64,000 nucleotides of DNA from Pocillopora verrucosa (lineage: Eukaryota; Cnidaria; Anthozoa; Scleractinia; Pocilloporidae), in assembly GCF_036669915.1 (NCBI RefSeq), contig NC_089313.1:12480292-12544291 (forward strand). Reading direction: 5' to 3'. A program made the position numbers and the translations under genes. This document shows, piece by piece, positions 1 through 64,000 of this stretch (position 1 is its first letter; every line of letters starts with the position of its first letter). The notes beneath the pieces were generated by a model. It worked only from the letters and a program-made list of their open reading frames with translations. It was not told where the DNA came from and searched no databases.

Positions 1-2045
1 TGGCAATGTTTGCTCTACTGTAAATTACTTTAGTAATTCAATCAATAATATTTTGCTTTCTGCTTGTCCTGTATACCTAATGCCCTACAATTTCCTTGAG
101 GCAAGTGTTTTTCACATGAAAAAGCCAGTTGGAGGGCGTGGCCACCTCAGACAAGCAAGTAAAGAAGATTCAGAGATACCATGGTCTAACCATTACACAT
201 AACGTTCTGTCAACCTCAAATCCATCCGATAGTGAGATAAATGTAGCTGTTTACACCATGAAAAAGAACTTGATAGCCATCTTACACCACTCTATCCAAG
301 CTGGAGATTCAGCAAAGAAACACAGATTTTGTCCCTCTGACAAGAACTCCTGGTTTGACAGGCAACAAGAACGTTGACCGATAAAGGGATGACTCAGCTT
401 GCCTCAGGTTTTTGTGGAATTGTTACACCCCACCCTTGTAATGTTAAGTTACACAGAACTGAAATGAATGCATCAATTCTCTGGTTTGGGTTCAGTGCCC
501 AAAGCATAGATGTCATGATGTGGACGTGATTCCCTGTGCTGTGGTTTCTGCAGTATTACAATTTTATCATGGAACTGTTAGCTGCCAAAGATATCATCAA
601 AGACCACCATATTTTCACTCAAACATTTCAATTTTCACTAGTTTCTACACTTGTGGATTTTAAAGCATGTTGTAATTCTAAATAATTTTATCCGTAATTT
701 AGTCTGTACTTTCCTAATAACTATTATAATTAGCTTTTATAATCATTAATTGCAAGTTGACTCAGAATAGACTTCTAGGAGAGGAAATAAACTACTGCAT
801 GGTTACTCTGGGAGACTAGAAAGACACAAAGGCAAAGAAGGTTCAAGTTAACCAACAAGCAAAGCAATTCTAATTCAGGCAAAATATGCAGATGAAAAAT
901 TAATGCACCCACCCAATCTCCCTACTTGGAGACTTGAGGTTATAAAGGAGCAAATGGTAGATCATGAAGACATTTAGTTAATACCATAAACTCATCTGAA
1001 AGTGGCAATCCCTTCTGCCACACTTACAAGTTCTTACATATCTTTGCCTAGTGATCCTTTTTATTCTTTACATTCCCCTTTGGGAGAGCCTTCATGTGTC
1101 TGCTTTAAATGCCAAGGTTAAAGCTACCACTCAAGCCCCAACCAAAGTACAGAACATGGAAAACTCAAACCTTCCAAAGACTGCTCACAAGAATTGACAG
1201 ATTCAAAATTAATGTTCTTTTATACCATCTGTGTATGGCAAAGACAATTCCTAGTTTTACCTAGTCATAAACGATTTTCAATGAGTAAATATCAGTTTTA
1301 CATAAACTAAGTCTTAATTAGTAAATTTGATACTAATAAACATAGATTTTATAATGCAAATTTTACCATGTATAGTAGTTTTTTTAAGGACCATGCATAA
1401 TGCTAAATTTTTTTCCAAAATTACTTTAAATTTTCTGCAATTCAGCTTACTAGCTGCGTTGTGATATTTTGTGCATATTTTGTGCCTGATAAATCCACTA
1501 AATTCATCAAATACTTATCCAGCTAAGAATTCAACCAAAGTTAATCCAACAACAAAGATAAGTCCACACTTTTGCCTCCCTCAGACCGGAAGTAGCTTTA
1601 TACCTTAACCAATCACAGAGATGCCATCAGCGACACACATGCCTCAGCCTTGAAATCAATAATTGAATAATTCCACCGGAATTTTCAAGATCAAAGTGCC
1701 AAATTCAAGGTGGTATTAAGTAGCTGTGTTTCTGGCCACAACAGAAAATGCTGAAAGGCTGGGCAAAAAAGCTTGTTTAAGTCTTCCAAAAGGGCAAAGA
1801 AAGAGAGGGAAAATGCCATAAATTTATCTTGAAGATAAAAATTCCAGACATTGATTCAAGTTAAATTTGAGGTAGGCTATCTAGGGATACTATGACTCTA
1901 TGTTCACAGAGCATTTGTTGTCTTTGGAATATTGCATGTTGAAAGATCATTCACTCAAAAGTTTGTCTTTCCAGCTTGAGGTGTTTGTAATCTTAATTAC
2001 ACACAATTTTTCGTTTGTTGCCAATTTCTTATACCACAGTCTTTA
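1..2045. other. AT-rich stretch without a recognised gene
   Basis: No open frame here has a recognisable domain or a convincing splice context on either strand. The longest plus-strand frame (129-377, 82 codons) shows no motif I know, and its composition is like that of the surrounding AT-rich DNA. No tRNA or clear repeat was seen. Confidence 0.5.
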
Positions 2046-2116
2046 AAACACTGATTAACCTGTGACAATGAGAGTTTCAGCAATAGAAGAGGCAGTTTCA
2101 TCTATAAGATGTCAAC

Positions 2117-2394
2117 TGAAGCACATACTTGAGCAGTCATTTTTGATTCTTGTTTTCAGAATATCTGCAGCCACACTCCATTTCTGGTCATCACCTACGT
2201 TCCTGGCCTTCTTAAGATCCGAAGAACTAATTTCAAGACCTTACACTCCATTTCTGGTCATCACCTATGTTCCTGGCCTTCTTAAGATCCCAAGAACTAA
2301 TTTCAAGACCTTTGGTGATTGCACCTTTGCCCGTTCTAGGCCACTTCTGTTGAACAAACTGCTGCTTGAAATTCAAAACAGCCAGTGTACCCAT
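2117..2394 (-). CDS. Possible coding exon broken by a 70-bp tandem duplication
   Basis: Read on the minus strand, this stretch gives a hydrophilic, protein-like frame from an ATG at 2394. It includes segments such as FVQQKWPRTGKGAITKGLEI and DLKKARN(I/V)GDDQKWSV. The second segment is encoded twice, because a 70-bp block (about 2173-2242 and 2243-2312) is tandemly duplicated. Since 70 is not a multiple of three, the frame stops soon after the first copy and resumes in another phase in the second copy, running on through AADILKTRIKND to a good donor (gtatgt) near 2117. The two copies differ at only about two positions. I do not recognise the family. It could be an exon of an unfinished gene model, a decayed gene, or a duplication made by the assembly. 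Confidence 0.35.
2173..2312. repeat. 70-bp tandem duplication, two copies
   Basis: The 70-bp unit beginning with acactccatttctggtc occurs twice head to tail, at 2173-2242 and 2243-2312, with very few differences. It lies inside the possible minus-strand exon described at 2117-2394 and breaks its frame. Confidence 0.9.
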
Positions 2395-2399
2395 TTTTA

Positions 2400-5300
2400 A
2401 GTTGTTTTAACATTTTTAACAGTTTTCGCATTTTAATATCTTTCATATTTTTCATATTTTATCGTTTAATTCCTTTAATATTTTTATAGAATATTTTGTA
2501 AGGTGCTTTAGAATATTTTTATAATTTTGGTGCTCTAGAAATGTTAATTATCATTATTATTATTATTATTATTGTCCAAGACACACGAAAGCGGTGTGGA
2601 CCTATTTGTTTTGTAGAAGGCAAGATCAGGGAACACGACTTTCTACTCATTAAGAAGCAATTGATTTGGCTATTTTAAAAAACTTTAAAACTTGTTGAAT
2701 TGGTGACGAAAAAGAAGGTACCGTGTATGGCCTTACATCAAAATGGTCACCTTTCATAGCAATGCAGATGACTCTCATACAGAGTGCATCACTGCAGTGT
2801 GAGAGCAAATCTACTTGTATCACCGCTATTAAATATCGTCTTTAAACTTCTGTAAAGCCAGTGATAACTATTAAGATCATGGCAACACGTTCCTTGCTCA
2901 TCTTTAAGAATGTTTAATTCTTTCACAAGAGCGAACTTAATACCTTTCAACTCCTTGACCTTAAAAATAAGACGCTTGTATTCCCTATAGAAACACTTCA
3001 CACCTCCGCTTTAAATTAACCACCCTGGGAGGGTAAGGTTTTTTAATTCCTTACTTCCTTGGCACGAACGACAGTCAAATGCAGACGAGTCGTACCAGGC
3101 AGGAGGGGGGCAGGTTGAAACAACACATAAGCTCTTGTGCTTTATCATAAGAACTAGAATGTTTGTACGAATAAATTTAAGATAAATCAAATATTAGATG
3201 ACTCGCCTCGTTTGGCTCACCAAGTGTCCATATGTTCCCCAGACTTCGCCTTCGGCCACAAACACCGTAAACTAGAGGGAACTCACTCGATATTCATTTT
3301 TCTTCGAGGTCTTCATCCTCGTGAGGCCGTCCTCGCTTCATTATGACCCTTCCCATCACCAGCTAAAACCCTAACGGCATGAAATCTTTACTTGAAAATG
3401 CTTCCCAAGTCAAGAGTCAACCGGCGCAGTACAAGATTTCCAAGATCAGAGACGTGAACAACCCTCCGGCACTTTGGAAAGATGCTGATTTTTCGACCAA
3501 AAATAGCCCATTCTCCGAGTTAAGAGCTTCAACTTTTCTTTTGTAAAAAAACCTAGAGACTTAACAAAAAGATTCTGCCTACATTACGATTGCTACGATG
3601 CTAACCTCATTACCACAAAACAGCTGTTCAACCTGACACCTTAATGTAGATTTCGATCAAGAGACCAAGCCAGTATGTAAAATTCATTCTCAGACCTCTC
3701 GCATCATTGAAACCTTGTAATTTCAAGGATTTTGGGCTTCATTGGGACTCGAAAGACTAAGCGTAACTGTTTCGTAGGAGATTTATATGCCCCCACTTTT
3801 AACTTGCTAAAAGGTATAGATAATTGCTGTATTTAAAATTAGAAATTATCCACCTTAGTGCCTAGCGAGTTTTCCTGAATAGACCATTTTTTGTGCATTT
3901 TATGTTATTTTATTTTTCTGAGCAATAGATATGGCCCTCGCAAGAGGTTCATATGTTTTTAATAGCGCTTTATGAGATATTCTTAAATCATGTAGTCACA
4001 TATTTGTTCATCGTAAGCAGGTTAGATTTAGTTTTCTATTTCTTTACTTATTGTAAAGCGCTATTGGGCTAAATGGAAATGGCGCTACATAAATTTTGTA
4101 ATTATCATTATTAGTATTATAATTATTTCTGTTATAAATAATGCTGATTACAAGGCCTGTTCCCAGACGTTCTACTTCCTATGTAGAATAAGTACGTTTA
4201 GTAGTAGGCGCTGCGTGGTAGTAGGCAATATATTAGGATGGGTCAATCATCATTTGTAATAAAGTTCAAGCCCTTTCCTGCACTGACCGACAATACTATC
4301 CAACAGTTCCAAATCTCCAAACCTTGCAAAAAAATCCTTATGAGCAAGTGGCATTTAGTACAGCAGCAACCATTGCTAAGAGAAATCCTCAAAAAAACCG
4401 ATAATATCGTACAGAAACAAATGATCACTCAGACAAACTCGTGAGAGAAAATTACGAGGGCGAGAAAACTGAATATACCATGGTGTTTCGTGTAAACATT
4501 TGTAGCCAATACAGAGAAAACTGAACGTACTACTGAATCATTTAGGCATTTCAACCTCAATTTACACGGGAGCATTAATTAAGCCCGTTTCTAAAGCAAA
4601 TAAATACTTTTTTATGAGCTCGCCTATACCCGTCCCAACCCCTATCCTGCATTCAAATCGGAGTATGTCCCGGTCTCGCCTTCCTATCTTCATCCCGCAT
4701 CTCGCCTTTAAAGTATCTCGTATTCCACATCCCGCCTCGATTTTAGGCCCCATCCTGCATCCTGCCAAACCTATGTTGGACCCTCTCTACCACTTTCATT
4801 CAGTATACGGAATTCACTGTTGGATTTAATACACTGAGCACGCAGGAAATCTGCGGAGAGCGCGTTAAAGTTGTTAAAAATGTTTTGATTACCTTTATAA
4901 CTAAGATGCAGTCCTCCCTTGATTAAGCCAATTTCTGTGATCATTAGATGCTGGATTAGGTTTCCATCCATTCTGACGGCAGTAGCTCTTTAGATGTTTA
5001 TTCGCATCTTTCACTGCTCTATTGAATTCATCCCTTGTGGAAGTAAGCCTCGATATGGCGGAGGTGGAGTCGGATGAATTTTCGATTTGTCTATGATCGA
5101 TTCAGCATCTTGCAACTCTTTTTATATTTAAGGTTATTGGAGCCGACATAGAGAACGAACTGGTCCGGCGAATGCTTCAGGCTAGCTTTGAGGTTGGCCT
5201 TCATAGCTTTTGGGGTGGCCCTACAGAATAACTTGACCACTGCTCGATGGCCGACGGCTTTTTCTAGCTTTTTACAACATATATTTGTCTTTGTTAAGGA

Positions 5301-5700
5301 AGCTCCAATTGATAGGGTTGTACATCAGTGTTGTATCCAAAAATGCTCGTTACATGTCCAACTTCACTTCCAAAATGGCTAAACGAAACGAAGTTCAGAA
5401 ATAAATACGTAACCGGTTGCAAGAAATGGATTACAAGTTATAGCTGTCACAATTCAAGGTAAAGAAATAAACAAACAAGAAAGCAAAAATAAAGGAAAAC
5501 AAAAGACACTTACAAACGTCGCACGAGATGTGGGTCAACTGCCAAATTAAAGACGATGTAAAGAGACGGAAAGCAACGTAAAGCGGCGTAAAGCGATCGA
5601 CAGAGACGGCATAAGCAGTTAGACGGTTCGAATAGTTAAACGGTTGATCCGAATGAATAAAATTCGCGGTAAAGACTAATACAAGGGACATAAACAAAAG
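2400..5700. other. Intergenic region with LINE-like tails and degenerate simple repeats
   Basis: No convincing gene is seen. Around 2505-2575 and 4040-4130 are sequences of the form 'aaagcgct...gcgctacataaa...' ending in ATT-rich runs, as in the 3' tails of many animal non-LTR retrotransposons. From about 4624 to 4770 there is a degenerate repeat built on atcccgc/atcctgc units. A 70-codon minus-strand frame at 2789-3001 has no recognised motif. Confidence 0.5.
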
Positions 5701-5739
5701 GCAATTATGCAGGAAAGAGTAACAGAATATTGATGAAAG

Positions 5740-5996
5740 TTATGCGCACAGAACAAAAGGCATGAATGAACTGTAACAAAAGAAGAGTACGAATTTGTAA
5801 TCAATCGAATTTTTGGCGGCAACAGTAATGGAATTATCAGAGACCTTTGCAACGGACTGTGTCCCATCTTCATTGTTCCTTTGTTTTTGTTTTTTAAATC
5901 TTTTTCTTTTCCTTGCTAACAACTTGCCGTTGATTGCGCATTTGTATTGTCAGAAGGTATTTTTGACTCCTCCTCATTACTTGGATTCATTGCCAG
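5740..5996 (-). CDS. Possible 5' coding exon of an unrecognised minus-strand gene
   Basis: On the minus strand a short frame beginning MNPSNEEESKIPSDNTNAQS ends just before a second frame, in another phase, that begins with a lysine/arginine-rich stretch (KLLARKRKRFKKQKQRNN) and continues through about 25 more hydrophilic residues. A single missing base in a short A run near 5925 would join them. Just upstream (near 6010) is an aaaatggcggcgg motif typical of animal promoters of the YY1 type. Past about 5775 the frame turns hydrophobic and looks non-coding. I do not recognise the product, and no downstream exon could be tied to it. Treat as a hint only. Confidence 0.25.
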
Positions 5997-6406
5997 AAAT
6001 GACGGACAAAATGGCGGCGGTGGTGGTTTGCTGCTTGGGAACGGAGTATTTAAAAATGGCTGGAGCGTTACAATAACATGTATGGCACAATGAACTAAAT
6101 TGAAAAATAAAAATACCTCGAGATGCTGCACATGTTTCCCCGACCTCTCACTTTTTTTCAGAACATCTGACAAATTCGAAAATATAAATAGATAATCAAA
6201 GAGACTTCCTTGTAAGGTCCAAATGCATATCAAATAGGGTTTTTTTTTGCTCAAGTGTAACTCCTTCAAGTGTCTGAGATTTGTCTGAGATATCCTAATG
6301 TAGGATATCCATATTTCCTACATTACGTGGAGTTAGTGGTTGCGTACACCTGGAACCGAGAAAAACAAATGTTCGTCGCACTGGGGAAAGAGTTTGATAT
6401 GTAGCT

Positions 6407-7935
6407 TTGTGTTAACTGTAGTACTACTTGTACTTTCCTTTGACTTAAAATCGTGACATTAACTCGGATTCTCTTTTTCATCCAACAGATCATCTTCAAT
6501 GCGGGCGACCCAGTCTTTTATCTTTCTAATTGCTCAATAACTTCAAAGCCGGGCGTTGTTCGTTACTTTGAGTTCGTTATATTTCATCGTCTTTTGAAAA
6601 CTTTTGTGAGCAAATAAATTAAACATCCATGTCTAAAGGAACAAATATTTCAATTTTCAAAATATCATTATATAAAGTTTTTGTAAATATGTATGTAGCA
6701 TTATCATATTTAATAATTATTTGGTGACTTTTGACCAAATTTGTCAAAGTTGTTCATCTCTTTTTTATTCAAATAAACATGAGATGCAAATGAAGTACAT
6801 ACTTTCGAAGACAATATCAGTTTGAAAAAGTATGCTGGGATATGCATTCCGATTAGCGTGGTCCATGATGCACCATGTATTATTCACTGTAAAGGGTACT
6901 GGCAAACTGTTAGGCAAACTTCGTACTGATGAAGATAATCTCAGCTATGTAAATTTTGTCTGTTCACAAAAGAACACAGAGTACGCTGAATGTCGACACT
7001 TTTTCCTCAAACACTGAAACAAACATTGAAATGGGAGCATAACTTAGCATGACTATTGCCAACAAGAGCCTTACCTCGCATGAAGTGGCTTGGTCCTCTC
7101 AGTTCGGCAATTTTTACCCCAACATCAATCAGCACGTCTCTGCAATGTCTCTCTGATAAGAAAGGACATGCGCACAAAGAGTTACCTTTGGGTTTGACAA
7201 AATGTTCTCATCTGTCATCAAACCGATATCAACTTCTAGAGCGTAATTAGTTTTCAGCACCAACTGGAAAGCTGACGGATCATGTTTGTATTTCGATGGT
7301 GTATGAAAACAATTTACCTTTAAAGTTGAGTGTCGAAAGTAACTGACATCGCTTTGTGATTGGTCCTGAAAACTCGCACCATTCTTTCAACCAATCAGAT
7401 GCAAAACTAAAATCAATCACGAAATGGTCGTCCGCGCTTTCCCACGCTTCAGGCCGTTTGATTGCTATTATTTTATGTTCTCATGGGCTATAAAGGTTTT
7501 CTCCTTTCTTCTGATTGGCCGTCTGGGTTACTTTGGTCTTGGTTTCACGACACTCAATCGAAAAGCGCTTTAGATCGCATGCTCCGTTAATTTTCATCAT
7601 GTTTTCACTTATGAATACGTTTAGCCGATGGGTATCTTGACTTTAGTTTTGTCCTAGTTTTGTTAAGTTCGTAACCGAACTCTGAGTCTCCCAATCCTGC
7701 CAGCATGTAATCATTACAGTTATGAAAAAATCAGACTCTTGGAATACTTGCCTTGCCTTCACGACAAAACTGATACGCTAGCTCCTTGAAATTCGGCAAT
7801 GCACATCTGTAACAGAGCACACATTCCGAGTTGATATCATGGCATGCTGCATCTATAGAAGAAAATAAGAACGAATGCCTTAGCCTTCAGTTGTTGAGTT
7901 TACATTAAGCTGACTTTCAATAATAAGTTGGGAAA
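6407..7935 (-). pseudogene. Segmental copy of the CHFR 3' end, decayed
   Basis: This block is colinear with 13155-14675, which holds the last exons of CHFR (minus strand) and the last exon plus 3' flank of the convergent plus-strand gene. Introns are kept, so it arose by DNA duplication and not by retrocopying. The copy of the penultimate cysteine-rich exon (about 7750-7857, minus) still reads VLCYRCALPNFKELAYQF but has lost the following residues that end in LP in the original. The copy of the zinc-finger exon (about 7070-7145) meets an in-frame stop where the original reads ADCYWG. The final exon (about 6950-6970) lost the NHICEQ coding bases. No upstream CHFR exons accompany it, so it is a non-functional fragment. 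Confidence 0.8.
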
Positions 7936-8172
7936 ACAAGCAAACGTGACAAGCATCATAACTGGACCGGGGGTGGCTACATTTTACTAAAGGATGACAT
8001 TTTATAGAAGCCGGAGAATATTGAATAACCATTCCATGCTTTTTGATAGCAAACGCAGCAATGCTACTCTAGCAAACATAACTACGCCCCACACGTAGTA
8101 TCTGGTTTTCTAACTTCGTGAAAGGTGATTAAAATGTAAAAGAAATCCAGGGGATAAAAAGTTAATTTACCT

Positions 8173-8176
8173 AAAA
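8173..8176 (-). terminator. Pol III T-run terminator of tRNA-Arg
   Basis: Four T residues on the minus strand, 7 nt past the tRNA 3' end, match the minimal RNA polymerase III termination signal. Confidence 0.6.
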
Positions 8177-8182
8177 TAACAG

Positions 8183-8255
8183 CGACCCCGCCAGGATTCG
8201 AACCTGGAATCCCCTGATTCGTAGTCAGATGCCTTATCCATTGGGCCACGGGGCC
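8183..8255 (-). tRNA. tRNA-Arg (anticodon ACG)
   Basis: On the minus strand a 73-nt cloverleaf is complete: acceptor stem GGCCCCG with CGGGGTC (one G-T pair), a D arm containing TGGCCCAATGG (box A), an anticodon arm whose loop carries ACG, and a T arm with the canonical GGTTCGAATCC (box B) closed by five base pairs. The discriminator base is G. No intron is present and the CCA end is not encoded. A run of four T residues on the transcribed strand follows within about 10 nt (8173-8176), as expected for RNA polymerase III. No neighbouring tRNA genes are seen. Confidence 0.96.
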
Positions 8256-8276
8256 TTTCTCGAGCTACAGAGAGCA

Positions 8277-9930
8277 CTAAAGCAGAGAAATAAAAGGAGT
8301 ATTATGTTCTGAAATGACATCTAACCCAATCAAAAAACAACTATTTGAATAAATTGTTATTCTTGTTGTTGTTGTAATTGTTTGAATACAAAGCCTGAGA
8401 AACAAAGTATTTTCCGTTCTGCATGGTTTTTTCGTACTTTTTTCCCTGTACTTTGCATGAGATAAACAAGGCATGATTTAACCCTAACTATTAGTGCTTG
8501 ACTCCAGGCAAAACAAACTTCTTCCCGACTCGTCTCAAATATTCCAGCAGGCGGAGAAGCGTGTGTCTTGCAGCGTTCCGAATAACAAAGGCTAGCAGTC
8601 GACTAAAAACTACTCTTATGCACAAAGTACTATTTACCTATGATGACTGGTCTAATATACGATGCAAGTCTGACGCTAATGGCAAGAAAGCCGCAATCTT
8701 CCTCTGTTCTTTTAAAACCTACACATTCCAGTACAACAAGACGCATTAAGCCCTTAAGGTGAACGTCCATGAGCACAAACACGACTGAAAACGCCACCAT
8801 AGAGTTGTAGGATCCAACCAAGGGTAACAGAAGCAAGCAAATACAAAATATCTCGTTCCTAGTTAGTAGAGTTCAAAGATACCTAAAAAACTTGAATTTA
8901 AACCCGCTGACCTTACAAAAGAAGTGGTTGCGAAAGAACGTAGCAATTCCCGTGTAGCTGTACAGGAGGCTTACTCGGTCCGAAGATATGTTCAGTGTAC
9001 TTTCACAAAACTTCACCTATGTCGAAGAGAAAGACTAAACCCTTATCCCTTTTCTGCTTTCAGTAAAATAGAATCTGCTAGACGGGTTACATCACCTATC
9101 TGGGGTCCCCCACCTCTATGTAGACAGGCCCTAACATAGGATGGAACTCGTTCTTCGTTTTCGCTTACAAATTTTTACTTTTCTATAAATACTGGCATTC
9201 TTTTCGTTTTAAGCACAGGGCCATTTCTGAGTTTCTGATCAAACTAAATTAGTTATCACGTTTCCTCGAATAGGTGCCCGGATGCTTTTTCAAATTTCGG
9301 CTTAAAAAAGAAGGGGAGATTATTGCAAGGAAGGCACTTAATCGAAGTAAAACGGCAAAAAAAAAAGCTCTCAGGCGCATGAAATCGATGAATTTTAGCC
9401 GTTAGTCGTTAAAAAAAGTTCACCCTAAAAATTTCACTTTAAAACAATGCAAAGAAACCAGCCGGTAGCGGTAAAATGGCAGAAATTTAAATTGCTAGCC
9501 GGATAAGCTATCACCCTTCAAGTTCTAAGGAGTTACCTTGTTTTCGGAGTCTTTGCATTCATAATCGCTTGCTCTCTGAACACGGATTAGCCATTCTTTA
9601 AACAATGTACCAAATGCTCGCACATTTTGCTCTGGACTTAGGAAACCCACGCAATAATATTATTTCACTTCTGCTGAGAAAAGTTATATGTATGTCGTTG
9701 TCTGCTGATATTTTTACGTGTTATTCATTAACGTTATAAAAGCATTTTAATGTCCAGCTCTGGTGGAATAACGCTTCAAGAAAACTCTAGTGCCCAGACC
9801 TAATGCTTTAAATCCGGCGTGATGTCATGAAGTGACGGCATAAACACGTTTCCATGCAACTAGTCATAAACAAATCAAAACTTTCTTTCGCATCAAGAGC
9901 TCGGTTCATGCTAAAGCACCGTGAAAGAGA
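8277..9930. other. Intergenic region upstream of the coiled-coil gene
   Basis: Open frames here are short and unrecognisable. About 100 bp before the start codon at 9931 is a CRE-like tgatgtcatga (9820-9830), followed closely by tgacggca. These could be promoter elements of the downstream gene, but that is inference from position only. Confidence 0.4.
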
Positions 9931-12900
9931 ATGCATTTTTCTTGTTTATCGAATGGTTTGATTGAAGATGTCAGTTATAAAATGAACAAAAACAAGTCAG
10001 GTGACATAGACTTGGTTAGGAAATCCTGTTCTACGAGAATCTTTGATGAAGAAGTCAATGTCACAAATCGTTCTGCTGAGAATTATCATGAGCCTTTGGA
10101 GGCCTTACACGGGGCACGAATCATGGCTAATGAGGTGGGCGTTTCCTATCATTACACCTCCTTTTATTCGTTACAAAAGTACGTTTAGTTGTTTTAGAAG
10201 TTACAATTTGTTATCCGAAGGGGCATGAAAAAAAGAAGCTCAAGTGATTTTCGCAACAAACGCGCAACTAGACCTGATTCAATACAGAAGCTGTGAAAAT
10301 AGGTCGTAATTGGTTAATTTCAATTGTAAAACGATTCCCTCCAAAAGTAGCTCATTTCAAAGTCTGTCCAACATTGACGAAACATTTAACGCAACTAGAA
10401 CTTTTCTGCATTAAAGGCGTTCAGGTAACTGAGTTTAAAAAAACTTTTTCTTCGTGGAGAGATGAAAAAGCGCGCGCAAATGAAATTCCAAGATTATGAC
10501 GCCACTCTTCGACATTCCACTATCTTCACGCGGGATTGCAAGTTGATAATGTTTCTTATCCCAGCTTTTTTGCTCTCTTCTTATTTCGTTAATTAAAAAG
10601 ATACCATTTTTGACAATTTTTTTTTCCAGTCTGCAAGAGAAAAGGAACAAGCAACACAGAAGATCATCTATCTTGAAACAGAGATTAACGGTTAGTTTTA
10701 TGTGGCCACGCATGCATGAAAAGAAAAGTGCGCGCGGACTAGGAAGCCATTTTACTAAGAGTTGCCAATGCTCAACTGACAATAAGTCGTTTACCCCCTC
10801 CCTCCTTCCTCCTGTTTCTCGTTCCGTCATAGTTCCGTCTTTTGTGTTTTCCCGGTTAACTTTATCACTCAGACCTTGAATTTGTTCAAACGTTTATAAT
10901 AAGTAATTGTAACATTAATTTGTGTTTTAACAGCTAAAGAGAAGGAGATTGGCTTTCTTAAGCAAACTCTCTTTGAAAATGACAAAGACATTGCTGATCT
11001 TAAAGAAAAACTGTCCCAGCTAAAGCAAACTGTGCAAACAACTCAATCGGATTTTGTCAAGCACATGGCATCAATAGACGAAAAGCTACAGGAGGCAAAG
11101 AAGAACATTGCCGAGCTCGAAGGGGGCCTTAATTTTACTGTCCAGAAGAATAAAACAGAAGCAGAAGAGTCCCGGAGCAAACCACAAACGATTAATGGTG
11201 AGTATGCAAAGTGGGATGGCGTCGTATCAACTGAGTGGTGACAACGCGGTTGATACGAAGGCCTCGTCTTTGTGAACTCGTTTTATGTTCCAGGAAAGCG
11301 TTAGGGCACGTAATTAGAGAGGAAAGAGGGGTCTACATCACCTATCACCGAAAATAAATTGGTTCTTTCACAAGCTAAGGAAAATGAAACATACTCAAAA
11401 TCAACGAAATCAGCATTTACGGGCCTGACTTAAAAGTGTTTCCCATTTCTCTAAAGGCACAACTTGTAAATACCATTTTCCATCCTCAAGACAAGAAGAA
11501 CAATTTTACTCTGGCAACTTTTCAATAATCTTTTGATTATAATAAGAGTTCTTCCATGCACTTTGATTTTCATTTCTTCTTCTTCTTCTTCTTTTTTTTC
11601 GTTTTTTTTTCTCAACCAGGCAAAGTTTACTTTGACTTTCAACCATCATGGTTTGACACTCCATCCAACAACGGTGGATGTTTCAAAGTTGAAAACTTTC
11701 CAGTTACAGCAAAAGATCTTGAAGCCTTAAGGAATGTTAAATCAAATTCGAGGACCGTCACTGAGCAAGCTAAAGGTACGAAGAAGGAAACTTGTAAAAT
11801 AAGATTCTTCCACAGTCCACATCTGCGCGAAAGCAGTGTAGTCTTATGAGTCACAAACAGCTAGATACCTACGATTGATAACATGTTCTTCCGTACACCG
11901 GCTTTGATTTTTTAATTATTTTTTATCTAGGCAAAGATTATTTTGACCATCATCCATCGTGGTTTGACACTCTATCAAAAAACGCTGGATGTCTTGAAGT
12001 TGAAAATGTTCCAGTTAGAGCAAAAGATCTTGAAGCCAAGAAGAAAGGTTTGTAGAGGGAAACTTGTAAAATACGATTCTCATAAGTGATGGTCCAAATC
12101 TGTGCGAAGTAGTGTATTCTGAGAGTGACGAACCAATTAAGCCAATTAGAATTGTCGATGTACCCTTCAGCTTTACTTTTGCAATGTACTCGCCTGATTC
12201 TAATAAAATGAGCAACTTAATGAGGTGTTACATCACACAAATATATCACAGATTCCTCTGGTATTGAGGTCAACTTCTTTTCCAAGAAAACCAAAGTCGT
12301 AAAAAAACCAACACATATCCCTACTTCCAACTTTGTTTAGGCTCAAACTGTTATGATTTCTGCTGCATTCAAGACTCGTGGCTTATCCAGTCAGATCAAC
12401 CCTTTTTCGGAGGAGGTAGCTTAAATTGAAAAGAGTTAGCTTGCTCCCTTATCGAGTGCTCAAGGTTACGGTTTTTGCGGCGGTTTAGAATAAATGTCTC
12501 GCTGAAATTAATCCACTTTTGGTTCATTAAGCTAAAAACTCAGGTATCTTTATGTGGAAACGAAATTCTCTGCCTTGCCATCATGAAACAAAACTTCATT
12601 TATTTTATCTAGGCAAAGATTATTTCGACCTTCAACCATCATGGTTTGACACTCTATTGGAAAACGCTGGATGTCTTGAAGTTGAAAACTTTCCAGTCAA
12701 AGCAAAAGATCTTGAAGCCATGAAGAATGTTGAATCAAATTCAAAAGCCTTCACTGAGCCAGCTAATGGGTATGAAGAAGAGAACTTGTAAAATACGATT
12801 GCACATATTTAACAGTCCACATCTGTGCGAAGTGATGAAATATACGTGACAAACCAGTTAGACAATTAGAATTGCCAGTGTACCCTTCAGCTTTAGCAAA

Positions 12901-13268
12901 GTACTCGCCTAATCTTTTTTCAACTGTCTAAGGTGTCCATATCCTTACCATCGCCCATTACATCTTATTATGGCGAGCACTGTTTCCCGTGGAAAATATA
13001 AGTAAACTGTAAAATGCATGTTATAAGCTCCCGAAGTTGAACCATTGTCGCAAGATCTCGTAAGGTGTTTTGCCAGTAACACAATATACGGAAGTAAGTG
13101 TAGTGCTGTTCAGTAAATTAAATGCCAAAAATTTACCTGTCAATAATTTAGCATTGTGTTAACTGTAGTACTACCTGTACTTTCGTTTGACTTAAAATCG
13201 TCACATTGACTCGGATTCTCTTTTAACATTCCACAGATCATCGTCAATGCGGGCGACCAAGTCTTTAA
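9931..13268 (+). CDS. Coiled-coil protein of unknown function with triplicated exon
   Basis: Exons with consistent phases: 9931-10134 (ATG start, 68 codons), 10630-10690, 10934-11197, 11620-11775, 11931-12047, 12613 to about 12767, and a likely short last exon 13239-13268. Exons 2 and 3 encode a hydrophilic, heptad-like helix rich in K, E, Q and L, so a coiled coil is likely at about residues 69-176. Exons 4, 5 and 6 are tandem duplicates, each encoding a module of the form GKxYFDxxPSWFDT...GC.xVEN.PVxAKDLEA. Exons 4 and 5 start and end in phase 1 and could be skipped or included without changing frame; the end of exon 6 does not obviously keep that phase. Exon 6 can also read through to a stop at 12791. 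The last exon would give a tail DHRQCGRPSL then stop. I do not recognise the family. The gene converges on CHFR. Exon boundaries 1-5 are fairly secure; the 3' end is tentative. Confidence 0.6.
11620..12791 (+). repeat. Tandem exon-plus-intron duplication, three units
   Basis: Three similar exons (starting at 11620, 11931 and 12613), each preceded by a pyrimidine-rich acceptor, are followed by partly similar intronic DNA. The stretch 'gacgaaccaattaagccaattag' near 12127 recurs as a close variant near 12848 and more distantly near 11850. The duplication therefore took intron sequence with it and looks like unequal crossing-over, not retro-insertion. Confidence 0.8.
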
Positions 13269-13681
13269 TCTCTCTAATTGCTTAATACCTTCAAAGCCGG
13301 GCGTTGTCTGTAACTTTGAGTTCGTTATATTTCATCGTCTTTTGAAAACTTTTGTGAGCAACCATGTCTTAAGGAACAAAGATTTTAATTTTTGGAACAT
13401 CATTTTCAAAGCTTTTGTAAATAAGTATGTAGCATTGTCATATTTGATAATTACTTAGTGAATTTTGACCAAATTTGTAAAAATTGTTCATCTCTTTTTT
13501 ATTCAAATAAACATTAAAAACACGCAAATGAGGTGTTTCGAAGACAATATCAGTTTGAAAAAGTATGCTGCGATATATTTGTATTTTGATTAGTGTGGTC
13601 CATGATGCACCATGCATTATTTACTGTAATAGTTACTGGCAAACTGTTGGGCAAACTTCTTGCTGATAAAGATAATCTCAG

Positions 13682-16600
13682 CTATGTAAATCTTGTCTGT
13701 TCACAAATGTGATTGAAGCGACTGAAAACAAAAAGAACACAGAGTACGCTGAATATCAACACTTTTCCTCCAACCAGACACTGAAACGAGAGCATAACTT
13801 AGCATGACTATTGCCAACAAGAATCTTACCTTGCATGAAGTGGTTTAGTCCTCTGAGTTCGACAATGTTTACCCCAATAACAATCAGCACATCTATGCAC
13901 TGTCTCTGTGATCAGAAAGGACATGCGCACAAAGGGTTACCTTTGACTTGAACATAATGTTTTCATCTGTAATCAAACCGATATCAAAATTCTAGAACGT
14001 AATTGGTTTTCAGCTCCAACTGGACAGCTAATGGATCATGCTTGTACTTCGACGGTGTATTAAAGCAATTTACCATTGAGAGTGGAGAGTAATCCGAGAT
14101 CGCTTTGTGATTGGTCCAGAAAACTCCCACCATTCTCTCAACCAATCATATGCAAAACTAAAACCAACCTCGTCTTTATCGCTGGGATTGGCTCTTGAGG
14201 TTTTCTCCTTTCTTCTGGCGGTTGTCTGGATAGCTTTGGTTTTGATTTTACGAAACTCCATCGAAAAGCGCTCTAATCTCATGCTGTGTTATAGACTGCT
14301 GCGTCCATTTTTATCATGTTTTCACCTATGAATATGTTTAACCGATGGGTATCTTATCTCTGTAACTTTGTCCCAATTTTTTTTTGTTGGTAAACGAACT
14401 TTGAGTCTCCCAATCCCACCTGCATGTAATCATTAGAGTGATAAAAATAAAGACAGACTCCTGGGATACTTGCCTGGTAGCTGATCCATTGGTATGTCAC
14501 GACGAAACTGATACGCTAGCTCCTTGAAATTCCGCAATGCACATCTGTAACAGAGCACACTTTCTGAGTTGATATCATGGCTTGCTGCATCTATAGGAGG
14601 AAAATAACCAAGAATGCTTTAGTCTTCACTTGTGTTGAGGTTTAAGTTGAGTTGACTTCCAATAACATTAACCTGCGCTAACTCGAACCTTGCGCTAATC
14701 CGAACCAAACTTGGTCTCCCATGGATTTCTGTCTCACATCGACTGCAATGCACAAGAAAGCAAAAGCTTTAAGTCCCAAGAACATCTTTTAAGCTATTGC
14801 AAAGCCGCAAGAGGGGGGGGGGGGGGAAGGAGGGAGGGGGAAGAAGGATCCTGGAGTGACTGGAGTGCACTTAGCCCTTGCCTACAAACGCCAGAAGGTC
14901 GCTGGCGCTGGACACCCATCTCCCCCACCGCCCCTCCTCCTCTCCCTCACGAGAAGATCCCTCCTACACCTTAATAGACACTTCTACACTTCTACTTCAG
15001 ATCAAAAATAAAACGCACCACCCACCCACTGTCGTGTATTCTTTAGAGTCCAGCTTTAGCACACACTTCTGTAACAAGTCTTTTTCACAAATGTTTTGTT
15101 CGGTTAAGTAATCTTGTCGAGAATGAAAATGTTGACGTGTTAGCCTTTTCACTCACAGGTGTGACCAAAAGGGAATATTCCTTAAATATATCATTACAAT
15201 TTCAAGTACAAAGTGTTGAGAAGAAAGACCAATTAAACAAGGGAATATTATTGGATTAACGTTAATTTAATGCAGAGAATTGATAGTTATATTTTGGAGT
15301 GAAAGGGTTAGATTTCTTACTCATTGAGTCAAAAATTTTCCAGCCTGAGTCTCATTATTGAGGCTTCATCAAGGAGCTGGTGTTGGATAACTGTTTGAAA
15401 AATACCTTTTCATGAGGAAAAGTCCCTCAAAAAAAAAAATTTTAAAAAAAAACAATTTAGGGTAGCACTAAAGAGAATTCTTTGCTTCATTTACTTACGT
15501 TGTGCAAATTACACATTACACAATGATCACTAAAAAAGAAGACAATATCATAGACTACACATCAGGTAAATTTGCTCAAAAATAACAAAGTGGTCCCCCT
15601 GCCATTTCATGGGCTGAAACCAAGTCATGGTTCATAAACTGCAAGGTTAAAAAAAATGCATCTTGTTTTAAAGGATAATGGCACTATTCAAAACTTACCT
15701 TAAGTATTTTGGATCATATGGATTGTTGTTGATTATTACCAAGAAAGGGTCTCCAATACTGAAATCTGCCACAAATAAAAAATATATAATTATAATAATT
15801 ACAAGGCTATCAGAACAAATGTCTGGGGAAATAAACTTCAATGCACTAATCTATACATGCACCAGTATGTGCTTGTCTCACTTCTTTCAAACAATGTGGT
15901 TTGGATTTAGGACACAAATAAATACACACTTTAATTTAGTTGTAAAATATTTTGGTTACTATTCTTTACCGTTGAATTTATTGAGACATCCCAAACAGCC
16001 AATTCCATGACAGCCCCATAGCAAATGGCAAAATGCCTTTTGACAAACTGAACCTAAACCAATATTCCCACTAAAACACACGTTGACTCTTTGAACACTA
16101 AGAGTAAGCAGCACCTAGTTTTCTCCATAGAGTGGTACTGCTGAATCATTCATTAGGATCATGAAAATAAAGAAAAAGGAACACCAATCTAAGAAGCTTT
16201 GATTGTTAAACAAAATCTCCTTGCCAGTACCAAATGAAATGTGTAGAGAAGAGTAATGAGAATAAGGATACTGATTTTAGGGAGCAGAGGGTTAACCACT
16301 GTGGGAGACAGCTGATACATGTGTTAATGGAACACAGAGAATCTCGATTCTCCATGCAAGATCATATATAGGTAGCAGTACTGCAGGCAGTAAAATTTTA
16401 CCTGTTACTGCCTGAGAGGGAGAACATTTACACATCTCAAACTTACACTTCTGGGCAGGAATACTTGCTGTCATTGAATCAGGCCATCTGTGTGGCATTG
16501 GATGAAGACAGCACTGACATAGTATGTGGATCTGATCATGAGTACATGTGTAGTCAGGTGGTGTCACACTTGTTGATGCACCTTTCAACCAGATTAGTAA

Positions 16601-19600
16601 ACTAGAATTCATATGAAGAACAAGATTCAGCATTCATTTGATTACAACCAGGGAATATAAAAAAAAGCATCTGAGTTTAGAGCATTGATTCAAGCCTGGG
16701 CCTCTTCAGAACCAGTTTTTTTGACAACCTGATTTCCCTAATCATACAACGGGTATAACGGTGTTACATGCACATCTGGTGAGAGTTCGGTTTTTTACAC
16801 CTCTAAAACATGGTACAAAGTCTATCTTCCTGTTGCTTCTCATCTCATGGGATAAACATTGGAACATCTTCCAAAATACCAAGCCACCCTATCGCATGGA
16901 AAATTAAGTAACAGCATTGACCTACACCTATATCTATCTCATTCCTGATGCCATGTTCATTAACTTACACTCACCTTCACTAGCAGTACTGGCCATAGCT
17001 GTTCAAAAGTGGTTGGGGAAATGTATCCAGGACAGAGACGACCGTTTGTTGGAACAGACCTTCATAAAAAGAGTTAAATTCATAACAGTTAACTTCAAAA
17101 GAAAATGTAACTTAAATGGCTTAGTTTATGTGATCACTGAATAAAGGTTTGCTTGACTGTTTTCATAGCATTTAGTGCAAACTTACATTTCTTAAAGGAG
17201 TCACCTGAGTGTTCACAATAAACGTAAATTAAGAAAACTAATGTAGTTTAAGTTTGCCGTTGTTGATCCTTTTAACACACCTTTATCCTTCGCAACCCTC
17301 TCTACACCTTCTAGCTTATTCCTACCTTTCCTACAGTTTTGTTTTTTGTCTTATAGTGACATTTTGAAGTATCCTTCAAGTTAAAGGTAGTTTTTTTACA
17401 ATGCAAAAAATAACTCAGAATTGCATGGCCTGATGGCAGGTTCCCAACTACTGTGGGTTTATTGCAACCTCTTTCTTTGCCATGTAACTATTTTCTTATT
17501 TTTATAAACCTCACTGTATGCCATCTGTTCACCCATTATAGTGAAAACCAAAAACAATTAATTTGTTTCTAAACTAACCTAATTAAAGAAGAAAATCCAA
17601 ATAAACCCCCAACAATGAAGAAAGGCATGAAAGTTGCACCTCTGCTATAAAATGAAAGAGATAATAATTAAACATGCGTGAGGATTTTGCAGGGTCTTGT
17701 TCACAAGAAACCTTGAGTATTTAAAACAAGTTCAAACAGTAAAGCAAAGGATTTGATGTAAAGGTCAAAGAAAAATACTTAATGCAAACATATAATACCT
17801 GGTGAAGGCTTTACTATTGTTGTTACATGCAAACAAAGGTTTGCATTGTTGTTGTTACCAACCATACTCAAGCCTTCTTCCCTCATTGAATAACTATGAA
17901 ACTGCTAACAGGTTCAACTTGATATCTTGATTTTAAAATTCTTCATTTTCATTGAAAATTCCAGATCCATGTCCGTATCTGATCCAGTGACTGTTCACCT
18001 CCCCCTACCCTAAAACCAAAACTTAACCCTAACTTGTTATCAGTTACTTGTTGTGGTTGGGTTGTTGTATTATGATGGCTACAATAACTGGGATTTTTTC
18101 CCTTCAAAATAATTCAGATTGGTAATTACAAGCGCAAGAACTTGCAGTGTGCCAGTTGTGGTGTCAATTTATCCTTGGTTCAGTTTTCTTTTTTTTTTTC
18201 CCTTTGTTTCAAACTCAGAGAATCCATACATTACAATCCCGCAAAAACAAAAGAAAGTAAAATTTTAACCCAGCATAAAATTGAACCACAACATAGCCAT
18301 CTTAGGTCTTAAAGGCCTCCATCTGTTTCTCCTGTAATTGTATCTACAAAGTAATATCAATAAATAAATATGATAAATTGTTTCATACATTCTATCAGGG
18401 TCATCAGACTCACTGCTGTCATCAACACCACTGGCACTACTGTCATCACTCTCGCCATCATCATCATCTTCACCAAAGGATGATGACGCAAACAAACCTC
18501 TTATATGTTTTGGTCTTAGCTGAAAAATAATTGAGTGTAGTAGCATAGAAATTCAGTTTACTATGTTACCCTTGACCCTTTACACCCTAACATCAGTATT
18601 CATATTCTCCACACTGTTCTCTTTACATTTCCTACGGTGCTGATAAGGAGAATTTGTTTAACAATCACGAGCTTCTAAAAGTGGTGTTCATTTCCTTTAT
18701 TCGACTGACCTTCACATTTGATTCTAAGGTAACACTGTAAGGAGAAACTAGAAGCCAGTAACTCTTAGAAGTCAAAGGGTTAAATTGAAAGATTGCTTTA
18801 GTTACTTATTTCTGGTTTTGATGCAAAATAAACAGAAGAAAATAGAACAAGTTAACACAAAGCAGTTACTGATGACTGAACAAACTGTAAGAAAACTGCA
18901 AAATGATATTGTGTCAACTCACTTGATATGAAAGTTAATTCATAACCTTTCACTCCCGAGATTTTGTTAGTAATTCTCTTAATGTCTACCATACAATTCT
19001 CATGATTTAAGTTTGGAGAATTTTGTTTTGAATCAACTACTAATCGACTAGTTGATACTTTTCTTTATTTTAATCACTCGTCTGCTTGATGTTGTTTTAT
19101 TAGGAGGAATTCTGTCTTGGTCACTTATAGGAGTTACAAGGTTAACAGCCACATACCATATCCTCTGTAATTTTATTGTTACTGTCCATTTCTCTTAGCT
19201 CTTCTTCTGTTCGCCGTCTCTCTATTTACAGGACAAAATACAAGTACAGAGTAATTACAACTAAAAGTCATTGTCTTTCTTAAGGTGTAAGGATACCTGC
19301 TTACTTATCTGTATTCTCCAATATTAAAAACTAAAACATAATAGCTTGCAATCTAATGCCAGTTAAAAAATGTCCTTAAAGACTGCATTTACTGTACCTG
19401 GGTGTTCCTTCAAGAATGCTTCTACCAAGTTGTTAATGATGTGGTTTTTGCTAATTCTTTCTTTTTCAACCTTTTTACGACACTAGCAAAAGAAAGACAG
19501 GATGGGTTACAAGGCAGTTCAATAAAAAATTGTTAACTTAGCTCTGAAAACTGAAAATGGGTTGTTATGGACAATTAATACCTGTAAAGATAAGTTTCTA

Positions 19601-22600
19601 TTGAATTCATACTGACATGCATACCATGTCACAAAGTTATGATGTAATACTTTCCGACAAAGCTTGAGGAAAACTGTGAGCTTTGAGGAACAGATAAATC
19701 CAGGGACAAATACATGAGCATATTTCTGTGCAAATTAGAGCCTATTGTTTTTATTATCCTTCAAATATTTTGAGATGCACCTGAAAATATGTTTACGAAC
19801 AGCTTAGTGTTTGCTGCTGGTTTAATTGGGGACCTGTATAATCCAGGAGCTATGTTACCTACTCTTTGCAAAAAGGTTGTGGGTTTTTTTTAACATCCCA
19901 TAAGGACCAGCATAGAGAAAATGCAGGAGATAAGATGATTAGAATGTCTAACCATACACACATGTCATGGCAAAGGCAACACATTCCCCTTCGTTATTTT
20001 AAGACCCTGAGCGCCCTGCTCTGGGGCTCAAACCCTCAGCTTCCCCTACAGCAACCTGATGCTCTGCAACATGTGCTCACTGTTAAAATGTTAAAAAGTC
20101 CCTCAATCAGATCTTCTACTGGGCACCCTACGGCACAACAACCCTTGACCAAGATGTGACTTGAATATTCCATCACCATGTTCTATGTGCAAACCACAGT
20201 CAGAATTAATATATAATTCCAGCCTTGATGTGAGTTGCAGAATGGTTAGATGTACTCACAGATGGAATATCACCAGTCAGGAGAAGTCCATTTACAGCAA
20301 TGAACAAGCACAATGGATACCAGGCTGTCTAACTCCTTTAATTATTTAACCATTAAAACAATTTGAAAAAAACTTTTACTCACAGTTGGACATTCATTGG
20401 AGCGATCCATCCATTGTGAATAACAAGCAGCACAGAATGAATGGATACATGGCTGTAAACTAAAGAAAGTCAGACATTTTGGTGAAAAGTTATCACAAGG
20501 CAGATATACCCCTTACTTATAAAAATCATATTTCTTTCAAATTTTATAACTTTGTCAAATCAATGTGTCTAAAATAGACTAATTATATTTTATAATAATT
20601 GACATTTATTAAAATGCATGTGTGCCAAGAAGATATTAAGCAAAGAACTTTATTCTGGGGTTGGGGCCTTCTAGCAAATAGAAAATCCATTAATTTTCTT
20701 AGTCAAGAGAGAACAACACATTATGCTAATGCATGCATGTATTCATTGATACTCTTACCTCACACAATCATGAAAGATGTCCTACAAGAAAAAAAAAAAG
20801 CAATCAACACATTCTAATATTTAGCATAAACACTAATAACTTCTTTCAATGGAATACATCTTTCCAGTGTCATGAGGGAGGGGTCAACAACAATAAAAGT
20901 CTCTGATGAGGGGAGAACACTCAAAATGTCAGCTTTTAAACTCTTGACAGAGGCCAATTTACATTATCAACTCAGTTTATAATACCAAATTACCCTGTTA
21001 CTCTCTCCCACCAACACAGCACCACAGTTTCTTTGGAAACCTACCCTCTTTATTTAACAATTAATATATATAGTAGTTTAAGGAGGGTCAAGAAAGGAAC
21101 ACTCAGTAAGGAAGACTGGTACAGAAGTAAAAATCTTCAGAAGTTGGCATATCTGCAAAACACTCAGCTGGCTACAAAACAAAAACCTTTGCATGTGGAA
21201 TGATAAAATCTTAATAACCTTACTTGGCATATACTACAAAGCAGAGTATCAGCAATGGAGTTATGAGGAAGAAGCTCAGGTTTTTTGCTACTGGAAGCTC
21301 CCTCTTCACTTTCTTGATGCTTCCTTTTTGACACAGGTCCTTCATCTGTATCTCCAGCCTTAAATGTACATTTTAGCTAACAGTTAACTGTAGTACTTGT
21401 GCTTTCAGACTGTTCCTACATGCAGATGTAAAATAATTTGCTAGTGTATTAATTTTTACAAGGACAAAATGACAAAGCCTAAAACAATTTTTCAATAGTG
21501 GCCTTGAATTATGTGTTTATCATTGATAGTGATTGTGGAGATTAATCAAAAACAGTAAATGTTTTTAAGGTGATAAAAGAAACATATATGGTGCAGTAAT
21601 AATAATATAAAAATATAATAATAATAATAATAATAAAAATAATAAAATAATAAATAAAAAAATAATAATAATAATACTATAGTAATAATAATTACAATAA
21701 TAATGCAAATAATATTAATCTTAGTTTACCTCACTATGAGACCTTTTTTGAGAAACAAATGCTGCCTCACTTGGTTTGACATCTTCGTCCTCACAAACAT
21801 CTTCCTCTACAGATGTATAATATCAAAAATGAATGAAGTCTTGTACTCTATCTTTAACAAAAATATTTCTCATTAGACAACCTGAGCAACACTGTTACTT
21901 ACCTGTATCATTGTCATACTCCAAAGTGTTATCTAGTAATTCTGCTTCTTCTTTCAAAACCTTTAAATCTTGAAAAACAAATGCTATATCTAGAAAAATA
22001 GAGACATATATGGACACTTAACCCTTTCAATCGCAAGATTTGATTGTTAATTTTCCCCTCAAGCTGCTTTACATTTCCTTAAAAAATGATTACAAGAATT
22101 TGGTGAAAGATCAAAAAACACTTCCACCTGATAAAATTGAGTATTCTCATTACCTGTTTTTTGGATATGTATGCCTGGATATCATATGGAAAGGTTTCAT
22201 GTTACATGAATTTACCAATTTATTATATCTATGCAGCAAAGCTACATGAGAGTCTTTTTTTTTGTATCTAGGAAAAAGCATTTACCACTTCCAGGGTGAT
22301 CCTTTCGATGAACTATTTGTACTTGGTCATTGTGATTGATCTGTATTTTCTGTAAGAAAAACATCTCATTAATGGAAGACTAGGATTTGTAAAAAAAAAA
22401 ACAACAACAACAAACAAATGTACACACTTTAACTACATCATTACATTGAAGTGTCAAAATACATATTACTCAATGACAAGAAGCATAACCATAGAAAAAC
22501 TGCAATTAGCCTAATTTGCACCAAGTAAGGTCCTCACAGAATAAGTAATCAAGGCTTGAATAGCAACTGAACCTTTGCTTCCAGATGGGTATTACATATC

Positions 22601-25600
22601 ACCTGAGAGTGGCATAGAGGGTTCTTTGTTCCCAAAAAGGGAAATTTAATACAGATAAAAACATTACCCACTGATATTCTAGGTATCTATGCTCAAAACT
22701 TTCAAGAAAAGCTGCTATAGCCAAATTGTGAAACCAAAACATAAGGTGATAGAGCTTTCTCTGTATACACTCCAAAGATTTGGAACACTTCCCTTGGATT
22801 TATGAAAATCTAGTACAGCTTTATCATTAAAGATAACACTCAAGACCTTCCCTCTTACTAAATTTACTAAGAGTAATTCTTCATTACATTTTTAATTTAT
22901 TGGATTCTACTTTTAAGGTTTATAGCTAGTTTTATTATCTAAGTTTCTTAGAGTGAAGTTGTGGATTTAGAGATAATTTTGTAAAGCATCTCCAACAAGT
23001 AGTGGATGTGTGCAATATACAAATGAACTATTATTATTATTGTTACATACAAGACACACAAGGAATAAACAAATCATAACTTGTAGAAATGGGCGGTTAA
23101 TTAGATGACCTATTATGAAGCCCTGAGGCAATGAATTCACCCAATTACAGACTTGAGGGAGACTTAAAATTCATAAGCTCCAAATTAAAGTCCTGCACCC
23201 AAAAACACCGAACCAAAATGTCCCATTTTAAATTTTTAACAGTTACATGGATACAGGACACAAGTGATTTTAAAGTCATGAATTTTAATGTACTGATTAC
23301 AAACTCTGGTAAGAAAAATATGACTAGATATGTTGTACAAATCTAAAGCAATTCTCTACCAAGGTCTTAAAATTTGGAACTCTCTTCCTGTTTCAGTCAC
23401 TTGTTTGTCAAATCTTTTTAGCTTTACAACGAAATTGCAAGAGTTTTTACCACACATTTGCAGCACTTATTCCCTTTTTAACTATTGTGTTGTAAGTCAG
23501 GTGGCCCTCCCCCATAAGCCCAGTGGCTACCTGGGTCTCCTCACTTTCTATAAATTATAATGCTGTAAAAAAATGTTGTATTGTTAAAAAGGAAAAAAAT
23601 AAATAATGAATGATGATGAATGATGATAATGATAATATCAGACTGAGTGTATGTAGAGGTTATGTATAAATCAGTTGGGTGTGTGGCTGCAGAGAGGGGT
23701 GAGGTGACAGGTTATTAATTCTGTTCAATTGATTAAACACAAAAGTAAGGGCTCCTGATTTCCAAGGTCTCTTTTCTTTCCTCTTTCTTGTTATGTGCAG
23801 GAGGACAGAGAAAACAACAGAGGACCATATGTCAGCATCATGACCTCCCATGTGGCAGAATTTACTACCAATAATTTAACTATCAATATAATGATATTCA
23901 CCATAATTGATCTTCTTATTGGTTATGCACTCTTCTTTTAACCCTTTAACCCCTGAGAGTGACTAGCATATAACTTCTCCCAACAGTATAACCCCTGCAT
24001 CACACAGTAAGGTCATGAGAATAAAGGAAATGATCACCAACTAAATATTCTCTTGATTGATAAACAAATTCTCCTTGTCAGCACCTTAAGAAATGTATAG
24101 AAAACAGTATGAAGAATATGCATACTGATGTTAGGGTGTAAAGGGTTAATACATGTACCTTCCAACTTCTAGTAAAGCTATTGAGATACCAAGTGAAATT
24201 TAATGGTTTTTGTTTACATGATTGATTATCGAACTGTTCATCATGATCTGTCTATTTCCCAGACTGTATGTACAATGAGTGGAAGCGCAGTGGCCTCATG
24301 GTTAGTCAACTCGACTCTGGGTCAAGTGGTCCAGGTTCGAGCCCTGGCTGGGGTCATTGTGTTGTGTTCTTAGGCAAGACACTTTACTCTCACAGTGCTT
24401 CTCTTCACCCAGGTGTACAAATGGGTACCAGCAAATATACTGGGGGTAAACCCTGATGGACTAGCATCCCATCCAGGGGGGAGTAGCAATACTCCTAGCT
24501 GCTTCATGCTAAAGGAAACCAAAGTTTAATGCCGGCCCCATGGGCCACTTGGGCCTGTATAAAGGCTTTTTACTTTATATGTACAGTATTTGTCTATCTC
24601 TTTATCTCTTTATAATTTGAGTCACTTCCTGTAATTTTAAATTTTGCACACAGACTTCATTAAACTATTATTATATAATTACCTTCTCTTTGTCAATTTT
24701 CTTCCCATTCAACAATGATCCATTGGTACTAACAAGAAAACAAAAGCTGTAAGTTACTAACACAAGTTTTAACACATGCAATAGTGTATATAGATCATTG
24801 CTGTGAGAAGTTTGCATGGAATTAAAAGCAATTTACTGAGTCACCTAAAGTCTTGAAGCCAAACTGTGCCACCTGGATCTCTTGTAATAGTACAGTGATG
24901 ACCAGATACAAATTTGCAGCCAGGAAAGCTGATATCACAATCTGTGAGATATAACATTAGATTCAGCTTTCTCTTGCAATGGGTGGGTACAGTGTATGTC
25001 ATAGCTGTCACAGCTGATACTAACATTGTAGTTGTAAAGCAAAGTTGTAAATAGAGGTTCTGCAGTTTATGACGGCTATGACAGGAGCCTTCTCACAATG
25101 CAAACTATTTTCTACGTAAGATCTCTGTGTAGTCCCTTACTGTTCTTAAACAAAGGCTGAGCATTACTCTTAAAGTAAAGTGAACTTTTGTTTCGTCACT
25201 GTTTCTTTCATCAAGAAACTGCATGCATAAGGAAGTATAGAGTAAATTACAATGTTTATGAAAATCTTGCCATCTTTTGTTATTGCATTCGAACACTTTG
25301 ATCGAATTAATTTATGAGAAATTTTTAATTGGTCATTTAGTTCACCATGATTGGAATGCAAGAGCTGAATATTGCTGTGTATTGAATAAACTCACATTCA
25401 ACAAAACCAAACCAAAACATATTAAAAAGAAATCTTTTGGGTTTCATCGCCATTTTTCCCTTTTTAAATACAAGTACGTATTCCATTTATCTCTAAGTCA
25501 TCCTTGGAAAGTGATCTGCCCTAAAGCTGCATGTTAACCATATAATATACAGAATAAAGAACCTAACTAGCTGATCGATTTCCCGTGTATACATTATATT

Positions 25601-25769
25601 AAAGGGTGAAATAATCATCTTTGACATTCGATTGCCTTTTGTACCCTGTTCTCCTACCTTCTTTCCTGCCCAGTGTGATCTGCTCTTTATCAATAAGGAC
25701 GGGAGGTTTGCTGTCATGGGTGAAAATAACTTGTGCCCAATGGCGACCTTCTTCAAATTTCGACGCCAT
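13682..25769 (-). CDS. CHFR: CHFR, E3 ubiquitin-protein ligase of the mitotic stress checkpoint
   Basis: Minus-strand exons: 25769-25658 (ATG), 24941-24845, 24728-24683, 22349-22286, 21989-21903, 21806-21730, 21358-21224, 20781-20759, 20459-20384, 19482-19398, 19221-19157, 18519-18389, 17059-16975, 16581-16447, 16053-15970, 15765-15699, about 15112-15026, 14590-14474, 13905-13830, 13721-13682 (stop). About 562 codons (human CHFR 664). Order of domains: FHA (exons 1-4, with DCDISFP and KFVSGHHCTI), an acidic linker, RING (LLCSICQ ... LQPCIHSFCAACY ... ECPTC), a short acidic stretch, a cysteine-rich region (LCQCCLHPMP, CHLLWGCHGIGCLGC, VLCYRCALRNF), and a C-terminal PAR-binding zinc finger (DCYWGKHC ... 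HASRFNHIC). In known CHFR this ligase delays mitotic entry under stress and binds poly(ADP-ribose). Junctions 17059-16975/16581 and 15699/15112 are each one base out of frame; all others fit. One intron uses a GC donor (after 14474). Confidence 0.92.
14811..14840. repeat. G-rich run
   Basis: A run of about fourteen G residues is followed by aaggagggaggggg. It lies in a CHFR intron. It is low-complexity and could fold as a G-quadruplex; its length is also likely to be unreliable in an assembly. Confidence 0.8.
15144..15307. mobile_element. Short inverted-repeat element (CCTTTTCACTC type) in CHFR intron
   Basis: The left end, ccttttcactcac, mirrors the right end, ggagtgaaagg, about 164 bp apart. 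There is no coding capacity. It resembles the other MITE-like elements of this locus but lacks an intact TTAA on the left. Confidence 0.55.
16087..16291. mobile_element. TTAA-associated MITE, family 1 (degraded)
   Basis: Colinear with the better copy at 23942-24145: it shares 'gatcatgaaaataaag', 'caaaatctccttgccag' and the right end 'ggagcagaggg' followed by TTAA. It lies in a CHFR intron and has no open frame. Confidence 0.65.
18576..18780. mobile_element. TTAA-associated MITE, family 1 (inverted copy)
   Basis: It begins ccctttacaccctaacatc, the reverse complement of the right end of the copy at 23942-24145, and ends with tcaaaggg followed by TTAA. About 205 bp, no coding capacity, in a CHFR intron. 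Confidence 0.75.
18945..19141. mobile_element. TTAA-associated MITE, family 2 (degraded)
   Basis: The left end, cctttcactcccgag, and a right end followed by TTAA (19142-19145) match the general form of the 62178-62388 element. About 197 bp, no coding capacity, in a CHFR intron. Confidence 0.5.
20880..21045 (+). repeat. Dispersed repeat fragment
   Basis: The motif 'ttatcaactcagtttataat...taccctgttac' recurs in inverted orientation near 37920-37995 ('gtaacagagtaattttgtattatcaactgagttgat'). It looks like a fragment of a dispersed repeat; I cannot assign a class. Confidence 0.5.
21600..21712. repeat. AAT-rich microsatellite
   Basis: Imperfect (AAT)n and related A/T triplets occupy this stretch of a CHFR intron. 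Confidence 0.9.
22735..23035 (+). mobile_element. Non-LTR retrotransposon 3' fragment
   Basis: The plus strand encodes a decayed peptide of the form FSVYTPKIWNTLPLDL...SSTALSLKITLKTFLL, the pattern typical of the carboxyl end of LINE reverse-transcriptase proteins (AP.LWN.LP.....SSSL..FK..LK..L). It is followed by a 'gtaaagcatct...tatacaaatgaa' tail and ATT repeats, like a LINE 3' end. It has stops and is only the extreme 3' part. It lies in CHFR intron 3, antisense to the gene. Confidence 0.7.
23131..23600 (+). mobile_element. Second non-LTR retrotransposon 3' fragment
   Basis: It encodes YQGLKIWNSLPVSVTCLSN followed by a lysine-containing helix, again the usual LINE reverse-transcriptase C-terminal pattern but of a different lineage from the fragment just upstream. 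A preceding frame (from about 23131) ends TRYVVQI at a stop and must shift phase to join. It is a fossil in the same CHFR intron. Confidence 0.65.
23942..24145. mobile_element. TTAA-flanked MITE, family 1 (best copy)
   Basis: A 204-bp element is bounded by TTAA on both sides (23938-23941 and 24146-24149), with ends CCCTTTAACCCC and, inverted, CCCTTTACACCC. TTAA target duplications and CCCTTT-like ends are hallmarks of piggyBac-type transposons (known family property), so this is probably a non-autonomous piggyBac derivative. No open frame. Related copies lie at 16087, 18576, 26251 and 26711. Confidence 0.8.
24281..24590 (+). mobile_element. tRNA-derived SINE
   Basis: The head has RNA polymerase III promoter boxes: box A-like gtggcctcatggttagtc near 24289 and box B ggttcgagccctggc near 24332. 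The body (gcaagacactttactctcac ... gtgtacaaatgggtacc) resembles a conserved central domain found in SINEs of several invertebrates, and the tail is T/A-rich. It is inserted in CHFR intron 3 in opposite orientation to the gene. The central-domain assignment is from memory of sequence style. Confidence 0.75.
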
Positions 25770-25855
25770 CTTGTGTGAAAGTGTGAACGTGTGAACTAGG
25801 TTCGAGGCCGTGTCACGCTTTCTTTGAGAGTAATCTGGGACCGATCAAGAACAAC
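25770..25855. promoter_or_regulatory. Bidirectional promoter between CHFR and MRPL15
   Basis: Only 86 bp separate the divergent start codons of CHFR (25769, minus) and MRPL15 (25856, plus). Both first codons lie in ATGGCG contexts (aacatggcggcc on plus, aagatggcgtcg on minus) of the type seen at YY1-associated animal housekeeping promoters. The spacer has no TATA box. Shared regulation is inference from spacing. Confidence 0.75.
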
Positions 25856-27469
25856 ATGGCGGCCAACATGGCGATTTGTCACATTAAGAAGAATCTAACG
25901 GCATTGAGGCAATATCCTCGCGTAGCTTTGAACAACATAAGAGATTTACCTGAAGCATTCAAAGCGGTAGGTATTTTTCTATAGCTGAAAATAGAATCTT
26001 TTAGAATACTGTAGTATTACAAAATGATCAGACACGACATACTAGCCCACATGTCCGTCCTGGGTGAAATAAAAAGCACTTGCCGCTTCAAGAGTAGTAT
26101 AGTACATATCATGGTTGTGTCAGGTGATGTACAATATTCGTGTAGCACCTCTGCGCAGCTTGCACCCTTAGGCAAAATTTTCAAGACCTCTGTCAGAATG
26201 CTCTCTACATGGACTTCTCATGCAGCCACAAAATATCCAATTTTAATTAACCCCTTAATCCCAAAGAGTGACTAGCATCACAAACTAAGGTCACGAGAAA
26301 AAGAGAAACGATCACCAACTAAAGAAGCTCTTGATTGTTGAAAAATTTTCCTCGACAGCGCCATTGGAAATATACGGAGAACACTATAAGAATTTGTATA
26401 TTGAACTTAGGATGCATTACTAATTTCTCCTTTCTTGTACATGCAACATATTCAATCAAACAGCAACACCGTAAAGGACGTGGTAGAGGATCTGGACGTG
26501 GAAAGACTTCTGGACGTGGCCACAAAGGACAGGGTCAACGAAATACAAAACCTAGGCTTGGATTTGAAGGAGGCCAAACACCTCTTTATCTTCGTGTCCC
26601 AAAGCATGGCTTCAAAAACATGTACGTGTAAACATATATATATTTCCAAAATAGAGGTTAAATGATTTTTGGGAATTGCAGTGAAAAATTTTTTTGCTTA
26701 TTAAGCTTTTGACCCCCTAAGAGTGACTAGCATCTACTTTCTACAGTACATACAACATCACCCCTGAATTAAACAGAAAGGTCCTGAGAATAAAGGAAAT
26801 CATCAACAACTAAAAATGTTCTTAATAGCTAAACAAATTCTCCTTGTCAGCACCTTAGGAAATGTATAGGGAACAGTATTGAGAATATGCATACTGATGT
26901 TAGGGTGTATAGGGCTACAGAATTTGGTGATCTTCTACACAAAATGTCAGCAAGCAGAATTATTACTTACTTCATCTCTTCAGTTCTCCTTTTAAGTATT
27001 TTTTATCCATATGTAACTTCCAAACAGCTGTGATATGGGTAGATGAGGTAGCAAGAATTTCATAGAAAACCCTTCTTCTGATAATAGTGAATGATATAAT
27101 TGAAAATCTAGCATTGTATAACATCAGATCTTTGAAAGATAGGCACAAAGAACATGTCATAAATTAACTCTTTAACTCAGTCATATCTAATACTGTGTGC
27201 CTAAACTCCATCATCTGCTACTACCCAAGAACATTCAATTTCATAGGTAGATACAGCTTAGAAACCAGAATAATTTTATGTTACCAAAAAAGTGCACTAA
27301 TTGTTTCACAAGCACATTTATTCCATCCATGTCCAATTGCTACAATGTTTATACAAAGTTTTTTATATTCATTTTATACTCATGGAATTTTTATGTTATA
27401 ACTTGAACTTTTTATAAATTTCATGCAATTCAGTCTTAAGAAGATGCAAATTTTGAATATTTTGATACA

Positions 27470-27506
<37 letters not shown>

Positions 27507-28902
27507 GACCAATCTATCAATCTGTCTATATAAAGGTATATATCTATAAGTATTTATCTGTCTAGTATCTATATATCTCTTGATTACCAAAATGTTATTT
27601 ACATCAAATCACAAGTGATATGTGGAAAAATGACTTCACTGTATGCTTTGATATCATACTTTAAAAGAGGGAGAATTTGTAATATTTCATTTATTTAATA
27701 TCTATCTGTTAACCCTTTAACTCCCAGAAGTGATTAACCTGTAGCTTCTCCCTACAATATCTATACATTATTTAGCAAACAGCTGATGAGAATACTCAAA
27801 CTTATGAGTTTAAGTTGTTATCTTGATCTAGCACCAAATTCTCATGACTATTAACAACGAAATGTGCAGCAGCTAGTGGGGGGAATTAGATATTTGAAAT
27901 TAAAGTTAATTTATTGTCTTTGTCCTATTTTGACTTTCAGATACAAAATGCATTATAGACCTCTGAACTTAAACCGCCTTCAGTTCTTCATAGACAGTGG
28001 CCGTCTAAACCCCAATGCACCCATTACCATGTATCATCTTTGGAGATCAGGAGTTACTGGAGGAAGAATAAAGGATGGGGTTGTATTGCTTGGGAGGGGT
28101 AAGTAGTTCAGCTGCTCTACTTTTATGAAAATGATGCTTTTTTGATTGCAGCAGGATTAATAGAATTTTCTTTAGACAAGTGATGCCTTCCTCTTTCCTA
28201 TCTCAAGAATCTATTTCAATCTCCAAGAATTATAATTGGTACGTTTTTGACCAGGGCCGAGTTGTTCAAAGCTGGGTTAAGATAACTTGGGGTTAGAGTG
28301 AAATTTGATTTCAGATCTGAAAGCTTGAAGAGCAAATTCAGTTTATTTCTTTTTGACTACAATTTGATAATTGAATGCTCTAAAAACAATGGGTAAAATT
28401 ATTCCAAAACGGCTTTTGAACAGAAATATAGAAACCTGGATTAAAATTTAACCCTGGGTTATCACTAATCAGCCTTTGAACAACTTGGCCCAGAGCTTAA
28501 AGTGCCATTAAGTGAGAGCTAGTAAGATATTTGAATGCTGCAAAGGAAATGCAAGGAAATAAAAGTACTTTTTGACACATAACTTGTTTTTATCTGGCAG
28601 GGTACAACTTGGTTCCAAGCTAAAGTTGATATCGAGGTTAGCAAAGCATCAAAAAACTGCTATAAAAGCCATTGAACGACAGGGTGGAAAAATTACATGT
28701 GCTTATTACAACAAACTGGGCCTTCGTTTTTGTTACTTAAACCAGAAAAGTTTGAAGGGAAAGGATTCCAAGAAGAGCTCGTCCTAATACAAAGTTAATG
28801 GAATATTACACAAGTGTTGAGAACAGAGGATACCTGGTGGATCCTGATGAACTTGAAAAGGCCAGGCAACTTACTTACAAACTTGAAAATGAAGTGGATT
28901 AA
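25856..28902 (+). CDS. MRPL15: MRPL15, mitochondrial large-subunit ribosomal protein uL15m
   Basis: Exons: 25856-25966 (ATG, basic leader compatible with mitochondrial import), 26464-26621, 27941-28098, 28601-28902 (stop). The product is about 242 residues (human 296). Signature segments are [20 protein letters not shown] in exon 2, [20 protein letters not shown] in exon 3, AKVDIEV and [12 protein letters not shown] in exon 4, and [14 protein letters not shown] near the C-terminus, all matching the L15 family in order. It is a structural protein of the mitochondrial 39S subunit. Exons 1 to 3 read without a break until the end of exon 3, where the run gaggggtaag leaves one G too many. In exon 4 three more single-base shifts are needed, at A6 (about 28652), T5 (about 28727) and GG (about 28763); two are gains and two are losses, so the sum is zero. 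Either local sequencing indels or a decaying gene; I favour the former. Confidence 0.9.
26251..26415. mobile_element. TTAA-associated MITE, family 1 (degraded, MRPL15 intron 1)
   Basis: It begins after TTAA with ccccttaatcccaaagagtg and is colinear with 23942-24145 (shared gagtgactagcat, gatcaccaacta). The right end is eroded just before the exon 2 acceptor at 26463. Confidence 0.65.
26711..26915. mobile_element. TTAA-associated MITE, family 1 (MRPL15 intron 2)
   Basis: Colinear with 23942-24145 over its length (gagtgactagcat, aaattctccttgtcagcacc, gcatactgatgttagggtg). The terminal TTAA sites are mutated. Confidence 0.75.
27473..27508. repeat. (CTAT)n microsatellite
   Basis: About nine uninterrupted ctat units, followed by imperfect related tetramers, in MRPL15 intron 2. 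Confidence 0.95.
27713..27905. mobile_element. TTAA-associated MITE, family 2 (MRPL15 intron 2)
   Basis: After TTAA it begins ccctttaactcccagaagtg and continues colinearly with the complete copy at 62178-62388 (gagaatactcaaacttat, then ttctcatgactattaac against ttcttgtaattaattc). The right end is eroded about 35 bp before exon 3. Confidence 0.7.
28254..28491. mobile_element. Inverted-repeat MITE with GGGCC ends (MRPL15 intron 3)
   Basis: A 238-bp element: the left end gggccgagttgttcaaagc pairs with the right end, whose reverse complement is gggccaagttgttcaaagg, about 18 bp with one internal mismatch. Inside the ends 'gggttaagataac' and 'aaccctgggttatc' also mirror each other. No open frame. 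It is a different family from the TTAA elements. Confidence 0.8.
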
Positions 28903-29547
28903 TGCAGAATGGACTTACTTGTAGTGGGGCATTAATAGGGTCTGTAAATGACGTTTTACAATATCAAATAATATGTGAACACTAGTTACATGTAAATAAT
29001 AAATACGTTCTCTAACACATATCCCATATGGCCTGTAGGAGCTTTACAGGCAAAATTTGATATTGACTTCCTTCTCTGTCACTGTGTGGAATTTTCAAAT
29101 ACAGATCAGGGAGGCATTAGCATTTGCGTGATACGTACTTTTTGATTGAGAGCTGTGAACCAAAAGCAAATATCGTAAGCTACCAATGTTCAAAGTTATT
29201 CACATAACTAGTGGAAGGTATGCAGGAAAACACAAGTGACTTAGTTTTAGTTTGTATCTGATTGGTTGAGATTGTGGCACAGGTACTCTAGAGCAATTTT
29301 TGAGAAAAGTGGGGAAAAAACCATTGTACTCCTGTCAATTACTTTGGACACACACTTGAAAATTGCTCTAAGATCTGATGAAAGAACACTACCTGGATGT
29401 ATGACAGTGTTGTTTGAAGCTTTTGTACTCCTTGTGGATAAAGTGCCACAGACTCTCTTTTATTTTTTCCTCTGTTTCATTTCTACTGCATTTCTTCACT
29501 GGTCTCGTACTTTGATTCATCTCAGTGGCCTTAATCTTTCCTCTTTC
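28903..29547. other. Spacer between MRPL15 and the TRIM-NHL cluster
   Basis: Contains an aataaat signal near 28999 that could serve MRPL15 polyadenylation. A plus-strand frame at 29266-29655 runs into the duplicated block that starts at 29548 and shows no domain. No gene is seen. Confidence 0.5.
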
Positions 29548-30960
29548 CTTATTATTTGGGAACATGTAAGAGCAGGCATGAGGCACAAGACAAGGGTAAT
29601 CAAATCTAGGCTGATTGGCCATGGGCATCTCTCCTCCCCCCTTATTTTCTTTTAAAAGAAAAGGACTTCAATGTGATTTGAATTTTCAGGACCATATTTT
29701 TAGAAAACTCTCAGGGGGTAAGAGTTAAGGTCACAATGTGGAACCAGAAGTTTATCACCATGTTTTTTTGTTCTGGATTTGAAACTGACCAAGTAACAAA
29801 TCAAAGAGTTTGTGTATCCCTTACAATTGGAATGGCATAAATGTATGATGTCATTTCATTTCCTTTGGTTCACAACCTGATGATCAACAGGATGATGTGT
29901 TTAACTCTGTTTTTAATTGTATTCTACTGTCCTTCTAAACTAATATTAAATCAAACAGAAAATCAGCATTTTTGTTCTTCATGGTTTTAATTTGTTAGAA
30001 TACATTTGTTGGTTATGTCTGGACATTTTACTTCTCAGATTGTTACAATCTTGAATACTCTAACCTCTGTAACCTGTTCCAGGTTTTCACTTTGGAAACA
30101 GGTGAGCAAGAACTACTTCATTTTTTATTCTGTACTGCTATCATGTTTGCCACGCATCCTATTTGTCACACCCTCAGTTATCTTAATGAAAGCATGGAGC
30201 AGGCTATGATCTCTGCAGCTTCTTTACTTAACTATTGTACATGCTATAATGTTACTTATTATCCAACTGCACAAAGAAAGTAAAAATAATGTGCAAATAA
30301 AGCACAAATACCCTGTAATGTATGGTTATTTGGACTGTTTTTATTTTGTACTGTAAAAATACTTGTTTTAACCAGTCAGCTGTGTGCACCATGCATCTCT
30401 ATCCGCTTTGCTTTTCTCACCTTCTGAGAAATGAACAGAAAGACTTGACAAAAAAAAGCAGTTGGATAGTAAATAACTTATTAGATGTTTTGGTGTGTAG
30501 TATTGCTGAGTATTTTTATGAGTTGTGTAATATTTTGATGAGCCCGTAAGGCAAATCAAAATACAATGATCGAGTAAAAATACTCAGTGATATCACATAC
30601 CAAAACATCTCATTAGATACTCAATTGTTCATTCTAAATCCTTAAGCAGCCCCTTTTTTTCTCCACCTACTGTATAACTCTAAACTTTATACTTTACCTA
30701 TGTAGAGGCTGTCAGTCACAACATTATTCAATTATAACAAATATGCATCTTCTTGTAAAGATTTTTCACAAAAAGATTTAGGAAATGGAGCAAAAATAAT
30801 CTAAAAATAATAATATACAAGCAACAGCTGATTTCAGTCAAGAACAACTATCATCAGCAAAACCCTTCTGAGGGTAGCTGCAAAAGTTTCTTGAAGATTA
30901 ATTAACAATTACCTGATCTGAATCAAAATCATCAAGGTAAGTAAATTGATTGATGTTAGG
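29548..30960. repeat. Duplicated 3' flank of TRIM-NHL copy 1
   Basis: Colinear with about 33823-35140, the corresponding flank of TRIM-NHL copy 2. Shared strings include 'gtaagagcaggcatga', 'gaccatatttttagaaaactc', 'ttgaatactctaacctctgt' and 'gcaacagctgatttcagt'. Together with the TRIM copies this makes a tandem unit of about 4.3 kb present twice. Frames inside it (30006-30209, 34257-34535) are partly conserved but have no known domain. Confidence 0.85.
30478..30620. repeat. Foldback (hairpin) element, copy 1
   Basis: Left arm 'gatgttttggtgtgtagtat ... gctgagtatttttat' is mirrored by right arm 'gagtaaaaatactcagtgat ... cataccaaaacatc', with a short centre containing gatgagcccgtaaggc. The arms are about 45 bp each with few mismatches, giving a strong potential hairpin. 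No coding capacity. A second copy sits at 34623-34795. Confidence 0.85.
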
Positions 30961-30995
30961 CTACAGCAGGAAGGGGGGAGGGAGAAATGTCAAAT

Positions 30996-33266
30996 CTACT
31001 CATAGATATGAACACAATGGTGCAGGACATCTGACACGACTATCCTTCCATTGCTCAGAACAGCCATGGAGACTGGATTACCCAAGAATCCAATACCCTC
31101 TCCTTTTATCTCAAACTTGGTCAGAAACTTTCCATTCAGAGTATCAAGAAGTTGAACTCTGTGATTCAATTTGTCACAGATCATCAATTGTTGTGCCTTG
31201 TCAACTGATAAGCAACATGGGTCATTGAACTGCTTGTTTCCCACCCCTTTACTACCATAACTGTTCAGTAACTTCCCTTCCCTATCAAACGTTTTGATAC
31301 AATGGTCACCCCTGTCTGACACAAAAAAATGGCTCCTGTATTGAATACAGTGACTGGGAGAGGTGAGCTGACCTTCACCGATTGTACGCAAAAGTTGTCC
31401 ACCAGGAGAAAATATCTTAACTAATTTTTCATTGCAATCAGGAACAATGATGTTTCCATCACTGTCGACAGATAAGCCACAAGGCTCTGTGGGACAGATA
31501 TCAGGATTAGAGTGGCCATGAAAATGGCTCAGGTACTCACCCTCCCCAGTGAAACATTGAATTCGCTGGTTACCACTTTCTGCCACAACAATATTGCCAT
31601 TTGCATCAAAGGCTATCCCAGAAGGCATGTGAAATTCCCCATGTTTATTTCCCTCTATACCAAAAGATCTTAAGTAAGTTCCATCACTACTGAATACCTG
31701 AACCCTATGGTTACCAAATCAGACACTGCAATTTCATCTCGTCCATTTACTGCCACTCCCAATGGCTCATTAAACATTCCATCAGAGGAACCTTGTACTC
31801 CAAAAGATGAGACGGGTCTGAACTGTCTGGATTTGGCTTTAACAGTAAAGGGACTTCCATGAACATGCTCACCATTGACTTTCACTGATATTGGTTTGCA
31901 ATACCAACAATCAATACAATACATGTAACTTATCTCGTAGGTTCCATCTCTGTTATTTTGGATTCGTGTATCCAGCATTCTTGAAAAATATGAAGAGTCC
32001 TCAACATCCACAGTGACACAGTCACCCTCTTCATAACACTGCTCACCCTTCCTATTTCTCGTTGTCAGCACAAGATTTGCATCGAGCCCTCTGTAAAATT
32101 CAGACACGCCTCTTCCATTGACGCATGACAGGTGCGGTCTCGTCTTTGTGGGAAAATACTTAAAAGTACCAATGTTTTCATCGCTCAAACTATCGAGTAA
32201 TTTTTTATTAATCGCGAAATCGTACTCCAAAAAAGGTACGCTGCTCGAAATAGCTGGGTCGTTGAGTTCATCAACTTGCTCCTTTGCTCTTTGTTGTAAC
32301 TTTTGATCGATATATGGGTTGGGCCGTATGATTTCAGCATCTGGGCTCTGTTTCAAAAGCGTTTCTGCTATTTCAATCGCTGTTTCGGTGATTGTCAACT
32401 CGTTTTCGCTTATTCCAACTTCAAGACGCTGGAGCGACTCTTCCGCCCGTTTTTTTTTTTTTTCACTTTTTGGATCATCTCCTTTTTTTTCGCTTCGATG
32501 ACTGATATCATTTTATCAGCAGATTCCTGAACGCTCCTCTCTACAAAGGCAGCGTTTCCATAAATCTGAAAGACATTCTCGTCAAAATGGCTCCTTTTAC
32601 TCTTTATTTTCTGTAATCTTTCTTTCTCAGTCTCAATCAAAGACTTCAATGCTATTCTGCGTTCATTTGCAACTTCTTCCAAAAGCGACTTCGCGTGGCC
32701 GTCATGATCTATCAAGGCACAAGCGTTGCAAATGGCGGCTTTACAGATCTCACAAAAGAGTTCGAGCTCTTTTTTTTCGTGTCCAAGCTTTGGACAAAAT
32801 ATTGATCGCTTCAAACTTCACTGATATCATGATCTTTAAATTCTTTGAGGGCCAACACGCGGTGCTCTTTATTAGCTCGGATAATGTTATGGGCGGAAAC
32901 ACACTCGTCACACCAGAAGGAACAACAATAGAAACAGTATGAACTTTGAGCGCTTCTCTCCTCGCAATTTCCACATCTTACTCCTAAAGTATCACATTCT
33001 TTGATAGCCAACACATCTAGCAAGCTGCTAATACGAAAGTTCGTGGGCAACTCTTCGAAGTTTCTACTTTTTGGAACTGCACTCTCTCTTCGGCAATCTG
33101 GGCATGTGATGATATCATGACGGCCACTCGTTCCTACAATATTCTTCAAGCAACGAAGGCAGAAACTGTGCAAACAGGGGAGCTGTTTTGGATCACTCAA
33201 TGTATTCATACACACAGAACAGGATACTTCTTTGTACAGATTGTCTAGCGAGGTTTTTACATCCAT
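30996..33266 (-). pseudogene. TRIM-NHL copy 1, frameshifted at three sites
   Basis: Intronless TRIM-NHL frame from an ATG at 33266, colinear with the intact gene at 39751-42006. The RING (CSVCMNTL ... [10 protein letters not shown] ... CPDCRRE), both B-boxes, coiled coil, filamin-type domain and NHL repeats are all present. Three single-base disruptions split it: near 32815 (gtttga where the intact gene has gtttta), near 32455 in a run of 14 T on the plus strand, and near 31722 (one base missing after the codons for VSD). Domains on either side are otherwise well preserved and contain no extra stops. It could be a functional gene with assembly indels or a very young pseudogene. As a gene it would be an E3 ligase or RNA-binding TRIM-NHL protein. 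A duplicated flank ties it to copy 2. Confidence 0.8.
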
Positions 33267-33368
33267 GGTCGAAAATTCACCGATTACCTTGAAGTACAAA
33301 CAAAGCTGACACGAGGATTCTAATATAAGTTGACATGCACATAATCGATGACCTATTAAGGATTTCAT

Positions 33369-33822
33369 TACCTTTGTTTTTTTTTTTTTTTTTTTGAAGG
33401 TATGTCATGCAATGCCCCTAAATTGTGTGCTCTTTGTGTCCAGTTAACAGGTTAAGATCATTTAGGAGTGGTATATTTCACTGCCTCTGTATCTTCTCAA
33501 CTCCAATGGGAGAAAATCGCGAGAAACCAGCAACAGTCGAACATGTATTAAGCCGTCACCCGGTCACCGCACTCGGCGGGCTGACCGCTTAAGGAGGCTC
33601 CACAGGGTTTTTGCTCAATGTTAGTGCGCGCGCCAGCGTAATGTTTTTCTAGAAAAGTTTTATGTTTTCGCATTTCAAGGTCACAAAAGCCGTCAATAGG
33701 CGATGGGTAAGGTTCGCACTAACGTTTTCTGCAGTAAATATAATATAATCAAATTGATGATTTGTTTTTGCCCTTGATTTTCTTCAATTTGCTTCGGTGA
33801 AATCTCTCTTTTCTTCTTTTTC
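33369..33822. other. 5' flank of TRIM-NHL copy 1
   Basis: Shares 'ggtatgtca(t/c)gcaatg' and 'ctcaactccaa(t/c)gggagaaa' with 38590-38720, the corresponding flank of copy 2. A poly-T run follows 33375. No gene is seen. Confidence 0.6.
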
Positions 33823-34622
33823 TTTATTATTTGGGAACACGTAAGAGCAGGCATGAGACACAAGACAAGGGAAATCAAATCTAAGCTGATTGGCTATGGG
33901 CATCTCTCCTCACCCTTTATTTTCCTTTAAAAGAAAAGGACTTCAATGTGATTTGAATTTACAGGACCATATTTTTAGAAAACTCTTAGGGAGTGGAAGA
34001 TAAGGCCACAACGTGGAACCAGAAGTTTATCACCATGTTATTTTGTTCTGGTTTTGAAAATGACCAAGCAACAAATCAGAGAGTACATGTACATGTATAA
34101 TGTCATTTCATTTCCTTGGTTCACAACTTGGTGATTAACAGGATGATGTGTTTCAGTCGGTTTTCGATTGTATTCTACTGTCCTTCTAACTGATATTAAA
34201 TCAAACAAGAAAATCAGCATTTTTGTTCTTCACAGGTTTTATTTGTTAGAGTACATTTGTTGGTTTTGTGTGGACATTTAACTCCTCTGATTGTTACAAT
34301 CTTGAATACTCTAACCTCTGTAACCTGTTCCAGGTTTTCACTTTATAAACAGGGTAAACGGGAACTACTCTCTGTTTTTTATTCTGCATTGCTATCATGT
34401 CATGTTTGCCACACATACTATGAAGGCATAGAACAGGCTATGATATCTGCAGCTACTTTACTTAACTATTGTGCATACTATAATGTCACTAATTATCCAA
34501 CTGCACAAAGTAGAATACAAATAACACATGAATAGACTACAAATATCCTGCGATATTGTAGTTATTTGGACTGTTGGTTATTTTGTACTGTAAAAAACCT
34601 GTCTAACCAGTCAGCTGGGCAC

Positions 34623-34795
34623 ACTGACTTTTTGTTGTGTAGTATTACTGAGTATTTTTATGAGTTGTGCTGTATTTGATGAGCCGGTAGGGCGACTCAA
34701 AATAAAATCCACAGGTAGGGCTGGTCAAAATAAAATCAATGAGTAAAAATACTCAGCAATACTACACACCAAAATGTCTAATAAGATATATATAC
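34623..34795. repeat. Foldback (hairpin) element, copy 2
   Basis: Same design as 30478-30620, at the equivalent place in the second tandem unit: 'gtgtagtattactgagtatt' mirrored by 'aatactcagcaatactacac'. The centre holds a short duplication of 'ggtagggc...tcaaaataaaat'. Confidence 0.85.
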
Positions 34796-35164
34796 TCAAT
34801 TGTTCATTCTAAATCATTTAGCAGCCCCTTTTTTTCTCCACTTACTCTATAACTCTAAACATTATACTGTATCTATATGGGGGCTGTTAGTCACAATATA
34901 ATTCAATTATAACAAAAATGCACCCAGTTGTAAAGATTTATCATAAACAGATTTGGGAAATAAAGTAAAAGTAATCCAAAAAATAATCATATGCAAGCAA
35001 CAGCTGATTTCAGTTAAGAACAACTATCATCAGCAAAACCCTTTTGTAGGAAGCTGCAAAATTTTCTTGAAGATTAATTACCATTATCTAATGTGAATCA
35101 AAATCATCAAGGTAAGTAAATTGATTGATGTTAGGCTACAGCAGGGGAGAGGGGGATGTCAAAT

Positions 35165-37472
35165 CTACTCGAAGATATGAACACAGTGGTGCAGGACATC
35201 TGACACGACTATCCTTCCATTGCTTAGAACAGCCATGGAGACTGGGTTACCCAAGCCTCCAATATCCTTTCCTTTTACCTCAAACTTGGTGTGAAACTTT
35301 CCACTCGGAATATCAAGGAGTTGAATTCTGTGATTTAATTTATCACAAATCATCAGGTGTCCAACCTTGTCAACTGATAAGCAACATGGGTCATTGAACT
35401 GCTTGTTTCCTACCCCTTTACTACCAAATTTCTTCAGAAACTTCCCTTCCTTATCAAACATTTTGATACCATGGTCACCCCTGTCTAACACAACAAAAAT
35501 ATTATTGTTTTGAATACAGTGAATTGGAAAGGTAAGGCAATCCCCACCAATTGTTCGCAAAAGCCGTCCACCAGGAAGAGAGTCTCTAATTAGTTTGTTT
35601 TGGCAGTCAGTAACAATGATGTTACCATCGCTGTCTACAGATAACCAGGAGGCTTGTTTGAACTAGAGTTTGCTAAAAAAATGGCTCAGGTACTTACCCT
35701 CCCCATTGAAAATTTGAATAAACTGGTTACCACTTTCCCCACTATAATGTTGTCATTTTTACCAAAGGCTATCCCAGAGGGTGTTTGAAATTGTCCCTGT
35801 CTATTTCCTCTTCACCAAGATCGTAAGTAAGTTCCATCACCACTAAATACCTGAACCCTATGGTTACCAGAATCAACACTGCAATTCATTTCATTCGTCT
35901 TCACTGCCACTCCACTTGGCCCATTAACATCCTTTTGAGGAACCTTGTTGCCAAAGACAAGACGGGTCTGACTCTCTGTGTTTGCTTCAACAGTAAATGA
36001 CTTCCATGAACATGTTCACCATTGATTTTCACTGATACAGGTCTGGTGTACCAGTTTTTACTGAAATGTAATCTTGTAGGTTCCATCTCTGTTATTTTGG
36101 ACCCGTGTCTCAATTTCTCTGCAAAATTGAAGCTTCCCTCTGTACCACGGTCACAGAGTCACCCTCTTCATAACATTGTTCACCCTTTCCGTTTTTCGTT
36201 GTCACCAATATGTTTGCCTCAAGCCCTATGCAAAATTCAGAGATGCCTCTTCCACTGACGCATGACAGATGTGGTCTCGTCATGGGGGAAAATACTTAAA
36301 AGTGCCAATGTTTTCATTGTTCATACTTTCGAAGAACTTCTGATTTTTCACGAAATCGTACCCCAAAAAGGATCACAGCTAAAGAAGCTGGTCGTTAAGT
36401 TCATCAACTTGCTCATCAGCTTCTGTTCTAACATTTGATCGATAATTTGTTGGCCGTATGATTTTCAGCATCTGGGCTCTGTTTCAAAGCGTTTCCGCCA
36501 TTCAAGCGCTGTTTCGGTGGTTTTCATCTCTCGCTCATTTTCGCTTCTTTAACCTCAAGACGCTGGAGAGACTCATTCGCCTGTTTTTTCACTTCTTCGA
36601 TCATCTCCTTTTCTTTCGCTCGATGACTGATTTAATTTTATCAGCAAATTGCTGCACGGGCCCCTTTTCTAACTATACAGCGTTTTCTCGAATATTGTGC
36701 ACTTTTCGTTCGTCAAAACTGGTTAATTTTTCTCTTCATCGTCTGTAATCTTTCTTGTCTCAGTCCTCAATCGAAGACTTCAACAACTTCCTCTGCGTTT
36801 CATTTTGCAACTTCTTCCAAAAGTCGTCTTGCGCGTGACCGTCGTGATCGAGCAAGGCACCTAAGCGTTGCATAACACCCCTGGCCCTGGCTTCACAGAT
36901 GACTCCCGCTTGGAAGTCTTTAGTTGTTTGACGTAGAAGATTATTCCAGCTACTCTTTTCTTTTTAGGGTCCTAGAGATGCTTTGGATCACTTGAAAACT
37001 GTTAACACGGATCGCTTCAGAACTTCACTAATGTCTTGATCCTCAAAGTCTTTGAGGGCCAACACGCGGTGTTCTTTATTAGCTCGGATAATGTTATGCG
37101 CGGAGACACACTCGTCACACCAGAAAGCACAACAATGAAAACAGTATGAACTTTGGGCGCTTCTCTCCTCACAATTTCCGCATTCACTCCTGAAGTATCA
37201 CATTCTTTGATAGCCAGCACATCTAGCAAGCTGTTGATACGAAAGTTGGTAGGCAATTTTTCGAGGTTTCCACTTTCTGGGACTTCACATTCTCTTCGGC
37301 AATCAGGGCATTTTATGATATCACGGCGGCCACTCGTTCGTAGAATATTCTTTAGGCAACGAAGACAGAAACTGTGTAAACAGGGGAGCTGTTTCGGATC
37401 ATCAAATGTATTCATACACACAGAACAAGATACTTCTTCGTACAGATTATCTAGCAAGGTTCTCACATCCAT
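35165..37472 (-). pseudogene. TRIM-NHL copy 2, heavily decayed
   Basis: From an ATG at 37472 the RING and first B-box region reads well (CSVCMNTF ... [14 protein letters not shown] ... CPDCRRE). About 36880-37010 is disrupted by extra sequence in the second B-box. The coiled coil and filamin parts (about 35900-36880) survive only as short frames in changing phases, with many single-base gains and losses. The last three NHL repeats (35165-35560) are again open. The number and spread of lesions make this a real pseudogene and not just a sequencing problem. It lies in the second unit of the tandem duplication and faces away from the intact copy. Confidence 0.9.
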
Positions 37473-37559
37473 GGTCAAGAATTCAATGGATTACCTTGAA
37501 GCGCAAACTGAAGCCGACACCTGCATTCTAACATTGACTGATGTGGACATGACCGATTA

Positions 37560-38135
37560 AAATTTAATTTCTTTGTGTGGAAATGCGATTTGAATGTATG
37601 TGTTGGTCGTCTTTTGTCTCTTTGAATTAAGTGTTCATGAACCATTTCCTCGCAAACTCTTGGTTTCAGAACCTATTAATTCGTTCGAACCAAACAATTA
37701 TAAAACAACAACCTAAAACGTCATATTTTTAAGAATTTACGTTTTGAAATGCTGACTAAAGACTCATTGAAAAAAAGCGTTTTTAAAATTTCAGCAATAT
37801 TTGCAGATCTCCCCCTCCTCAATGTTGCGTTATCTTTCATAACCCTGGCTAACTGATTCCAAATCGTCTCCGTAGAAAAACTATTTATTTCATAATGAAT
37901 AAAGGGGGTAAGTTTCTAAAGAACTGTGGTGTGGAAGAGTGTAACAGAGTAATTTTGTATTATCAACTGAGTTGATAACAATAAAATTACCCTATTTATT
38001 TATATATATATTGAACGAACAACTGTGAAAATACATTGTTCGTCCAATCATGGAAACGGAAGACAGTCATCCGAAGGAAGGCAACAAATGGCTTCCAATC
38101 TTTGAAATGTGTCGATCAGTGAGAAAAAATATCAG

Positions 38136-38191
<56 letters not shown>

Positions 38192-39750
38192 AATTTCATG
38201 GAAAGTTCTTGAACAATATTTGGTTCACTCGTTCTCTAACTCTAACTCGCGATTAAGAATCGTTTTGTGCTCACTTTCCATGGAATAATCTCTACATCAT
38301 CATATGATTCCTTTACAACAAGGGATATTGCCATACAATATTTCAGACTGGAATTACTGTTAAGACAGCTTCCTTTGCTTGTTTAATTTGTCTTGACATC
38401 CTCGCAATTCAGGTATCCTTCTGACATTAAGACTATTCAGGAGGAGCTTCAGCCGGCGTGGAGCCCAGACGGAGGAGAGAGCATTTGAGCGTTAGGCGTT
38501 TAAGTTGGAACAGTATACTCCGGACTCCCTCCTCCCGTATGTGCGCCTGCCGCACAGCATAGAGGACACGTCATGTTATCATGATTTCGTTGAAGGTATG
38601 TCACGCAATGTATCTATATTGTGTTCTGTTAGTGCCTAGTTAAGTCAATTAAGAGTGGTATATTCCACTTCCTCTATATCCTTTCAACTCCAACGGGAGA
38701 AATCACGAGAAACCAGTTACTGTAGTTCTCTTAAAGGGCAGCCCTCTGTCCGTAAACTTTATTAGGAAGCACACCTATCGAAGGGAACGTCGAACTGAAA
38801 AAAGCTAACACGTTTAGGACAAGGCTGGCAGAGATAAAGCAGAACTTTCAGAAAAACTAAACAAGACGTTTTAACACTAGGAAGAGTTATTGCACGAAAA
38901 ATTTAAGCATAAGTGACTAATATTGTAAAGCTCTAGACGCTCATGTATGGGGAAAACTTCCTCCAAAGTTAGTACAATATATTATAATACTGTAGTTTCT
39001 TCATAAACAACCTCTTTCCATATAATCGAACAGAAATTTCGAACACGCGTTCTCGAGGTGCTATATAGAAGAGAGCTACAAACTTCAAAATTTAAGACAG
39101 CTGTATTTGAAATAACTCGATTTCAGGTCTATTAAAGTAAGTAATTAAATGGTTAATCTGCATGGATGGATTGTGTTTTGTAATTATGTTCTGAGCCAAA
39201 CGCTGCAGGTTGCCAGATCTGTTTATAGGTTTACTTCTTAGTGACCAACCGTCAACCAAAATGTATTAATGCACGGTGACTGAGGCAAACTCGTTCTCAA
39301 CATAAATTTTCTTCTCACTACGTAAACGATGGGCTCTATTTGTACTACATCTGTTCCGAGAGGCAAGCAACTGTGCGAGATTCAAAGAAAACTGTAAGTT
39401 TTAAGGAAGAAGTAAATGGCCATGGGGAGAAATATGAGCATAGTTTCGCGTCAAATGAAGGATACCGTGTTTATCATCTTCGACGCAATTTTTCCAGCGC
39501 ACGGTATCTAGAATCGAGTTTTCAAACGAAGACGTTCTTCGTAAAAGTTCAGAAATTTGGGAATGTTACATGGGAATACGTCAGGACCAGAGAATAAATT
39601 CCCTTGTTTAGGATAATCCACAGTTCTGCATAGGGCATATTTCGTTACATGGCGTGTCTTAGCCAATCAAGAAAAATAAGATTGCATGTTCCATGTCACA
39701 TGGATATTTTGACTTAAATTTCAGGCTTCGAAAAAGTTGGCTAGTCTATC
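37560..39750. other. Divergent spacer between TRIM-NHL copies 2 and 3
   Basis: Holds the 5' flank of copy 2 (near 38590-38720), an (AT)n microsatellite, and a block near 38660-39200 that recurs near 44110-45400. A plus-strand 85-codon frame at 39340-39597 shows no known domain. A good splice acceptor (tttcag at 39718-39723) just before the copy 3 start suggests a 5' UTR intron; the donor was not identified. Confidence 0.55.
38134..38184. repeat. (AT)n microsatellite
   Basis: About 25 uninterrupted AT units. Confidence 0.97.
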
Positions 39751-42006
39751 ATGGATGTAAGAACCTTGCTAAACAATCTGCACAGAGAAATATTCTGTCC
39801 TGAGTGTAAAAGCACATTGGATGAACCAAAGACGCTACAATGTCTACACAGTGTCTGTCTCCGTTGCCTGAACAACATCTTGCGAACGAGTGGCCGCCGT
39901 GACATCATAAAATGCCCTGAGTGTCAAAGGGAAAGTGAAGTCCCAGAGAGTGGTAATCTCCAAGATTTACCGTCTAACTTTCGCATCGTCAGTGTGCTAG
40001 ACTTGAAGGCCATTAAAGAATGCGATACTACTGATGTAAAATGTGGAAATTGCGACAAAATAAGCGCTCAAAGTTGGTACTGTTTCGGATGTTGGACACT
40101 CTGGTGTGAAGATTGTATCTCTGCTCACAACGTTATCCGGGAAAACAAAAAACACCGCGTTTTGGCAACTCGAAACTTTGAAGATAAAGACTTTGAAGAA
40201 GTTTTAAAGCGACCAGCATTTTGTTCCAAGCTTGGACACGAAAGGAGAGAACTTGAATTCTTTTGCACGATTTGTGGAACCATCGTTTGTGACGCTTGCG
40301 CCTTGACACATCACGACGGTCACGACAAGATACCCTTGAAGCAAGCTGCAATTGAACGAAGGGAAGAATTTAAGTCAAAGATTGAATCTAAGAAAAAAAG
40401 ATTAAAAACAATGAAAGATGAAATGAGAAATTTCGAAAAAGAGTGGCCTGAAATTCAAGAAAACGCTGCCTATGTAGAAAGAAGCGTACAGAAGTTTGCT
40501 GATGAAATTATCTCAGTAATCGAAGCGAAGAAAGAAGCGATCATCACTGAAGTGAAAGAGTCAATACAGTGTCAAGAGGCTAGACATAGCGAGAATGAAC
40601 GCGAGATAAAAATTACCGAGGAGGCTCTGGAACTAGCTGAAACACTTCTTAAACGAAGCCCAAACGTTGAAATTGTTCAGCCTAACAAATTCATAGACAA
40701 CGTTTTGCAAAATGACCCAGCAAAAGTGGTTCAAGATTTCGATGAAAAGAGTGATGACTCGGATGTCTTCGGTGACTTCTTGAAAAATCAAAAGTTTTTT
40801 GATTATGTGTGCAGGAAAACCATTGGTACTTTGAAGTTCTTTCCCACCAAAACCAGACCACATCTGTCAGATGCCACTGGAAGAGGACTCACTCAAGCGT
40901 GCGAAGGGCTGAAAGCATATATAATTTTGACAACTAGGAACAGAGAAGGTGAACAGTGTTACCAAAAACATGACTGTGTGACGGTGGTGGGTGGTGATTC
41001 ATATTCTGAAAAAGAGCTGGAAACACAAATCCAAGACAACGAAGATGGAACCTATGAAATCAGTTATTTTTCTGAATTCAAGCGGCATGGCTTTAAGCCA
41101 ACAGAATCACTCAAGATACAAATAAACGGAGAGCATGTTCATGGAAGTCCCTTTGCCGTCAGTGTTGATACAAGAAAGTTCAGTCCCGTCATGTCTTTTG
41201 GACAACAAGGTTCCTCAGAAGGAATGTTTAATGGGCCATGTGGGGTGGCAGTAAATGAACGCGATGAAATTGCAGTGTCTGATTCTGATAACCACAGGGT
41301 TCAGGTATTCAGTAGTGATGGAACTTACTTAAGATCTTTTGGTGCAAAGGGTGATAAACAGGGGGAATTTCACACGCCCTCTGGGATAGCCTTTGATGCA
41401 AATGGCAACATTGTTGTGGGGGACAGTGGTAACCAGCGAATTCAATTTTTCGGTGGGGAAGGTGAGTTTAAGAGTCAGATTGTTAACAGCACAAGTCTTG
41501 ATCACTGTTTACCAGAGTCTTGCGGTATATCTGTAGACAATGATGGCAACATCATTGTTCCTGATTGCCGTGAAAAATCAGTTAAGATATTTTCTCCTGG
41601 TGGAAAACTTCTGCGTACAATTGGTGAGGGTCAGCTCACCTCTCCCAGTCATTGTATTCAATACAGGGACCATTTTTTTGTGTCAGACAAGGGTGACCAT
41701 CGTATCAAAACGTTTGATATGGAAGGGAGGTTACTGAACAGTTATGGCAGTGAAGGGGTGGGAAACAAACAGTTCAATAACCCATGTTGCTTATCAGTTG
41801 ACAAGGCAGGACGACTGATGATCTGTGATAAATTGAATCACAGAATTCAGCTTCTTGATATTTCGAGTGGAAAGTTTCAGACTAAGTTTGATATAAAAGG
41901 AGAGGGTATTGGAGGCTTGGGTACCCCAGTCTCCATGGCTGTTCTGAGCAATGGAAGGATAGTCGTGTCAGACTCCCTGCACCATTGTGTTCATATCTAT
42001 GAGTAG
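39751..42006 (+). CDS. Intact intronless TRIM-NHL protein (RING, two B-boxes, coiled coil, filamin, NHL)
   Basis: A single 751-codon frame. The RING finger has C16, C19, C31, H33, C36, C39, C55 and C58 in C3HC4 order. B-box 1 starts at C98/C101; B-box 2 has C158, H163, C172, C175, C180, C183 and the H187-H191 cluster. A coiled coil follows at about 199-300, a filamin/ABP280-type Ig domain at about 360-476 (ending INGEHVHGSPFAV), and NHL beta-propeller repeats at about 480-751. This is the layout of the TRIM2/TRIM3/TRIM71 class (known for E3 ligase activity and, through NHL, RNA or protein binding). Which vertebrate member is closest cannot be told without a tree. The start is the first ATG, aligned with those of copies 1 and 2; an acceptor-like ttcag lies 26 bp upstream. 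The gene is inverted relative to copies 1 and 2. All zinc ligands are present, so it is probably functional. Confidence 0.93.
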   Translation: MDVRTLLNNLHREIFCPECKSTLDEPKTLQCLHSVCLRCLNNILRTSGRRDIIKCPECQRESEVPESGNLQDLPSNFRIVSVLDLKAIKECDTTDVKCGNCDKISAQSWYCFGCWTLWCEDCISAHNVIRENKKHRVLATRNFEDKDFEEVLKRPAFCSKLGHERRELEFFCTICGTIVCDACALTHHDGHDKIPLKQAAIERREEFKSKIESKKKRLKTMKDEMRNFEKEWPEIQENAAYVERSVQKFADEIISVIEAKKEAIITEVKESIQCQEARHSENEREIKITEEALELAETLLKRSPNVEIVQPNKFIDNVLQNDPAKVVQDFDEKSDDSDVFGDFLKNQKFFDYVCRKTIGTLKFFPTKTRPHLSDATGRGLTQACEGLKAYIILTTRNREGEQCYQKHDCVTVVGGDSYSEKELETQIQDNEDGTYEISYFSEFKRHGFKPTESLKIQINGEHVHGSPFAVSVDTRKFSPVMSFGQQGSSEGMFNGPCGVAVNERDEIAVSDSDNHRVQVFSSDGTYLRSFGAKGDKQGEFHTPSGIAFDANGNIVVGDSGNQRIQFFGGEGEFKSQIVNSTSLDHCLPESCGISVDNDGNIIVPDCREKSVKIFSPGGKLLRTIGEGQLTSPSHCIQYRDHFFVSDKGDHRIKTFDMEGRLLNSYGSEGVGNKQFNNPCCLSVDKAGRLMICDKLNHRIQLLDISSGKFQTKFDIKGEGIGGLGTPVSMAVLSNGRIVVSDSLHHCVHIYE

Positions 42007-42179
42007 ATTTGACATTCCCACCCCCCACCCCCCCCCCCTTCTCTCTGCTGGCTGTAGCCTAGCATCAATCGATTTCCTTAGCTTGTTGATTTGGATTTAC
42101 ATCAGATAATTGTTTGTTACTCTTCCAAAAATTGCTGCACCTACCCACAAAAGGGTTTTGCAGATGATTGCTCTTAAAA

Positions 42180-42505
42180 TCATGACTTGTTGTTGCATAT
42201 GTCAGACAGGGATGACCATTGCATGTAGGGGACATTTCTGAATAGGTTTGGCAGTTAAGGAATAGCATACAAGCAGTTCAATGACCTGCGTGGCTTGTCA
42301 ATTGACAAGGTGGGACAGCTGAAGGTCTATGATAAACTGAATCAAAGAGTACAACTACTTGTTATTCCAAGTGGAAAGTTAAGAACCAAATTTGAAATAA
42401 AAGGGAAGGGATGTTTGCGTACCCCAGTCTCTTTAGCGGTTTTGAGTGATGGTAGGATAGTTGTGCCTGACATCTTTAACAAATGTATTTAGATATTTGA
42501 GTAGA
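42180..42505 (+). pseudogene. Orphan NHL-repeat fragment
   Basis: About 85 codons colinear with the last two or three NHL repeats of the gene just upstream: SIDKVGQLKVYDKLNQRVQL parallels SVDKAGRLMICDKLNHRIQL, followed by the VSLAVLSDGRIVVPD strand. There is no RING, B-box or filamin part, and the upstream side has stops. It is a remnant of a further TRIM-NHL copy or of a partial tandem duplication of copy 3. Confidence 0.85.
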
Positions 42506-45500
42506 TCTAGGAATCAATCCCTGCTAAAGTACAACTCAAGAGAGGGATTCATTCTTTCTTGTATAGCATGAATCGTTTCCCTTTTAACTTTTGGAATACT
42601 AAACAATTAACTGTAAGCAGACATCTAATATATTTTATCCATATTTCCAGCTATCCATGACCATGTCTTGCTGCCCTGAGATTTAATTTTCCTTTGAATG
42701 TGTTGAATTGTAAGTTGTCATTTTAAATTTAATTTTGCAAAGCTGTGCCTTTGGAAAACAAAACAATGGTTGCCCTGATTCTCTGGTCTCAGAAATCTGG
42801 GGGACAAAACTTTTAGTAAATTTCAACAAAAATTATGATTATGATAAGTATTGTTAGTATGTCATTTACTATCTTAGTGCTGTTTAGGAGTCCTTTTTAA
42901 CGTGTTTCTAGAAGGTAGCTAAAGGTAGCACCTTTTACATACAGGGTTCATCCATATCTATGGTGAAAACAATGACACACAATTGCACGTTCTATGACAT
43001 GAGTAAAAATTGTGATGAATTAGTTGCAGGAAATATTCAAGATTATTAGTACGATTCAAAGACCATGTACAAAAATAGGTTAAAGCACAAATTGTACAAT
43101 AGAGAATATGTTGCAGGCTGATTAGATCAGAATTTGCTTTGACCAAAGTAGCCAACATTTATGCTGTAAGCAAGCATTGACTTTTAATACGAACTGTTTT
43201 GCGACATCAGTAAACATTTTTTTTGAAGTAGTTACAAAGAAGAATTAAATTCAAGGTTGTAATACATAGGAAAATAGAGAATAAATATAAACTAACACAT
43301 TTTATTTCCAAAAAGAAAGTATATAAAATTTGCTCGTCTTGATGACTAAGAACAGCTGAGAGATTGGGAAGAATTATTGAACGATCTTTTCAAAAATTCA
43401 CTGTCAAACAAAGCGGAAAAATCCCTTCGCGTCCAAAATCATGCCAAAGTGAAATGAAGTGAAATTACATAAAAGTGATGTCACGAGATATTCTGGTTTC
43501 TATGGATGCATTGAAAAAAGTCAGCCGACTTGTAGGCCGTCTTAAATTCTCATGTAGCGATGTCTTCGCAAAATCTTGTTTTGCGGGTCTTTCGACAAAT
43601 TTCCGCTCAAGAACGCAGTTATGATTCCTGTCTGATTGTTGTCTGATCTGATCACTAAAGACAAAACGGACACAAACTACAAGTGTACCTTCCTTTCCTT
43701 GATACTGCATTATCTCTCAATGCTTTAGCTTATACCAAAAACGTTACTTATCTATAAAATGCTCGAGCACCGCTTAACGACTCGGACTCCCTCACTACAG
43801 CAATTGTTGACGGGCAACAATCTGGTGACTATTTACAAAACCTTCCCAAATTATTTGTCTGTTCACAATATAAAACCGGTATTCTCACGCATTCAATTTA
43901 CGAAGGAGTTTCAGCCTGCGAGGGATCCGGAAGGGACGGGGGAAAGTTAAATTTGAGAGTAAGGTGCCTAAGTGAGAATTGCACTCTCTCCCTCCTCCAA
44001 AGGAGTTGTATTTGCTTTAAGAATGAGCTGCGTGTGTCACGTCATTCCGGAGCAGTTTTGTCATACCACGTTCATAAATTATGTCCTGTCAAAAGTTCAA
44101 GACCTCATTTAGGTGCAGGAAATTTCACTGCCCCACTAGTTCTCTGACTCTAACTAAACAAACCGCAAGAAACCACTCGGGAGTTTGTTTCGGCTCCAAG
44201 TTTCTATAAAAGCGGTCCTTTGTCCATAAACCATTAATGAAGCACATCGCCTGACCTCTAATGTGTCTGACACTGGAGGCGTGAACGTGGCGACAGCCGA
44301 AAAAGCTGCTAAATTTTCATCCCAGACGTAAATTCCCAGTAATCTAAATAAACCAGTCAGAGCTAATCGGTAACACGCGTGTTAGGCAAGCTTGATCATG
44401 CTGATAGATAAGGCGAAGAAAACTTGGCTTGTATCGAGACGCTCTGATCGAAGAGAAAGACGACAGAAATGTTTTTAAAGCGAAATTTTGGATCAGTATT
44501 ACGTGTCAACCTCCGAGTAGGACTCACGAGGAAGCTTGGCTAAAACGCAGGACTTTTGTCATCGGAGGCTCCAGTCACGCATCGGGAAATAGGAAAAACA
44601 AACAGCTTACAGGGTGACTCTTAACAGCTTAAAGACACGACAGCTGCCCTCAGCTGAGCGTATGTTTTATGTCTTCTACAGTTATAGTTCCCTGTAAAGG
44701 AAAAAAAAAACATGCCCAAGATTGTGTCTCAGCGTAGTGTAACTGAGATAAGATTCACTTTTCGTCAAGCTGTATAGTGGTCTGATTTAAACAAAAAAGG
44801 TCTTTGAAGCAAGATTAAGAAAATCTGTTTGTGCGGTAGACTAGGATTGGATTCAATTCCGTCCAGGAATGCTCCCGTCGTCGATCAGAATCAATTTCTT
44901 TGTCATAGCGATTGTACACTTGAGTCACTGTAAATTCCTTCGCTTGTTTTTGAGAACAGGCGAAGAAAGAGCACCTCTGTAAACCATATTCCTCGTCAAA
45001 CCTTGGGAAGGAAAAGCACTTCCGTTTTCTTAATCTGTCAAAGGGAACGAACTAAAAAAAAAACACGTGTAGTAAAAGGCTGACACAGATATAGCAGAAT
45101 TTTCAGACAAAACTAAACCAGATGTCTCGACACTAGTAAAATTGCGTTTAAAAATTTTAGGTGAATACGATTGTTATTAAGCACTGGACGCTCGTGTTTT
45201 GTGAGACATTTCCACCGAAATAACGGTTAGTTTTCCCAAGAAACAACTTTTTTCCTGAATTTAAAAGAAAGGAAATTTCAAGCTTGCGTTCTCGAGATGC
45301 TGTGAAGGAAAGCTGTGATGAAATTTAAGACAAGGGTGTCCGGAATAACTCGATTTTGAGTTTCTAAAAGCAGGCATTTAATAGGATGTGAATAACCAAT
45401 AAACTGTATTAAAAGACACATAGTGATGCGCTAAACCAAACGCGTCAAACACTTCACGGCGGCCTTCACAGACCTTAGATACACACATGTCCACATCACC

Positions 45501-46188
45501 ATAGAGTTATTTCAGCTGTTTTGTGGCTAATGGTCCACGATGGGTTAGGTAAACAAAACAAAAAAAACAGAAAAAAAAAAAAAAAACGAGACAAGGTAGG
45601 GGAGTGTTAAAATAAATGAGATTTGAATATGCAGCCCCTGTGACTGAATCGTGATGCAGGACGAGGACTGAAAAGTGGACCAGTCCAAAATAACCAATCA
45701 CAAAGTGAAAATGTAATTAGTCGGCGCAGCTCGTCAAGCACGGTGTAATCCATCGCATATCGGCTATCAAACACCTAGGGATCTGTAAATAGCAACAAAT
45801 TATGAAATTTAAATCAGGAAAGATCAATATTGTGTGCGACGTGATTATGTTTTCATGAGAGAGACAAGGTGCTCGTGACGACATAACACGAAAATTTTGA
45901 AGTCAGCTACCTATGAGATCTTGTTTGCGATTGGCTGTCGCGTTCGATTTCTTGACATGTTTCAAGCCGTGTTTTGATTTTTCCAGTCCATGTCAGGCCT
46001 GCCTGCGATTGGTTTAAATTTGTCACCAAGTTTGCACAGCTGCGAGTTAGAAACCCGCGTAGCGAGAGCACTTGGACAAAACACAGTTGCTTCCGCGCGC
46101 GGCCAAATACCTTCACAGCTTTCAAGCGACGAACATCTGTGAGCTCTTTCGATCGTTGCTTCGTCGTTGCTTCACACCAAACGCTAGA
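42506..46188. other. Intergenic region upstream of the ID gene
   Basis: No gene recognised. From about 44110 to 45400 parts are homologous to 38660-39200 ('cgcaagaaacca', 'tccataaac...atgaagcaca', then 'aagggaacg', 'gcagaa(t/c)tttcag', 'ctggacgctc'), interrupted by unrelated sequence in the middle. A minus-strand frame at 43465-43710 has no known motif. Confidence 0.5.
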
Positions 46189-46548
46189 ATGAAGCCTCAA
46201 TCCACAAAGTCTGGCCTTCACGCCGGGGAGGATTCCCTGCGTTCAACTACGACAACGACTTCAAGTATTTCTAGGGCTCGTGCGCGCGATACCAGTGTTT
46301 CACATCTCGAGCAAGGCTGTATTTACAACATGGACGACTGCTACGCGAGGCTCAGAGCCATGGTACCGCACATCCCTGCTAACAGAAGGATGAGTAAAGT
46401 CGAAATTCTACAGCACGTTATTGACTACATTCAGGATCTCGAGTCTGCTTTGGAACTGCCGAATCTCCAAATAAACAACTTTGTAAAGAATTCAGCCGAT
46501 AAGAAGACTAGTCGAGTTCCGCTTAAGACAATTTCTTACAACCGCTGA
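46189..46548 (+). CDS. ID-type helix-loop-helix protein (inhibitor of DNA binding)
   Basis: 119 codons from the ATG at 46189; an earlier in-frame ATG at 46072 lies in sequence without similarity and was not chosen. Residues 51-90 form the helix-loop-helix: [13 protein letters not shown], then the loop, then [18 protein letters not shown], nearly identical in pattern to vertebrate ID1-ID4. No basic DNA-binding stretch precedes helix 1 (it reads GCIYNMDD). In this family that means the protein pairs with E-protein bHLH factors and blocks their DNA binding. The N-terminal 45 residues are Ser/Thr-rich with a short Arg/Ala stretch. The stop is followed 8 bp later by a good donor (gag|gtagg at 46556), and a pyrimidine-rich acceptor occurs at 47558, so a 3' UTR intron is likely, in keeping with ID genes having an intron close to the 3' end of the coding region. 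Confidence 0.93.
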
Positions 46549-46555
46549 GAAAGAG

Positions 46556-47558
46556 GTAGGTTGGACTTTTCATAATCAGGCCGTGTTTCACTGCGGCGGA
46601 GTGTCTACTCATTAAATTCACGACGCGCTATAGACCGGTTTATGGCGCACAACCCTTCGGAACGGGGCACGTTTACCCAGATATTTAGTCGATATTCAAG
46701 ATCGTGAAATTGTAAGGATATTAATATACTCAAATATCAGATAAAAAGCAGTGCAAGGAGGGTAATAACGTTTTTATCGGCATGGTATTCGCCTTTGAGT
46801 AACATTGTTACGAGGGTGTTAGATAAGCTACATATTTCCTTGCGGAAACTACACAAATTGTTCCAAACTGCCTTCTGTTTCGTGCAACAAGACGGAGGAA
46901 TTAAAACAATTCAATGGGAAAAATGTCTCGACAAGCACGAACCCAGAGACACCCTCAAAATCTCTCAGATCCTTAACATTAAACAGCTGGGGCACCTTTA
47001 CAGAACAAACACTCACGAACCAGAATAAAACCTGTGAACAGTGGGCCAACCGTAGAGTCTCCAGCGACTCAAAGACGGGTAGTCTGGAAATTTCGCTTTC
47101 TTTAATTTAAGAAACTTCTGGCTTTTGATTAATGTGTAAGGTGTTTCATTACAGACGGGGCTCCTGTTTTCTAAAATTGACATGAGCCACAAATTATAAT
47201 CTTGAAGTATTACGCACTTTTAGAAGATCTAAATCTGTTGAACATCGAACAGAAACGGGGACAGTTTGGTCCTAATTCCACACACTACAGGAAGGAACTT
47301 GTAAGATGCGAACTAATCTGTTTTCGATGATAAAACCCAGCTCCATATGGTCAGCCGAGTGGGACACGCTCTCTCCTCGTTAATGTCAAAATCGTACACA
47401 AATTGAAGAGGATCAAAATAATGTTCAACAGATGTTACACTCGGGCACATACCACTTTTACCAGATTTACATGGCAACTGTCTGCTTTCACTTCAACCAA
47501 GTTCACATTGTTCCACACCAGAGATAACTGACTTATCTCTTGTTTATTGTTTTAGCAG
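46556..47558 (+). other. Probable 3' UTR intron of the ID gene
   Basis: Donor gtaggt directly after the stop region and acceptor tgttttagcag at 47558. Frames inside (such as 46795-47028) show no domain. Boundaries are inferred from splice motifs only. Confidence 0.45.
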
Positions 47559-47599
47559 GAAAGTGAAGAAGATGTAAAGATTACAAGAACTCCTCAGTC

Positions 47600-50500
47600 T
47601 CAACCCGAAAATTGAGCGAGCGAACGGCAAATTGCAATAGATCTTTCTGGGATGCTTATTTGAACAGCGAGAGACTCTTGAATCGCTTCCGAAAGTTTTC
47701 GAAACGTCCCTAAATTTGATTCCAGAATTTGACAGTTAGAAAATGACCAGAACATTCATTGTACGTTTAGAGTTGTACGGAAAATATATTTAGTTAGGCG
47801 TGAGATGTACAGAACCTTATTGGGAGAGTTTTGGCAGTTGTTGGGGAGAAATTTAAATTTGCAGCTTAAACAGCGGCGAGTCTTTTTACTTGCAAATGAC
47901 AATTTGTTTTGTTTTTCACGTGATTTCTGTCAGTTGTTCAAACAAAACGTAATCCACATGACTTGTAAGCCCACAAAGCCTATTTTTATATTATAAAACC
48001 AACCGAAGGAATGTAAAAACAAAATTAAGTAGTTAAAATGTTTTTCAGTTTGTAACATAGCTACGGGATTAAAGACTTCTTGCCCTAGTTAAACCTAGTT
48101 TCGTTACATGTAGCTCAAGGCGACAACATACGGTGAAATGATTTCCTCCAAAACGTTTATTTAAGGGCATTCAAAGGGAGCATGTTTGTAAATGAAACAA
48201 ACCAAAGCCGCATAAAACAGTGCATATGCAAGATATCAAACCCATCTGTCAGAAACTAATCCTGGCTGTTGCTTAACAAGATCCAAACAAATGCAATTTC
48301 TTAGGCTCTTTATAAACCCACACGCGATGAGTCCGTGATGTTTTTTAAAACTTCGCTGGCACGCCTTTATAATGGATTTTTAATTCACTGTAACAACCCT
48401 GCGTTATTAGAACAATTACCATAATCGATTTTGCACATGAGAGACTAACTGATTTTAGAAAATTTCTGCGGAATTTTTTACTCCATCTCCACCGCATCTG
48501 ACCAGCCTTTCTTCGCCAATTAGAAACAGCCGTGGAGAGAATCCCTGTCTTCCTACGTTCTGTTTTGATTTCAGCCGGTATGACTGAGTGTGTAATTTCA
48601 ACAGCAGTTATCGTCTTTTGACAGTAAATGTTAAGAAACCACATTCAGAGAAACTTCCTCGAAAGGAGGTTGGAAAGTTGCGAGCTAAAGGCGATTCCCT
48701 AAAATAAATTTAAGGTTGCTGTGAGTAAATATATTTCAATCGAGGTTTGCATATCGGGAGCACAATATTGCCATTGCGCATTCCTAGTAAACTATTGAAA
48801 AAGTTCTGACCCCTGAACTGATTGTCAGCAATTAATTAGATACATATCTGTTTCATCGTTTTCCATTTCAGACCATTGGCAATGGATAAAAGTTAAAATT
48901 GCTTCAGGCAAAACCTGTAGATCAGAGAAAAAGTTGCAAATGACTTCACGTATGTTGTTTATCGCGTCCTCATTTTCTCCCAAGGAGAAAAAACCGACCA
49001 CACTCATTGAAAATTTTGGACTAAATCTTTGACGACACGTGAGTAGAAAAACATCCACAAGCAGTTTCTGACCCACATGTTCGACAACTACATGCCTGCT
49101 TCAGAGCGATTAAACCAGCAAGGAAACCCACGATAAAGAAAGGAAGGTTTCCGCTTAACTCCCAAACAAAATCAAACATTTAGCGACAAAATCGTTATTC
49201 CTGTCTGTGTATCCGGCGTGGGATCCTATTAAAGTACTATTTAGCAAACGTCATTATTTGTCTCTCAATTTTGGCCAGGTTACTTCAGATGATTGCAAAG
49301 GTTCCAATTTTTAAAACCTTTTTGAACCACAAGAACCAAAAAAAAAGAACGATTTAATGGTAAACAAGTAACAATTTCAAATTGACGTACTTCAAAAATT
49401 TAAAAGACACTCTACAAGAGGACAGGAATACCCACTCAACTACCACGATTTCATTACAACGTCTGGCTTTGATTGATAACAGCTGCTACACATGTTTTAG
49501 AAAAGAAAAGTCTTAAGTTGCACAGCATGTTAGCGATTTTTTTGGTCTTTCCGGACCCTCCCAGGCTTACAGGATAGCGTCATTCAGTTCCCCGTAAACT
49601 AATTTTTCAAGGTATGATACAGTTAGCGTGACTGTTAAAAAAAAGTTTCATTTGTTACGCCTAAAAATAGGAAAGTATGACGAGAAACTAACCAGCAATA
49701 AAAACAAACACTATAGAACGAGCTACAACAGGTCAGCGTCATCTAAAATATTTTGGAAAAACAAACAGGCAGCTTTTTCTCATGTGAAGGTCAAGAATGT
49801 TATAAAATCAATTGCGACACTCTTCAGAACATCTGCATTCTTCAAACGTTTCTCCTGCAGAGCAAAAGAACAGACAAGAATGGATCTAGCGACCACACAA
49901 CTAGACAAATCCAAATGTTTTCTTTTCACACTTTTTCAAGTACGTCGAGGGACAGGAAAATCATTGGCACGACTGATAAAATGTAGCTTTTGTTTCTTTT
50001 TCTATAAAAAGTTATCTTTGTGTTTTATTTATAAACAAAAAGCTTAGGTCTGGTAGAATTGAATTAAATCGTCTTTAAATGCGCTTATATACTTCGAGGT
50101 TGTCTAATGATTTCTCAGTGGATTGGACTGGATTCCTGGCTTTCTGCCCACGCCTGAAGTCCATAACGTTCGATTCCGTTCACAAGCGGGTTATACTGTG
50201 CAGACCCGGAAAACAGGTCCGCAGAGTTTTTTTCTCACGGTCATACGTGGTTTAAGAAGGATGTCAAGTCATAACAACAGAGAATGTTTACAGCAAAAAC
50301 TCATCAATCATCAGCCCCTCTGTTATACAGCAGGGGACTGTGCATCAGAGGTCACTAACAAACTGTACCTCTCAGTGGTATGGCATTGTGAAGTATCAAT
50401 TTTTCTTTGCTGCCAAGAATTCAAACAGTCAAGTACTGAGGTATTGGGGTCAGATGGAAAATTTCATGATAACAAATACCAAACTGAATACTCCGTTTGT

Positions 50501-52530
50501 AAAAACTAAATAAATCAATAAACCAAAAGTGAAAAAAAAAAAGAATAAAAAAAGCAGCTTCCCTTTTTTCCCCTCTTTCTTATGTAAATTCCGCAATGGC
50601 CAAAAGACATTGAATATTGCTTCGAAAATGATGTTCGTAAGCTACTATTGAATTTCTCCTGTTTTAATAGCGGGCCAGCTGGCTTTAGTTATGAGGAGGG
50701 GTCGAATTTTAAGCTTCGCTCATTCAACGTGGAGAAGGAGAAGGAAGATGGCACCCTTTTTATCACGTTCAGAAAACAGTTATTATTTACGAAGACATTC
50801 AAAAGACATTAAAAAATTCATACAACTTATGTTCTCTCTTTAATCAACATACTGGAATCTATTTGAATTGGCAACATTTTCACATCTGATTCATACATAA
50901 ATCCCCTTTTTCCCTAGCTGCTCTGTAACTTACTGGAAGCTGAGATAGTTTACAACAAGTTAATAAGACATTATAAAATTGTGAAGTCCCTCCTTCGAAG
51001 ACAGCTCTCGAACATTTTCGATAATGCGGATTTGCTTGGATTCCTTATGACACACACTTCATTGAATTTAATGCAACGTAGTATAAAACGTATAAAATTC
51101 CCTCCATTGCAAAAGTCCGTCATCAGTGCAAGTATCTCTGCCACAGTTGATGACTGAAGTTATCTGGTAAAATGCACCTCGGAGTAAGTGCATGCTAAAA
51201 TCCTCACTGATTCTCCTTCGGCACCAAGTTCAATCATATTGTCGTGTTTGAGACGACATATTTTGTATGCTCCGACAAACGCCGAATTCTCTTGTAATTC
51301 ATACGACACTTGAGCTTTAAACTGACATTGTACAAAACTTTATAAAGGGTTATACACAAAGCGAAACTCTGAGTGACGTGCAAATGTAGAAAATACAAAA
51401 TGTTTTTCACCGTTGATGAAGTTATCATGAATTTCCCTACGACTGCAAGTGCCGGCCAAAATCTACATTTCCCAGCTTTGGCAAGAAGTTTAATACAAAT
51501 TGCCATTGAAATGCTTTGCATAGTAATGATCTCAGAATACCATCTGATATCCTTGGCAAGTGTTGCAGGGGAACATCATTCAGCCAGGTCTAGCAATGCG
51601 CTATTCGGTCAGGATTGTTGTAGCAGCGAGCTGACAGAATTCCGTGCACGTTCGGTCTCTAGAGTTACTTTGACAAACAATCACTTTTAGTAGCTTGGAC
51701 TTGCCTCTCGTCTTCGCTTTGCTGGAGTGTTAAGAGCAAAGCTGGCAAAAGGCAGGACAGCGTGTTGTGTAATACAATCTAGATAAAATAGCATATCAAG
51801 AACTGAGGTGATTTTTATATCCATTTCTAAGGGCATCAACCCCTATGCTATTCTGCTAAATATTCCAACAGTGGACGTCAACAATACTCATTCATGCATC
51901 AGCATCACTGAATAACGGTTCTCAAACCGCTAGAGAAGATATTATATCAAAGAAAATCTCCAAAGTTTTTCAGGTGTATTTAACCAACATATGAAGTTTC
52001 GTGCAGTTTCCACAGAGAAGGAAAAGGGAAGAAATGGGCTGTACAGCGGAAGAGATGATGTCAAAGCTATGGTATTTTTTGAAATAAGAAAACAAACGAC
52101 CTCCGCGATGTTGAAATCAAAACTAACAAAAGAGAACTGCCGCTTAAATTTCAAAACAAGTACTTCAAATAGGTCCATTTCCTTGCCTATCATTTGCTCG
52201 CGACGACCACACGCAATTCCAGGACGCTCTATCAACAGAAACCTATAAGTCCTTCATCTCACATCATCTGACTCGTTGAGTCTCTTTTCTACATAGAAAA
52301 ACAGCCTCTAGCTCATTAGATTGAGAGCAGAAGTGAAAGTCTCAAAGAGCCAATGAATGTTTCAAGGAGCCAATGAGAACTTAAATGAGAAATAACCACA
52401 CTGCTTGAAGCGCGCGGTTGACCGGTTGAGAAGCGGGCGTGAATTTGCCTACCAATCACAGAGTGCAGTGAGCCAAACCCATTGCAATCCTGACTTACTT
52501 TCGACACTTACCTAAAAATCGCTCTATTGT
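47600..52530. other. Gene-poor region between ID and MCPH1
   Basis: About 4.9 kb without a recognised gene, tRNA or clear repeat. The longest frames (49628-50047, 139 codons; 50123-50509, 128 codons; both plus) have no known domain and no coding-like splice context. As the neighbour of a developmental regulator, it may hold cis-regulatory DNA, but nothing in the sequence proves it. Confidence 0.45.
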
Positions 52531-52539
52531 AAAGAGAAA

Positions 52540-55500
52540 TTACACAACTGGCACTTTTGTGAGCTGAACAGTCAAACGGTTTAACCCTAAAGGATGCCTT
52601 GAGCCCCGTTACATAAGCGAATTTTCAAATAAGCACTGCCTCAGTCCAGATTTTTTTCCAGATCTTTCACTTTTTTTTCTTTTTTTTCTTTTCGGAAGGC
52701 ATAAAAAACTTGTCAGGAGAAGGACTCACCGAGAATCCACTGTTCTGTAACGTTCACAACTTGTGTTTTCCTTGCCATTGAGCCGATGCATATTCCAGCA
52801 TTTCTAATAGAGGTACTAACCTACATTTAGTTAAATAAGGAAAAGAAAATTTAGAACAGTGAGGATGGAGAGTAAAACCTCTCCACGAGCTGACATAAGC
52901 GAGGAAACGTATTCATATACAAGACCAGGTTGTTTGAGACAGGATGGTACGAGCCCTGAGGTACATGTAACTGCGTTCAAATCGAAACATGATCCCATAG
53001 CATTTAATCTGATTTAGTGCAAATCATATTTCCAACAACTCGGCCCAGTTGCTTTCCCAGCCAAGGAAGCAATATTTAAAACTGATTTTAAACTGGCTAT
53101 CTAATGGTCAGTTATAGTTTAAACTTCGTTACAGTTCTGTAATCAGCGCGTTTTTAGCGATCTTCGCGCGATTTTTTCAAGGCGTGTTTTGAGTTCTGGT
53201 TGCTTTCCTCGACTATTTACAACAGCTCTTATCACTGCTTTGGCTTGCTTTGCTATCCAAAACAGACACTGCTAAATTAATCTGCACCAATAAATTAAAT
53301 AATCACAACTTACCTTTCCACCACAGAGGCCTATCAAGGAGGTCAAAGAATCACTCGGAGGCGCGCAGTTTTCAGAGACATACATCGGTGGACACTCAGC
53401 AAAGAGCTCCTGGTGGTAACCCGGCCCAGCACTGATACGTTCCAGCCGGCAAAGCTAAACACAACAGCAAATAAACACACATTGCTGACTTATATTTATG
53501 AAAGATCTCCCTTAGGAAAAGAGCAAGCCCCAAATAAGCATACCGGATCACCCACCTGTGCAGCAGGAAATGCGTCTGATAATTCATAGGGTTCTTCGTC
53601 CACCCAATAACCAACTTCTAGAGATTTCATCACCTGCATAGAAACAAAAAACACCTCTCTAAGTTCTTAAGTCAGCGAATTTGATTTCATTTCATTCCAT
53701 TGAAAGAGATAGACGAATACGTCACAGTTGCTGGACCTAAAAAAAATTCAGCCCGGTCAGTGAATCAAGTTTCTGGCCGATTATGTCATTTAATCTTCTC
53801 CATCAGTTGCCAAATCACATTTCTGGTATTTCTTGTTGTGGGTGGACGTCTGTTTTTAAGGTTTTTTTCTATTTAACGGTAATTTTAAAAGTCATGATGT
53901 AACGTAATCAAGCCTATTCAAATGTATCAGAGGAGGAAAGGGTTCCCAAAGGGCGGTTGTTAAGAGTGAGTGGTTAAAAAAGTTATTATTTATATACTAA
54001 TGTTTGTCCTCCTCCCTTCTTCCTTACCCAAGCTGATGACACGAGCCATGATCCTTGAGCAACAGCCATTAAAACGTTTAGGGTGCGGCGAGGACTTCCA
54101 GCGATCACGTGACTAGTAGAAGAAGAGACTCGGTCTTCGATAAAGAATCCGCCCAGTTTACGTACGACAGACAGAACAATATCTTGCTCACTGAAAGAAA
54201 TAGATATGGCACCTTGAAAGCTTTACAAAATATATCACAGAATGGCAGTGAAATGTAGGGCACAACACTGACTAAAATTCCGTACCCAAAATGCATGCTT
54301 GTCATCACAATCGATCGCTTCGGCTGTGAAAAGAAAGAAAAAAGCGAAAGTTAGGACCTTCCAAATTCACTCTCATTTACTTACATCATTGAACTATTTT
54401 ATTCAACTACTTCATGCCACTAGCAAAAATGGCAAAGGCCCACTTAGCTTATCATTAGATTTTTGCATACTGTGGTGAATCGTTGTCCCAAACATCAGAT
54501 GGCGTCCCTTACTAATGACACCTGCTAGAGTATCAGTGTAATTTACCCCTGGATATTTTGCATCCTGACATTAAGAATCTCGGAGATAGCGGTGCTACAA
54601 GGACAATCTATGAGTAATGTAAATTGTGCTGAGTCATATCATCACAATTCAACTTGAACTACATGTAACTGTATCGATGATTATGCATTGCTGCAATAGT
54701 AATTGCTTGCTCCCTGTGTAAAGTTAGTGGGGATTAAAGGGGGGAGGGGGGGGAGGAGAAATGGTGGAAAGGGGGCTCATACTACACAGGTCAGCGTTCC
54801 TAAACCAGGACAAGTTTAAAGGGCTCGAAAGGAAACAAAGACTACACGTATCTCCTGACCATGTTGTCCAAGAAAAGCAGGAGGAGTGCGAAAAAAGACG
54901 GAAATGTTGATTGTATGGCGTAACGTAAACTAACCAACAAACGTGTCAGACCTGTCTCAGGTACGAGCACACTCAATTTTTCTTTACCTGTCTCAGGTAA
55001 GAGATCAACCCGAGAAAATCAAGGCATCATCAGCCGCCTTACCTTAACCTTTTTGACAAGCTTTGTGCGCTGTTTTCTCTCCGTTTTCCGATCATTTTTC
55101 AGGTGAAGTTCCTGTTCATCTTCCTCTGTACACGTGCTGCCTTCTGCATCCGCGTCCTCGTCATCACTTTGAGATTCCTCAGAAGACAGCCTTCCACTCT
55201 TCATGTTTTCATCATTTTCCTGCAACACACTGCTCTTGATGTCAAATCCGTCTTTTCCTTTGTTTTTACCAATACTAACCTGACTTTCCAATTTCGCTGG
55301 ACTCACTAATTTAACCTTCTTGACTGTATTTTTCCGCAGTAAATTCTTCTTTGTCTTACTCACATTCAATTTTGCTTTAACATTGTTTTCATGTTGTCTT
55401 TCATTGTCTTCCGTAACAAGAGAGTCATCAAATTCCACTGCTTTAGTTGCTTGGCCAACCAACTCCTCTGTCTTAGAAAACCTCTTATGACGAAAAGACA

Positions 55501-58500
55501 CCCTATTGACCAGTGAGGATTTTCTGTTACTTTCTGTAACGGACACGCCTGAGTCTGAATCGATATTTTCGCCAGTTTGATCTGAATTGTGACCTGAAGG
55601 GAATTTCTTTCCTGGCTTAGCTGGAGTCTTCTTTTTCCTTGAAACACTGTCTTGCTTTTTCTTTCCATCGTCGGTTCCTGCTGTGACGCATTTTTCATCT
55701 TCTGAGGACAAAAAATGAAAATAAAAATGAAGTATGGTCTAATGATGAGCCGATGTATAAATAAAAGCACATATGGACATTCTTGTATCTTAACGAATGT
55801 GAAAATCAATTCTTAAAAGTTTCCTTGATTAGTTTTCACTTTGTATTTGAAAGCACAATTGTATAGGAAAGGCTACGACTGCCAATCGAAAATCAACTGG
55901 AAGTAGCCATTCCGTGTTAAAAACAAACACATTAAAAAATGAAACGAAACCATTTGGAAGGGTTTTTTGTCAGCGTATTCACAAAAGCTAGTATATGCGG
56001 TTGCGCAAAGGTTCAATTGATCTCATCCCTACTCACTTCATCCTTTAAGATCGATACCCGGCAGATCCCCAAAAACCCTTGTATGCCCAAGAGCGACATC
56101 CCTTTCCCATCGTTCAGGGAGACCAATCACCGTCGAGACCCTGCTAAACGACACCCAATCAGATGATAGCCACGAGCATCGCCTTTTATTTTTTTTACGC
56201 TCCCCCGCGACCCACTCTCACAGTAAATTTAATGGGTTTTCTAACCTGTAGGGAATGTTGAGCTTAGGTGAGGAGGTGTTTGAAGGGAAGTGAACAAAAA
56301 AATGATTCTACAAGATTCAACACAATACTTAACCTTTTGCCTGTGATGCTCTTTCCTTTCTTCCCTTTTTAGCATCAGATATATTTTGTACGGTCGACTT
56401 TGTGCGTTCAGTATCTGTTATAAGTTCTTCATGGTCTCTTTCCTCACGCTGCACTTCCTCTACAACTTTGGTTTTCTTTTTTCGCTTTGCAACACCTGCC
56501 TTGATGTCTTCGTTTAGTGCTTCTCTGGTCGACTCCTGCCTCTTTCTTTTCTTGCCTTGTTCAGAGCCTGCTTTTGTTGGAAAGAGAGGAGATACAGCCT
56601 TGAGAGGGAGTATTGAATGAAGAATATCGAAATTCTTACGCAAAACAGCTAAAATGTCAAATGTGGGATACAAACGGTGGAAATGTATAAACTTCAAACT
56701 CTAATTCACAGCTGAGATGTGGCAACTTTGACAAAAGGACCCCGTTTTACACAACGTAACAAATAAGCGTACGCAGTCATCACATCGTCAATGTACAAGT
56801 ATAGGCAGAAAAAAACATGTACCACACAGCCTGTTGAGCTTTCCTACCATTCAACAAAAAAAACCAGAGACTACTGAAAATATTTAAAGCCTTAACACAA
56901 ACTTGACCTGTCAGTATCACATCTTTCGGTGTTTTTCGAATCTGCCCGGATGGAGTCTCTTTTTGTTCCACGGGAGGGGTGGGTAGATTTGATGGAGTAC
57001 TCTTGCTCAGCAGCCTTCTTTTAAGTTTGCTGATGCTTGACGGGATTTCTTGGTTAATGTCTGACAATTGGTCAGTGTGGTCTTTTCCCGATGTGATTGG
57101 TTCCCCTGGCGATTCGTCATCTGTTGAAAGAGTACGCTCGCATTAAAAAAAAGTCATTAAATTTTGGTCAGATACCGTCTTTTCTTGCTATTCAGTTGTC
57201 AGGAGGAACGTGGTATGAAACAAAAGGGAACACGAACGAGTCCGAATTTTGGCGGGAAAACTGTGGCAGCTTGCGTCAATATCTCGTGCATTATTTCTTT
57301 GCCACGCTTATATACAATGCAGAGAAAATTCTCGAGAGGTAAGTGACTCAATGCTTTTACTTTACGTCCATAGAATTGTTCAAATCAATTAACCGAATGT
57401 TTCAACCACAGCTCTATGTTTTATTGGCTTTGATATTTCGCTGCAAATCTTTCGTCAAACCGCACGCTCTTAGCCGACTGATGTTGCCTCTCATATTTCA
57501 AGAAAGCGGCTTAAGGTAATTCCTAACACCATCTTTCTTCTCAAAAGTAGTATTTATTCCTATGTTTTCGGGTAGCTTAGAGTTTTATTCGTTAGGTAAA
57601 GCTTCTGACTGTCTAGGTTTCATCACAGGTTGATTCATGGCACTCATTTGTAGCGGGTTCGTTCATGTATCTACACCGGCACATAATAGCGCTCATGTGT
57701 ATTGCAGTATGTAGCCTATCAAAAGGTTCAACATAGGGGGAATTTCCTCAATTGAAAGGTTTTTTTTTCAATGAAGGCTGAGGTTATTAAAGTCTCACAA
57801 GCCAACAAACCCACACTGATGTATTTTCTTCCTCGGTTTTCAAAGCACGAAGCGAGTAACTAGGAATGATGGGAATGAGATACTTCTCCGACACATGATA
57901 ACCCACTCCCGACATCTGTAACGTTTCCAGCGTGTGTTTATTGTAATTTTTTTAAAGTGAGTAAAGTTAATTGATGGATAATACAGGCGTATCAAGGAAG
58001 AAGTATGTGTAAAAAAAGTCGTTTACGTAAACTATTAATACACTGCACCAAGGTTTACCGTAATTGAGTGCTTTGAAAAATGGTGATTTTTCCATTTTTT
58101 GACTGGGTGTGTCTGGTACGATGTGGGGTGTAACGGGAGAGTTGAAAGTTAACTGAAAACAAAACAGACGGACAGATTAACTCAAGCATAAAAAAAAGAA
58201 TAATAAATCTGCTAGAGGTAAACGAGAACAACGCAGAGGCTGCATGCAGTAGGTAGCTTTTCAGCAATAAACAATTATTTAGTATTAGCACATTTTAACA
58301 ACACAATTTTAGAAAAATATGTTTTTTCGTCTTATCACGAGCGTGGGAAAAAGAAAAAATTTTTGAGTCCCCATGAAGAATCGAACCTCATATCTTCGGA
58401 TTCCGCACTCCGATGCTCTACCCCTGAGCCACAGAGATCCAAGGTGAGCGAGGTCTATTACGAAGTTCATATGACACGCGTCCTGCATACTGCTAGGATC

Positions 58501-61500
58501 AGCAATATCGATAGACAGTGTCGAAAATTGTTTTATGTAAAGCTCACTTTACATAAAACAATTCAGGAACCTTTTGATTAATAACAAATGATACAAAATG
58601 GAAAACTTCCCTCCTTTCGCCAACCTCTTTCATTCTACATATCTACTGGGATACCAGTGTTGTAACATCATTAGTAAGACACACTATACTTACCGGACTA
58701 TGTGGATCTTGAGTTTCTGCACAGAAAACCACAGCTGAAAAATGAAAAACACAGATATGGTTTTACAATATCTAAAATACACGTATAATCAGTCATACAG
58801 TTTAGAAGGTTCAAACATTTCCTCATTTATAAAAGTTTTGCCAGTTTGTATGCTTGTCTGTAAGAATATTTTAGATGCAAGAAGCCTGACAAACCATTAC
58901 TGCGGTACTACAGGAACAATTCTGGAAAAAAAATATATATAACACACCAACCTGTGGGGGTTAAATTCTCTGCCTGGAGCTTTCTCCTTCTCCTTCTGTC
59001 TCCTCTGTCTAATGAAAGACAAAATGTGACATGAAATACAAGTACAGTGCAACCTATATAAAAGGGTACTGTGTTAAACTGTTAGTTGTCAAAGTCCCAA
59101 AATTTCTTCCCCTTGAGTACTGTAATTTTCACTTCTATCAAGTGGTCATGGTTGCCCTTGACTAAGTCTGAAAAGCCTGTTTCTAGTGTCTTCCACCTGT
59201 ACTGAACGTTCACTTAAGGCAAATTTATTTTAGAAATCAATGTTATCACCTTTAGTTCAAATGTTTGCAACTCATTGAAGATTATCTTTCTTGTTTGGAC
59301 TGTTAGGACAACTATTACACACAAACATCACACAAGTGATTTGCTGGCAACCTGTATTAAGCCCTACCATTCCCCGTGGGGGACCGCTTAAAACAGGTTC
59401 ATCTGTATCTTGCACAACATCATCTGTGAAGGAATATTACATGTACTTTTGGACTAACAAGAAATTACCAGCACTGTTTTGAACATCTTCTTCAAAGGCT
59501 TTGGGTTGCATGGATTTTGTTCTCTTGAGTCTTCCCACCAACAATGGTGTGGCAGCCTCCTCAGGTGAAATAACTGGGAAGAGGTCCTCAGATACACGTT
59601 TTCCACTCTGCCGACAGCTCTCAACCCAAAGAACAGACACCAAGTAGATTCCCTTCTTAAGTGCCCTCTCCCTGATTGTCCTCTTGCCATCCTTAAATAT
59701 CTAGAGAGATATGTTTATCAAATGACTTTTAGAACCTGTAACTTCTGTCAGTAAAGGATCACTTACTGTTAGTATGACTTTTTGAACAACCCATTCCATT
59801 GAAAACACTTTTTTTTAAATTTTCTTTCACATAAATTAAATGCAAACAAGTGCAATTGAATATTCTAAATCTCTTTTCTTTCAATGTAGCACAGAATTAA
59901 ATAATGTAAATAATCTTACCACATGTGTAACCTCTGGAGTAAGCTTCTTGACAACCTGTGGTGGAAAACATTTAAGAATATTCATTTGAAATCCAGCAAG
60001 TGGTTTGTTAAAGCCAAGCAAAAAGAGAAAGAGGATGAAAACAGAGAGGACAAAAGTTTTCCTAACAAATTGATTCCATTTCCCCCAATTTTTTATATAT
60101 AACTCAAGATGTACATGTATGAAGGTGTATGTCTATTTCTATCATTAAGTCATCTACATCTATGGTGTATGGTATACATTTTCTTTGCCATATACATTGC
60201 AGAAAATTTTGGGAAAAAATGAAATGGTATTTTTCATGATCTAGCTTTAATTTTCAAGAGTGTTTGGATACTGGTTTGTTTTACATCAAATTCTCAATTT
60301 TAATGAGTAAATTATTCCAAAACAGGTAACAAAGTCTGCAGCTTCTTGTCACTTGACAGTTACACACAGGCTATCACAAAAGGAAATAAAAATAAAATGA
60401 GTGAATTTGTTACTACCTGATATCCATAAACAACTGATTACAGGGTCAATATGGTCTGATTTACTTACTGTTGCTCCAAGCATTTCCACTTGTTTTGAAA
60501 TTCCATCAAATCTGTTTTCAGTATTTGACCGTACCTCAATGAATGCTACAACACCTACATTGTATGAGAACATGTAAGACATAAAGAGACAAACAAAACC
60601 TTTCAACTTGATTTTTGCACCCCTTGTGTGCAATGAACCCTATATTGTGGGCTCTCGAGAGCTCTTCCCTTAGCATGTCTTTGCAAGTTCATAAGGACAA
60701 CCATTAGGTTACAAAATAAGTTAATACATAGTTAATTGTCTGCACTTTGCCATTATATAAAAATGTTCAAGTATGGGCCAGTGTTGAAATTGCATTTTTT
60801 TTTCTACTTGTCCTTTGAAGACAGAGTAAAAATATTATACTTAATTCTTTACATAACTCGTACCTTCCAGTATTTGGTCATGTGATACTGGTTGAGTAGA
60901 AGGAATGTCATTATCCTGCTCTGCACTGGAATTAGTTTCAAAAGAACAGTGGAAGTTAAAGCTTTCATCGTGAGCCTTTGATTTCTCCTCAGTAGCAAGG
61001 TTATTTCTACTTCTCGACAAAGTAGTTTTGTTTGATGTGCTTTCCCTCAAAATGGCTTTCTGGAGACTTCCATTCTGTGAGGTCATTCCTTCTAATGTTG
61101 ATTCCTTTAATCCAAAAAAAAATTGAAAGATTAAGAAAATATGACCACTTTCAACATTACCTGTGTTGTAAAGAAATTGAGCTTGTGTTGTCTGAAAAAG
61201 GCTTGGAGGGGTAAAATGAGACCTGGGATTTGGGCCTCTATGACTGGGAATCACAAATTCCGAGTCATAGATATTGCCTAGCAATATTTTGCTAGGCAAC
61301 ACCATCAGCTTAATGCCTAACCACACTTTGAACAACTCTTAAATCTATCCCTCCAAAAAATAACTCAAAAATGACTATTTAGGTAAAAAACTGAAAAATA
61401 TATACTTACAGTGTAGAGTGTACATTTAAGATTGAAAGACTAGAGAGACTTTAAAATAGTTTATTCAATGATAAAAATGTGATAATAAACATAACAATGT

Positions 61501-61794
61501 GGATACTGTGCAAGTTCAAACACGCCCGTGTAATTTAATCAAAAGCAGCACACGCGGAGCTAAAATCAGATATACGCTCCGACGTTCTCTTTTCAAATTA
61601 TCAGCTTAAATTAAATTCAACAAGTAACATGTGTTGTTAAATTCTTTTTCATAGCTCATCACATGCTCCGATTGATCATTCTATCGAATACTAGTAATAA
61701 CGACGTAGATTTATCTAAGCCATTTTCACCATACCTCTGATCTCTTCTTTGACGTTCCTGTTTTAAGACTGAGTAAGACTTTCTTCCGTTCCAT
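52540..61794 (-). CDS. MCPH1: Microcephalin (three BRCT domains)
   Basis: Seventeen exons with matching phases: 61794-61735 (ATG), 61104-60864, 60554-60469, 59955-59920, 59700-59469, 59008-58952, 58734-58694, 58152-58059, 57120-56908, 56570-56334, 55701-55043, 54323-54286, 54190-54028, 53633-53556, 53454-53314, 52820-52730, 52586-52540 (stop). They sum to 2514 nt, 837 residues plus stop (human 835). BRCT1 (about 101-200) carries VVAFIEV, GATVVKKLTPEVTHV and GIYLVSVLWVESCRQSG, followed by SMQPKAF as in human MCPH1. The middle (about 220-650) is long, basic/acidic and of low complexity. BRCT2 (about 653-745) has IVMTSM, SHVIAGSPRRTLNVLMAVAQ and WVDEEPYEL. BRCT3 (about 746-837) has ISAGPGYHQELF, LIGLCGG and VTEQWIL. 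Microcephalin acts in the nucleus in chromosome condensation timing and DNA damage signalling. Unlike human MCPH1, about 100 residues precede BRCT1. The last exon is the least certain. Confidence 0.93.
58363..58437 (-). other. tRNA-like sequence (degenerate tRNA or SINE head)
   Basis: On the minus strand, a D arm-like ctgtggctcaggggtagagc (box A), an anticodon-like arm with stem tcgga/tccga, and a T arm-like gaggttcgattcttca (box B) are correctly spaced. The acceptor ends (gatctct with ggggact) pair poorly and the anticodon loop appears to be 8 nt, so it is unlikely to be a functional tRNA. It lies in an MCPH1 intron, in the sense orientation of the gene. Confidence 0.6.
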
Positions 61795-62177
61795 TGTGGT
61801 CTGGAAAGTTTTTATCAGGATGAAGAAGCGCTTATACGATCAGTCAAACTAAAATCGGATGGCATTACCAGCACGTCCTGGGCAAACGAAGGTCCAAAAC
61901 GACTTAGATGTTTTCAAGAAATCCCGCCTTGCAAAACATGAGCCCATAACGTGTTTCAGCGGTATAGATATAAAAAATTATTTGTTCGTGTAATCCTAGT
62001 GAATGGTCCTTAAACTTATCAATAACCATAACATTGACATTCCCTCCTTCATCAACCAAATTTAGAAAATTTTTTTCGCCTATGCAGAGTGAAGCTGTAA
62101 AGGTAAACCTTGTAATAGCGTTATTTCTTGATTAAAATAAATTTTTTTAGGGATCAAGATGTAGAAACACGGCTTAA

Positions 62178-62388
62178 CCCTTTAGTTCCCTGAAGTGATC
62201 AACATGTAAATTTTCTCTATAATATCCATACATAATCTAGCAAAAAGGTAACGAGAATACTCAAACTTATCAAGTAGAAGCTGTCATCCTAATCTGACGC
62301 CAGATTCTTGTAATTAATTCACAAGGAAATATGTAGCAGCTGGAGTGGCGAATTAACATTATCAATCAGATTTTAGGAGTTTTAAGGG
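62178..62388. mobile_element. TTAA-flanked MITE, family 2 (best copy)
   Basis: A 211-bp element flanked by TTAA on both sides (62174-62177 and 62389-62392). Ends ccctttagttccctg and, inverted, cccttaaaactcc. No open frame. Related degraded copies are at 27713 and 18945, and one is possible at 22022. The TTAA sites suggest piggyBac-type mobilisation. Confidence 0.8.
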
Positions 62389-62944
62389 TTAAGATTAGAC
62401 CATTTGATAGTGGAACAATGGTTTGAAAGGTTGTGTGATATGTCAACTTAAAGCTATGAACTCTGACACTTCCTCACTCTGAATCTTAGAATATGTATCA
62501 GCATACTACTTAAACTTAAACTCATTATTTATTAAGGGTTTTAAACTTGGGGGAATGGGTTGCATGAGTTGTAACAGTTGTCTATATTTTCATATCCGCA
62601 TCATCCTCTCTTTGAATGCTCATTTAGATTCATTCATGTCTCCAATGGGAAGAATAATAGTTCTTAGGGTTAGATTAACCTATGAAAAAATGTCACCCAT
62701 GCAGACCACTCACGTACTACTTTAATATTTTGATAGCATAATGACCCTTCAAGGGAACGCATGGCTGCAGAATAATCTCAAAATTTTCTATACTGCAATC
62801 ATACAAAGGAGCCATACTTCCCTTACATTTTCTCTGCACCAGCTCACACACTATATGGTTTATCAGGGCCATTAATGAATGATGTCTTTTCTACTTATTT
62901 ATGCCGTCTGTGCATTTACATCATAAAGTTTGATTAACAATTTG

Positions 62945-63255
62945 AAGCAAAATATTTGTATTCATAGTATGATGGTTTTCAAAACCTTGGTTTCTTTCTC
63001 TATTTTGACATTAAAACCTTTGGAGAACAAGTTTAGTACCAATTCTCTTGTCAGTTATAAGTTAGTTATGAATCCTTTAAGGGAGAAGGGAGCGAATCCA
63101 AGCAAAATATTTGTATTCATAGTATGATGGCTTTCAAAACCTTGGTTTCTTTCTCTATTTTGACATTAAAACCTTTGGAGAAAAAGTTTAGTACCAATTC
63201 TCTTGTCAGTTATAAGTTAGTTATGAATCCTTTGAGGGAGAAGGGAGCGAATCCA
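62945..63255. repeat. 155-bp tandem repeat, two copies
   Basis: The unit starting aagcaaaatatttgtattc occurs at 62945-63099 and 63100-63255 with only a few substitutions (for example ggttttc against ggctttc, and tttaaggg against tttgaggg). Confidence 0.95.
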
Positions 63256-64000
63256 ACTGGTGTTTTTTTTGGACCTACCCAGATTAGGAGTGTCACAATT
63301 TAGGTACTCTATAATGCATGTAAAACAATAGTGGATGATTGATTTTTCCTTTCTTGTATTGTATGGATGACTTAGTTATGTGATGCTTTGCTGTGACAAT
63401 ATTTTGCTTCACTGAGGAAGGAGGATATGTGTCCTACACAATGTCTTGAAACAGTCTGAACCACCAACACTTGAGTTTAATGAAAATTTCCAGTTGTACA
63501 AAACATGATATTTCTTCATGAATGTTCCTCAGGAAGGTTTTTATATTCACAGCAGCTACTGCAGAGGAAAGCATGCATTGGGGTAACCAAAGCGTGTTTG
63601 TCTAAGTGTATTGTAATTAGGAATAGTTTCAGTTTACTCCAATTGACTGATTGAAGAATTGGGGTAGAATATAAAATCATCTGAGTGTTAGTTAGGAACC
63701 AAATACAGTATAATTAGATTTAAAAAGGCTCTGACCCTGATTTGCGAGCAAAAGACAGAAAGGAGAGTCATTAAGTTTTCATGGAAGGTGACGCATGCTT
63801 ATGCCATGTGATATTCCTTGAAGTGATTCCAAGAAAACAATGTTCTCAAAGTAATAACCACTGATTTACTGATTACCAATATTCTTTTAAGGTTGTTAAT
63901 GAAAATTTATAGACCCACTTCAAACTTTTGTCATTAGGAAGCTCAGTTATAGGATTTAACCGTAAGTGGGATGAAAGAAAAAGTTACTCACACAAATAAT

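Follow-up and report, generated by a model that had tools for sequence, protein, structure and literature searches.

A probable coiled-coil protein gene of Pocillopora verrucosa with three tandem copies of a short module exon

Results

Gene model and its immediate surroundings

The window analysed here, a 64,000-nucleotide stretch of DNA from the coral Pocillopora verrucosa, contains a plus-strand locus that we modelled as a gene of seven exons at 9931-13285, encoding 335 amino acids and with GT-AG at every intron (Table 1). Translation would begin at an ATG with A at -3, and there is a TGA in frame at 9922-9924. Two boundaries differ from those of an earlier, sequence-only reading of the same DNA. 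The gene end that it gave, 13268, precedes the stop codon of the model, which ends at 13285, and the third module exon, which it had closed at 12767 where no GT follows, ends two bases later at 12769. The phase 1-1 flanks that it assigned to the exons at 11620-11775 and 11931-12047 hold in the gene model.

Table 1. Coordinates of the exons of the model and of the features associated with them, as positions in the window.
Feature	Position	Strand	Remarks
Upstream copy of the exon 7/3' UTR segment	6399-7923		79% by blastn
Exon 1	9931-10134	+	68 codons; N-terminal region; top codon score of six frames
Exon 2	10630-10690	+	phase 0-1; predicted coiled coil begins
Exon 3	10934-11197	+	phase 1-1; main predicted coiled coil (simple heptad count)
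Exon 4, module copy 1	11620-11775	+	156 nt, phase 1-1
Exon 5, module copy 2	11931-12047	+	117 nt, phase 1-1; weak donor GTTTGT
Exon 6, module copy 3	12613-12769	+	157 nt, phase 1-2; weak donor TGG/GTATGA (slash marks the exon end)
Segment with exon 7, likely 3' UTR and possible minus-strand exons	13146-14665		duplicated at 6399-7923
Exon 7	13237-13285	+	predicted last exon with acceptor and stop; least certain of the seven
AATAAA polyadenylation-signal-like hexamer	13506-13511	+	also kept in the duplicated upstream copy

The gene is flanked by a direct duplication of 1.5 kb, in which 24 of the 27 sixty-column blocks are 80-95% identical when gap columns are excluded. Searching the window by tblastn with the whole protein found no second copy of exons 1-6. 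One gap-free block of 60 columns in the duplication (from 7766 and 14504, respectively) is 95% identical, with the minus strand open in both copies, and may mark a minus-strand exon; identity elsewhere in the duplication runs from 64% to 98% per block, so that the conservation of this block does little by itself to support such an exon.

Three copies of one module exon

The sequence-only reading had described exons 4-6 as three tandem copies of the same module, and this is borne out at the positions that it gave: a family of 171-nt direct repeats starts at 11606, 11917 and 12599, with the second copy 67% and the third 82% identical to the first. Each module, used as a tblastn query, retrieves the other two copies (E 4.7e-15 to 8e-22), and no further match below E 0.20 was obtained in the whole window. 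The copies share a core of 36 residues, GK.YFD..PSWFDT...N.GC..VEN.PV.AKDLEA, with 25 of the 36 columns invariant.

At the nucleotide level, the core is 85-90% identical between copies (91/107, 92/107 and, for copies 2 and 3, the closest pair, 96/107), compared with 69-78% for the adjacent downstream intron (66/96, 74/96 and 79/102). One-sided Fisher tests of this difference give p values of 0.0045, 0.072 and 0.013, for pairs that are not independent of each other. The core is free of indels in all three pairs; the intron alignments contain 5, 3 and 3 indel events per approximately 110 columns. The 13 codons of exon tail that follow the core are identical at 38 of 49 positions between copies 1 and 3, which is approximately the intron level, and this 39-nt tail is missing from copy 2. 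Copy 3 carries one extra base beside its donor relative to copy 1, giving it an exit phase of 2 instead of 1. Because homology runs beyond the exon into the next intron, the copied unit comprised exon plus intron. The repeat expansion that had been proposed as a source of the variant copies is thus upheld, in the form of adjacent homologous exons duplicated in tandem together with flanking intron.

Predicted coiled coil upstream of the modules

From its predicted sequence, the part of the protein that precedes the modules probably forms a coiled coil. A heptad count gave best-frame hydrophobic a/d fractions of 0.75-1.00 for exon 3 windows (residues 85-161), although the count is lax and was made without a shuffled control, and module windows also reach 0.75. 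Searching Pfam with the whole protein returned 45 matches at E up to 5, with weak coiled-coil-type families among the best 25. None of these best 25 attains its own cut-off, the top match, SlyX (E 0.00057), scoring 20.9 bits where 30 are required. Inside residues 38-181, N-terminal to the first module or just touching it, lie 24 of the 25; DFRP_C (E 0.11) spans residues 159-194 and so enters the first module. We take the Pfam matches as a reflection of coiled-coil composition. No signal peptide was seen by eye, and the protein is probably intracellular.

Splicing of the module exons and selection on the core

Skipping of module exons in frame, as had been suggested, would be possible on the predicted structure, as exon 4, exon 5 or both can be removed with the frame reaching the same stop. 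The three translated patterns that omit exon 6 (exon 6 alone, exons 5 and 6, or exons 4, 5 and 6) place exon 7 in a different frame, where it ends after ten residues. Since that stop still falls within the last exon, such a transcript would not need to be degraded.

The further suggestion of mutually exclusive splicing found no clear support. The lengths of exons 4 and 5 are each divisible by three, which leaves the reading frame imposing no choice between them and keeps their joint inclusion in frame. A steric limit on short introns is one mechanism by which exons become mutually exclusive; intron 4, between exons 4 and 5, is 155 nt long. Pairing between introns, assessed for six pairs against 60 shuffles each, gave z values from -1.85 to +0.96 and was not clearly above the shuffles. 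For the pairings of intron 4 with intron 6 and of intron 5 with intron 6, 3 and 4 of the 60 shuffles were as low, counts that are uncorrected for the six pairs tested. On a donor scoring matrix, exons 1 to 6 reach 3.4, 2.3, 6.3, 3.5, 1.5 and 0.2 bits in turn, the donors after exons 5 and 6 being the weakest of the gene.

Over the core, dN/dS is 0.54, 0.57 and 0.28 in the three pairs of copies (Fisher p 0.33, 0.48 and 0.054), in no case significantly below 1, and it rises to 0.66, 0.68 and 0.36 if every shared codon is counted. Pooled core changes amount to 8 synonymous and 14 nonsynonymous, with P 0.08-0.23 under neutrality, and are therefore compatible with it. Comparison of the copies makes constraint on the core likely; the codon tests fall short of proof.

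These measurements bear on an alternative in which copies 2 and 3 are decaying by-products of duplication within a real gene: dispensable, and skipped, retained or degrading. We regard this as possible, on the unlikely side of even. It would account for dN/dS not falling significantly below 1, for the loss of 39 nt from copy 2, for the single-nucleotide, phase-changing difference in copy 3 and for the weakness of the two donors concerned among the six, but it sits poorly with three copies that are all open, with the indel-free core and with a core that exceeds the adjacent intron in conservation in all three pairs (p < 0.05 in two of them).

Family searches and predicted fold of the module

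Up to E 5 in Pfam, and up to E 10 in PHROGs and NCBIfam, no family matched any of the three modules. The PDB gave nothing credible: its one weak match, a cellobiosidase (joined modules, E 0.6; profile, E 0.65), is taken as chance. Among the viral contigs of IMG/VR, 26 stretches fit one of two short peptide patterns, of which 0/26 were confirmed (tblastn, E 1e-3), and among GTDB genomes 0/56 pattern matches were confirmed as relatives of the module. The assertion that the module belongs to no catalogued family accordingly stands within the collections searched; these hold few or no animal proteins, so finding no known family there carries less weight than it might seem to. Four longer module strings occurred in no paper of the collection searched, and no such gene is named in the titles or opening lines of the abstracts among the topical matches listed.

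AlphaFold, run on the module with an alignment of three rows, gave no confident fold (mean pLDDT 58.7, pTM 0.22), and the description of the module as compact is not sustained by this shallow-alignment model. The alignment is so shallow that the low-confidence model does not show the module to be unfolded either. It contains two helices (residues 10-17 and 31-46) and no strand; the second helix covers AKDLEA, in agreement with the helix that had been predicted there, and the strand predicted at VEN.PV is not modelled.

A second alternative takes the module for an animal domain or motif not yet described, present in further proteins too, whose copies increased in number in this gene and may be subject to regulated alternative splicing. 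The lack of any match for the three modules in Pfam, PHROGs and NCBIfam, or of a credible one in the PDB, is what such a domain would produce, and constraint on the core is likewise in its favour. Nevertheless, we consider it doubtful, given the low-confidence fold and given that no second family member was seen in the collections searched, with their few or no animal proteins.

Coding potential

Codon scores were computed relative to the TRIM-type open frames within the same window (1275 codons). Exons 1-6, six of the seven, score best in the predicted frame among six; exon 7 scores poorly there. Joined together, exons 1-6 outscore 99.4% of 3000 stretches drawn at random from the window, in a control that allowed stops; compared one by one with pieces of the window that lack stops, they reach only a modest 79.5th-96.8th percentile. 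We conclude that the locus is probably a protein-coding gene with a genuine tandem exon duplication. That there is no gene, and that three copies of a non-coding repeat are open by chance, seems very unlikely to us: such a repeat would explain why the copies continue into the intron, the modest percentiles of the single exons and the weak donors, but would have no reason to keep the core free of indels, the coding frame best in six of seven exons, and the splice sites and phases consistent.

Resemblance to alphaB-crystallin

As printed in published work, the PSWFDT of the module is also found as six residues of alphaB-crystallin (HSPB5), in the stretch before the alpha-crystallin domain. For a module-crystallin alignment that takes in PSWFDT, the score is matched by only 1 to 29 of 5000 shuffled modules; for the part downstream of PSWFDT, it is matched by 2879 to 4996 of 5000 (six tests). 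Similarly, hhalign gave 69.8% for module versus crystallin over 10 columns and 0.2% once the PSWFDT stretch had been removed from the crystallin. We rejected homology on these grounds, the resemblance stopping at six identical residues with no significant similarity beyond them and no HSP20 being reported by Pfam for the modules. A derivation of the module from part of a small heat shock (alpha-crystallin) protein, to which the shared hexapeptide with its rare shuffles and the ten hhalign columns lend some appearance, is scarcely credible when the score vanishes without that stretch and Pfam reports no HSP20 for any of the three modules.

Discussion

The reading that we prefer, with a probability of roughly 0.5, is that the gene encodes an oligomeric adaptor with a coiled coil, and that duplication of an exon has multiplied a short motif at its C-terminus. 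The exon encoding the C-terminal module was duplicated in tandem, twice, along with the start of the following intron. The coiled coil would assemble the protein into a dimer or oligomer, in which the repeated 36-residue core could serve as a short ligand bound by a partner, each extra copy adding to the binding sites. Skipping of exon 4, exon 5 or both might then tune the number of motifs from one to three. The duplication of the exon, the open frames, the phases of the exons and the higher conservation of the core than of the neighbouring intron are seen directly in the sequence; expression, oligomerisation, binding and the effect of copy number are what we infer here, and no result obtained points to a binding partner of the module.

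What argues for the adaptor is the presence of three copies including intron, the indel-free core and its higher identity than that of the adjacent intron, the codon scores, the heptads of exon 3 and the symmetric exons 4 and 5. It is weakened by dN/dS values that are not significantly below 1, by pooled changes compatible with neutrality, by the weak donors of exons 5 and 6, by the poor score of exon 7, by the modest percentiles of single exons and by the lack of a confident fold. A more ambitious version makes the core a peptide-binding or ligand module of animals that has yet to be described, with exon skipping setting one to three copies per oligomer; we hold this to be unlikely. In plainer terms, we are probably dealing with an unremarkable duplication of exons in a gene about which little is known, and nothing so far indicates a new domain or special splicing.

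Another way to view the locus is by comparison with other duplicated exons and genes. As in other genes with tandemly duplicated symmetric exons, adjacent copies have been duplicated with intron, and two of the three here are phase 1-1; the third copy, however, is phase 1-2 through a one-nucleotide difference at its donor. Clusters of mutually exclusive exons, such as those of Dscam, consist of tandem homologous exons that vary around a common core. The gene described here has this arrangement in common with them, but differs in having no choice forced by the frame, an intron of 155 nt and no clear pairing between introns. For coral genomes, tandem duplication of genes, with introns less conserved than exons, is described in PMC10236652. 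Local duplication and the lower conservation of introns are alike in the two cases; the duplications described there are of whole genes, whereas here they concern exons within one gene and a separate 3' segment.

The significance of the locus, otherwise modest, depends on whether the module recurs. Its recurrence in animal proteins besides this one would establish a new short family and turn the gene into a natural series of one, two and three copies for testing how a coiled-coil adaptor binds multivalently. Without such recurrence, the locus would be a routine case of duplicated exons in a gene with poor annotation.

Other features of the window

Just upstream of the gene lies a tRNA-Arg (ACG) at 8182-8255 on the minus strand, with which Rfam agrees; Rfam reported nothing besides this tRNA in 6000-15000. 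A tRNA-Gln is present at 24284-24355 and another tRNA, of unassigned type, at 58365-58438. TRIM-type sequences, whose domains point to animal DNA, occur at three places. That at 39745-42006 (+) is one open frame of 753 amino acids with matches to RING, B-box, Filamin and NHL. Those on the minus strand are each spread over several frames, with RING, Filamin and NHL at 30996-33404 (B-box below cut-off) and RING and NHL, in two scanned pieces, at 35165-37490. An open frame at 46066-46545 (+) matches the HLH (helix-loop-helix) domain of Pfam at E 2.2e-14.
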